64,000 bases of DNA from Branchiostoma floridae (lineage: Eukaryota > Chordata > Leptocardii > Amphioxiformes > Branchiostomatidae). Under the pieces are notes generated by a model. That model saw only the letters and a list, made by a program, of their open reading frames with translations. It was not told the DNA's origin and searched no databases. Shown here piece by piece: positions 1-64,000 of this stretch (position 1 is the first letter of the stretch; each line of letters begins with the position of its first letter). The translations under genes and the position numbers were made by a program. The DNA lies in the NCBI RefSeq assembly GCF_000003815.2, contig NC_049988.1, positions 7,874,698 through 7,938,697 of the forward strand, given 5' to 3'.

Positions 1-281
1 ATTCAGTGCCAGGCTTATGTAGAGCTTACCAGATTTCCTTTACTTCACCTCTTCGTGACCTCTTCGGGTAAACTCGGAAATCATTCCGCATGAGTGAAAC
101 TGTGAGTTATGTCACTGTAAAACATTAGTCACAATTTTATGTGTCCCGGAAAACGTGAAAAACAGCGTGTTTTTTTATCCTGGTAAAATAGATAATGAAA
201 AACCTCCAAATGAGATAATCGGCCGAAAGTTAAAGATTTTGGCAACCATTGTTGTATTTGACATTCGGAGCAAAAGTCAAC

Positions 282-398
282 ATGTGGCTCTGTAGGTCGC
301 CCACCCGCGGCGTTAATCACCGCCTGCTCTTGTTCGCGTCACGCCCACCGTACGCTTGTACACACTACTGTTTATTTGTTAGCGAGCGGAGAAAACCG
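282..398. repeat. Dispersed repeat, copy 1 (second copy at 8234-8356)
   Basis: About 118 bases here are nearly identical to 8234-8356, with only a few substitutions and small indels. Copy 1 is interrupted at its right end by the palindromic element starting at 399, whereas copy 2 continues uninterrupted. It has no coding capacity and I do not recognise the family. Confidence 0.8.
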
Positions 399-518
399 TA
401 GCCTGAGTATCATCATCCTCCGTAGTAACCACTGGCTAACGACTTTCGCTTGCTAATCACGGAAAGCGAAAGTCGTTAGCCAGCAGTTTACTACCGTAAC
501 GGAGGATGATACAGGCTA
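399..518. mobile_element. Palindromic MITE with TA target duplication
   Basis: The element begins TAGCCTGAGTATCATC and ends GATGATACAGGCTA, and the ends are inverted repeats. A perfect 18-bp stem lies at 434-451 and 464-481. It sits inside a dispersed repeat whose other copy (8234-8356) has a single TA at the same place, so that copy serves as an empty site and supports TA duplication, typical of Tc1/mariner-type MITEs. A 32-bp remnant with the same ends occurs at 61164-61195. Confidence 0.8.
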
Positions 519-1101
519 AGAAAATCGAGCGGACGGCGTGCCAATGCGAGCGCAGCTCTGCGGGGCGGGTTGTAAACGGGCCTGCGAGCGCCGGGACCAG
601 CGCGGCAGTGTTGTGTAGGGTGGTAAAACGGGTCAATGGTCGCCTGACAACTAAAGGCATTTGAATGAGTTTTTGTCGAAAAAGAACATCCGTCTCGGCA
701 GTATTATCCTCGGTACTTCTCGCCGAAATCTGTCTCCATTTTCGCCGCGTGCGTCCTCCTGCGGTAAATACCGGAAGTTACGTACTCCAGGCGGATTTGT
801 AAGGGAACATCCCGTAATATAGAACTCTGGAACATCATGTTGTATGTGTTATAAACTAAGAAACAATGTGTTTACTATATCAGCACCTTTTTTTCTGCTT
901 TCATTCTCCACATTGTGAGATCAGTGGAGTCAGTCCATGCCAAGGTAATAATAGCACCTCCCCTCCGGCGCTGCGCGGGAAGGCAATAAATAATCCCTCT
1001 ATCTGTCAGAAAAACTCCCCTGGTATTTACTGCCTGCGCAGTATAACTGTTTCTCTCAAAGGGTGAAAAAAAAACTTGTGATAAAAAGTTTTGGGGAGTA
1101 A
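519..1101. other. Gene-free stretch
   Basis: Short open frames occur here but none shows a recognisable domain, splice structure or codon bias. I see no RNA gene or clear repeat. Confidence 0.5.
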
Positions 1102-3258
1102 GGGACTGGTCGATATTTAGCGGGGGGGGAGGGCCGGTCGTCTGGGGGGGGAGGGCCTAGGAAAAAAATTTTGAGCCGGGGGGAGGGCCTAGGAAAAATA
1201 TTTTGAGACGGGGGGAGGGCCTAGGAAAAAAAAATTGCTCGATCTACCAGCAAAATTTGTCCCTCAAAAGGCAGGAAATGCCGTTTCAGAGGGTCAAGAT
1301 TTCAAAATTTCCCCGGGCCTCCACAAGCTTGAGACGCCTCACTGCCGCGCCTTTGACCCTATCTCTGTTTAACACCGCTACAACGTTGTAAAAATATTTA
1401 TGTTACAGTATTCATTTACCGTTTGTATAAAGGTGGGCTAAGAAAAAAATATCAGTAAAATTTGTTTACCTTTCTTACGAAGCTGGCGCGGCAATTAGCA
1501 TGAAGCCGAAGTTCATACAGGACCGGGGAGACTTTACTCAGTGTTCTACTGCATGCTATAATAAGTTCTCGATAAAGTTACCAAAATGCGACGTAAAAAT
1601 GTACTTCCGGTTTGCAATGCCACAATTCAGTCACGGTGACAAAATTTGGAGTCTTAGAAGAACTTGTATTTCTTGTCAACATCTGCGTACGCGTACCAAC
1701 ACATGTCGGTATTTTCCTCAGATTTTACCGCAAAAAATGACGGGAAAATGCGTGTTTTCTTTCATGATTTGGAACGCTCTGGAAGATGACTGGTGAAAGA
1801 GTGCCGTCTGCGAAACGGCCGGTGAGACTTGTGAATTCAGCTTTCCTTGTTTCATGTTCGCTTCCTTGTTAACGTTATAACCTGTACACATCCTCGACTT
1901 GAGAACTATCATAATGATCAAACGCAGTACAAGACATGCGTAACTCGATTTGCATGGGAAATGTTGCTAAACGTGTCGTTACCATGACAACAGCCTTGGC
2001 GGCAGTCTTTAGATGTACCGATTTGACAGGGCTTGCCACGTTATGCGAAAAATAGAATTAACTTGCAACCAATCACAGCCAGCAGCGGCGCCAAAAAACG
2101 CGGTTAAGTTACGTCAATCACTTAGAAGCGGAAAACTTTGCGAATAACCCGGGAAACTGGCGTCTGTTTATAGTTTGCACCAGGAGGAAAACATTATTTA
2201 ACTTAAACTGAGTTGAACGATTCCTTTGTCGATAGTTATAAAACTATGAAAATCACAAGCGTGACTGTTCACAAGGCCACTGATACACACACAGCTTCAG
2301 AGAAAAGAATTTGAACTAACGTGTCAGATTCGTAATGCATTCCAGTTTTCCGACAATTTTGCCCATTCCGTCATTTTTGACCGACAAAATGGATGTCCAA
2401 AAAGCGTGGCATTTTTAAAAGATCTCCCAAGTACAAGTCTGCGTTCTCACGCCCACCGGCAGCTACAGAGGCGACCGGTCAACCCCGCCGTGGGATCGTC
2501 GTCACACGTCGGCTCCCCCCTCCCCACTACAGTTTTGGTTAGTCGTATCGTGCTGACGTTTTTGTTGTCATTTCCCCCCGATTAATTACCGTCAGTTATT
2601 GCCACCACAGAACCAAGAAAAAGTACAAAAGGTATTTGAATTGAAAATAGTCTCCGACAAGCTACTCGGACCCCATGAACTTGTAATGCGTTAAGTAAAG
2701 GGGCGGGGCGCGCGCCGCGAAGCGGCGCAAATCTACTAGAAATCTAGCCTGTGTTTACACAAGCTCTCGCCGGCTGGGCTTAATGACCCCCTCCCCACGG
2801 GTGGCGGCAATTGTAGGGCCGGCCGCTAGGGGCTTGATTTTAGTCAGGCTACTAGAAATCCAGGTACAAAATACTCAGTTTGTGGCGTTGTTTGGATAGA
2901 GTGGATTTATGAATATCAGAAGAACACAGTAGCCTCCAAGAATCATATATTTATGGGCTCCGAGCCATTCAATTTCCCTTTTTTTGCTAGGGGTAAGAGA
3001 TCTGCCTCGCGATGAAAACCAGTAACGTTATCATAAGTATGGCGTGAAGACATTTCCAAACGGTAGCGCAGTGATTTATTGGCGTCTTTAATATTTTTCA
3101 AATTTCATACGAGGGGGGAGGGCCTAGGAAAAATATTTTGACTTGGGGGGAGGGCCTAGGAAAAATTTTTTGACCTGGGGGGAGGGCCTAGGAAAAAAAT
3201 TTTGACCCGACCCTCTGACGACCGGCCCTCCCCCCCCGCTAAATATCGACCAGTCCCC
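1102..3258. mobile_element. Harbinger-like non-autonomous DNA transposon, copy 1
   Basis: The ends are inverted repeats: GGGACTGGTCGATATTTAGC at the left and its complement at 3238-3257. Inside each end lies a short array of a G-rich unit containing GGGGGAGGGCCTAGGAAAAA, in opposite orientations (about 1120-1235 and 3110-3205). The interior at about 2390-2880 matches the interior of the element at 19477-21115, including AAAAGCGTGGCATTTTTAAA and a GC-rich GGGGCGGGGCGCGCGCCGC stretch. TAA flanks both sides, apart from one extra C on the right. There is no transposase frame. The superfamily is inferred from the 3-base T/A target site. Confidence 0.7.
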
Positions 3259-3261
3259 TAA

Positions 3262-3950
3262 TTACAAACACATGAAATCATTTCTTATTCGTGGTTATCA
3301 AAGAATGTGAGAAACGTGACGTGACCTTATTTCCCACTATTTGGAGAACTATAAAAAACACTTCTAAATCTTAATTTCAAAAACAGGCCTAATCAATCTA
3401 CTTTTGAATTATGAACAACAGTGTAGCGTTTGTGTTCAATAAATTGAATAATGGTCAGACTCAGAGGTAAGTGGTATTGATATCATATTTGTCAATTATG
3501 CCATTATTGCAAGATTTTATAAGGCGCCAATCCATTCTTCATAGAGGTGTCTGAGAGAGAGCATATGTTGACTGTACATTTCCAACATATAATAATATTT
3601 TCAGCTGGAGCCAAACGTCTGCTTGGGGAGTACATGTCCAGCGGCAAACCGCTGTCTTCACAACAGACTCAGTGGGGGGTAAATGTGCTATGGAAGTCTT
3701 GAAGGGAACGTACGATAATAACGCCGGTGCAGGGGGGGGGGATCCTTTGAATCCTTGATTCCAAAGTGAAACGACAACATTTGTAGTATTACGGACGGGC
3801 GAAACTGTTGAATTATTGTCCGTCTTGGACGAGATAAGGCCATGGAAACTTTTTCCTCTTCACATGTGCAGAGACCCCGACGCACCAGACGCACCTCCTT
3901 CCACAACAATCGTGTCCGAACTGTCCCTTACTGATTGAATGATTCGCAAG
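3262..3950. other. Gene-free stretch
   Basis: I see no supportable gene, RNA or repeat, apart from a short G-run near 3735. Confidence 0.4.
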
Positions 3951-3990
3951 TCCACATGTACGAAGGACCATTGGGTCAAAACGTGTTTTA

Positions 3991-4230
3991 GCGAAGGAGC
4001 TGTGTGCTCACAGCAAAGGGGCTGCGTGCTCGGCGAACGAGCTGTGTGCTCACAGCAAAGCGGCTGCGTGCTTAGCGAACGAGCTGTGTTCACGCAGAAA
4101 AGGGACTGCGTGCTCAGCGAACGAGCTGTGTGCTCACAGCGAACAAGCTGTGTTCACGCAGAAAAGGGGCTGTGTGCTCAGCGAACGAGCTGTGTGCTCA
4201 CAGCGAACGAGCTGTGTGCTCACAGCGACA
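3991..4230. repeat. Minisatellite, left arm of the foldback element
   Basis: The array is built from about 20-22-base units such as GAGCTGTGTGCTCACAGCGA, alternating with variants containing GTGTTCACGCAGAAAAGGG. Each unit is partly self-complementary (GTGTGCTCACAG), so single strands could form small hairpins. Confidence 0.9.
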
Positions 4231-4595
4231 ATGGGATATGGACGTAAATGGCGTATTCGCATAATACATGTAGTAGACAAAAGCATCACATATGTGTACG
4301 CATTTCCTCAAAAGTGTGAAGGGACTGTTTGCGGAGCGTTCTTGTCCTAATTAAATTGACGATTTGCTACAACTTAGAACTTCAGTTTTGCGAAACGTTT
4401 AGAAAACTTAGCCTATACTAGTACATGTAGTATGATTTTCATCACTCTCTCATGATTTTTTTTTACATTTGACACATAAGCACCCCACTTGAAAAGAAAG
4501 AATTTGGCCCAATGGTCGACCTATCCATCCTGAGGTCGCAAAGCTGTATTCCTTTGGCCGGCTTACCCCTATCTGTTCCACGTCTACGCTTTTCC

Positions 4596-4689
4596 TACTC
4601 TCCAAGCAAAGGTTGAGTCGCGTAGATATAGTAGTAGTCGGGAAAATTACACCGGCGCTCCTCTTGAGCGCCGGTGTAATTTTCCCGAC
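4596..4689. mobile_element. Half of a TA-inserted MITE with a perfect hairpin
   Basis: A TACTCTCCAAGCAAAGG end, shared with the complete element at 19946-20072, is followed by a perfect 24-bp stem (4637-4660 and 4666-4689) with a five-base loop. The opposite terminal repeat is missing, so this copy is truncated. Confidence 0.65.
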
Positions 4690-5390
4690 GTTACGCCCAT
4701 TCGAAGAAACTAATGATTCCTAATATGCTTTAAAAGCTTAAATGGATATCAAGAACTGCTGGATATTGTCTATTACCACCCAATATATGTATATATAAGC
4801 ATAAATAATAACAGAAAGTATTATATCAACGATTAAGCACAAATAATAGGCCCTATTGGCGGCCAACTTCAGCCTGGTCTAAAATCGGCTGCTATACGGC
4901 TTGTAGAGTAATCTGCTACTTTTTATCTAAACGTGGCCCGTGAATTTCGAGACGAATTTAGATAGCGCAAACCCTGACGTATTCAAAACAAGTATCAAAT
5001 GATCCTACGGGCCGGATTTAATTAATGAACTAGAGGGGAGTTAACTAATAGGAAATACCCGAGTAAAGGGGGGCTAAATCGGTTGCCAAACGGCTTTTAG
5101 GGCAATCTGCTACGTATCTAAACGTAACCCGTTAACATTTAAGAGGAGCTTATAGCTTATATATTAAATGAACTAGAGCTCAGTGCCGATTTCTTATAGA
5201 CCAAACTGCTTCAACTCAGTTAGCTCCCCTCTAGTTCATCAATCAAATCCGACCCGTAAGATTTGATACTTGTATTGAATACGTTGGGGTATAAGCTATC
5301 TAAATTCGTCTTAAAAGTTCACGGACCACTTTTAGATAAGTAGCAGATTGCTCTTCAAGCCTCATGGCAGCGTATTTTTGCGCCCCCTTT

Positions 5391-5490
5391 NNNNNNNNNN
5401 NNNNNNNNNNNNNNNNNNNNNNNNNNNNNNNNNNNNNNNNNNNNNNNNNNNNNNNNNNNNNNNNNNNNNNNNNNNNNNNNNNNNNNNNNN
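5391..5490. other. Assembly gap (100 N)
   Basis: Exactly 100 N, a conventional placeholder length. Related sequence lies on both sides (see findings). Confidence 1.
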
Positions 5491-5820
5491 TGCGCTATCT
5501 AAATTCGTCTTAAAATTCATGGGCACGTTTAGATAAGTAGCAGATTGCTCTACAAGCCGTAAGGCAGCCGATTTTAGACCAGGCTGAACTTGGCCGCCCA
5601 ATTGGGTCTATTATTTGTCGTTGATATAATACTTTCTGTTATCATTAATGTTTACATATACATATATCGGTAATAATAGACAATATCTAGCAGTTTTGAT
5701 ATCCATTTAAGCTTTTAAAGGAAATTAGGAATTTTTGAATGGGATGCTACGTTTTGTCTAATGACGAATCGGCGGCCGGATCGGCGGCTACCAATCGGCG
5801 GCCATCTTCAGCCTGGTGTA

Positions 5821-6215
5821 ACAGCCCCCTCGCTGTAAGCACACTGCGTTCGCTGAGCACACAGCCCCTTTTCTGCGTGAACACAGCTCGTTCGCTGTGA
5901 GCACACAGCTCGTTCGCTGAGCACACAGTCCCTTTTCTGCGTGAACACAGCTCGTTCGCTGTGAGCACACAGCTCGTTCGCTGAGCACGCAGCCCCTTTT
6001 CTGCGTGAACACAGCTCGTTCGCTGTGAGCACACAGCTCGTTCGCTGAGCACGCAGCCCCTTTTCTGCGTGAACACAGCTCGTTCGCTGAGCACGCAGCC
6101 CCTTTTCTGCGTGAACACAGCTTGTTCGCCGAGCACACAGCTCGTTCGCTGTGAGCACACAGCTCTTTCGCCGAGCACGCAGCCCCTTTGCTGTGAGCAC
6201 ACAGCTCCTTCGCTA
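5821..6215. repeat. Minisatellite, right arm of the foldback element
   Basis: This is the inverted counterpart of 3991-4230 with more units. The frames it opens are a consequence of unit length and composition. Confidence 0.9.
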
Positions 6216-6252
6216 AAACACGTTTTGACCCAATGGTCCATCGTACACATGG

Positions 6253-7825
6253 GCTACGTTCGCGCCAGGCCTGCTTCGCGCGTTTTCAGTTTAGATATAA
6301 ACAAACAAGAGCTAGAACTCTTCAGTATGAAGTAACGAATTGAGACTAGATACATATAGAAGGAGAAGCGTACAATAAACGTTATCCAAACAGCAATTAA
6401 TGGTTTCAGTAATTCAATGTCTATGATTTTACGAAAAGGTGCAAAAAAATTAGCCTGATCGCTCGGAATTTCTAATTACAACAAGCAGAACGTGTCTATA
6501 TTTCAGCAATGCCGACTGACCCCATGCATATGCATGTTCCCACTTTTTATAAACCACCGTCGTTTGAGCTTTACTATAGTAGTTACCAGCTTTTCTCATG
6601 TGTGGTTTTATCTCAGATGAAACATCGTTAACGTTGTTTCATTCAATATTCACGCCTAGGGCAGATCTAGAAATGTTCAGTCAGTGAGTGTGGCCGCCGT
6701 TCTTCCACCATGAATCAGTCTTTTACTGAATCTTAGCATTTTGCGACAAACGCTCACCACGCACGGTGGAAATCGGTGGCAAAAATAATTTATGCCCTCC
6801 CCCCTACTCCGCAAAACAAAAAATTAAAATCTTACTCACTGGTTCGCAGATGACCCATGCAGCTTCGTAGTCCCACACTTTCTTTGGTCACAAATGGCCG
6901 TAGTATTATCCCTCTGTACCCCAATGGTGGACTTTAGAACAGAAATTCTCCACCATAGTTCAAGTCGACTAGCTTCTGCGTGTGTCCCTCCAGTTACGCG
7001 CCAGTTTTTGTCCCATATGGATGGTCTAGTCCCCAGGGGGGAGACATAAACAGACAAGACAGGAAGAGGGCGGCCCGGACCTACTCTCCAAGCAGAGGCT
7101 AGGCTCCGGCTGTTTGTGAAGTTTTGTTACTCGTTTATATCGGGCTTTCTATATTGTACTTTTTCTTGATGTCTCCCGGCCTATTGTTTAGTCACATAGA
7201 AATTCCAAGCTACACGGTGCATAAAGAACAGATGTAAAATTTATTAAGTTTCTGACATCTTGCATCGGTTTACGCACATGCTCCTACATGTACGTGACCT
7301 GTGTCAGACGTCAGGTTGAAGAACTTGACAAATTATGTATCTGTTGAAGAAGTTGCATGAATAAGAGAAACTGCCACTATAACGTTTGACTTCATTACAT
7401 ACTTTTTTCTGAAATAAAAGATGTCCGTGTTTCATTTAAAAAAACGGCTCGCCCATGCTTGCAGTGAAGTAACCAAAGCTCGATATTCTGTTCAGACACG
7501 CTTCCGACTGTTTTTCTCGTTGAATAGTTGCTTTTTAGTGGTGTTGGGACAATCAATCCAACGACAGAAGAGAAACGAAAACCACACGTTATTTTCATGT
7601 GCCAAAAATGAACCCGTCAGTCTTCTGCCGCGTTGCCGATTTTGAAAGAACGTTCCGGAAAATCTTGCGGCGCCCGTATGTGTTTAACCGTAGTGATTCA
7701 GTTTGGAAGCAAACGTGGCCATAAACGTCTTTACTAATCCGTGTATCGTACATTTCTGCGATCTTGTGGATATGATTGTATTGTAAGAATTCAGAGGGGC
7801 GAGTAAGAACAGAAAGAAACAAACA
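6253..7825. other. Gene-free stretch with a MITE end
   Basis: Only a solo MITE end (CTCTCCAAGCAGAGG, about 7084-7098) is recognisable. The short open frames look non-coding. Confidence 0.4.
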
Positions 7826-7898
7826 TGCCGATACCGGGGATCGAACTTGGCCCGGGTCGGCGGATTACAAATCCAACGTCCAAACCACAACACCAAAA
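7826..7898 (-). tRNA. Degenerate tRNA-Thr(TGT)-like sequence, pseudogene or SINE head
   Basis: On the minus strand the sequence has a T-arm-like AGTTCGATCCCCGG, a seven-base anticodon loop TTTGTAA (anticodon TGT) and a D-arm-like GGTTTGGAC. The T stem has two mismatches, and the 5' acceptor strand does not pair with the 3' strand TATCGGCA. It is therefore probably a pseudogene or the tRNA-derived head of a SINE. Confidence 0.4.
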
Positions 7899-8202
7899 GA
7901 TCTAGAGCCGTTGGCGTGGTTAGTTTGGCAGCGCTTAAACCCCACTGTTACAGTATGTCTAATGTCCACTGCACCCGTATGTATGACGTCAATACCACGA
8001 AACAAGCCGGACTCCAATCCAATTGCGTTCACATGGGCGATTCTGGTCAATCGGATTGCTCAGAAATCCACCGAATCCAACTCGCGAGGTGGATTGCAAT
8101 CCAATCGAAAATGGGCAATCCAATCGGATTAGTTGTGTTCACATGACAAAAATGTAATCCGATTGGGTCATTTTAATCGTCCTCCTTTAACTCACTTTAC
8201 AA

Positions 8203-8428
8203 AGATGTTCTGAGTTCGAATCCGTTTTTACTAATGTGGCTCTGTAGGTCGCCCCACCCGCGGCGTTGATCATTACCGCCTGCACTTGTTCGCGTCACGC
8301 CCACCGTACGCTTGTACACACTACTGTTTATTTGTTAGCGAGCGGAGAAAATCGTAGAAAATCCAACTCGCGAGGTGGATTGCAATCCAATCTTAGATGT
8401 TCTGAGTTCGAATCCGTTTTTACTAATG
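8203..8428. repeat. Insertion flanked by identical 34-bp repeats
   Basis: The same 34 bases (beginning AGATGTTCTGAGTTCG) lie at 8203-8236 and 8395-8428 without mismatch. The 158 bases between them contain the second copy of the dispersed repeat seen at 282-398, then a short segment (about 8360-8390) that also occurs at about 8078-8105. This could be an insertion with a long target duplication or a tandem duplication. Confidence 0.75.
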
Positions 8429-8639
8429 CCACCGATCTTGTGTCCTTGGGAAATGCACTTCACACTTCTTTCCTAACAGCTTCGGCTAGGGCCAAGGGCT
8501 AGGGCCGTCCCTCGGATAGGACGTAATCAGAGGACCCGTGTTTGAGGTGAGCCAAAAGAGTGGTTGAAAACCTATAGTCCTTCGGCCGCATGTCGGGCAA
8601 TTGCTGTCGTATTAAAGTCACCTGAGTTAGCACCGAAGA

Positions 8640-8760
8640 CGATATAAGTAAATTCATTTAAGTTCGAGTGATTTAAATTTGTGGTTGGGGGAAAATGGAG
8701 AGTTCGCGCTGGTTTTGAGTTAGCGGTAGAGCCACCCCGCAAACTTAAATGCATTCACAC
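8640..8760. mobile_element. Diverged MITE of the 'TTCGCGGTGG' family
   Basis: It contains diverged versions of TTTAAGTTCG and GGAAAATGGAGAGTTCGCG, shared with 62716-62875. Another partial copy lies at about 9138-9213. It has no coding capacity. Confidence 0.4.
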
Positions 8761-9281
8761 TACTGTACTGAAGCCACATACAGCAATGTAATGGAAAACC
8801 CGGCGCCTCTATGAACCGCCAGTCGGAAGCCGGTCATTGGTTACTCGGCAAGTGTGCTTAAAACGGACAGAACAGTTCACCTTTGACTTTGACAGTGCTG
8901 GCGTGATCAACTGACACTGATCTATCTACCCTCTGAATACGTAGTACAGTAATATTTTTCTACCATAGTACTATACAGAATGCGAACTAGAAAATCGTTC
9001 ATTGTACGTATGTGTGTACGTGTGGCAGTAGCAGGTGCTAGTACCTCAAACATGTCATTATCACAATACAGTGACAATGTATACTACGTACATGTAGCGA
9101 GAAGGTGTTGCCGTAGGTGGCGCGAGTAGAAGACATAAGGAAAATGTTCGCGGTGGTTTCAAATTTGCGGTGAGGTTGCCACCGCGAAAACCGCGAATAT
9201 AAAACTACCGCGAAAGTTTCTACATTTACTATTTGACAACGGTTTTAACTCATAAATACGGAGATTTGTTTCTGATGATAA

Positions 9282-10871
9282 GGTGGTGTCACACCTGCGT
9301 ATATTTCCGCATGAAATTCTGTCAATACGCCGGCCGTTCGCCCAACATTTGGAATGTTTTGGAATACATTGAATTATACGTCATCTGGAGTATGAATTAC
9401 GACTTCAGCGTTCTATTCCGCATGAGGTGCATATGATTTGCATTTGAAGTGCGCAACATAATTTCTTTGCTGCAAATAGCTGCGTCTGAGTTACGTATGA
9501 TAAGCGTATTCCGGATGCACACAACGTCTGCCGACCGCATGTCTGATGCACCTGGTGCTCAATTACATTCCAATCTCTGTTACGTATACAGTCAAACCTG
9601 CCCAAGACGACCATCCGGGGGACCGGAAAGAATCGGTCGATTTGGACAGGTGGTCACTGAGAAGAGTATCAACTCAAAACATGCCCGATGCTTGATGGCA
9701 AATAGCAAGCACACTGCACGCACGCAAAGAAGCAAGGTCTTTAATGTCAAATACAACACGCACACTGTAAACTGTAATTTAACCCCAAAATCCGACGCAA
9801 ACTTGACGATTTCGGCACAACATCGCGCTAGTTATCATAAAAAATCGATGAAAACCTCAATTTTGAAAAATGATGCGGTCGTTATGGGTGCCAATTTGGG
9901 CCGGTCGCGGTCGCGTTGGCCAGGTGGTCGTTGAGAAAAGGTCGCTTAATGCTTACGTCAATGGGAAAATAAATCGGGACCGAGAAAAAGCGGTCGAAAT
10001 GGCCAGGTGGTCGCTGAGAAGAGGTGGTCGCTCGGGCAGGTTTGACTGTACTTTTGTTTGCTAGCATTGCCGATTGAACATTTTGTGTCAGAGGAATAAT
10101 TTGTCCTACGTATACTTTTGTTTACAAGCAGTGCAAGTAGAACATTGATGAGCAAACAGTGAAGAGATTTATTATTTATTTGAGAAACAGTGAAGCAGTG
10201 ACACTACATTTTTACAGCAATGTGGGCCATCATTTACAATAAAAGATATATACACTGTTAAGATTGTGTTAGTTTTCACTTTGCCCTTAATGATTCCCTA
10301 TATCATCTAGGTATGTAATTATAAATCAAATACCCAAACGCTTTGCATGTAAAATTTCGGTGAAAATAAATACACATACACTCCACCAAACATATTCAAG
10401 ATGTTTACCAAACACGTAAAATAAACAATTATGGAACGTTCGCCCTTGATCGCAGAACGAACGATACTAACTGGTGACCTATATATGTGGGCATTCGTTA
10501 TATGCATGTTCATGGCGTTGCGTCTGCGCTGTAAGTACGCTATGTACTCCTAATACTGCGATATCCGCGTATTACTGCGTATAAAGCGCAAACATATAGC
10601 GTCTCCATACCACACTTGACCAACGTGGGACCCATGTATTGCGTATCCATAACGTTTTAGCCACCAAATTGCGTACGAATGATAGTTTTGTTCAAAACTG
10701 TCGGGCGTACAGGGCGTATATTTTCGTTTGCCTGCGTACTTGAAACTTTGCAAACGATTCAGATGCGTTTGAGGTGCGTCTTGTGCGGCCGCGTATGGAA
10801 GAAATTAGCCAAAATGTCAAAATGGAACTCATGCGGCTTGAAAATATACGCAGGTGTGACCCCACTTTTAG
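9282..10871. mobile_element. DNA transposon remnant with 'GGTGTGACCCC' ends
   Basis: The left end reads GGTGTCACACCTGCGTATAT, and the right end (about 10843-10868) is its near-complement, ATATACGCAGGTGTGACC. The same ends appear in shorter form at about 44981-45261 inside COBL. A separate MITE (9589-10048) is nested in it. I see no transposase. Confidence 0.5.
9589..10048. mobile_element. Tc1/pogo-like MITE nested in the 9282-10871 element
   Basis: The ends are CAGTCAAACCTGCCC and GGGCAGGTTTGACTG, flanked on both sides by TA. Internal GGCCAGGTGGTCG / GGACAGGTGGTC units recur near both ends. The 161-residue open frame across it has no recognisable domain and is probably fortuitous. Confidence 0.75.
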
Positions 10872-10956
10872 GCTACTAGCGTCGTGGCGCTAACCTTGGT
10901 TTAGCTTTACGTTTTCAACACACGTACCCTTCGGACCCAGGAAAATCTTTAAAAAC

Positions 10957-11200
10957 GGTTTTCAGCTCAGAAATGCGGACTGGCAGCTCTTTCTAATAAT
11001 ACCAATTTCTTAAGCTTCAGTCGTTACCCTTGAACCTCAAGACCCTAACTGCCCGGACTTCAACAACAGGGACAACTTAAACTTTAAACAGTCGTAACGT
11101 TCGAACGCAGGACTTATTTGAAAACATTTTTTTCAGAACTGGAATGGTAATGCTGCTGGAAGTTCGTGCTGATAACAATGTTAGGCTACCCGCATTATAA
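10957..11200. repeat. Diverged repeat related to 14269-14505
   Basis: Two diverged copies contain variants of TTGAAAACTTTTTTCAG followed by an AATGCG-like sequence, as at 14269-14361 and 14413-14505. No gene is seen between 10872 and 11529. Confidence 0.4.
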
Positions 11201-11529
11201 GTCTTTGCCCTCACCTAGCCCTAGCTATCCGTAGCTTTACCCATATTTGAACAATAAGGAAAACATTAGCTCGTAACGTTTGAACGCAGATCTTGGCAAT
11301 CATGCGCGGTGAGCGCTTGCTGGGAGACCGCGTGTCTCATAAGAGGGATGATCAATAAGTTCGCGGCCTCCTCCAGATCAGGTACACGAATATTGGGGCA
11401 TCTTTTGATTATCTACTAAAGCTCAAAATCATTGTGATCATTACTTTAAAGCCGATTCGTTTGGCTTCAGAAGATGTACTGCAGGTGTACGGCGAGTGGC
11501 GCTTCTATATGTGTTATCGGTTGTTTTAA

Positions 11530-12310
11530 TACCCCCCTCACATTATATACTATCTTCGTACGTACTTTGCGATCGCAGGAAGGTCGGCTGATTTTAAGAT
11601 CTTAAGATGGTCTTGCGTATTTTTCGCCCCAAAACTGTCCCCCTCACATATAAGCGAGGCTCGTGTGATCATCTCTGAATACGTCTATAAGAATGAACCT
11701 CCCATGACCTCTTGCACGCGGACAAAGTAACACAAAACGTTCCTCACAGAAATGCAGATATCAATAAATGTGGCTTCTTTTGTTGTTGTAATCTTTTTAA
11801 CCTATTAATGGAATGCGCGGGCATAATAGAAATGACGAAAGAAAAGAAATTGTGTCACAAAGCCAGCCTATACTGCCACAGGGGCCACAATGTCAGAACT
11901 ACCCTCACATTCTCAGAAATTCAATATTTGTAAACAAACGAAAGTCGGGCGAACGTCGCCCGAACGTCGCCATTCGATTTGCACTCGATGATTAGTAACT
12001 AGGTCTGTGCTGGATTGACGCACGACTATCGATCGAATGTCGACCGATACCCTTGCGAGGAATGCACGATTTGCACGCGCGATTTGCGACTCGGTAACGA
12101 GGTCTGCGATCTCAGAGATCTCCTGCGACTTGTCGCTTATGTTAAGAACATGTTTCGCTGCGCCGCGACCATCGTACGACCCCTGAAAATCGCCGGCGAT
12201 CCCTAAAAATCGCAAGATGATCGTGAGAACACCGGACGTCTAACTCACGAAAATGTCATTTAGAGCTCGTAGACTAGTCTTCCGATCGATTTTCGCCTAA
12301 TGTGAGAGGG
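11530..12310. mobile_element. DNA transposon remnant with TACCCC(C)TCACAT ends
   Basis: The left end TACCCCCCTCACATTA faces TAATGTGAGAGGG at the right, and the sub-terminal CGATCGATTTTCGCC is shared with the element at 14628-14856. The interior is rich in CGATTTGC-like words. Open frames on both strands are unrecognised. Confidence 0.55.
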
Positions 12311-12733
12311 AATAAAGACGTTATATTCATCGCTAAAAAGTAATAAAAATCACAAAAGATTGTATTTTCAAATTGCCGTTGTCCAGTTGTCTATTCAGTG
12401 CGTTTGATTGAAAATATTTACGAACGAGTCGAAACAACCCACCATTTATTCTATCCTATTTAGCGACAGCAATTGCACACTTTAACGAAGAATGGGTGAA
12501 ATAGTGCTTTTACATGTTGCTGTGTCCACCTGCGTGATCACCAACACTATTACTCGGCAAGATTTTAAACAGGACAAACTTCTATACAACTACAACTTCC
12601 TCAGAATCATTTCATCGTGCTAGAAAACAACTCAAAATAAAAGTCCTCCCTATGTAAACCGCAGTTACTAAATGGCTCCGAGGCTACGCGTATCATACTA
12701 AGATCTAAACGAAGGTAAACATGGGTTACAGCA

Positions 12734-13286
12734 ATGCGCAACAACAACAAATTACGAACATACAGATTACTTAAGACTACTTACAACGACGAGAAATACT
12801 TAAAGATTGCAAACATTCGGCACAGAACAGCCATCACAAAGCTCCGCATTAGTTCACATAGACTCCACATTGAAAAAGGCCGACATATTCCTCTGGAAGA
12901 ATCTGCCAATACTGTAACTTGAATAAGATAGAGGATGAGTGTCACTTTATTGTTGACTGTACTTTATACAGCAACGAAAGAAACGTCCTTTTTGAAAATA
13001 TACAACATATGTTTCCTAATTTCCGATTCTTGAACACCATGGAGAAATTCATATTTCTCATTTCGCAACTAGATAAACCATACATTATTGATTCCATCTG
13101 TCCTTATGTTTATAACTGTTTTAAGAAGCGAGAAGAAGTTGAACTTGTACATACTAGAATGTATTAGCATATGTAGAGATGATAAGATACCTTTTTGTCA
13201 AAATTGTACCTTATCACTAGCGCTGCGACCTCTACTTAGCTTGTTTGAGCACAAATGTACAATAAAGGTCATTCATTCATTCATAA
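12734..13286 (+). pseudogene. 3' end of a non-LTR retrotransposon (LINE), frameshifted
   Basis: Two overlapping frames encode the C-terminal tail typical of metazoan LINE ORF2. The first has KLRTYRLLKT..KLRISSHRLHIEKGR. The second has a zinc-knuckle-like region in which CQYCNLNKIEDECHF is followed by VDC. The two frames join through a single-base deletion near 12896-12900, so the copy is dead. It is 5'-truncated and ends with AATAAAGGT followed by a (CATT)n tail, as in CR1/L2-type elements. The clade assignment is inference. Confidence 0.65.
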
Positions 13287-14268
13287 TGGAAAACTAATCT
13301 GTTATTATCAAACTTGAAGGGTTATAAACATACAAACTTCCACGACAGTCGCGCTAGCCTGGGCGCCATACTATCGCTGCCCCGGAAAAATCAGGATGGT
13401 CTGAGCGTTTGAAATTGTAATGCAAAATTGACATCACAGTTTATGTATGTACATTGATATTTTGCTAGATGAATATGTTCCATTTTATGGGGTGACTAGG
13501 ATTAGAAGCCCGCAATTTATATTTTGAAAGAAAAATCTCGTGTTGCAGCATTTGCCTGTAAGGGGCAACTTGATCCGCGTACACTATCATTCCCTAACGG
13601 CATGCTAACGGCACACGATAGCAAATCCACATTTCCACAAAACCCGGTATGTGTTATAGAAGAAAAATGTTGAGAATCATTTAAAGATTGTTTTGACTTT
13701 CTATAACGCTTGCAGTCCTTTTTAGTTAACGACAAGTGATAAAAGAACTTGTGGATTTTGTTAACTTGTGTGTTTTATGTTTTATTACTGGCACATTGGC
13801 TTTTGAAATCATGACGCAAACTTGGACCGGAAATCAAACGAAAAACCAGACTTAAAACGCAGGTACACGTATCTATATGTTGTAAGTATTAACCTGGTAT
13901 CTCGAAAGTATTACACATTGTCCTTGCGATACTGTAAGAAGCCGAGAACGGACTTGGATATTTGGACTACGCTGTATCATGTTTCTTGATGTCAAGACTG
14001 CTAAAAGCGCCTACTGATCGGTGCCCCTGAGTTTGACGTTAACTTTGGTTTATACTTATACTATATATATATTTCATATGCTTTATACACTTTAACTTTG
14101 AGCACTTTGTGTGACAGTTTTTTTTTCCGGCCGATGAAAAGCCACGTGATCGATATTACAGCAATTGTAGGATGCTATGTCGATTGTGTCATGTCCCAAC
14201 AATTTGTTTTGTAATAAAGGACCGACCAGATTTTTCAAAAGATAACAACTTTTGCGTCATAGCTTCAT

Positions 14269-14505
14269 AACGAAAAAGATATTTGAAAACTTTTTTCAGT
14301 TCTGTAATGCGTATCGTAGTGTCTTTCCGATGATATCAATGTTTGCATACTCGGACCGCCCGTTGCCATAACCCTAACCTTCACCTCTAAACTTTAAATA
14401 CTCCTAACTCTAGAACGGAAAAGATATTTGAAAACTTTTTTCAGTTCTGTAATGCGTATCATAGTGTCTTTCCGATGATATCATTGTTTGCATACTGGGA
14501 CCGCC
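14269..14505. repeat. Direct duplication, two 93-base copies 144 bases apart
   Basis: Copies at 14269-14361 and 14413-14505 differ at only a few positions. Both contain GATATTTGAAAACTTTTTTC and TCTTTCCGATGATATCA. Confidence 0.85.
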
Positions 14506-14627
14506 TAACCTTTATTTAACCAGAGTGACCTTCAACTAAGATGTGTTTGGAGGTAGCTTACAGACATTAGGGATATCTTATATCATTTCCGTAATATTGT
14601 TATAGTCGTTCTTTTCCAGATGCCCTA

Positions 14628-14856
14628 ATACCCCTGTAACATTATCCACGATCTTCGGGCGTATCGATGGAAGATCGGCCATACTTAAGATCGACAGAAG
14701 GTTGCGCGTATATTTCACCTGAAAACCGTCCCTGTCACATATAATACTTTGTACCTTGTACAATTGTTGTGCAATAAAGTTATTATTATAAGCGAGGCTC
14801 GGTTGATTGCCGCAGAATCGTCGTCCGATCGATTTTCGCCAAATGTGACATGGGTA
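14628..14856. mobile_element. MITE, same family as 11530-12310
   Basis: The imperfect inverted ends are TACCCCTGTAACATT and AAATGTGACATGGGTA. Internal sequence shared with 11530-12310 includes CACATATAA and TAAGCGAGGCTCG. Confidence 0.6.
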
Positions 14857-15304
14857 TAACAACAACGAGGAAAACGTTGTTCTGTGCCACGGTGTGCGCT
14901 TTTTTCAGAATCCCTGCTGACTTTGCTCAAGGAGGTTGGCTTACGTACTAATAGTCACAAAGGGCTGTTTAAGACGTGTTTTATGTATTTTTTTGGGACC
15001 AAGACATGCAGAGAAGAGTAAATACCTTCGGTTTAGTAGCAGTTATCACAAAATTTAAAGACAAAATTCAAAGACGGTACAAAATAGAAAGCCCGACAAA
15101 TACGCCAAGGAGGTATGATAAAACACATCAAAAGAGCCGTAGACGAACTTCCCTTTGCAAAGTACTGAAAATCACACAGTGTCTTGTCTTTGATCCCAGT
15201 GGATTCCTTCGGCTAATTTTCCCAGTAGCCCTACGTCATGTACGTAAACCCAATGAGAACTCTCCAAGCAGAGGTTGGTGGGGAAACTAGTGACATTTTC
15301 CTTA

Positions 15305-15345
15305 CATGACTTGACTTGACTTGACTTGACTTTATTCAGATCCAC
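15305..15345 (-). repeat. (TTGAC)n tail of a minus-strand LINE/SINE end
   Basis: Five TTGAC pentamers are followed by TTTATTCAGATCC. Read on the minus strand this is GAATAAAG followed by a simple-repeat tail, the 3' end of a retroposon. Confidence 0.55.
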
Positions 15346-15551
15346 TTTTAGCTATTACAACAATGTCAAACATGCCGTCTTTTTTGTAACCTCTGCAAAG
15401 TCTCTTATTGGGTCAGTTAGTCCTAAAAAGGACGTTATATACCTTTATAAAACGACCTTGGTCCTCTAATAGCATGCTTTGAGCTGGTCTCAATCATGAT
15501 CCCATGATGATGATGTCTCTGACTTTGGGAGAATAGAAGCTGTTACACTTA

Positions 15552-15778
15552 ATCTCCAAGCAGATCTTGCTGTGGCAAATAGGAAGGAATTTAGCCGGCA
15601 GAGGAGTTATTGGCCAATAACTCCTCTGCCGGCTAAATTCTTTTTTTCTTTATTCAAGTTGTAACAGGACAACACACTGCGGGCACTAGGCAGCGAAGCT
15701 GATATCGTGGCCACAGACATATAAATATACAATACAAAATGAACTTCCTATTTGCCACAGCAAGATCTGCTTGGAGAT
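15552..15778. mobile_element. TA-inserted palindromic MITE carrying nested sequence
   Basis: The ends ATCTCCAAGCAGATCTTGCT and its exact complement are flanked by TA. Inside lie a perfect 54-bp zero-loop palindrome (15587-15640) and, from 15641, a minus-strand retroposon 3' end (TTCTTTATTCAAGTTGTAAC). It is a nest of at least two insertions. Confidence 0.8.
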
Positions 15779-15799
15779 TAGTTACACTAACTTACAGGT

Positions 15800-16179
15800 A
15801 CAATGAACCCGTAACCCCGGGGTGGCCCTCCTCTCGCAGCTGGAGCTACTGAAACGACCTGCTCTACTCTGTGAACTCCATGATTGGTTCAAACACCACA
15901 GGGGCGCCTTACAGTGGGCGCCTGGAGTCGGGCCTCTCTCCTACCAGGCCGGAAACAGACATTGCGGCCTCAGCCATCTGGAACAGAACCAACTGCGCAT
16001 GCCCGCCCGCTCGCAACGACATCACAGTTATGGCGCGCGTTTCAACTGTCAACAGTGTGATTATGTCGTCAGCTTGTTACGATGTCGTTTTGTGTTGTAC
16101 TAAAAGCTAGCCGCGATTTCGTCCATTGCTCAGTAAAAGCAGTTCAGTCACTTCACCAGAGGATTGTTGTCGAGCCGCC
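15800..16179 (+). promoter_or_regulatory. COBL: Possible COBL promoter and 5' leader
   Basis: This is a relatively GC-rich stretch directly upstream of the proposed first coding exon. No TATA box is evident. An initiator-like CTCAGTA lies near 16129. The role is inferred only from position. Confidence 0.25.
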
Positions 16180-16239
16180 ATGGAATGTAGGGCCCTGTTG
16201 TTGGTGACATTCTTGGATCACAAACTGCTATCGGACTAG
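16180..16239 (+). promoter_or_regulatory. Upstream ORF with strong start context in the COBL leader
   Basis: GCCGCCATGG matches the vertebrate optimal start context. It opens a 19-codon frame (MECRALLLVTFLDHKLLSD) that ends in TAG, in the same frame as and 72 bases before the proposed COBL start at 16312. If transcribed it would reduce main-frame initiation. Whether this is in the mRNA is unknown. Confidence 0.35.
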
Positions 16240-16311
16240 TCGACTCCGGAGGGAAACAGTGTCCAAAAATATGTTTCCGAGAATTTGGAGGTAGAAGACA
16301 AGAAAACCAAG

Positions 16312-16364
16312 ATGATCAAAGAGGATGTACAGGATATAAGTTGTGACCTGCTTCCTGCACACCG
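16312..16364 (+). CDS. COBL: COBL exon 1 (proposed start exon)
   Basis: The frame MIKEDVQDISCDLLPAH is followed by CG and a donor GTAAGC. It ends in phase 2, exactly what the next exon needs. The joined peptide across the junction, PAHRKRARAPPPPP, resembles the start of vertebrate COBL (PTGRKMKARAPPPP) and COBLL1 (PARRKPKAKAPLPP), where R/K also sits before the basic-proline motif. The ATG has A at -3, and the upstream frame is closed by TAG at 16237-16239. The 21.6-kb distance makes this inference rather than proof. Confidence 0.5.
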
Positions 16365-19300
16365 GTAAGCTAGCGAGTATAATTTGTATGATCTTCTATA
16401 GTTCTCATCGTTGTTTTTTCTGGAAGTATGGACGTGTATGTCTGTTTTCAACGAAATACTCTGATAGTGACTCGGGCGACCAAACTTGTCTTTGTTCGTT
16501 GAGTAGAGTAGAGTTGTATCAAGCACGTTGTTAACCTCATTGATTGTATACGTATATAGCTTCTATCACTAGGATCAGAGTCAGTTTTACTGACAAACGA
16601 AGAACGATGGTTGGCGTTTGAACATATGTTGTTTGTTTATGGGCTCAGAGTATGGGTTTCTTTGGAGTTTGTTGGGATCTGTGCACGGATCAGGAATATT
16701 TAAGAGGCACATATATTGTTTAAAAGTACCGGAAACCAGTCTTGGTGAAATTGAGTTTCACTAGTATGGTAGTCAGAGTACAACTGATTCCTGTGCCGAC
16801 AAGTTAGATAACGCTAACATATGGTGTCATTTACTACGATTTAGCTTGTCTAAGGAACGCAGACCAACAGCAGTGTACATTCATTATAATACAAGTATGA
16901 AAATGTTCTTTGATACAGTTGAAAAGTAGAGCTTTTTCTTATTATTGTCAGTTGACAATCTAAGATAAGATATGAATGAAAAGTTCAAATAGAATAGTCG
17001 GTGTCACCCAGGAGGTGCCTTGGTGTTACTGTACGGGAGGTGACACATTCCTGTTCTCTGCACCCCGGGGAGCCGGCCTGCTGAAGGCAGCATAACAACA
17101 CAGCCTTGTCTCCTAATCTCCAAGCAGATGTTAAAAGAGTCGTTGGGAATACAGGACCGTAGAAAACAATACGATGCTCTCTCTCTCTATAAACTTTGAA
17201 TGATAATTTCAAATACTACGATCTCAAATAATTTGACGGAATACAATACAATACTTTAAGCAACATCTGCTTGCATATTATCTATAATACAAAGTTGATG
17301 TGTAGGGAAGCTCCTTGAATACATAAACTTAAACAGGTCCGTTTGGCGACAGGAAATCTACTAGCGCTGCTTCAAACGCACACCACATCGATATAATCTT
17401 GCATACAATTATGTACAAGTAGTGGTTTGAATATAAGTTGTGTTAAACTTGAAGCTACTGCCACTTTGTCTTTGTACAGTACACTCATTTGCATTATCAA
17501 TTTATAATTTTGACGTTTTCTTGAATAGAAAAACAAATTTGCACACATTGAGATCAATTTTCTCGATTATCAGTAATATTACTCCAAGATATAAGCGGAG
17601 GTTAGCTTCAGCTCCGGCCAGGGAACAGCTCGCGATCCACGGATCCGTTATATTCCTCTGGCCGGCTTATTCCTCTATTTGTTCCATTTCATTTCTACGA
17701 TTTTTCCAGCGATCCGTAGTCTGGTAGAGACTAGCAAAAGTCCAAAACCTATGATAGTCCCAGTAAATTTTAGATAGGATGTAGTAAATAGGATAGCAGT
17801 TATGCCAGCTGTCAAAGTTTAGTCAATCCTCCGAAACACGCTACAGCCGCCCAGCTTCGGACCTTGGTCTGGCGCGGGCTGGCGTGTGTTCTCTGACTTC
17901 TCAGTAATCATGCCATAATCAAGTACAAGTCTTCAAGCAGATGTTGGGTATCCAGCCGTATTATACTAGTAGCTCCCGAGTCTCTTCTGTCCTCGTATTT
18001 GTGGAGAGGAGAGGAGAGAAGAGACTTGGGACCTATAATACAGCTGGATGCCAGGCTAGATGTTGGGCTCTGGCTGTTACATGTGTTTGTCTGCCTTCTA
18101 TTTCGCCTCGTCCAAACGAACATGACAAAAACGGGACCAAATAGAAAACCCGACAAAAACGCCTAAAACAATTTAAAAAAAAACAGTTGGAGCCAAACCT
18201 CGATTTGAGAGTAATAATCCAGAAGGCCCTTGATTTTATCTTGTCACATATATGCAAAGTTACCGATGTGTTCAGCGTTTACAACAGAGCTGCTAAATTT
18301 CCTGTCGCCAAACGGACTGTTGCGATTTTTAACCGGGAATACGCCGGGAAAGGATCAGGAAGCGGCCTCAAGCAATTTTACTCTGAGGGGGAGACGATTA
18401 CATAGAGCAAAGGCGTTACACGTGTAGCCTCATTCACCGGCGTCTCTAGGGCCTTGGCGAAAGTTGTTGTTTTTTGGGGGTGAGGTGGGGGGGGGGGGGG
18501 TATGTGGACGCCGATTCGCGATTTTTTTATCTGGGAATACGACGGGAAAGGAAAGTATGCCGGGAAAGGAAAATGCCGGTAGAGGAATATATACCCGGGG
18601 GCTTGTAGCCGGCCCTAGCACCGGTTCTTGTATGTATGGATTTTCTTTCACAAGTATCAGGGATGCTCGTTGTGGGTGTGAACATCCTAATTCACACCAA
18701 AGTGTCATATGCGTGTTTTTAGCTTTTATGTATGGTAGTCTCTAGACTCTACCAGATTCCATCGTAACTTGGTTCCTGTGACTCTGCACTAGTCGGTAGC
18801 CAGAAAATCATTTTATAATAATAATAATAATAATAATAATATCGGGTGTATTTGCAGCCAGTGTTATGTATTAAAAAAACATGTACATGTACATCACAGT
18901 ACATGTATCTTTATATATAACCACAAGGTAGAGCATGCTAAATTTGCAATTTATGTGGTTGTCATATAACACAACAAGCATGCGGTAGTACCGCCACTAC
19001 TGGACAAGGTAGTACAAAACGACCGTACAAAACTACAGTGAGCCTTCGCAGAGTTAGACATTAGACGCTTCCCGGCCCGGTGCTTTTGGATACCCTGTAT
19101 CCAGTGGACTGTGTTGCGTCATTTTGCGTCAAACAAGTACAAAAATGTACCAGCAAATTGACAAAGCTCGTCCTTTTGACAGNNNNNNNNNNNNNNNNNN
19201 NNNNNNNNNNNNNNNNNNNNNNNNNNNNNNNNNNNNNNNNNNNNNNNNNNNNNNNNNNNNNNNNNNNNNNNNNNNNNNNNNNTCGGCCTTGTCACAGCCA

Positions 19301-22300
19301 AAACTTGACGAAACAAAGGGGCACAATCACGCATTCTTACAGTTTTTTTTTTTTTTTTGGTTTTGTTCTCTTGCACGTGGTGCAAAGAGCCTAGTATCTT
19401 TCTCTTCCAGAGTTACGTATACGTCGGTCTTGTAGAGACTAGGTCGCCAATAGCGGGCGGTAACCTTTCCTCCTTAGGGACCGTACGGCATTTAGCGAGG
19501 GGGGGAGGGCCGGTCGCCAGGGGGGGAGGGCCTAGCAAAAAAAAAATATTGGGCCAGGTGGAGGGCCTGGCCAAAAATTTTTGACTTGGAGGGGGGGGGG
19601 GGCAAGTAAAAAAAATAGCTTGGTCTCTTACTAAATTTGTCCCTTATTAAGTCCAAGAAACGGCGTTTCAGAGGGTCAAGATTTCAAAATTTTTCTGGAC
19701 CTCCGCAAAGGAGTCACTCAAGGTCGGCGCTCGGGACACAAGTGAAAATGCGAAAGGGAGGGGGCGGGGCTTATGTATCGCCCTAGAAAACCTTTTTCAC
19801 TTACAGAAATGTTATTAAACTATAGATTAGTCTGACAGCAAAATTTACCACTGGTCTATTACCCTCAAAGTGTAAGCTCGGAATCGCGTTACAGACCTCG
19901 AGGGTAAAGATTTGCAAATTTCCCTGGATCCCTTGACGTGACCTACTCTCCAAGCAGAGGTCGAATCGCGCAGATATAGTATTAGTCGAAAAAATTACAC
20001 TCGCGCGAGTAGCGGCTCTGTATTTTTTTCGACTACTAGTATATCTCCGCGACTCGACCTCTGCTTGGAGAGTACACGTGACCGGCCTTGCGCCTTTGGT
20101 GACCGACATCGTCATAATGTGTTCGGGGGGATTTAATTTTGTATTTCTAAATTGAAATGCCATTAGTTAGCTTTGTTTGCCAGCAAAATATTTCCCTCAA
20201 ACTGCAGGAAATAGCTTTTAAGAGGGTCAAGATTTCAAAATGTCCCCCGGACCTACCTTGCGATTCTTCGTGCCTTTGGCGGCAGACATGGTGTTCGGAA
20301 CGTCGTTCTCAAAAACTTGAAACCCTCTCATAGCAATGTCATTTAACCAGCAAATTTTCCCATAAAAATGCAATGCAGAAAATCGTGGCAAAAAAGCGTG
20401 GCATTTTTAAAAGATCTCCTGCAAGTCTGCACTCTCACGCCCGCCGGCGGCTTGAGAGGCGACCGGTCTACCCCGCCATGGGAAAATCAGCGTCGCGCGT
20501 CGGCGCCTCCCTCCCCACTACAGTTTTGGTTAGTCGAATCGTGCTGTCATTTTGGTTGTTATTTTTTCCCCCGATTTACGTAAGTTATAACCCCCAAAGA
20601 ACCAAGAAAAAGTTCAAAATATATGTTAATTGAAAATAGTTTCCGTCAAGCAGCTCTGGCCCACGAGATTGCAATACGTAAATCAAGGGGGCGGGGCGCG
20701 CGCCGCTTCGTGGCGCAAATCTACTAGAAATCCAGGTACAAATGCTTTTTAGGTGTTGTTTGGATATCAAAACAATGGAATAGCTTCTATCAAGCAAATA
20801 TTTATGCCTCTATTAAGCAGATATTTTGAGCCATTCTGTTTTCCTTTTTACTAGGGGTGAGAGATCTGCTTCGCGATGAAAATCATGAAAAAGCATGACG
20901 CAAAGCACATTTTCAAATGGGAGCGCAGCGTTTTATTGGCGTCTTGAATATTTTTTCAAAGTTCATAGGAGGGGGGAGGGCCTAGCAAAAAAATTTTGAC
21001 TTGGGGGGAGGGCCTAGCAAAAAAATTTTGACCTGGGGGGAGGGCCTAGCAACAATTTTTTGACCCGACCCTCTGGCGACCGGCCCTCCCCCCTCACTAA
21101 ACGCCGTACGGTCCCTTAGAACCTTCCCGGCATAAAAAACAGAGCTCCTCAACAATATTCAGCGCAGCGCCGATGGAAAGCCGCGAAGGACGCTGCAACG
21201 AACATGACGAAGGCTTCCTCATCTGCAAAACAGCTCCCATGATAATACTGACCGTGTAAAAAAACAGATGCAGCTTCGGTCGGATCATTCGTGTATATGT
21301 TGATCATCTGATAATTTGTTTGTAAGAGTAAACGTCTACAGATTTTGAAATTGTGAATAGATTGTTATTGCCGCGCATGCCTCAGCTGTAGAAAACGGCC
21401 GGTCTTCACGCTGGTCACAAAGGCTATGCTTGACGGGCGGCGCCTTGAAGTCTTGATTCTGGGCGGGTCCCCAGAACATTCCATACAGACTGACATGTTG
21501 ATTTCAGTATATCATTATATACATCCATATATGGATGACATCCGCGGCGCACCAATTTTCGGCCGATCCTAAATAAAAGAAAGAAAGGTTTCCAAAGCAG
21601 CTGCAAAAGGACCACGTATATATAATAGATTAAAGAAATATATAGTAGTATCGGGAGACATAAACTTGTGTCACATACTAATGGCCTCTTGAACTTGAAG
21701 AAAACAGTGTGCCCTCAACAAATCCTAACCCATGTGTAAGTAGGCTGTCCAAAATTGACCGAGCTGGCTGATTTCACCGACGTCACGATGCCCACGGGCA
21801 TAAAAATGAGGCAGTAATTTTGAACATGGACTCACATGATGTGTGACGGTAACACCAATAGGTCACAGCCAGCCAGGTAAAATCTACTGTACAGCAAATA
21901 TCTTAGAATGTATAGGGGAAACGTGGGAACTGATGTGTCTTGCCAGGAGGTTGAGACGGCCGGACACGGTGTTCTTTCACCCTTAGATTTAATTACATTA
22001 AGTAATATTATTAAGTTAACATAAATTGCCACTGTTCTGTTCATGGTGAAGGTGTAATACAAATTTTTCTCAGTTACAATGCAAACATCTTTTCTCGCAA
22101 TAATAGACAAGGTATGGATACCATTGATGAAGCAGGGCTGGATTATTTCCTTTTGCCCAACAACTGATCTATATATATGACACAAATGAAACATGCAGCT
22201 TCAGTTTGACCTTTGATAAGCTGAGTTTCACACTTTTACATATAACAGCACGCAGCCTGATTACACCTCTACAGATCGGCATGTATAAGTTTGAAACCAT

Positions 22301-25300
22301 TAAACGCGTGTCCGCCTAATGAACTGGGCTGGCGGTCAGCTCTCTCAGCACAATAGCAACGACCTTACAACACAAGGGTATGATTTCAAGGCATATTGTT
22401 ACCTCACGTTAAGTTCTAATATATGCTAGCGCGGATACAGACCACCAAATTTGCAAAGCTGAGGTCAGTTTAAAAATATCGGGTTATCGACAGAACTCTT
22501 ACCCACATCGGCCCTCAGGTTGGCATGTGCTTGTGTCTCAGACTCAGTGGAAATCGGAGGTTGTGTCAACCTCGCAAACGATGTACGTGTACAATAATAA
22601 AAGAAACAGTATTCTAAAAACTGAAACCTCTGCTTGGAAAATAGGATTGCAGCTCTACCAGGGAAAAACAAAAGGGAACACTCACTCATGACCTCTTTCT
22701 TGGCTCTTGCACTAGTGAATAGAGGTGCTGTAGAAGAGGAATGCAGACTTTTTCTTTGATATATGAGTAGCTTTTTAAAGTTAATTCTATTCTATTCTAA
22801 GTCTTTTGTATTTATATGGGTACATAATTTTGTGCGTAGGGGCGAGTAAGAAATTGTCATCTGCATAGCAGTCACCTCCTTCATGTAAGTGATTCTGAGC
22901 CCAACTTAAGCTAAGTCCTCCAGGACTGCCGGCAGTGAGTGAAAAACGCAGCTTTGGCCGGGTCAAGGCAAATACTTTGTATATATTTGTATGTAGGTAT
23001 TCTTTTTCCAGTAGATATATCTACAGTTGTAGATGTTTGATTTTAAAGGCCTTGTGCATATTTATGTGAGCACATCAAACGGTTTATGTGAGCGCATGTT
23101 GTTGACACTTAACCTCCTTATCATTAATTTGCTTCTGGCAAAGCTTTGATTTATTACCTGCGTGTGGCCATCCAGGTTGACCCACAATGAAAAACTAGGC
23201 ATACCACCACTATTCATTCATAATCTCCTCATTAGTAACAGTAAGCACAGGACCTAGTTGGCCACTGCCATACCAGTCAAGAGGTCATTTAGACCGACGC
23301 CCCCTAGCCTTCGATGTTATTATGCCAGTTATCACAGTGCCCATTTTTCCCCTCTCCTACTGGTCCGGACTAGTCCAAGCCCGTCACCACCAGCCCTGTC
23401 GGACTAGTTCGGACTAGTCCCAGCCCATTGTTCCAATTCCAGCCGGACCAGTCCGGACTAGCCCAAGCCCGTCGCCCCCAGCTCAGTCGGACTAGTCCGG
23501 ACTAGTCCCAGCCAATCCCTGGGACTAGTCCGGACTAGTACAAAGCACCAAAACCTACTAGTCCAGACTGGTCCAAACTAGTCCAGAGAGGCCCGGACTA
23601 GTTCACCACCCGTCAGACCACCGGAGATCCGAGGTCCGGACTGGTCCGGACTAGTCCAGTTTATTGGGGTACGAAGTAGTCCAAAACTAGTCTGGACTAG
23701 TTCGGGACTACCTTTTTTTTGTAGAGGAATGGCTTTTTTTATATTGTATGGTAGAGAGCATTTTGGGCGTGTGCTGTTTGTTTTTTTATTATGAAATATG
23801 AGATGTGAACAGCACTGGCCACACACCTGTTGGAGGTCAGAGGTCATGATTTGAACAAAACACGAAAACAGTGGAACTAAAAACATCACGCCACCACTGT
23901 GTTTGTGTGGTACATTTGTAGTCTTGTGACATACAACATCCAAATTGCTTTGGCTGTGTAGTTTCAGTAGAGAGTGCCAATGGCCATGTCAATCCATTCC
24001 TTTGGTTTGCAGCTTCAACTATTCTCCAAGCAGAGGTTGAGTCGTGGAGATATAGTAGTAGTCAGGATTTTTACCGGCTAGCTCCTACTTGACAACATGT
24101 TGATAGTTGCCAGGATTTGGATTTAATGTATGATGAAATATTGCATGAAGTATACGGTAGAAATATGCTCTTGTCTAATGAGAAAACGTTTATACTATAG
24201 TCTAGTATTGTGCATGTTGTGGTAAAGTAATAAACATTGTCAAGGATTGATAGAAATAGTTAAACAGTGCAGGCTTATCAAAATTTCGGTCTTTGAATAC
24301 ATCACATGTACATAAAAATCTTGTATTTTGAATGTAGGCCTTATGAATGACAACTGGCACGTAGACTTTTAAAATTAAATTGTTACCTGAGTGTGTTTGA
24401 CCAAGAAGCAGTGGTTACAATTGGCCCGGCCTTACAATTGCTTGTCCATTTCCAGGACTCCCTGGTATTTGACCAATTCCTTTTCTAATCAAGTCCACAT
24501 TTGTCCCTGGACCAAAGGGTTTTGGAAGTGTCCAAATTGAAAGTTAGGGGGCTGGTCATGGCTGGCTATTAGTAGTGGCCAGAGATTGCAGTGCAGACCC
24601 GACCATCAAATCACAAATTTCAATATTTATGTTTGAACTTGCGCCACAAAAAAATGACTTGTGAAATTTGGTCTTCCCAATGAGTTTGTCACATTCTAAC
24701 AAAACTACTTGAATGTTGGAAACAAACCTCTCGCTGTCTAAGACACATGTGTGCTTTTTAAGCTTCAACGAAAATGAAGCAAAATACTGCTTGTTATCGT
24801 AGTTTATCACGCTTTTAGATTTTACCCTGGCCTTTATTTTAAGTCGTTTGAACCAGTTCTGCTTTTGCCAAAAACTGAGAATCTCTGTATAATCCAGAGA
24901 TGGGTCCTTCGTTCTTGCAATGCCATGTATACATCTGGACTTTCTCTTCATATTTACCTTTCCATCAGAATGGCTGGAGGTGAAATGAGGTCTTGGTCAA
25001 TGAATTGTTCAGCCAAGCATTGAAAATATGCAGATGGTGCAAAAAGCAGGGACCCAAGGACATCGGAAATTCAAGTTCGTCACTGGTTTGTGTTAAATCA
25101 CTTATTATAAGTTATTGTGCCAATTTTGTGAGAGGAAAAAGTTGTGGTGAAATTTTTATGCCAGTCGAAGGCGCAGAAGAATGATATAAGATCTTCAGTT
25201 TGTGATGAGTCTCAGTTCCTGAATTGTGATTTTGTCGTCTTCAACCTTATTACTAATATTAGGCTGGGCAGCAGACAGTGTTAAAGTTTAATGCCCCATT

Positions 25301-28300
25301 CAAGTGGTCATTGCTTGTCAGTTCTAAGTGAAAAGCACTGATACAAGAGATGGCACAAATGGTATTAACGCTGCTATTTGGGGATAAAGGCTGTCACAAG
25401 ACAAGGATTAATGGCTATAGGGGTGTGTATGAAAAGTATGGCCTGCCACGTAAACTCAGCTCTGTTGCAAAGTCAAGGTAAGAACCTTGTTTTGCTTTAG
25501 AATGACAATTTGTGAGAGTATAGGTTTGTTTTTGCACATGTATTGTTATCATTCATTGTTCGAGTTGATAGTGTTTGAATTTTGTGATCACCCACCAGGG
25601 CTTTAGCTAGCTCGAATCTTTTTTCCATCAGCCAATTACAATCGTCGCGAAAACCGCGAAAATTAATTAGAAGGACTGAACTGAGACCTTGAAAAACGGG
25701 TTTTAATGAGATTATAATATGCGAAAGAGCGCCGACACACATTGTCAACAATGATAACAATAGCAAAACGAACAGTGTGTGGCTTTTACGGCCGTGGATG
25801 GCGTCCCCAAGCCGCCTGTACCTTCCACCAAGGATTTTTGTCCGTCAAGGTTGACGGATTGGTTTTAAAATTTTTCCGTCAGACGCAGCAAATTTCCGTC
25901 AATTGACGGAAAAACGGACGCTGGCTAGACCCTGTCACCCACCCTTTAAAAGTACCTGGTACTACATATAGCTTTGGCCTGAGTCACCCCGTACTATTGC
26001 CTGGAACTATTTAATGTGAAGTTTCTCACAGTAATTCTCCAATGCACACTGTAAGGCTAATGATAATTCCTGCCCTGCATTTGGAGCTGTTGACTGGTTA
26101 GGTGATTTAGAGTGTGAATGAAGGAAGGAAAGAATGTATTTTTGTTGGTCGTTGGCATTTTTTCTCATGATGTAGGGAGAATGTGCTCAGCAAAGAATAG
26201 AGGAGGTTTCCTGTAGCTTCATTATGAACGTTTCCATGTGAAAAACTCTGAATGAATGAGACCCTAAGCCATAGACAAGTATTTGTCTACTATCCTGGAT
26301 TCAAAAGAAACGTAATACATATTGTACGGACAAATTGTTAGTGCCATACATGTTGGCCAGAATGCATTTGGAACGTTAAGGAGTTAAGACCCATTTTTCA
26401 GTTGCACCATAACTGCGGTGCGACCCAGGGGGTACGTGGAAACAATAGGCAACCCTTCTACCTAACAAGTAATGGCCACTACAAGTACAACCACTGGGGG
26501 CTCACATTTGTTTCCATTGTCATCTGATCCTGAATCAATAAGTCCAAACTTATCTGCCGCCTTTCTTGTTACATTATCTTAATGTTAACATACCCGCTTG
26601 AGATGATAGCTCAATTAACATGTATTTATATTTCACTAGGATGGTTATAAAACAAGTTGATTTCAAAAGATGAATGTATGTACAAACACTGTTCTCTCTT
26701 GTACCTCAGTGATATTGTAAATGGTTGTCTTATAAAGTAGGGTACTAGAATTTTAATGAAATGATTAGAAAGATTCCTCTAGAAACTTTGAAATGAGAGT
26801 TATCCAGTTGAAAATTAAGAAGAAGACAGGAAAGTTAAGAACAGTTATTGAAGTACATTTATAAGTACAATATCATGTTGACAGCGGCCTTTCTTCAACC
26901 ACATTCCTTTGCCATGTTATAGTCCTAGGCAAGGGACAACGTATGGAAGGAATCCTATTGTGCCTCTACAACTTTTGTTGGACATGTCTTTCAAACCTAA
27001 GGGTCATTTTTTTAGAGCTATACCATATACATGTCCATTGGTCAACCTGGATTTTTAAAAAAATAAATTGTTTTATCAATGTTAATGCTGACATTTATGT
27101 GGCATTGCAAAATATATTTGAGCTCCGAAATATAAAATCAATATGAGCATAAATGATTTACAACAACTGCCAGTGTGGCCACTGAGTAGGGGGTAATATG
27201 ATACATTTCTCGATACAAAGCAATTAAGAGGCATGTCCTGGTTTCCTGGGTAACATATGTCACTCAGCTGGGTGTGGGGTCACCTTCTGTGGGGGGTTTC
27301 ACAAATCAGGGGCTGGCCCCCTCAGGGAAGTGGAACGGTCCAATTCTGAAATACAAGTTAGAAAGTGTAGCAAGATATTGGGATTAGTCTACTTTGTGAT
27401 AGAGGTGCCAAAAAGTTATTATGTTTAAGCAGGATAAAAAAGTTCAGGTCATTATGAAATAAGAATCAAAATATTCAGATAGGCTATTTTGTTTATCAAT
27501 TATTTATTTATTTGTATTAGGAATATTTTAGTGACCAATATGTTGCTCAGTGTGTGCTGTGCTACTATATGAGTACATATTTGAGAAGTTAAATAAGAGG
27601 GTCAATGAAATATGTAATTTCAAGATTACTGAGGATGATTTTCAATATTGATTTGCTATTTTTCTGTTTTGCCCATAATGATTTCTAATTTTATGAGAGA
27701 AAACTTTAGAAGTTTAAGTATATTTCTAGTCACCAAGTTGAACTACCCTTGCTGGTAACATCGTTTTGAAGTTTTGCTGTAAAGAAATGTTATTGTTTGA
27801 ATACACTAGCCATAATCTGAGATAAAGACTCTGACAAAAGGAAATGTTAGTCAGGTTCAGCTTACAAAGGTGTTTGGCAATGTTTAGCAAAACATTGACA
27901 GGTTGTTCCTAAGTAATGATGAAAACATTGGTGTCAATCGCCCTTAAAAGTGTTAGTCTGTTTGGCATGCTAAGTGACTGTGGTTGTAGGTTAGAAACCA
28001 CAACCTTTCCAGGAACTGGGTTACGGCCATTGTACACATAGTGCAGTAGGTATGTTCTACCTAGTGTAAATGTTACAATGTTTGTGGTGGTGTTATATTT
28101 GCAGTTTTTGTGGTGGTGACCTCTTTATCTTAAAGTTATAGCACTGGAAATCATACAGCAATGTTTTGACTGCAAACTTGTGAAATTGAGTCCCTGTAAA
28201 AATGAATTCATTTACAATGTTAGTATATCATTTCCTTGTGTGGGTGTGGCTTGACAAGCTTAAGCTTAAGCTTGCTGACTTAAGATTCCGTTATCTTAGC

Positions 28301-31300
28301 CTTTGCTGTTGACTTAAGATAATCATAATCCTTACAATGAAGAAGGTCCCTTTACTGGTTTGATTCACTCACTCACTCACTCACTCACTCACTCTCTCAT
28401 TTGCTTATTCACTCACACAATCTAGTTCAATCTGGCCCCTGTACTGGTGTTCTCAAAGTGCCATACATTTAGACCTATACTAAGGTGGATACATGATTTA
28501 TGACTGCTACACGTATGTCCTAATGTTTTCGTGTTCACCTGTTGGCCAGAGGAGTTAACTTACAGTGTAATTTGCCTCTTGCTGTATGTAGCGTTGGACA
28601 ATATCGTATGAAAGAGTTTCTTTGACGTTTGTGCATGTCTGAATGGCTATAGAAAACTGAACGTGACCACAGAAAAAGACTTGACCAGGAGAACATGTCG
28701 GTCGTCAGTATGAACAAGGGGAGTTGTGAGACTTGATGAACAACAGAAGTGACAGAATTGGGTTGCCTTTTAAAAGAACATTCTGCTTGTAATTACCACA
28801 TATGTACGTCTAGATTTGTGTTGGAACAAATTTTCTTCTCTCCTTTTAATTCTGCCATTGCTTATTTAGAAATTCTTCAGAAAAGGTCTTTTGAAGGTCT
28901 AGATTGGCCTTGAGTTACTCAGACATGTAACTGAGGTCAAGGTATCTTGGTTAGAAGACATTAGGTCTGGCAGATCTGGGTTCAGGATGTTTGTTGTCAA
29001 TAGAAGAATCAAACACGTCCCATGTTACCACACGTGGAAGCCAAGTATGTACAAGGGTGCTTTCAAAAGGTACTTTTTTAATATCCTAGGCTTTCTTTGA
29101 GCCTATATCTGAGCTGCTAGGCATGAGTACTAGTAACGTATGTTAAGAATGCTAAAAAGCAGTTTGCTGTTGCTATGGTTATGGTTTTTAAGTGGTAGAT
29201 AGGTTTTTAACTTGGAATAAATAATGTAGGATTATGGCCCTTTAGGAACTTTCCTTGGAACTGCAGGCATGGTTTTAACTTAAACCTTAAAATACAATAA
29301 TATATAATAAAATCATAAGCATTTTTTTCATGTACGAAAAGGTTTTGCAACACTTATACTGTATGCCCAGCCTTCTGAAAGTCGGGCAAAGCTTGTCAAG
29401 CATTCTTAATGAAGGCAGGTCAGCAAGTCAGCACTCTTGACTTGCAAACTAGCTGCTTAGCAAGGACCCTCCAGAGGGCCCACTTGTCACTTTGTGTAGG
29501 GAGAACCTCGTTTGTGAAGGGGGGCTTCTCAATTTAGAGTCAGCAGAACATTCCGGAGGTGCGCAAACATACCATGGGTAATTATAAGGGCTGTTTCATT
29601 AGATGTTGAAGTGGGAGGACAGAAGCTTACACCGTATTCTATTTGGTTGAGTACGTGTTATTAGACTCAACCCTCTTATCACAAAGCACATATGTCCCAA
29701 ATAATACTATGGGTGCCCCTTTAGTGCTGTTTTTTTGCTTGCTTTGTTTTTTCATGAAGTATGCTTTATGCCTCAGTCCTTATCTCTAGTTGCCATACAT
29801 TGTATGTGACACATTTATTTAGTAAAAAAGCTAGAATTCCATTTCTCTAGAAAGATTCTCATTACAAGATGACAAGTTGTAAGAAAAACATCTACACGTA
29901 TGTGCTGTGTGCTTAGCACATCTTGGATATGACTGGATATTGCGTACATACATGTACAGTTACCCCCAGTTAATTGCACATCGGATTAACGCACACTTCT
30001 GTTAACTGCACGGAATTCCAAAATGCCAAACCGGTGGGGTCCAGCTGGATAACTTCGCATTATTGCACCAGCCGGATAATTGTACGAAATTCACTGGCAA
30101 ATAGGCTGTGCAATTAGGCTTCTACTGTATTGCTGTTAAGTAGAACAACATCTCAGTACCAGCAAGGTCCAAACAGATATTTGGGGAGGCTTAATCCTGG
30201 TAAAATTTTCTTATAGCTGTTTTATTCTGTATCATACTGCCTGAGGGCTTAACAGGTTGACACAGGAAAGGGCAGCTAGTAACGATTAATCCTCCCCAAA
30301 CATCTGCTTGGAGATAAAAGAGGGGGGTCAGAAGGGGAGGGATTTAACTACTAACATGTACATATGATGCCAGCAGACTGCCACTTTGACATCTATAAAA
30401 GACTGCACATGCGGAGCTCTATAATTGTCTGCCAGGTCTTGCCAATTCAACCTTTTACTTATCTATGATCTGTAAAAGTCAGGAAGTTGTCTTGCAAGTT
30501 TATCATTTACAAGTCTATCCAGTTGCTTGTGTAACTGTTTTTTGCATATTTTACTACCTGGAAGTCTAACCTTCATCGACATTCTCTTGTAGGTGTTATC
30601 GTACATGGGTTGTTTTGCTCCACACTAAGTGAACCAGAAAGTGCTCAAGCATAGCTCAGAAATTGTCTGGTCTTGCTGCCCATTCACCCTATTATTCAAG
30701 TATAACCAACAATACCTTGACGTATTGGTATGCCACCCAGCAAATAAACCATTCTAACTTCATCCTAGCTGGTTCCCAAATGTTTACATTGTTTTGTATC
30801 TGTTTGAAATACCATCAGCATCCTTACAGAGTCATTAGTATGATAGGCTCCATTGCCTTTACTCTGGAGAGGCATTTAACTCATAACAATTCACTTGTTC
30901 TGTCATTTGTCAGTGACCTACGTTGACCTCTGGTGCTCTATCTCATGATGCGAATCTTCACATGGATAGTCACCTCAGGACCGTACCACTATGCACATAT
31001 GGGGGGGGGGGGGTAAAATTGTGTCAGACATTTGTATTGTATGTAAAGAACTATCTGAGCCATTGAGAGGAACTACATCTGACAATGTAGATCTCTTAAA
31101 ATGGTTGATGTCTTTGATGTCAAGGACAGGGATCAAGGAAGATTTTTTTGTAAAGCAGAAAGATCGGTCCCACCCATGGTTGGAATGTTTTGGTAGGTCT
31201 ACCCTAGGTGGTGCAGAACAGTGTGAAAGTATGTAAATTAGAACCAGTCCAGGGGTGTGGTTCATGACAGAGACTCACCCCCCTCTAATTGCTGTGCTGT

Positions 31301-34300
31301 CATTCGGACTATTGGGTGTACATTCAGGAAGACGCCATTGTGCAATAGGCAAGGTAGGTTGCCGGGGCTTCTTGACTTTTCCTCTAAACATGTGGTATGC
31401 GTGGAAAATCCTGTCAAACCACTGTATGGCCTGACACCCAGGTCAGTGTTGTGGTTGAGTTGCTATCAGTCTGCGATCAATACGTAGATAGGTACAGTGA
31501 TGTTGACGGTTGTAATGTCTGACAGTGCCTTGTGTTCAGATTATACAAATTTTTGTCTGCCATTGTCTGTTACTGTCTTATTTTCATGCTGTTTATCAGT
31601 GTCATGGACTTGTCTGTTGAAAGGTGTCTTCCTTGTCTTTCTAAGATGTTATCGACTGGGGTAATTTACACTGTTCTTTGGATCATGATGTGCAAGACTT
31701 AGTGCATGTACAGTAGATACAGCTTCATATACATGCATAGTCACGAGTGAAGTTACCTGGTACTGCAACATTTTTTTGTGTTACGACAGAGCTATGGCTA
31801 GTTCAGACAACTTAAAGGTCCCATTTTATTTGCTAGAGGATTTTGTTATTTTTATGTTCATTTTGTACATGTGGGCCTAAGATACAAATTGTTTATGTAA
31901 TGTGCCATCAAAAATTACAGATGATGAGAAATTTTCTCAGTAGATTACACTGTACATGTTTTTTCAAGCTGCATATAGTATAAAGCACATGTTTACAAGA
32001 TAACTTCAATATGATGCAGCATTTAGTCATAGATTAACAAATATAGTAAAGATATGTTTGATGGAAAATAGTCATCATACCCTTTTGTATACACATATGC
32101 ACAAAATACACAAGAATATATGCGTGTAGTTGACATAATAGCAATGATGTAATTGATCGGTATTATCGACTGAATTCTAAATGAGCTGTCATAATGGTTT
32201 ATGTTCTGAGGAACTTGAGTGTTGTGGGTCCATTGTCATAGAAAACCAATGATGAGACCTTACAGTAATAATGATTTTTAGATAGTGTTCTTTGGTAGCT
32301 ACATGTATGTACAGATATCAAATTGGTAGTATCTTGAAGATATATCTTAATAGGGAATTGCAGAATGAGAAGAAATCAATAGATAGAGATACAGTGTTAT
32401 AGTATCTAAATGGGGAATCACAGAATAAGTAGAAATCATGTATAGAGATACAGTGTGAAACATATCTAAACGGGGAATCACAGAATAAGTATAAATCATA
32501 GAGATACAGCGTGAAACAAAGAAAATTTATTACTGAATGTTCTATTTGAATGCAGCTGAAATCAGCTATAATTCCAAGGCATGTTCATCTATTTTTTGCC
32601 ACTTGGGTGGCTGAATATGTCTGTAAATCCTGGCTCTTTGTTAGCATTAGACAGATATGCACCAGTTCCATAGCTAGTGACCTGTCACAAACTTCTGCTA
32701 GTTGTGTACTTTGCCTCGTTCTTTGTATTTGTTTAGAGCTCCACTGATATTTTTCTTACCAGTTCTTTGTTCCTCTTTCTTTCATACATTTTTCTTTATC
32801 CTCCTTTCTTTTCTTTCTCTTGTTGTTGTCAAATCACAGAGTATTTCTGGCAGTTGACCCCAGGTTTCAATACAAACTCAATAGTCATAGCATGTCAAGT
32901 AAAAGAAAGCACCTTTAGAAATCATACTGTTGAAATATGTACGAAATGTTTTTATTAGCTTATAACAGACTTCATACTTGGGTTTTGTGTTTTTATCAAG
33001 GTGAGGGTCTTCATATGTTATGACATTCTCTCTCTAATGTAGATTTTCTTTAATCTAGCCATATTTGGACCAGCAATATTGAAATATAACAGACTGTTTT
33101 GAGTTATTTCAATAAACATGTATTAGATATGTGACTTAAATTTCTAACACAGCACACAGTAAAAAGCAAGTTAAAGCCAGACATATTTAAAGCTATGTAC
33201 ATCTACCAGAAAATGTGACAATCCATTCTGATATTGATTCTAATTATAGACCTAATGCCCTGCCTTCCCTACGCCCATGGGAAGTGGTTTTTAGGCTGTG
33301 CAAATTTGATTTCATGGATGACATCCTCTGTAGACCACAATTTAGATGCCTGGTGTGAAAAAAATAAACATTGATGTAAGGAAATATTTACGATAACAAG
33401 ATAAGAAATGATGTAACAAAAAACAAACAGATTTTCTGGAGCACAAATGATTTAGGATCTGATCTGTGAACTGAAAATGTTGATTCTATTAGGTACCAGC
33501 AGCTACTGGTCTTCAGTGGGAGGGACACCCTCATGGCTGGTACAGGAGTTTGTTTACATTGTACCTCAAGCATGACTAGAATGTTCTCTAGGGGCTTACC
33601 CAGGGAGATGAGGGAAGGAGAGGGCTGTCTTGTCTTGTCCTGTTAGGTAGGAAGTCTATCTATGTGTTATTTTTCTCCTAATCAAGATTTTAGTTAGGTC
33701 TGCTTAGAGTGTTGTGGTACATAATAATTTTGTCTTCAGTTTTGAAACCTTTTAAAGATTATGTAAATGATTGCAGCTACGGAATTCAGTTGGTCTAAAC
33801 TTAGAAGAAAGTAGGACACTCTAAGTAAGCAGATGCTTTATCTCTGTGTAGTTATGCTGTTCTAGCTCTCACGCTGAGAGGTAGAGGCCTGTTGTAGGTT
33901 TTATATTGATGGCAATCAGTAATAATCAATATCCATTGTTGACAGATTGGATTGGATAGTCACAATGATTGTCAAATATCAGACACCTCTAAATAAATCG
34001 GAGGTTCTTCCAATTAAAGGATATCTGTATGTCTGGGGCTTTGTGATGTTTCTTATCTTGTTTTTCGTTTTTTAACTTATTATCTTTTGTAGTAAGAAAT
34101 ACAGCATTACATCCAACAGAACTGTACCATGTGTGCATGAGTAGAGATATTGTGCAGTGTGTAACGTGGTAGTGTGCAGTGGCTCGATGTATAATGAACA
34201 TGGAGAAATGTGTTGTAAGCTTCAGTCCTGAAGATTTAAAGCACTTGACAGTGTGGTGTCATTCCTGTGTATGTTCCTGTTCACGTCAGAGACAAAGACC

Positions 34301-37300
34301 TCTCTGTATGACAGCTTTGTACAGGTGTATCATGCACACCTGCAAACACTGCTATCACTACTTCTCTTGCCCCGAACATTGTCGTGGACTGCCCAGTTTA
34401 ACAAGTCAACCATTCATGGTTCACATACTGACAACAGTGCTTAGCCAAGTACAAACAAGGAGGGAAAGTTTTATGTTTGACTTTGTGACAGGTAAAACAT
34501 GAAGTCAAGGAGGTTGTAATGTTTCAAGGTCAATGTTGTTGATATTGTAATTAAGAGCTTTACGGTCACTGTGGCCAGGAGAGGTAAATATACTTGCATG
34601 TGCTGTAAATAAAATGCAGTGGCGCCCCTCAATACCTCAATTGTGCACTCAACACAATTTTATTGCTGTATCAGCCTTGAATGCACCTATGCATGAAGAG
34701 GTAGCTTGAAGGCAATTTTACAACAAGAGTTCGTAGACCTCAGGCCTGCATGAAATGTATTGGGTTTCTGTAGACCTATTGTGTATTTTTGCCTTTTTGT
34801 CTGTGGTACGTGGTTGGAAAAATGAGCTTTTTACTGTGTTGGTTGTGCACCATGCAAAAGTCTGACTCTGAAATTCCATTTTCTGAATTTGTAAGTTTGG
34901 ACAGGGATGAACATTACTTATTTTGGATTTCTTAAGTATGTAACCAACCACAGTACTTTGAAGTTGTTGAGACGCTACCTTTTTTTGTCTCAGATGGCCC
35001 ATGCACATGTAGTTACTCTGTCACATGATATACTAATATCTTCCTATTTCAATGTACTGACCTAATGCAGCTGCTAAGTCTCCTTGGTTTGTGTTCTTCC
35101 AATGATATTCATTAAAGATTTATTTCTGGGGTGTTATTCACTTGACATCGGAATGTTACTCGCATAATTTGACCAATGATACTTTTATCTGTAGTTCCAT
35201 AGACATTAGACAACATGAATAGTGGTAGCCCCCATGCAGCAGCAACAGTTAGTCCCCAGGGTGGTATGATATTTTCATTCAATCCATCCAACCCAAACCT
35301 AAATCTCCTGTAGTATCTAAGCCAAATTTAACAGCATAATTTACTATGAAAAATGTCCTTGTCAATCCCATTTATAGATGGCAAGCTGCTGGCAATGGAA
35401 GCTTTGAAAAGTTCAGAAGCTGTTGTAGTCAAAGCAAACACCCAGCAAACATCCCCACAAACCAATGAGCAGTTGCTTAGAAGGGGAATTTCATCATATA
35501 TTTGCCGCGACAAAATGCAACAAACGATACTGAATTTAAAACAGAACAAAGCTAAGCCTCCACCACTTAACCCTGCCTGTACCATAGATTAAGCAGGCCC
35601 AAAAACCAAGCGAATATGACTAGCCCAAAACAACAAATTACCTGTATACAGTATGGAAATGGCATTACCAAAGAAACAAAAAGAAACACAGGACAAATCG
35701 TACACATACCTTTCTCTTATGCCCACACTCTATACAGTTCTCCTCCACATTAGAAAATTGCATCTTCTTCTGTTTAAGTTCAAGTTCAACCATGATTGCC
35801 AACAGGGTAAAGGAACTTGTACCGGAACTTAAAACTCAGTACTATACAGCTCTAGAAACACCACAAAGAGTAATAAGCAAACTCCAATTATACCTGACCA
35901 ACAGATATATAATCTGGCACACTCCCGTCATCTGGCAAACTGTCAGTGCCACTAAGTAACCTGATACATTGAAGGTGGCCCAGGCCAGATGATGGTTCTA
36001 CACCCAACCATAATCTGTTTTTAAAACCAAGCAGATATTGGGAGGATGCCCCAACCACACTAAAACAGGGTCAACCTATACAGTATCAAGTTCAAGCACT
36101 AGGAGGCCCAAAATCAAACCTGACCACCAGGACACCACAAACAACTCACGTACCAAATGGCAACACAATGGCACCTTGCGTTCCGGAGATACAGCGCACG
36201 CCCCGTGCCCGCACAAAAGGTAACCTAAAATGTCAAGTTCAAGCACCAAGGGCGCCAAAATCAAAATTGAGCATTATTCAGCCACCGCCGACACATGTGC
36301 CAAATATCATCGCGCCAGCACTAGCCGTTCAGAAGATATAACTCCGGAAACACCCCTCCCGGACACAAAATTCGACCTGCCGGGTCAAGTTCAAACGCGA
36401 CAAGGCCCAAAGTCAATCCTAGGCAACAGGCAACAACCCCCCACCCATGCACCAAAAATCGTCGCAATCGCGCGTATCGTTCCGGACACACAGCGCCAAA
36501 AGTGCCCCCAAAACACCAAAAATGCCACCTTCAATGTCAAGGTCAAGCGCCAGGAGGCCCAAAATCACACCTGAGTGTCAGGCTACCACCCCCAACCCAC
36601 GTACCAAAAATCGTCGTGCTCGCACCATCCGTTCACGAGATACAGCGCCCTACATGTTGTACATCCCCGGCTACCGAAAAGTTTCCACCAGCATCAAAAC
36701 CATACCTGCATACATGCAGGTAATGACTGTGCACACTGTTGAACCATGTATGCACATTACTAGTACTAAGTTGTATTAGCCAAAGGTATATACACTAAAT
36801 AGGCTGTGGTTATATATCATGTGGTTAGATGTCACAATGTCATCTACCTTCAATCACAAGAGGTTTCTCTGTACGTCAACCTCCATTTCTTTCAGTTGAA
36901 AGTAGGATACTCTATGTCGACTATTGGTTTGTCTTTGAGTAGTCCCGTTGCCCTAGCTGTCATGATGACAAAGAGGTCCTTTTCATCCTTTATAAAGGAA
37001 AATTTAAAAGTGTCAGTATCACTGTTTGCTGCACACAATGTCAGTACATCACCATACAGATCTGTCAACTCTGTTTTTTCTTCTCAACCTTTGAACCCAA
37101 ATTTATGTCAAGGATGAAAATTTGAACCTTTCCCACCAGTCACAAGGCTGTTATCCTTTATCCATAGACAAGATATGTCAAGGCAGTCATCAAAGTGACT
37201 TAACCTTAGCCCACATCATATGACGCATAGTGTTACCATGTATCATGAGTTTTTCTTTGTCAGTTGGCCTTGAAATGTTTGTAGAGGAATTTTTAGCCCT

Positions 37301-40300
37301 CCATACTTGGGCTATGATTTGAAGTAAGCAAGATTACAATGGTTAAAGTAGCCTTGAGTAGAACATGTAAAAGGCTTGATCCCTAGCTAATGAATCATAT
37401 CATGGCTGATATAGCTCATAACCCTGCACCTTGCAAGCCCTTTACAAAATGCATGACTTTATTAAAACCTGCACAAGGTGACCACATCTGTAAACCGGTA
37501 AGGACCACCTGGCAATTGTGACCACTTTTCGGTGGTCCATTATATATATTTCTATATTGCCTATCTATAATGAGCACAGATTTTATCAGTATGATCTGTT
37601 GGGGCAGTTTTGTTGCAATAAAAAAACAAGCAGACTGAAAAAAATTTTCTGGAGCAAAAATGGTTTAGACTGCCGTCTGTCAAATGTATAAGCATATCTT
37701 ATAATTTTGTTTCATAAAAGTATTTTGAGGTTATAATTCAAAATTGGTAGTTGGTAAAATCAAGGTCTGTTTTGATGATAAGAGGTTGAATGCTTTAGGC
37801 TAAGTGCAATGGGCTGCTACAGTTCGGGTGGCAGGGGAGGAGCGACACCCGACATAAATCAAGTCAATGTAGGTGTGAATGAAATAAAGCCTGTTGTTGT
37901 TGACTTTGTTGTTGACTTTGTTGTTGCTGTTGTTGTTGACCATTTCTATATGTTCTTCTGCAGGAAGAGAGCCCGTGCGCCCCCGCCACCCCCGGCAAGG
38001 AAACCCCACGCCAAAATGAATGGCAACATGAACGGAAATGTGAACGGAAATGTCCGTCCCAGCATTAACGGTATGGGACCCGGGAAAGAGAACAGTCACA
38101 TGACCAATGAGAATGTGGACCCTGTGCAGGAGCTGGATGGGTTCGTTGACCTGGATGTGATTTTACCTGGAGGAGAGGTCAAGACAACAAAGTTTATGGC
38201 AAGGTAAAATCACTTAATGCCCACTGTAAAGGAATTTCGCTTGCTAGTGTCTTGATGCTTTTCTTGACAAAGTAAAGAGTTCTGATGTCAAAATTATCTA
38301 AAATAGGGATAAAACAATGTAATGAGTGTTGCAAAAGTTCCCTTCAGAAGTATATCAAACTATTTTACACCTGCATTTCAAAGTGTGCAGAGTAAAGGAG
38401 GTACATATATGCATGTATTAGAAAATTGCTAGTTTACTGACCAGTTTTTTCTGAAACGGTTCTTACAATAATGTAAATTTGTTCAAGAAGAGGGAAGAGC
38501 TCTGTAGTTTTGGATAGAATATATTTTTTTTCACAATTCTACTTTAAGTTATTTATCAAAACTGAGTGCATTTAGCCCATGTTGGGCATCGATATGCAAT
38601 AAAGATCATTGTCATTGTCAATAAACGATTTACAAACACTTACCAAGTGCTTTTATTTTCCCTCCTGTAGCACACATATGATGGACCTACTAGTCCAGAT
38701 ATGTGCCAAATACAAGCGACAGTACCCCGGCCTCAGCCCCTCCTCCCATACCATGGTCATCCCTCCCACCGAGGAAGGGGAGGTCATCACCTACATGCCC
38801 AGCACTCCCATTGGCCGTCTTCCCGACGTGACGCAAGTCGTGGTCAGGCCGAAGAACGAAGTCGTCAGCGAGGATCGTGACAGATGGAAACCTGTACAAC
38901 CAAAAGTACCGAGTGCACCAGAGGTGAGGGATACGTTAATGACCCACTTTTTGTAGATGTTGCTGTGACATTCGGCCTGGCTAGTGATCTATAGCCACCT
39001 AATAAACCACCGAGTGAGCTTTGCTCAGTGTTGTAAATAATGTAGAGATGCAGTGCAGTTATGGTGCAATGATTTTACACATGTAGGGATTGGGAGTCTG
39101 AGAGCATGCAGTTTAGTTATCCTTTTCACAATATAGGTAGCACCCTCAATGTCTTTCATGAAAGTTTGTAGAAGAATGTAGATTCTGAAGCTTCATTGGC
39201 ACACAAAAAACAATGACTTTCAGTCAACTGCAAAATAACATTGGCCCCATAAAGCACCTCATTTCCACTCATGTTCAACCAAGTTTGGAAAATGTCAAAA
39301 GAATTATTCTGCATATATTGCAACAGCAGACAGATGTTTATATATGATAGTTCCTGAGGAATGTGATATTTTTCTTTATCACTGCGGATCCCAGATATTG
39401 ATTTTTGTGTTAGGGAAAACATTATTGCTGTGGTTTCATTTACATATCAAAGGAAGGAAATATTGATGTGTTATTTGGTATCAAAAATATCACCATCATA
39501 ATGATATTAGTCATGCTGACTTCAAAGAAGGTAGAGGTTGTTTTATTCAGTTGAGAAAAAATTAGTGTAGAATTTGTCCTTCTTGAGTGTGTTAATTTGT
39601 AGATATGCCTGCTAATAGTCAGATATCAATGGAAAGATGATGTGTGATTAACAAGCCTGCTACGGTAGTCATTTAGCATAAAACAAAACTGGTATTTGTT
39701 ATGGGGTTAAAAATGGCCACCATCTAGACTGGGTCTGAAGAAGTCTACATTCAACACGTTCCTGTTTTTCATTTTTCCAGAGAACGTTTCGACTGATCGT
39801 GAACCTTCCCATGAACCAGAAGACGTTTGTGCGAGTGAGTCGTAAGCTGACCATCGCCGAGCTGTACCCTGTCATCTGTGAGAAGTGTAACATGGACCCT
39901 GCGCGCTTCGCTCTGCGAGAGGTGGACAAACCTGACGTAGTTCTGGACACAAACTGGACAATAGATGATTATAACATGGCGGAAGTACTGGTGGTAGATA
40001 CCAGACCAGGTAAATAACGAATGTGTACATATGGCTTAAAGCTTTACCAACGTTTTGTCTACTAACTAATGCTATGTATTTGTGTATGGATTATCCCATT
40101 ACACAAAAAGGCAACATTGTAAGGTACCTTACTAAATACAAGTAGAAATACCTTAGTAAGATATTCCATTTGAAAGGATGTTATTTTGGTATATACTTGA
40201 ACCCATATGAAAAGGTGATACCTTATTACATTAATTCATACATAACACTAACAGTCTGAAATGTAACATTGGCATCCAGTCCCACCACAAACATAAAGGT

Positions 40301-43300
40301 CCATCCCCTTTTCAGTTTGCAAGACATAAACCTATAGTATATAAAACAGCAAACCACCTGCTGACAAACATTAATTTCCTTTGGGGACAATAAACAGTAT
40401 GCTACTCTAAGCTCCAATTTACCAAAGAATACAGTCTTTATGCTGTATTTACATGGGACTAGTTGACTCTATGATTCTAGATTACACGAAACTCTTATGT
40501 CAAACTTGTTCTCTATGCATGGTAGGTGCCTTTGAGATAACAGAATTGCAGGTGCATTAGAATGCCTGTATGCATGTGACTTCAGGAATGCATGCTCATT
40601 CATAGCCCTACTGTACACTATCTTCAAGACTCATACAAGGACTTTCTATCTTGAAGATGCCTGTCTTTCCAGCTATCTTCAGGCCATTTTAACTGTAACA
40701 GTAAATGCTTCTCTCTCTGTCTCCAAGACCTTCCTCTTCCCTCCTTCCATGCTGTGGGAAGTGATACCAACTATGAAGGTACTAACATCACTTCCCTCTC
40801 ATCTGTCCTTAAGCCTATGTCACAATTCAAGCAAATGACGGACAGATTTTTAGATCGGCTTGAGCTTGCCATATTTGAAAATCGCCCGACCGTCATCCAA
40901 ATTTTTTGTTGAAAGTCTTCACTGTCACAAGTTGGAATGAACATTTGGTGTCATCCTGAAAAGTTCAAGTTATTGTCCTTTCTACCTTTTTGATACACAG
41001 ATGTTTACACGGATGTTTAAATCCTAATGGACAATGCCCAAAGCCTTGGTAATTGCCGGAATGTTGGCAATACTTCGGCTGAAAATGCCCATTTGGAGCT
41101 TGCCCACAAGTCGGCCAAGCTCTGTTCTTGATTTGTGATGGTGGCTTTACTGTTGTCAAAGTCCTGTGTGTAACAGCAGAACTTCTCTGTTTGTCCTATA
41201 GTGATGGTGACTTCTCTGCATGAGTTGGCTTGATTTCATTGCTGGTTACAGTACATGCATGCAAGAGTCCATGTAGATTTCACAGTATTTTTAGAATATT
41301 TTGTGTGTGATCCAACATATGGAAGGTACAGTCTATCTTCATCTACTGGCTTGTTATAATATCCAAACATAGATTGATTAAAACAGCACCTGCACACTTT
41401 ATAGTTACTAACTTCTCTCTTCCAGCTCTGACTGTCTTGCTTCTGTTCTGTAGTTGTTAGATCTTGTCACTCTAGCCTGGCGTCACCCGTAGGCTTAGAC
41501 TTCTTACCCGACACACCGGAAAACAAGAGAAGGGTCTGGTGCCCATGGCTGCCCAGACGGAGGAAAAAGGGCAGCTTTTCTTCAAGTGGTACTGACTCCC
41601 ACCTAGCTGTTCCTGTGACGTGGACCCTGCATGCGATGTTCCCGTCTATTCAGATCTAAGATATGGAGGGCTTGAAGATATGAGCTATGAAATACCCTTT
41701 CCCTCACTATGCTTCATTTTTCTTAAGCGTCCTTGCCCTTGCAGTTCCAGGGAATTGTTCCTAAAATATAAAACACCATCTATGTGGTTACAAGATAAGT
41801 TAGGGTCCTTGTCCTTTGACCTATGAACATGCACACTTGGATCTGTGAATTTCTTCCTTGCGATTCATTCTTTCTAAGTTCTAGCCTGGTCCACTTTGAG
41901 CTCCTTTGGGCAGCATGAAACAGTCTGAACTTGTAAAAGTCTATGACTCTTTTCTTTTGAAACTACCTTCCAAAGAATAATTGATTTCTCTTCTTGTAGG
42001 AGGAGACCCAAGATTTCAACCCTCTCCGTACAAGTCCCCGGTGAGACCCGTGTCTGCGTACAACGACGAAGTGGCCGCGTACAAACCCGCTCCACTGGAA
42101 AAGTCGCAGTCCATGACCTCCCTCGGCTTCAAGGACAAAGTGAAGAAGTCCCTCTTTAGCTTCGGTGCCTTCAAGAATAAGAGGAAGTTCAAATTCGTAA
42201 GTACACAATTGACTATCAAGAAATTAGTAGCTTTAAGGGTGAGGAAGTACATTTTTCCACAGTTCATCAATAACAAGGTGTACACAAAATGGTTATGTTA
42301 TACATTTTGTACCTGGAGCTTTTTAACCACTGCTATATGTATTGACTTGAAGCTTGAGCAGACTTGCTTTTTTTGCTTGTGGTGGACAGTCTATGGGGTT
42401 ATGGCTAGCATTCTTGTCTCTCCGGCTTCTTATAGCAACCTTCAACTTAGCCTTAAGATGTTTGAGTCCAATTTAGTGCAAATTAGCTGGACAAGTCAAG
42501 GAAGTTTCTCAAGGCCTGTGCAAATGCTACATTGGTACCAACTACTCAGATATTAAATTTTGTGGCAGATTGAAAATAAAGACTTGAATTGAGAAAACCG
42601 CAAGTTTTGAAAACACTGCCGAATTTACCAGTTAAGGAAAAGCCCTTAGAAGGAATGAAAAGAGTTAGGAAACCCTAACTTTGCTACAACAACTAAAGCA
42701 TAACCATACATGTAGCTACTGATGCTTACATTAATCTTGTGGAAGAATTTGCTATTCACTGTGTTATTTTGCACTTGCACACTGTACGCCTGTTTTGCAT
42801 ATTTGCACAACATTTGATTTGCATGTTGCACTGATTGCTTGCTTAATCCTATGAGCGTAATTGCTAACAGCATTTCACTGCACCACTGAATCTTAGCTGT
42901 GCACCCTTACCTCTCTAACGCAGGGTGAAGACGGTGGTTCTTACACAGGGGAGGTGGAGTATAAGGTGATTATAAGAACGAATCATCTCATCATCCAATC
43001 TGGAAAACTATGTGATTTGTATTCACCATTAATGTGCAGGGACTGTGACATCAAAGTTATAGTATAGAAGGAGACTATGTGAATTTGTGTACTGTGTACA
43101 AAAGCACATACAATCTCTTTCTATCACAGTACTGTAACTTCAGTGTCATAATCAACAACTAAACTATGCAGAATATTTCTTTGTACCAGTGAAATATTTT
43201 GCATGAATGATTTCTAATGTCTCTGCAGGTTATGGTGAGTACATATCTCTGTGTGTGTCTATGTGTGCCCACTAAGATGGATTTTGTTCATGCTTGGTCC

Positions 43301-46300
43301 TTTTATGAGGAGTGTACAGTATATGAAAGAAAAAGGTGGATGTTTTAGATACATATGTCAGGGTGGAGAATAAAAATGTTCCTCAAAGTTTGTAATCTCT
43401 GTTAAATATAATAGGATCCCAAGGGACCGAAAATGTCACATGAGTCCATCTTAAGTGTGTGTTGTCTGTTTGTGTTGATGTTTACTGTACCATTTTGTAG
43501 CCCGGATTTAAGAGTAGGAGATCAACAGTTTCTGGAGAAATTCCCTATCAGGTGAACCTCCATTATATCAGGTGGCACTTAGGTATAGGGTTGAGTTTAG
43601 TCAATGGCTTAGTATAATAGTAACACTCTCCTTAACCTGTACTAACTGGTCACGTAACAGTTACATTCATGGCCAAGCTTGACAGTATTGTAGATTAAGG
43701 TACATTGTAATGGAAGGTGTTTTGGTTCGATGGAACTTAGATGCAAGTTAGATGGTGCATGGAGGTTGAAAGACGATTTTTAACCCCTTAATAGATTGTT
43801 ATGTAAAGATGTTGTCAACCTTGTATTAACAGGTCAAATTTCTGACTGCTTCCTCAAAACATTTTCGATGGAATGTTCCGGAAATAATTATAATATAATA
43901 TACAGCAAACTGGTGACACAGTGCAAATAGCTCAGGATATGCCATGCATCTAAATCCAGTGCCTTCAAATCGTGGCAAACATAGAGTTTTTTATGTACTG
44001 GATCTCTATGGTGTTCATTTGGTGTTCCTAATAGCTGTTTCAACAGGGTATACTTTGAAACTGTGGTCTGTATGGTGCTCTTAATACATTTCCAGTAATC
44101 TTAAGAAATGGAATGACCCAAAGTTTATTCTTTCACAGCTTGGAGACTCCGCATCACAGTCATCTTCCAACCAGTACGCTCGGTCCACCAGTTTCCCTTC
44201 TACTACCCAGTCGCCCCCCTCCCCCACACGCAGCCTCCCGCAGACACCCCCTCAGCGATCCCCCCCTTCTCAAGCGCCCAGCCCCCCTGTAGAGGCTGTA
44301 GAGAGGCGGAAGAAGAGACCCCCACCCCCTCCTCCCGGTGCGTCCAAGCCTGGCGCGGACTGGAGGCATTCGTACGCGGGCGGAGATACCACGCTGGAGA
44401 GAAACAGGAGGAAACCTGCACCGAGGCCGCCCCAGACTGCAGCCATGGAGGCACCTTATCGTGCTGCAGAGGCCAGCCCAACCAGGGAAACAGACAGTCA
44501 GGCATCTTCTCCTGGTGCTGAGGCCAGCATCGAGTTTAATTCAGGTGGGTGATAGAAGATGATATGGTCAATGATTTTACACATTAAGACTAGAGATGGA
44601 GGAAAATGATGAATAATTTATTCTATTTCAGCTTAAGTTCAATAGTTTTGTTGCATTGTATTTATCTGTCAATTCTCTTGATGTGTATAAACCTTTTTCA
44701 GAATCCCATCAAATTTCTAAGCCTTTTTATTTCAGACAGTAACCTTAATGATGTCCCTTTTTAAACACAAGGCAGTGCACCTGTAGTAAGAAAAGTTCCC
44801 CTTCCCCCAGGTGAAAGTCTGACCCTACCGAGGTCCAAGCGACGAGCCCCACCCCCTCCCCCTGGTACCAGGTCCCCTGAGGTGGTCGATGGAGACATGT
44901 ACCAGGATGACATCAACATCAGAGGTGATGTACATGTACATAACTGTTACAGTGTCTTTGCCCTTAAAGGAGCAAAAACTGGGTTCACACGTGCGTATAC
45001 ATTTAGGTCTGTATGAGGTCCGTTTTGAAATTCTTAGCCTCTACCAGGCTCCACAGGTTGCTGAATAAATGGTAATTGAAGAAACATAGACACATAACGT
45101 GCCAGAGAAGTTAGCTGTCTGAGGTGCTAACTCCGCTGTTATCTGGCTGTATTTGTCCAATCTCTATTATTTTTCCAGTGATCTATGGAGCCTGGTATGG
45201 ACTAAGACTTCCATACAGGCCTCGTAGGGACTTGAATATATACACACCTGTGACCCCACCTTAAGGCTATGTATTGTGTATGCTCTAAGTGCTTCTATAT
45301 AGTGAAAAAGACAGAAAAATGTCTCTGACACATGGACTGTCACAGCTTATAATTGGTGAGTGTTGTATGGTCTGTTCACATAGGAGACTTTAATGATGCA
45401 TTTCTAACACGTTTCATCCCCTACTTCCACACCACAGGATACAACACTTTGCCAACGAAGCCCCCTCGCCCCATGAGCTACGCTGCCCCTGGTGACCTCA
45501 GCCTGGAATACCGGCCTGCTTCCTTCGACATCCCGCCGCCTCCAGACATCCCGCCCCCCGACGTGCCCCCCTCCCCATCACCCCGGGAGGAGGAGGAGAA
45601 GATGGAGGATGTAGAGGAGGATGAGGATGAGGCTGTTGCCATGTTGACTGCTCCATCAGAGTTTGGAGGGGCATCCTCGGCAGGCAGTAAGTCTGACTCT
45701 ACAAAATTCTAACTCTTATACAGTATATTTCTTACCAAGTGTGTTTTTAACCTCCTTGTTCTTACATAAGCCATTTTGTAAGCCTCCGGTCTATTTTTCT
45801 ATCCTTTTTGTAACTGAAAAATTGGAAAGGAGATAGAGGGATGAGTTTGATATATATATATTACCTTGAAGTTTTAAGAAAAGCTATTTAGATAAGTTGA
45901 TAGCCTCTTATCTATGCAGTAAACCTTATTGTTTGTCAAATAACTATGTTCGGAATTGTGTATATCAGTCAAAACTTAATTTTGTCACTTGGAGATCTAT
46001 GTCGACATTCTTTAAGACATTTCTGAAGCTGAAGAAACTGTACTCTATTTTTCTTTGTCCTCTTGCATGTATTATGTGATTTGTCCCATGTTTCTGTACC
46101 TGTATACATGCATGGTAGAGTTGTTTCTCCAAGTGCAGGTTTCTTGTAGATATCATCATCTATGCATGGAAGTATGCAATGGAAAATATGTTGCACGATT
46201 TTTATGGTACCGACCATGGTTTGGGTAAGTTGAAAGCATCTTGAAATGCTATTGATCTTAAGTGCATATTGATGCGTAATTCGGACAAAGGGTGTCAGAC

Positions 46301-49300
46301 ACTTGCAGTATTGTATTTTAGATAAGTTTTGAGAATGGAGATGTTCGTGTATATGTAAGTTTGGTGTATATCATTAAGCCATATATTGGAAATCAACAGC
46401 TTGTATGGCAACTAGAGTTAAGAATCATATGAATAGGTTTGTTTGGCTGTCTGTCTATAAATTGCTACCCTGGTTTTTCCACACTTGCTTTGCGATATCA
46501 GTTTTTGCTTGCTTTCTGCATGCATTCCAACATACTAAAAATGTAACGTCATCTGTTACTTAAAACCTCACCCTTATAGCTGCTTTGGGACCCAGGAGAA
46601 TGATGGGTAATCTGTGCTCATTCCTCAATCCCTTCATGCTTTGCAGGCTGGTTCACCGAATGGGACGAGGATTATAGTGACCTCTCGGACACGGAAAGCA
46701 CCGGCAGCTTTCCCGACGACGTTGAAGTCTTCAACCCAATCATATTAAAACCAGTATTCATGAGAACAACCTCTGAAGAAGAGGCTTAAGTGATAGTAGT
46801 TCCCATGATCCTCTCTCACCCCATTCTCTGACTGGCAGCCTCAGTTCCCATGATTCTCCTGTGGATCCGTCTCCTGAGCATGCACCCATGTTGAGTTTCT
46901 GTACAACTAAACTTCTTTTGTTTCAGGATTTTTCCTGTTCGCTCTTCGTTTAATCATACCAAGTTTCTTCTTTGCAGCTGTTTACCCTACTCAGCATTCC
47001 ATTTCAGCAATGTTGTCTACAGTCGACTGACTAAGAAGCTATCTTATCTCAGATTCTCCCCGCTTTTTTGCTGTACTGTTGTCTTTACCAGGTAGAATTC
47101 ATTCTCTAGTTTGATCCAGACCTGCAGGCCTGCTTGAGTAGAAGGTTGCAAATCTTTTAGGAGGAGGTTATCAATACCTAAATCTTTGAGTGTTATTCTG
47201 TTTAGTTAGTTTTTTTAGTTTGGCAGACATTTTTTGTCAAAGCAAGCATTCAAGATTTTAAAAAGGGATTGAACCATTGGCAAAGGCCCCCAGGACCATA
47301 TTTTATTAATGCAATTTGGCACTTATTTTTACACAATGTTGCAGAAGGCTAAAACTTTTTTGAAAGTATTTTTTAATGAAAGTTACATTTTCATTTGTCT
47401 CTTTCTTTCTCCCTTTTTTTTTACATCTTTTAGTGCCATAAGTGATAATGATTATGAGACAACCTCCTCCTACATGAGTTGTGTACACCCTGCTGCATGG
47501 AGTTACTACCTGATGATTGACAGATGCTTGTCACAGCTGATTGGTCGACATCTTAGGCATCTTGATGACTACTTTTGCATGATTACCTGTTAATATGCAT
47601 GATTGCTTGATAATGACTTCCACAATATTAATCAGATAATCATTGAATGCAATATTGATAGATTTCTGATTCAGGAAAACTGTCATGTTTTCCTTTTACC
47701 TGTAATATCAAGTATGAAGTTTTATTGCTGGGCGGAAGTTTGGTTGTCAAAATTACTTTTAAGTTAAAGAATTGGTACACTTGTCATTTCAAATTTGTTG
47801 AAGAAAGGGTTTTAACTCAACAAATTATTTATATTGGGCTTTATGAATTTATATATTGTACCATAATGATGCCGATCTACTGTACCAAAAACATCAAAAA
47901 ACAATTGAAATACTTTGATTTTGCTTCCTACTATACTTGCTGTTATGGAGTGTACATGAGGGCATATAGCTTGGTTGAGCATTGGATGGCAGGTGTCATG
48001 CCTTGCATCTTAATCATAGTTTGTAGTATCCATACTTGGTTGACTTCTGCATGTTCAACTATCTACATATGATTATAGATACTATATATAGATTTTTCAT
48101 ATTTTAGCATCTTGCCTCGGATGTACCTGCCTGCTGTCATACTGCCTGCTGTTTTCAGGCTGTTTATACCATTAGTCCATGCCTGTCATCTTGTTGCAAT
48201 CCCCTTCACTATGAACCCCTCTACCCAAGCTAATATCCCATATACAGTTGTATTCGTAATGAGCTTGCTTTACAAAGCCAAAGGTGCTCTAGGGAAATTA
48301 ACTTGTAGGTATCTTCTATAAGACTGCAAAAACATACTGTAGTTTGGTGCAGTAAATGAAACGAGTTGAACTATGCAAGCATAAGTGTTCTGTATGCCTA
48401 AACTTATGGGAATTATAGAAATTATAAAAATACTCGACTATAGATGTATAGAACAGGCCTTAAAAAGTTATCACAATGCAAGGTATATTTTCCAATCTGA
48501 AAGTATAGTGTAGTAATAGTATAGAAGAACATAGCACCACCTAAAAGATGGGAATGTCAGTGAATGAAGTACATGTACCCACGCAGTGAATATAATAGGA
48601 GGATTTTGTAAGATCATAATCAGCGACAGAATTTTGTGTAATACTAAGAATTGTTGAATTTCGCGAAAGCAAGACGAGATATTGCAGATCTGCTTAGTAT
48701 AACTATATTTAGTAGGGGTGGGCAATTGCAATGCATTAAGTTATATTTGGTATACTGGGTAATACATGCATGTTGATATTTATATACATGCTGATATTCA
48801 TATATATGTAGAGGTAGGGAACAAATTAAAGACTCCTAATATAACTCCAAATACTAGTCATATGTAATAAACAATTTCAAAGACATTTTTCTTCTACTTG
48901 ATTCTTCCTTTCACTAGAGTTGAAGTTAGAATCATACATTTACTTACTGTTTTGTCAATTCAATTAGTGTGACCTCTATTGTTTCTTTAGATTGATCAGT
49001 ATTACAAAAAAGCCATTATCTCTCCATTGAATTAAGATATAACAATCTCCCAAATCACCATATTCAAATCACCATATATTTTGTAATCATTGTGTTATTT
49101 GGGTTCCGGAAGTTCATTTCTATAATTTACTGTCATTGTTGCAATTTTTGATGTCATCAAAGATTTTAAAGTCCTTTAGATTGAAAGAACATTCAACAAA
49201 AGCATGATGATTATCAGATCGAGGTTCTGAAAGTCTGAGAGATTCCTGGGGTCATTGTTGGCGTGGGAAAAAAGGGCACAGGTGTGTCTCAGTGAACAAC

Positions 49301-52300
49301 ACTTCCGCTGCTCCTTTAGGTGTTAAAGGTGACAACCCACCTGTCTGAACTGGGATGAACTGTCACAATTATCATGCCGGAAAAACAGGTTTTATCAAAG
49401 GTCACTAACTACAGGTGTAGGTATCATGGATAGTGTTATTTGGTTTGAAGTCAGGACAATTAGATCTAAGACATTTGGCTGGGATTATAGGATATATAGA
49501 ATGACTAGACATTATAGGATATAGTCGAGGGTATTTGAAAGAATGTGGCTAAATTATGCTAGCTCATTTGATCAAACTTGTCCTTGAAACTTGAAAGATT
49601 GTTTTTGCGACATACATGTAGAATAAAGACTTAAGACCTGTGAACACTCTCCATCATTATCTTTATTTTTGATTTTTTGCGTGTTCAATTGCTGTCTGTC
49701 CAAACAGATTTAACTAGCACGTAGACATAAAATCCAGAAAAATGGCTCTCTTTTCATACTACCAATTTAAGCTTCCCATTCTTTCAAATAAAAGCCAACT
49801 GAACTTTGTCAACTCCCTTCAATAAGTGGCATGAAACGATGCCGCCATCTTAGACAGGTGTTGAAATCACTTCATGACAGCACTGTAAAGACACTGAAGG
49901 ACACTGTCTCTCGAGGCAGTTTGTGACAGAAACAGGGAGCTAGGAAAACGTAAGGTCTTTGCCTCTGAATATCTGCTGGGAGATTACAAAGTCTGACTGG
50001 GAATGGAGCCCAGGCCCAACAGCTGAGAGCAGACAGTACAACTGCAGGGTAATACATTAGAATGAGTTTTGTTGGCATGGAAAGGTATTTACCTTTTTGC
50101 TGGGGCTGCCGAACGTTAACTTGCTAATTGTTAACTAGCAGCACTGACCAGCGCATATTGTGTTTGGCTGTGCCTGGTGATTTAAAAGATTCATCAAGCT
50201 CAAAACAGTGTTTGTGGAAGCCTTTCTTGTGCTTAACAGGGTGACTCTTTTTCTCTTAGGAAGAATATGAGATGTGTTTTAAGTGGAGAAATTTGTCTTC
50301 ATTTGCATGGTTGAAATGTATGAAAGATGCTGTGGCCTGATGTTTTAGGCTCAACTTTTATCAATTACTAGTACCATGCTGACTTACCACTGCCAGTTTA
50401 AAGGCATGGGGTCAACTTCAGCATGCAGTTTTGAAAGATAATTTCAGTTGATGTGTTGCCTTTGAGATATGAGAATGAGCTAGAAGTTACATCAGTCCTT
50501 CCAGAATGAACTGTTTACTGACTGGTATGTTACTTTTCCTTCCAGCTTCGGAAGCCACCACCACACGAGCAGAGGAGGCGATAGATGTGGCAGAAGTGAA
50601 CATTGATGCAGACTTCAAGGAAGAAGACAATGTGGCATCCATGTCTTTTGGTGCAGAGAAGGCAGAATCAGACAGTGGGGATGACTCAGATGACACAGGA
50701 TTTGTCACTGTGAGCACAGTCCAATCAGATGACAGGAAAACTTCTGACCAATCAGCAAGCTCCTATTCTGACCAATCGGCTGTCAACATCTCTGACCAAT
50801 CAGAGGACACAAAGATAACTGTGGAGTCTCATGCTGACCAATCAAGAGATGTGAAGCTGTATGAAGAGTCAGCAGGTTCCTATCTTGACCAACCAGCTGT
50901 CAATACCTCTGACCAATCAGAGTCCACTCAATCAGATCCATTAGAGTTGGAATACCTTACACAGATGGTGGACAGTTTGACGGAAGGTTTTAGCTCTGAT
51001 GACTCTCCAAGTGTGAGTCACGGAAGTGGCCAGTTGGACTTGAAAGAAATAACTGAAGAGACACGTGTTGAGGAATCTCATGCTTTGTCCCAGCCAGAGA
51101 CTCTTGAAGTTGCTCCAAATGTAGCTAATGAATCAGATGATGCAGAGCTTTCTTCACTAACTGAAAGTAGTGAGGAGAAAGTTGGAGTAGGTCGGGCAGA
51201 TTCCCCATCAATTAGCTCCCTATCTAGCCTATCAGAATCCAACACAACACCTGACCAATCACAGCAAAAGTCGCCAGAAGTTAGCAACCAATCAAGAGAG
51301 GTTATTCCAAATGGACATGTGGCTGGTGACCAATCAAAGGTATCGGTAGAAGTGAACCAATCAAACGAGGCTGTTTCAAATGGTCAGACAATGTACGGCC
51401 AATCAGAAGAAAGGGAAGACAATAGCGTACCAGACTCTGAGGAAGTAGTGCTAAGAGAGAAGAAAGGACCACAGCAAGTGCGTGTTCGCTCTTTTATCGA
51501 AGCTGAACACGAGGAAAAGAAAATGTCCTCTCCTTCCCACCACATCGTAAGCCTGGAGGGGTCAGTACGTGGGTTCAAAGGTCATGTGAAATCAAGAGTT
51601 GTAGACATAGACTTTGATAAAGAAGGGGAAGAAACTGAGAAAGCAGAAGAAGAAGAGACAGCCATTGAAGAGAGTAGACCATTACAGCAAACAGTCGAAC
51701 ACAGTGTACAAAAAGCTAGAGATGATGAGAGAGAACCTTTAAGAGATGTTCGTAAAGATTCTAGAGACGAAGGAAAGGGACAGGAGGAGAAAAAGCCTGA
51801 AACGAAGAGTTTTGTTAGTTTGAGTAACATCAAGTTTGCTCACAAGCCTGACAGGTCTTCGATCGGACTCACCAATTTCCAAGTTCTTCCAGACAATGCC
51901 ATCCCCGTGGAGAGGGTGGTTAGAAAACGTAGTACATCGGTCGATAAAGCCCCTGAGCCACAGGTTCAAAAGTCAGATTCTTCTGTTAAATCAGGACCAG
52001 TGGAAGTACAGAGGGCAGTAAGTCCTATAAATAAAGCCGGACCTCACGTAGACATGACAAAGCTGCGCGAGCAGATGCACAAAGATAAATCTGTTGAGGA
52101 CTCACAGGAAGGTGGAACAGGTTCCCAGGAACCCCCTGCAGAGCCTAAGCCAGAAAAGGAAGTAATAGTGTTCCCTCACACGGGTGAGCCTATCATAAAA
52201 ACCGAGACTGTACGCAGAAACACTGCAGCGGAGAAGAGAGCGGTATATTTCTCGGCCCCGCGGCCGTTCAGTAGGTCGTTTGACAAGGAAGAAAAGGACG

Positions 52301-54725
52301 CTTCAAAAGAGGAGACGAAAGCCCACAAGCCAGCCCCACCTATGAGAAGCGACAGCTTCTCCAAAAGTTCCATGCACAAATCCCCTCCGTTTACCCCAAG
52401 CTACCACAAAGTGACTTCTCCGACCCCTCCCCAGGGGATATCAGCGTACCATGCTGTCCACCCTCCCCACCCCCTCAAGCCATCCTCACCCCCCAATGTT
52501 GCCTCCTCCCCTGAGGTGGAACCAAGGCCTCCGTGGGCAGTGGCAAACTCCGCCGCGCCGCCCGATGTTAGGATTAAACCAGCCTTTATCGTCCCCCCTC
52601 CCCACCCTATCAAACCCACCCCACCTGACACAACACAGGAGGACGGGTCCCGGAGACAAGGCTTCTACGCCTTTGGTGCGAAACTCAGGCCAGCTTCTGC
52701 CAACTACTCCTCCCACTTTGCTACGGAGACGCAGAGTACGGCCTCTGTGTTCAAGACGAAGTATCGCCCGAGGTCGGAGTACCTTGAGACGGTGAAGCCG
52801 GTAGATCCGGACGACGAGAGTTTCAGTCCAGCGGCCGCTGCGGGCTTGAGACCGGCATCGGAGCGGAGGCTGAAGCCGCTGCCAAAGAAGCAACCCGACA
52901 ACCCACACGAGCAACTCATGACGGCGATACGCGGCGTAGAAGCTACCGTTAAACTGCGGAAGGTAAAGACCCTCTTTTTGCATCTTAACTATTGTTCTTA
53001 CTAAGGCCTACAAACATCATCTTTTACATTACTGAGATGTTGTGATTTGTTTTATGTTGAAGGGTATCTGTGGAAGGGTATGAATGGAGAAGTAAGGAAA
53101 TCTGCCATGTGTTTTGCAACTTTTGAACATTTTCAGGTAGCCCAACCTCAGACCAACAAAGTTGTGTATGGCCGTGTCATTGAGAAATCGGAGCATGACG
53201 CTATAGATCGTTCCGATGAGGCACCACCGAGACCGCCTTCTCCTGTCGACTATGAGCGTCCAACAGGGGTAAAGAATGAATCTCCCCTGGTGGGAGGCTT
53301 GTTTGTGGTGCTGTGGGGATAGATAATGAATCTCCCCTGGTGCTGGTGGTGACAATGTTGCTGGAAAAACCACACAGCAAATGTCTTCTTCACTGCTGCT
53401 GATTGACAACATCATTCTGTTCAACATGGAAAAGTTTCTGTGTCTGGCAATAAAGAAATTCATAGTGACATACTTCTCAAATAAATCTGACATACCATAT
53501 CTTACATCTGCTTTTCGGTCCCATCGTTATTTGTAATCCAATTTTTGTCATTCAAGTGAGTGTCATTGTACAATGTATCTCTGCTTTGTTGATTTTCATA
53601 TTGAAGAAAGAAAGAAAGAAAAAGAAAGAACAGATTCTGAAGTTTCTTTGTCCAACCATTATTCATTAGCAGACTACTTTTCCAACTTGAATGGAACTGA
53701 TATGCAGCTGCCAATATTGTATGGTTTCAGCTCTACTAATGCCATTCCTTCAGAGTTTCAGGGTTTATTATAAATCTTACTGTTGGTGCACCAAACAATG
53801 CAGAGATGGCTGATTCACATTACACTGTTACTGACCCACATTGCCTATGTCACTGCACTAACAGCATGAGTATGTACTGTTCCGCACATTACTGTGTGAT
53901 ACCAAACAACTGTCTATTGTAAGAACGACGATGGCTGGCTAAAGGTAGATGAGCTTAACACACAGGAAAACATATGTCGTAAATTTCACAAGGTGGGATT
54001 TGAACAAGATTGTGCTGTCATCATATTTACTTGTAATTCTTTATTTGTCAAATACTGTACCTCAACAGTCTATTCTTTTAAGATGTTTCTTGATACTTTT
54101 TACATATTGAATAAAGTTCCTTTCCAATTTTCCAATTAATAGAAAGAGCACTCATTGACTGTTTTTAGACCTAAAAGACCTAAAAGCTTTATGAATAGTA
54201 CACTGTCACACTTTCTGACAAATTTAGAATTCAATTGTCTCCCCTGCCACGGTTTTGTCCTTTTGTTTCTATCCTTCATTCTTTCCAAATTTTGAATGTT
54301 CAGGATTCTGTGTGTTACCGTAGCTCTGTCTACATTTTGCCACCCCTCCCTATGCCTGTGTGTGCTGTGCATGGCAGTACCTCGGCAGTAACCCTGCATG
54401 GCTTGGTGTGTACACCTCTCACTCTCCCCGTGTCCAGGTCTCCAGCCCCGAGCCCGATGTTTCGTTTGGCCGCGTCCTCGACAAACCACCGAGCACTCAC
54501 ACAAACGGTTCCTCCGCTGCCAACGGTAGTAGTGCGCCACCTCCACCACCACCCTCCTCACGACCGCCACCGCCGCCCTACGACCACGCTATGGCGGCCA
54601 AAAGTCGGAGTTCCTCGTCTTCCACCCAAAATTCTGACGATGCAGTAAACGCACGTAGAGCTGCTATGGAGGCCATTAAGGCCGGAAACCTCAATTCACG
54701 GTTAAAAAAGGTGGGAAAACACTAA
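16312..54725 (+). CDS. COBL: Cordon-bleu (COBL) gene, whole coding span
   Basis: Fourteen exons join with matching phases: 16312-16364, 37964-38203, 38671-38923, 39781-40009, 42000-42196, 42924-42965, 43229-43234, 43501-43551, 44139-44544, 44811-44924, 45438-45686, 50546-52962, 53137-53268 and 54438-54725. The product is about 1,558 residues, somewhat longer than vertebrate COBL. Domain order: basic-proline N terminus, two ubiquitin-like folds (about 65-182 and 183-258, the second being the COBL domain), KRAP motifs near 407 and 501, a long acidic and serine-rich middle, and WH2 motifs near 1400-1421 and 1528-1555. COBL binds actin monomers through WH2 and promotes unbranched filaments in neurons and microvilli. 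This is known for vertebrates and inferred here. Vertebrate COBL has three WH2 motifs and COBLL1 has one. Two here would fit a gene predating that duplication. Confidence 0.85.
17116..17278. mobile_element. TA-inserted MITE, degenerate right end
   Basis: The left end ATCTCCAAGCAGATGTT after TA is matched by AACATCTGCTTGCATAT at the right, where the terminal GGAGAT has mutated. Same family as 15552-15778. Confidence 0.55.
17930..18070. mobile_element. Palindromic MITE with a long imperfect stem
   Basis: TTCAAGCAGATGTTGGGTAT opens a foldback: the segment around GTATTATACTAG..GTCTCTTCT (17950-17992) is complementary to AGAAGAGACTTGGG..ATAATAC (18016-18043). Confidence 0.55.
18815..18841. repeat. 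(TAA)n microsatellite
   Basis: About nine uninterrupted TAA units. Confidence 0.95.
19183..19282. other. Assembly gap (100 N)
   Basis: Exactly 100 N. The flanks show no obvious shared sequence. Confidence 1.
19477..21115. mobile_element. Harbinger-like non-autonomous DNA transposon, copy 2
   Basis: Terminal inverted repeats are GGGACCGTACGGCATTTAGC at the left and the near-complement at 21096-21115, flanked by TTA on both sides (19474-19476, 21116-21118), a PIF/Harbinger-type target site. G-rich arrays with GGGGGAGGGCCTAGCAAAAA lie at both ends. The interior 20390-20740 matches 2400-2880. A MITE is nested at 19946-20072. No transposase is present. Confidence 0.75.
19946..20072. mobile_element. 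Complete TA-inserted MITE (CTCTCCAAGCAGAGG family)
   Basis: The ends CTCTCCAAGCAGAGGTCG and its exact complement are flanked by TA on both sides. The arms continue as an imperfect palindrome through CGCAGATATAGTA. This is the intact reference copy for the solo ends at 4598, 7084, 15260 and 24022. Confidence 0.85.
23361..23710. repeat. Self-complementary ACTAGT minisatellite
   Basis: Thirteen copies of ACTAGT occur in 350 bases, mostly within the palindrome GGACTAGTCC, separated by CAAGCCCGTCGCCCCCAGC-like spacers. It lies in COBL intron 1. Confidence 0.9.
24022..24095. mobile_element. Solo end of a CTCTCCAAGCAGAGG MITE
   Basis: TATTCTCCAAGCAGAGGTTG is followed by GAGATATAGTAGTAGTC, matching the left half of the elements at 4596 and 19946. 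Confidence 0.6.
28375..28395. repeat. (TCAC)n microsatellite
   Basis: Five to six tandem TCAC units in intron 1. Confidence 0.9.
29957..30127. mobile_element. pogo/Tigger-like MITE
   Basis: The ends CAGTTACCCCCAGTTAATTG and the partly complementary CAATTAGGCTTCTACTG are flanked by TA. Internal words such as GGATTAACGCACAC and GGATAATTG follow the diverged sub-terminal repeats usual in pogo-class elements. Confidence 0.55.
30164..30316. mobile_element. MITE with 'AGATNTTTGGGGAGG' ends
   Basis: AACAGATATTTGGGGAGGCT at the left faces CCTCCCCAAACATCTGCTTGG at the right, where the outermost bases match the CTCCAAGCAGAT family. Confidence 0.6.
36086..36655. repeat. Tandem array of about 150-bp units, four diverged copies
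   Basis: Units start with TCAAGTTCAAGC or a variant at 36086, 36233, 36385 and 36537, a spacing of 147, 152 and 152 bases. Each contains versions of AGGAGGCCCAAAATCA, ACGTACCAAA and ACAGCGC. Overlapping open frames of 60-114 codons across the array differ in frame between units and are not credible genes. Confidence 0.85.
37803..37945 (+). mobile_element. SINE/LINE 3' end with (TTG)n tail
   Basis: The sequence runs CAATGGGCTGCTACAG..GAATGAAATAAAGCC into tandem GTTGTTGTTGAC. An AATAAA-like end followed by a simple repeat is typical of retroposons. It stops about 20 bases before the COBL exon 2 acceptor. Confidence 0.5.
37964..38203 (+). CDS. COBL: COBL exon 2 (basic-proline motif, start of ubiquitin-like fold 1)
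   Basis: The acceptor TTCTTCTGCAG and donor GTAAAA bound residues 18-98. KRARAPPPPPARK is the N-terminal basic-proline motif of COBL/COBLL1, followed by an Asn-rich linker and LDVILPGGEVKTTKF, the first strands of the ubiquitin-like fold (compare ITVVLPSG and LSVVLPGD in the vertebrate proteins). The exon enters in phase 2 and leaves in phase 2. The ATG at 37809 opens the same frame upstream but lies in intron sequence before a good acceptor. Confidence 0.88.
38576..38626 (+). repeat. Retroposon 3' tail (CATTGT)n
   Basis: GCAATAAAGATCATTGTCAT and a short hexamer tail lie in COBL intron 2, 45 bases before exon 3. Confidence 0.45.
38671..38923 (+). CDS. COBL: COBL exon 3 (rest of ubiquitin-like fold 1)
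   Basis: The acceptor CCTCCTGTAG completes a split Ser codon and gives STHMMDLLVQICAKY, almost the vertebrate SHAMMDLLVELC. MPSTPIGRLPDVTQVVVRPK matches the KPNTLIG..VLLK end of the fold. The donor GAG|GTGAGG leaves phase 0. Residues about 98-182. The exon is GC-richer than its introns. Confidence 0.92.
39781..40009 (+). CDS. COBL: COBL exon 4 (COBL domain, ubiquitin-like fold 2)
   Basis: RTFRLIVNLPMNQKTFVRVS..LYPVICEKCNMDPARF..VLDTNWTIDDYNMAEVLVVD is the COBL domain (Pfam Cobl family), colinear with vertebrate VRLVVNYLRTQK..ILPVICAKCEV..LSKSLNELG. Residues 183-258. The acceptor is TTTTTCCAG and the donor GTAAAT. It ends in phase 1. Confidence 0.93.
41493..41588 (+). CDS. COBL: Candidate 96-nt cassette exon of COBL
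   Basis: Between exons 4 and 5, an open stretch after ACCCGTAG enters in phase 1 and reaches a weak donor GTACTG in phase 1, so it could be included without changing the frame. It would encode LDFLPDTPENKRRVWCPWLP then RRRKKGSFSS. The core resembles the KENKGFFSFFQRSKKK motif that follows the COBL domain in COBLL1. It is GC-rich relative to the surrounding intron. The weak donor and poor pyrimidine tract keep this tentative. Confidence 0.42.
42000..42196 (+). CDS. COBL: COBL exon 5 (basic segment)
   Basis: Residues 259-324. It begins with GGDPRFQPSPYKSPVRP and ends with LGFKDKVKKSLFSFGAFKNK and RKFKF, a Lys/Phe-rich motif comparable to KKKFLGFFKANKR after the COBL domain in vertebrates. The acceptor TTCTTGTAG joins phase 1 from exon 4. 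The donor GTAAGT is strong and leaves phase 0. The open frame runs on into the intron but loses all COBL character. Confidence 0.88.
42924..42965 (+). CDS. COBL: COBL exon 6, 42-nt small exon
   Basis: A pyrimidine tract and AACGCAG precede 14 codons, GEDGGSYTGEVEYK, then a GTGATT donor. The exon is symmetrical, phase 0 to 0, so it can be skipped without a frameshift. Confidence 0.65.
43229..43234 (+). CDS. COBL: COBL exon 7, candidate 6-nt microexon
   Basis: GTTATG (Val-Met) lies between an acceptor TCTCTGCAG, with a branch-like TTCTAAT just upstream, and a consensus donor GTGAGT. Phase 0 to 0. Introns of 263 and 266 bases separate it from exons 6 and 8. Neuronal microexons of this size are known in animals. 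Usage here needs RNA evidence. Confidence 0.5.
43501..43551 (+). CDS. COBL: COBL exon 8, 51-nt small exon
   Basis: The acceptor CCATTTTGTAG is followed by 17 codons, PGFKSRRSTVSGEIPYQ, and donor GTGAAC. Phase 0 to 0. The peptide is basic with a Ser/Thr cluster, a possible phosphorylation site (inference). Confidence 0.7.
44139..44544 (+). CDS. COBL: COBL exon 9 (proline-rich, KRAP-like motif)
   Basis: It runs open from acceptor TTTCACAG to donor GTGGGT. Residues 358-492. SPPSPTRSLPQTPPQRSPP and the KRAP-like ERRKKRPPPPPPGA (about 405-418), then NRRKPAPRPPQ. KRAP motifs bind SH3 domains of syndapins in vertebrate COBL. No Met at its start, so it is missed by ATG-based ORF calls. Ends in phase 1. 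Confidence 0.88.
44811..44924 (+). CDS. COBL: COBL exon 10 (canonical KRAP motif)
   Basis: Residues 493-530. RSKRRAPPPPPG is the classical KRAP motif (vertebrate KKRRAPPPPP). Acceptor CTTCCCCCAG, donor GTGATG, phase 1 to 1. Confidence 0.9.
44981..45261. mobile_element. MITE in COBL intron 10 with GGTCACAGGTGTGTATA-like ends
   Basis: GGGTTCACACGTGCGTATAC at the left is near-complementary to TATATACACACCTGTGACCCC at the right. Same end type as 9282-10871. Confidence 0.6.
45438..45686 (+). CDS. COBL: COBL exon 11 (proline-rich and acidic)
   Basis: Residues 531-613. LPTKPPRPMSYAAP, then PPPPDIPPPDVPPSPSP and an acidic run EEEEKMEDVEEDEDEA. Acceptor CACCACAG, donor GTAAGT, phase 1 to 1. The ATG at 45353 lies upstream of the acceptor and is not the start. 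Confidence 0.88.
46647..46789 (+). CDS. COBL: Candidate alternative last exon of COBL
   Basis: A good acceptor (CCCTTCATGCTTTGCAG) opens a phase-1 frame fitting exon 11: WFTEWDEDYSDLSDTESTG, then FPDDVEVFNPIILKPVF, ending at TAA. No phase-1 donor lies before the stop, so the exon must be terminal or a poison exon. Used as an end it yields about 660 residues with both ubiquitin-like folds and KRAP motifs but no WH2. No poly(A) signal is close by; AATAAA occurs at 48866 and 49622. Confidence 0.55.
46790..50545 (+). other. COBL intron, no further exon recognised
   Basis: AT-rich, with scattered short frames lacking domain features. It may contain the 3' UTR of the alternative last exon at 46647. 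Confidence 0.5.
50546..52962 (+). CDS. COBL: COBL exon 12, large central exon with first WH2
   Basis: 806 codons, open from acceptor TTTTCCTTCCAG (phase 1) to donor GTAAAG (phase 0); residues 614-1419. The first part is acidic and Ser-rich with about a dozen DQS/NQS tripeptides. SSIGLTNFQVLP (about 1050-1062) resembles the conserved KYGLTTYKIVP of vertebrate COBL. Proline-rich SH3-ligand-like sequence follows (KPAPPMRS, PPHPLKPSSPP, PPPHPIKPTPP). The end, PHEQLMTAIRGVEATVKLRK, is a WH2 actin-binding motif with LxxAI and LRK(V) hallmarks. The ATG at 50506 lies upstream of the splice site. Confidence 0.9.
53137..53268 (+). CDS. COBL: COBL exon 13 (post-WH2 linker)
   Basis: GTA after acceptor TTTCAG supplies the Val of the WH2 LRKV. 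The exon encodes VAQPQTNKVVYGRVIEKSE, then an acidic stretch and APPRPPSPVDY. Phase 0 to 0, donor GTAAAG. Residues 1420-1463. VVYGRVIEK recurs as VSFGRVLDK in exon 14. Confidence 0.85.
54438..54725 (+). CDS. COBL: COBL last exon with C-terminal WH2
   Basis: Acceptor CCCGTGTCCAG, phase 0. VSFGRVLDKPP, a Pro run and NARRAAMEAIKAGNLNSRLKK, nearly the vertebrate C-terminal WH2 (VNARQALMDAIRSG..ARLRKV). The frame ends VGKH then TAA, comparable to vertebrate PLLV stop, so I take this as the natural end. AAG|GTGGGA at 54710 could also act as a donor. Residues 1464-1558. Confidence 0.88.
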   Translation, partial: VSSPEPDVSFGRVLDKPPSTHTNGSSAANGSSAPPPPPPSSRPPPPPYDHAMAAKSRSSSSSTQNSDDAVNARRAAMEAIKAGNLNSRLKKVGKH

Positions 54726-57700
54726 ACACAAAAACCTTCACAGGCAATATTTTTAGTAATCTTCAATCTACAACCTTCCTGAACAACTAGTTCCACATTC
54801 TTTTTTTTTTTTACACCATGCAAATTCAGTTTTTGATTTTGAAGAATTGGTGATTCTGTTTAATTTGAATTTTAAGAATTTTCCACGAAAATTTAGCTGA
54901 AAAACAGTTATGACAGAAATTGGTAAGTCTGCATGAAATGTTTTCTGTGATATTGTTCTAGCATAGTTAACATAGTTTCGTGTTGAGTGCACTGTCTTGT
55001 ATATAGTGCCCCTTGCTGCATTGTACTAACATCGGCTGTTCGCAACCTGTTTACATGAACTAACATATAATACTAGGTACTAGTTATTACACTTTGTTGT
55101 CAAATTTTATTGCTAAGCCTAAACAAAACGTGATTTTACAGATAGCATCCACATGGGCTACATTGTACTCAGATGAAGCGTGTCAGATTGTTGTTATAGG
55201 TCCTTTCAAAGTGGGGCAATAGATTTTAATTTATGATTGTCAGGTCACTTGAAAATGAGTGTTTTTTTATTGTATCCATTATTATGTTGCAAATATTAGG
55301 TTTTGCAGGGAATGTCATTTATACAATTCAGTTTGTGTTATCAAATGTGTGTTCAGGTATGGTATCTATGGACAAGGTTGTATCTTCATAAGGTGTAATG
55401 CTATTACCATAACTGTCCATGTCCGGTGTTACGGTACCAGCAAAGCAGACATTCAGCAGCTCATGAACAAGTGAACACTCTTGCACCCCAATACTGCTGT
55501 TTTAGCTCCAAGCAGTTGTGTGGTTTGGTTGGTTTTTGTTGATCTTTTTGTCCATTTTGTATTTCCTTTTACCTTCTTATTCTGTGAAAAGAGAAAATAC
55601 CACTTGCAAGCTATGAGCAAAAAGACATACAAATCTCAACCCAAACCTTACACTTGCCTGAAGTCTAAACCAGCTGATGGACTAGTGAGTGGTGTGTTAA
55701 CCTGTTCATGTTCCATCACAGGTGTCTCCCAGGGAAAACACTTTCCAGGTGTCACCTGTGGACCTGGTGTAGCTGCAGGTGTCACACAGGTGTGCAGCAT
55801 GCACCTGGCCAGGTGAGGACCACACCCACTGGACTGCAGGGCCACTTTCTCCTTTCATGACCATTATGTATTCATTGATTTCAGTAAATATAACAAGATT
55901 TATATTCTGTTATATGCTTGTGTATTTGTAGTGAAGAGTTGTATATACAACGGCTATCACTATAAAGTGTATAAACACAATATCATACCCACTTGGTTAT
56001 AATTGATACTCAATTCAAGCAAGCTGAAGTCACTGTTATACTTGTAAATGTAGTCTCGATAATGAGTATTTTAAACTCAAGATGTGAGCAAATGATTACG
56101 TAAATCGTTAGTTATTTATGCTGCTTTGTAAGTTTTTCTTTTGGGCCACTTTGAATTTCAAGAATGTTATATAATAGCAAGTTTAACCTGTCTAGTACAT
56201 GTGTATATATATGAAGACAGCAGAGAAAAAATTTAATCATTAATTTGTCATCCTTACATAGCAAACCGATTTTTATTAGTAAAGCTTAGCATATATTCGA
56301 ACCATGGAATTTAAAAATATTTGGTTGTAATCCCTATATATTAACTTTCTGTCTTGAAGCACTTTAAAGAATCCTTTGACTTTCAAGGCCTTTACAGAAG
56401 GGATGTTATTCATGCATTAAGAGTAGGAAGGACTCTGCAAATGAAAGTTGTTTTTGGTCCCTACTTGGAGTTTGAATTACAATTTAGGAAGTCAACCAAA
56501 GTCAATGCCATTCTAAAAGAGCAACTGATAAAATATGTACCTTATACCATATAGTAGAGGCATTTACATACAGTTGCTGTTTTGTACGGTGAGCTACTAT
56601 TCAAGTCTTCCTATCATGGTACGTTGTTGTGTTAATTGTTGAATCATGTAGAGGCTATGTAAGTGGTTTAAAGAGAACATGCTTTTAGATTAGAATATCT
56701 AGTCTGGAAGTAGATATTTTTCTAATGTGACAATTGACCTGCTTTCGTTGGAATTACTGGTACATTGTACGTGTATAACTCTATTTCATGATATATATAT
56801 CTTCTAAGAATATAGTTTTTTGGTGTCCCCCATATAGAATCCTAATTTTGATACACTTAGGATGCATGAGGTGTGTGTGAGAATACTGATGTGAGAAAAA
56901 CGTCTTGCCCTGGTGGCAAAGTACAAAATGACAGCATAGGAAAATCTGTCCTCTAGAAAAATTCCTTGATGCCTGGTTCATACTTGTGTAATCAAGGAAT
57001 ATTGGTATAAGTTTTGTTATATGAAAGTATATTCGTACGTAACGTTAACACTGGCAAAAGAGAAAGTTGAAAGAGCAAAGGATCAATTGAAGGTAGATGG
57101 AAAGATAGTTTTGACCAAAAGTTGGAGACACTGTCAGTAACCATGATATGTGATTATGCTTTGAAGAGGTATGTCAGCACTTACACTAACTTTCAAGCAT
57201 TATTAACTTAATAATGACAAGAAATGTTCCCAGCTCATATGAGCTGTGTAAGAATATTGAACACCAAGTTGCTAAAGTTGTTTTGGTCATATACATAATG
57301 TGTTACATGCTTATGGTTTTTTTTCATCTCATTATATCTGTATAATTATACATTATCATATTATCTTATGTAAATATATGAATTATGGTTTGAAAATATA
57401 ATATCTTGCTTGTAGTATAATCAGTGAAGAGTTACAGAAAACATGATTATGGAGAAAAAATTCATATGAGTATGATATAGAAATCGATGCATTTGATAAG
57501 GTCATTAAGTTGTGTAAATACATACATATAACTTTATAGATAAATTAATTTATCTTAATCTTATTGGTTGAACAAGTATTTGATAAGGAAACCAGATTGC
57601 TGTTTGGAAACCTGATATAACCTCTAAAATGCTATACTGCATGTTTGTTGTATCAGTTCATTGTTACCATAGCAACTAAATGTTCCCATAGCAACCTTAA

Positions 57701-59420
57701 GTTCCTACAGTGATGGCACAGTTCCGCTACGGGTGACATGTGCTGGACGTGTAAAGTTGGTTGTATTAGCAATTAATTTAAAGGTTGACAACTTATATCA
57801 AAGAATATTGAAAACTAGTACTATTCTAAAAGGATAGTCTATCTACCGTAATAGGTTTATAAAGGTCCCATAGCAAACAAATTGGATGTTCTTATTGTAA
57901 TTACAAGACAGTTTTATTTAACCATTTCTGTAACATATGATAAATGTAAACTGATTGACAGAGGTCCAAACAAATATGAAATTGGTTTGTTGATGATTTT
58001 CAACATGGGACTTAATATCGTTTGCAAAGATCGAAGGCTTCTTGTTCCTGTTATACAAGTTAGAGGGAAGAATTTGTTATGAAAGAAATGTGAGAGAAAC
58101 CTTGTGGGCTGCATTTGCAGCTAGTTTTACTTCTTCTCCTTTTTAAGACGTGCCAGAAACAATAAAGGATCATAGTGTCCAATCAATGTGTGTCGTTTTG
58201 TTCTTGAAGTGGCTTTTAAAACATTTGAAAATATTACGTATACATTACTGCCTGTAGTTTGGGCTTCCAGTATCATTTTGATATTTGTTACGTTAACATG
58301 GGAGGTCATCAGCTTTGGTTGCGTGGATCAAAAGCGACTTCTATTAATCATTGTCAGTACTGCAGCATGAAGTCCAAACCATGCAACACGCCACAGCATG
58401 AGAAGGAACTGCCACTCGTACCCTGCTCAAGGACCAGACGCATACCAAGGTCTACTTCGCACTTTATATGACAACATGTCCTAGATATTAATTTGGGAAT
58501 AGATACAAATGATAACATGACAGGTCAGGACTTAGCAGTGTCATTTCTTTGGCGATATTCTCCTGTCCTTGGTACTGAAACACCACCCAAACACTGAATG
58601 AAAGAAAGCGCTGGTAAAGCGTCCCTGCATATATCAACACAGTAGGATCTTACAGCCCGATTCATTAGAAATTTAAGATTACAAACGTTTGACCGACATG
58701 GAGCTTGGTTTGGCAGCAACGTCTATGGACAACTGGAATCAGAACTATGCTTGTGCTGGCGTATAAACAGCGCCCTCAGGCGGCGTTGCTGATAACAGCA
58801 CGGTTGTATCATCTCAGCTCTCGTCGTTTGGCACTACAGTAATTCTGCTGTGGTCAGCTTTGCCCTCCGTCCAAGTAGACCTTGTTATGCCTCTGGTCAT
58901 CGCAGGACGTTTGATATCTGGATAGATCAATCTGTGATTGAATAGCAGTCCTTCCTGCTACCTTCGTACTTTGATTCAGAAGCTTTGACCGGCTGCAGTA
59001 CCGACAGTGATTAATAAAGTTCACTTTTTGTCAATGCAACGTAAGGGGAATTAACAAATCACCTACACTATGCAGCACCATCGATTCAGTTTAAGAGCAA
59101 CTTTATTAATAAAAATGGACTGGCAACACTAATCACTTTATCCAGATGAATTCTTGCATTGTACCATAACAGTACTTTTTATATTGTTACAAAACAATTT
59201 TTCAGTATCCTTTTCGGCAAATTTAATTCAGGATCCAGAAGCTTGAACACATGTACCTTTGCCTCAGGTACATGTACTGTATACTAAGTTCAAACATATA
59301 TGTTTTGAAAATACTTGAACAAATACTACGACCACTCTGCATGGAAGCTTGGAGTGATGTAGCTTTAAGACTGTTGTAGCTTAGACTCACAGATGACGTT
59401 TTCCGCCTCTCATGACACTG
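54726..59420. other. COBL 3' UTR and intergenic DNA
   Basis: AT-rich with no supportable gene. No AATAAA was noticed close after the stop; the first clear ones are near 58160 and 59010. A 3' UTR end cannot be placed. Confidence 0.4.
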
Positions 59421-59749
59421 GCGGCTACAGGCGCTGAGACAGCTAGCGGTTGAGCCGAAATAGAAGGCAAACATCCAGGGATATCTCGAAAATTGAAATG
59501 CGGTTTTCATCCTCCAACTAGGCCCCAAGAGACCTTTCTAATGATACCAAGTTTGGCTGACCGAAACTTGAACCCTACGTTACAATGGCGCTAACGGTTA
59601 CAGGCAGCGAGCGGTTGAGCCTAAATAGAGCGCAAATATACAGGGATATCTCGAGAAGAAAGCATCCGATTGGAGTGCAGTTTTTATCCTCCAACTAAAC
59701 ACCAAGAGACCTTTCCAATGATACCAAGTTTGCCCGAACTTGAACCCTA
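59421..59749. repeat. Two diverged tandem units of about 175 bp
   Basis: Units at about 59421-59576 and 59598-59749 share AGCGGTTGAGCC, CAGGGATATCTCGA, ATCCTCCAACTA and AGAGACCTTTC. They diverge by several substitutions and small indels. Confidence 0.8.
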
Positions 59750-61163
59750 CCTCACTCGATTATTAACTTTAGAAAAGGTGTGGCTTTTCGTCTCCATATG
59801 CTTCCAAAAAAGAAGTCAAACCCAACCTGTTTAGAAATAGCCAACACTAGTATTAGAGTAGAATATTGTTCATAACTGTTCATTGTCACTTGTATATTTA
59901 CAATATTTATACCATGTACTTGCAATTAGCCCTCGGGCACGAACTTGCAAATACGGTTACTGTAACTTCTTCATTAACGTTACCGTACAACAGCGACTCT
60001 TGGCGACATCCTTGCAAACGGCAGGATATAAAATCCTGGTCCCATGATGCCATGCGCCCCACCCTTCCGCCATTTTGGTTCCTGTAACGAGACCGACCGA
60101 GCCGAGCCGAGCGCTCCGCGGTAGCCTTGTATGTAGGGCGCCGAGGATCACTTTTCACACACCCCCAGTCCATTTAAGGTAGGTCATAGCGTTAAGTGAC
60201 TTCTTCTCTACTATCTAAATTCTTTTTGACTCGATAAGTTGTCTTAAACCGTTGATACAGCGCCATTTCCCTGTGAGTAACACCTCTCCGTTTTGCTACT
60301 CGGAAACATGTAACAATTTTTTGGACGGGAAGCCCTGGAGATTATAATATAATTCATCCATCAATCTCCTCGGCAGACAGCTTTAGTAGTCATCGATTTT
60401 TTATTCGGCGATTTCTTTCAACAGTCCACCCCTGGGTGTACTAAACTTATGACCCATATAGGGCCAAAAAATGATGTCTGTGTTTATGTGGTGAGAAGTG
60501 TGAAGAAAAAGTGACCGTTCTGTGTTGGGTGGGACATATCCAGTACTAACATAAAATCTTTCGCTTCCCCTCTCCAATTTTCCAGACCCAAACATTTTAA
60601 AGATTTGTATGTAGATTAACAAATCCAACGGTTGGTTGGTGCCTACAAAGGCAAGTATCAACGCTCTGAAATCAACACATAATTTATTTTCACAGGTGTC
60701 AAGATCAACAGTTCCCATTCATTACCACATTATCGTGTAGCTGACAAATAAACATTCACTAAGCTTTGGTCTTTTTATGTCTAACATTTCTTCAAACTGC
60801 GACATAAAGCTTCATAAATAATTCAGAAGTGGTCTGATTCTGTGTTATCTTCGCATCACCATGAATTATGGTCATTCACTAGAGGAGGAACTGTTTTGGC
60901 CGTTAGTGGATAAAGGAAACAGAGTGTTGCCATTGTTTGGTGAAGTTTAATGTTTCCCTTAAGTAGTTGGTATTGAAAAGTTGTCATTTCTTAGCAGATC
61001 TAGGTATCGGCATTACATTTGAATAAGGTCTATACGTATGTTGTTTCTAAAGAAATAGTGCGTAATGTTTCTTCTGTTTGTGTCTTTGTCTTTGAGTTTG
61101 TTTTCTGTTCAAAGGATATTAGGGGATAAGAAAATTATTTGATGACCAAGATGTTTTGTTTTG

Positions 61164-61195
61164 TAGCCTGAGTATCATCCGTGGTACCCAGGCTA
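61164..61195. mobile_element. 32-bp remnant of the AGCCTG..CAGGCT MITE
   Basis: TAGCCTGAGTATCATCCG is followed immediately by GTGGTACCCAGGCTA. Only the two ends of the element seen at 399-518 remain. Confidence 0.6.
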
Positions 61196-61338
61196 TTGTT
61201 TTGTGTTTATGATAGATAAAAAGAATGGAAACTTAAAGTGACTGTCTTGTACTGTCAGACTGGTAATATCTGGTACGTAGTTGTTCTTTTGTCAGATTTC
61301 AGCAGAGGGAAGCCAGGTTTTTCCTCGATGAATACCAA

Positions 61339-61415
61339 TGATTGATTGAATGAAAGTCCTTTATTTGACAGTACCATCCAGTGACAATGTACAGGTCATT
61401 GTTACAATAAACCAT
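61339..61415 (-). mobile_element. 3' end of a minus-strand LINE
   Basis: On the minus strand, sequence ending TGTCAAATAAAGGACTTTC runs into a (ATTCA/ATCA) tail, as at 13260-13286. The copy is too short to code. Confidence 0.45.
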
Positions 61416-62151
61416 TATGTGTAAGTTATATACTAGTATATAAGCCAAACATACAAGGATGCCATACATCACTATACAGGAACAAATCTTTGAAGTGAAC
61501 TAGAATGAATGGTTTATTTTGACAGGATAGAATTGCAAGGTACATACTTGTAGCAGCAAGGAAACACCAAACAGGAGGATATCATACCTTAAATGTTAGC
61601 TCAGTCAATAATGTTGTAAGAAATACTTTGAGACAAGACTTAAGCATAAGCAGGATTTCTCTTTATTTCAGTAATTAAGACCAGTGAATTGAATTTGGGA
61701 GAAAACAAACCCCTAACTTCCTGGTGTTATTCCCAAAACACATTTGGTGAACTTGCAATGATAAGGTTATTGATAGAAAGCCAGATGGAATATCTGACAA
61801 GACGTTTGCAGGAATGTTTAGGAGGTTGGAATGCAGGACATCCCTTCTGCTTCCACCCACACTTTTCCTCTTGGGTGTGTTCAATCATTACTCCCCATAG
61901 AGAGGTCAGAAATTCAGGCATTCCAGATGGGGGAATGGGTTCTATATCTACAAGAAGAGTATGTACATGCAAGGAAAGAAGAAAAAAAATGACATACCTA
62001 CAACTACGCCTTTAATTTTCTTACAATGTTTACGTCTAGAGTTGTTGTTACAGGCGTGAAAATGGGTATATCCTTATCATGTTGGTAAGCAAAAACAATA
62101 CAGTGTAGTACATGTACATAGGTTTTCCTGTTTTTTTCCCTGAGTTTACAG

Positions 62152-62287
62152 CTTGTAGAAAAAAATGTCCAAACTGTTTGGGTTGTGTTTGGAGATATCT
62201 ATTGTCCATGTGATAAGCTGGATGTCATTGTTGTCATGTCTGCGACCCCGCCCGACGACCCCTCCTGGTTTGTCAACACTCACACAG
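62152..62287 (+). CDS. Possible orphan exon, unrecognised
   Basis: After acceptor GAGTTTACAG there are 45 open codons: LVEKNVQTVWVVFGDIYCP, then DKLDVIVVMSATPPDDPSWF and VNTHT, up to CAG|GTGACT in phase 1. The composition looks coding, and a GC-rich stretch stands out in AT-rich DNA. I do not recognise the family. It could belong to a gene extending beyond the window. Confidence 0.3.
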
Positions 62288-62713
62288 GTGACTCATGGGG
62301 CCGAACCATTCAAGGACCAAAGGGGGAGGGCAAAGTCTGATACTGAAGTATGGTACTGTAAATCTTGAAACATTCATAGTTGTTTTATTCTCATGGTTTT
62401 CATAGTAACCTCTCCATCGTTATTTCACGAATATTCTAAAATCAAGACCAAGTACAGTATTACTAATGTTTAAAAAACAAATTTAAATCACCTAGAAAAC
62501 CTCCTTTTCCCTCTTACAGTGAAAAAAGACAACTGCAAAAGTAAATGAATCTACAGTATGCAATTTTCCAATCATCAATCAATAGTTTTTTTTTCTTTTT
62601 AACTGTGGAAATGTTTCCTTTGCCTGAGGGAGAAGAAGAGGATGTGCACTCTGTTAGATTGATTGTATTGTCTTCTATCTGTGTTGCTGTAGAATTAATC
62701 ATGGCTGTTGAGT
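62288..62713. other. Gene-free stretch
   Basis: Nothing recognisable beyond short frames. Confidence 0.4.
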
Positions 62714-62715
62714 TA

Positions 62716-62875
62716 CTGTAAATGCGTTTAGGTTCGCGGGGGATTTAGTTTTGCGGTAGCAGGAAAATGGATTGTTCGCGGTGGTTTTAAGTTCGTGGTA
62801 GTGCCATAGACTGTAGTATCATACTATAAATATTACACAAACACAAAACCACTGCAAACATTTCTGCTTTTACAG
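62716..62875. mobile_element. TA-inserted MITE with CTGTAAA..TTTACAG ends
   Basis: CTGTAAATGCGTTTAGGTTC at the left and GCTTTTACAG at the right are flanked by TA. The interior has TTCGCGGTGGTTTTAAGTTC, shared with 8640-8760 and, in mutated form, 63355-63445. Confidence 0.7.
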
Positions 62876-63808
62876 TAGCTTGTGATATATGAATCATATA
62901 AAAAATATCTTTAAGTTTCTAGGCTGTTGAAAAACGATTATTGGCTTCTCTTTTCTTTAGGCCATTCGTTTTATTTGGTATTTTCTCACTTTCTTTTACC
63001 AAATAATATCATCAACAGCACAGGATCTGTGCAGTTCTACACAAAATACAATCCATAGGGAATTGTCAAGCTAAAAATACAGAGTTCGTTTTGGCTGTTA
63101 ATCTGATTGAGGATAGACCCAGGCCACAGGTTGGTGGGTTATAGGATCATTTGATTTGCACCATGCCAGTGGCTTGTGTGTTTTGTGTACATGAATAATT
63201 CAGCATGTCTGATTTTTCCCCTCGAGTCAGTTCCCCTGACACAGATGGGTTTGATCATCCAGGTGTCTGGGCTTGATTGGTTGTGTCTGGTATTGTTCTT
63301 AATAATGTATAGTGACATATGCTGGCACAGTAGTAACAGTAGTGCTAACAGTGTACTGTAAATGTGTTTACTTTCATAGTCATTAGTGGTTTAATTTTGC
63401 ATTAGGAAAATAGAGAATTTTGTTGTTTTATATTTGCGTGTGAAAATATTCTATAGTACTGAAGTAAGACATTGGAAATGCACATTTCGCATTGTCATGA
63501 ATTCAAGTTGGAGAGGTACCATGTAAAATGCAAAGATGAAATCATGGCGAAAGATATGGGGGGACACACCCAGTACCAGAGTACTACTAGGACTGAGAAG
63601 TCACAAAAGGCAGTCCACTTGCCGTTTCCAATGCTTGGCAATTTTTGCTAGCAGCCAGTATTACATGTACAAAGAATGTTTATTTATGTTAAACATTCTG
63701 AATGCTAAGGTATCGTTCTTGTGACCAAATTTGTATTCGTTGCTGTTGGGCTGGCTTTGTCTGGTGAGAGAATATTACTTTTCATGACAGGCAGAGCCAG
63801 CGTTCTGT

Positions 63809-63995
63809 ACTGTAAACCTGCAAATGTCTCCAGTGATTTTACGTTTCCACGACTAGTTTCTCTATCCAAAAGCATCATTCCCCAAACATTTGTTCAGTAG
63901 TCTGATCTTTGTGCCCACTGCAAACACTGGGAACGCCTCCTTTTTTCACCCAACCACGAAATAAAATCTCTGCAAACATGCATGAAGTTACAGTA
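63809..63995. mobile_element. MITE with TACTGTAAA..TTACAGTA ends
   Basis: TACTGTAAACCTGCAAATG faces CTGCAAACATG..TTACAGTA at the window end. Same end type as 62716-62875. Confidence 0.5.
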
Positions 63996-64000
63996 GTCAG

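Follow-up and report, generated by a model that had tools for sequence, protein, structure and literature searches.

Intron 10 of a lancelet gene that looks like a member of the COBL (cordon-bleu) family contains a candidate exon, beginning at 46647, whose use would replace the WH2-containing end of the protein with a short acidic tail. The leading reading, held tentatively and at somewhat less than an even chance, makes it an alternative last exon for the COBL transcript. As we infer its use, the exon-10 donor (GCA gtaagt) would be spliced to 46647 in place of 50546, translation would run 46 more codons past exon 10 to the stop ending at 46789, and polyadenylation would take place within intron 10, most likely after the AATAAA at 48866. 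The predicted product, 642 residues long when the first modelled exon is taken as its start, would combine the Cobl domain, the lysine/arginine-proline motifs and a 47-residue acidic tail, and would lack exons 11-14 and hence both WH2-like motifs of the normal form. Such a protein could engage the binding partners of its N-terminal half without loading actin.

The gene was modelled as 14 exons on the plus strand (37964-55772), placed by splice sites and phase within the window, the whole 64-kb stretch of DNA analyzed. Once joined, the 14 exons keep an open frame of 1552 residues. The part upstream of intron 10 comprises exon 1 (37964-38203), exon 2 (38671-38923), exon 3 (39781-40009), exon 4 (42000-42196), exon 5 (42924-42965), exon 6 (43229-43234), exon 7 (43501-43551), exon 8 (44139-44544), exon 9 (44811-44924) and exon 10 (45438-45686), whose donor (GGC A gtaagt) leaves its last base, an A, to be carried over into the next exon. 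The numbering of the initial annotation, in which exon 11 is exon 10 here, implies one additional exon farther 5'. In the assembled short-form protein, the Cobl ubiquitin-like domain of Pfam (PF09469) scores 54.8 bits against a cut-off of 25 (E 1.2e-14); it is encoded by exons 2-3, with its bulk in exon 3, and is common to both forms. Schultz and Terhoeven (PMC3849942) report a Cobl domain match in Branchiostoma floridae. Basic-proline (lysine/arginine-proline) motifs, for which the name KRAP comes from the initial annotation, are recognizable by eye in exons 1, 8 and 9. Exon 6 (GTTATG) is an in-frame microexon of 6 nt; its splice sites are good, it lies beside two other short phase-0 exons, 5 and 7, and the short exons of 42924-43551 are possibly a cluster of optional exons.

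The normal form continues from exon 10 into exon 11 (50546-52962), exon 12 (53137-53268), exon 13 (54438-54710) and a likely last coding exon 14 (55722-55772), encoding VSPRENTFQVSPVDLV and a stop, which was picked from several possible acceptors 3' of 54710. The first WH2-like motif, NPHEQLMTAIRGVEATVKLRK, occupies the last 63 nt of exon 11 (52900-52962) and continues with V across the junction to 53137; the second, NARRAAMEAIKAGNLNSRLKK, forms the 3' end of exon 13 (54648-54710) and likewise continues with V across the junction to 55722. Toward its C-terminus, the normal form matches the WH2 region of two solved COBL chains, 4jhd (E 1.6e-6 over the whole sequence, 0.0013 for the best single stretch) and 3tu5 (E 1.3e-5 and 0.00036, respectively), and these matches partly cover a proline-rich linker. 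The second motif matches the last WH2 of COBL, and the first, compared with the COBL WH2 repeats of 4jhd, reaches a whole-sequence E of 0.0008 with non-significant single stretches. The Pfam WH2 model gave no match on the C-terminal pieces searched. Judged by the matches to the solved chains, the normal form appears to carry at least one C-terminal WH2 domain, as the cordon-bleu family requires. Both WH2-like motifs found lie in exons 11-14, downstream of the candidate exon, which bears out the initial proposal that use of this exon would give a form without WH2. Near its start, the 2.4-kb exon 11 also contains a Ser/Asp/Glu-rich stretch with several copies of SDQS- or DQSE-type segments.

Intron 10 spans 4.86 kb, from the end of exon 10 (45686) to exon 11 (50546), and contains a strong 3' splice site at 46647. 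Its acceptor region (46615-46646, plus strand) consists of a CTCAT at -27, a pyrimidine-rich tract and TTTGCAG; no other AG occurs in the 46 nt before the acceptor, and the CTCAT is a possible branch point. The site scores 10.1 in a matrix derived from the 13 acceptors of the gene itself, which score between 4.6 and 12.4 in leave-one-out; of 6764 AG sites scanned on both strands, with 13 exons and the candidate masked, 18 reach this value. At the 45686/46647 junction, the carried A and the first two bases of the exon (46647: GC TGG TTC) form AGC (Ser), which is followed by 46 codons and a TAA (46787-46789, plus strand). The coding part of the candidate exon (46647-46786, plus strand), with the carried A, encodes SWFTEWDEDYSDLSDTESTGSFPDDVEVFNPIILKPVFMRTTSEEEA, of whose 47 residues 13 are D/E and 2 are K/R. 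Position 46789 marks the stop, not an established exon end. The 3' splice site thus lies in phase with exon 10 and looks functional.

No good donor precedes the stop. The five GT sites 5' of it score at most 0.55 in the gene's own donor matrix and 1.25 in a metazoan matrix, compared with 3.98 (in-sample) and 3.73, respectively, for the weakest of the 13 real donors. Leave-one-out scoring with the own matrix gives the two weakest real donors, of exon 4 and exon 10, values of -0.12 and 1.5, so that this matrix alone cannot exclude an internal donor, and the exclusion therefore depends on the metazoan matrix. The GT directly 3' of the stop (TAA GTGATA) scores 3.0 in the own matrix and 0.9 in the metazoan one, and three GC-donor patterns sought in 46600-50545 are absent. 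The lack of a good GT donor before the stop and of these GC patterns led us to reject a rescued in-frame cassette exon. The initial annotation had described an exon that fits the upstream exon in phase, encodes an acidic tail and reaches a stop with no usable donor before it, and the splice-site and frame analysis agrees with it on all of these points.

Past the stop, the first passable donor is CAG GTAGAA (47092-47097, plus strand; last exon base 47091), and it opens a different reading. Used together with 46647, this donor would close a 445-nt internal exon (46647-47091), and used with a second strong acceptor in intron 10 (first exon base 46978, plus strand; score 11.1, with an AG-free zone of only 12 nt) it would close a 114-nt exon (46978-47091). 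Either would be a stop-bearing poison exon that sends the mRNA to decay and tunes the level of COBL while yielding no protein. As a rule, nonsense-mediated decay acts when a splice junction is formed more than about 50 nt 3' of the stop. The stop of the candidate exon sits 302 nt upstream of donor 47091, and the exon from 46978 would reach an in-phase stop after merely 17 codons. The donor itself scores 6.7 in the own matrix, within the in-sample range of the real donors (4.0-11.5, n=13), but the metazoan matrix rates it as weak, at 4.54, with a single one of the 13 real donors lower. Of the 20 strong acceptors in the window, 7 are also followed within 450 nt by a donor of this quality (5 of 18 once 46647 and 46978 are set aside), so that the presence of donor 47091 is no evidence of its use and adds little weight to a poison exon. 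Moreover, a poison exon does not require a protein-like tail. We regard this reading as unlikely, though far from negligible, and favor a last exon over it. The proposal of an alternative last exon therefore stands in part: the in-phase exon is supported by the sequence, while its status as a last exon is favored in the presence of a mediocre donor downstream.

The coding signal of the candidate exon is modest. Its 46 codons score about 8.9 bits, compared with a mean of 18.2 bits for true coding windows (n=1490, scored in-sample), 12% of which fall below the candidate. In real non-exon sequence (both strands, overlapping windows), 108 of 10390 open windows of the same length reach this score, which places the candidate in about the top 1%; the corresponding count is 270 of 10390 when the codon model is built from exons 1-10 alone and 20 of 10390 when it is built from the large exon alone. 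The synonymous-only part of the score is 0.10 bits, a value reached by 2371 of the 10390 open windows and above that of 27% of true coding windows. Codon choice therefore lends no support, and the signal is carried by amino-acid content. Along the exon, codons 1-15, 16-30 and 31-46 contribute 2.4, 6.5 and about -0.1 bits, leaving the last 16 codons without signal.

The site may instead be a decoy, an AG that is rarely or never used and is followed by an open frame through chance. Strong acceptors without a long in-phase frame do occur in the same gene: besides 46978, the acceptor 41426 in another COBL intron scores 12.8, and since the in-phase frame after each of the two is shorter than 30 codons, acceptor strength by itself is weak evidence. 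The equally coding-like open windows counted above belong to the same side of the argument, as does the fact that the candidate was picked after inspection of the sequence, which is why the decoy is kept as a minority reading of some standing, improbable yet the nearest to the last exon. Against it, the combination of features is rare. When the introns, minus the candidate, were dinucleotide-shuffled, a strong acceptor followed in the right phase by 46 or more open codons arose in 61 of 600 sets (12 introns each) and in 564 of 6000 sets (13 introns each). Once the coding score was required as well, the counts fell to 0 of 600 and 0 of 6000, the latter with either of two codon models. Shuffling flattens local composition, and this result therefore overstates the case somewhat. 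Real sequence gives an estimated expectation of about 0.003 for this gene, from some three strong acceptors in its introns (counting 46647), of which 9% would be open and 1% of those coding-like.

The alternative last exon of COBL must also be set against an exon that belongs to the transcript of a nested or overlapping gene. Read from 46647, a second frame stays open over 33 codons, and the phase fit with exon 10 could therefore be accidental. The frame that fits exon 10 is both the longest and the most coding-like of the three, with about 8.8 bits compared with 1.2 (33 codons) and -3.2 (9 codons), and 45000-51000 contains no Rfam match. We consider a transcript other than COBL very improbable. 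The absence of any Rfam family at gathering score in this same interval led to the rejection of a structured RNA, and a tRNA search of the 64-kb window returned none. A repeat origin was likewise rejected: blastn of intron 10 against the window (E 1e-3, low-complexity filter on) gives no match elsewhere, and the tail matches the assembly (513 Mb, 431 contigs) just once. Three short tandem repeats occur in 45400-50600. Elsewhere in the window, two repetitive open frames with a CVLSERAVCSQ-type unit lie on opposite strands (3939-4350, plus; 5747-6285, minus) and are probably a repeat rather than genes.

The tail itself has no recognizable relative in the collections searched. It matches no Pfam family at E values up to 10, and its best match in the PDB, at E 1.8, is not significant. 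Translated pattern scans of viral genome contigs (6 matches) and prokaryotic genome contigs (134 matches) confirmed no relative, these collections being uninformative for a lancelet. A duplicated exon was rejected as its source, no internal duplication being detected, because the alignment of the tail with the rest of the protein (score 29) falls below the shuffle mean of 32.8, and 260 of 300 shuffles reach 29. By eye, the TEWDEDY of the tail resembles the acidic-tryptophan motifs that bind Arp2/3; in cortactin, the DDW motif places a tryptophan beside acidic residues and binds Arp2/3 (PMC5675706). A bolder reading would have the alternative exon replace the WH2 end with an Arp2/3-binding-like acidic tryptophan tail (TEWDEDYSD), as in cortactin and the WASP proteins. 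We give this version very little credence, less than any other reading considered here. If it were true, one gene would provide both a WH2 monomer-loader and an Arp2/3 recruiter with the same membrane-targeting N-terminus, chosen by 3'-end selection.

For a last exon, intron 10 would have to supply a transcript end. The first AATAAA past the alternative stop lies 2.1 kb downstream (48866-48871, plus strand) and is followed by T-rich sequence at 20-60 nt, making it the candidate poly(A) signal. Ranked by the T or T+G content of the 40 nt from +20, among the 64 AATAAA/ATTAAA sites in the window, it stands joint 3rd by T and 5th by T+G. The AATAAA at 58161, the first past the modelled normal stop (2.4 kb), likewise precedes T-rich sequence and ranks 6th by T and 4th by T+G. 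Within intron 10, the AATAAA at 49622 ties with 48866 on downstream T, and several hexamers lie nearer the alternative stop: an ATTAAA at 48825 (34th by T, 58th by T+G) and the variants ACTAAA (46906), AATGAA (47375), AAGAAA (47801), AGTAAA (48351) and TATAAA (48423). Because of this tie and of the weaker variants closer to the stop, the hexamers do not fix the 3' end.

In mammals, the N-terminal region of COBL is reported to bind membranes, syndapin I, Abp1 and calmodulin (PMC4559358). By analogy, a form without WH2 could occupy the same N-terminal sites without loading actin. The suggestion in the initial annotation that the short form may act as a natural antagonist or scaffold is an inference of this kind, since it draws on the reported partners of the mammalian N-terminal half alone. 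Among the matches listed in the literature search, titles and abstract openings make no mention of a natural WH2-less COBL isoform, nor of any amphioxus COBL isoform. If the exon is used, a cordon-bleu gene of a pre-vertebrate lineage would already use RNA processing to separate the targeting half of its product from the actin-binding half, and the short form would be a natural test of the N-terminal half acting alone.

Set beside known systems, the candidate falls into an ordinary class. Isoforms made by alternative last exons and intronic polyadenylation are widely described (PMC5928244), and as in these (composite terminal exons excluded), an intronic 3' splice site would lead to a new tail, a stop, a poly(A) site and a C-terminal truncation. 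The candidate differs from them in being known here from genomic signals alone. Since alternative last exons commonly truncate proteins, the interest lies in the gene, not in the kind of event; a truncated lancelet COBL isoform is a well-formed prediction of an ordinary kind. With poison exons coupled to nonsense-mediated decay, the candidate has in common an in-frame stop in an alternative exon and a possible downstream donor at 47091. It differs from them in lacking a good donor close to the stop, in the 445-nt exon that would be needed from 46647, and in a tail that looks protein-like. With vertebrate COBL and COBLL1, the lancelet gene has in common the Cobl domain (PF09469) and the C-terminal match to the WH2 region (4jhd, 3tu5). 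It differs from them in its two WH2-like motifs, compared with three WH2 domains in COBL and one in COBLL1 by the counts of PMC3849942. The same paper describes a single WH2 in non-vertebrate members, as shown for arthropods, oyster and Drosophila, and places the origin of the extra WH2 domains after the vertebrate duplication. The second WH2-like motif of the lancelet gene would call this single-WH2 view of non-vertebrates into question.
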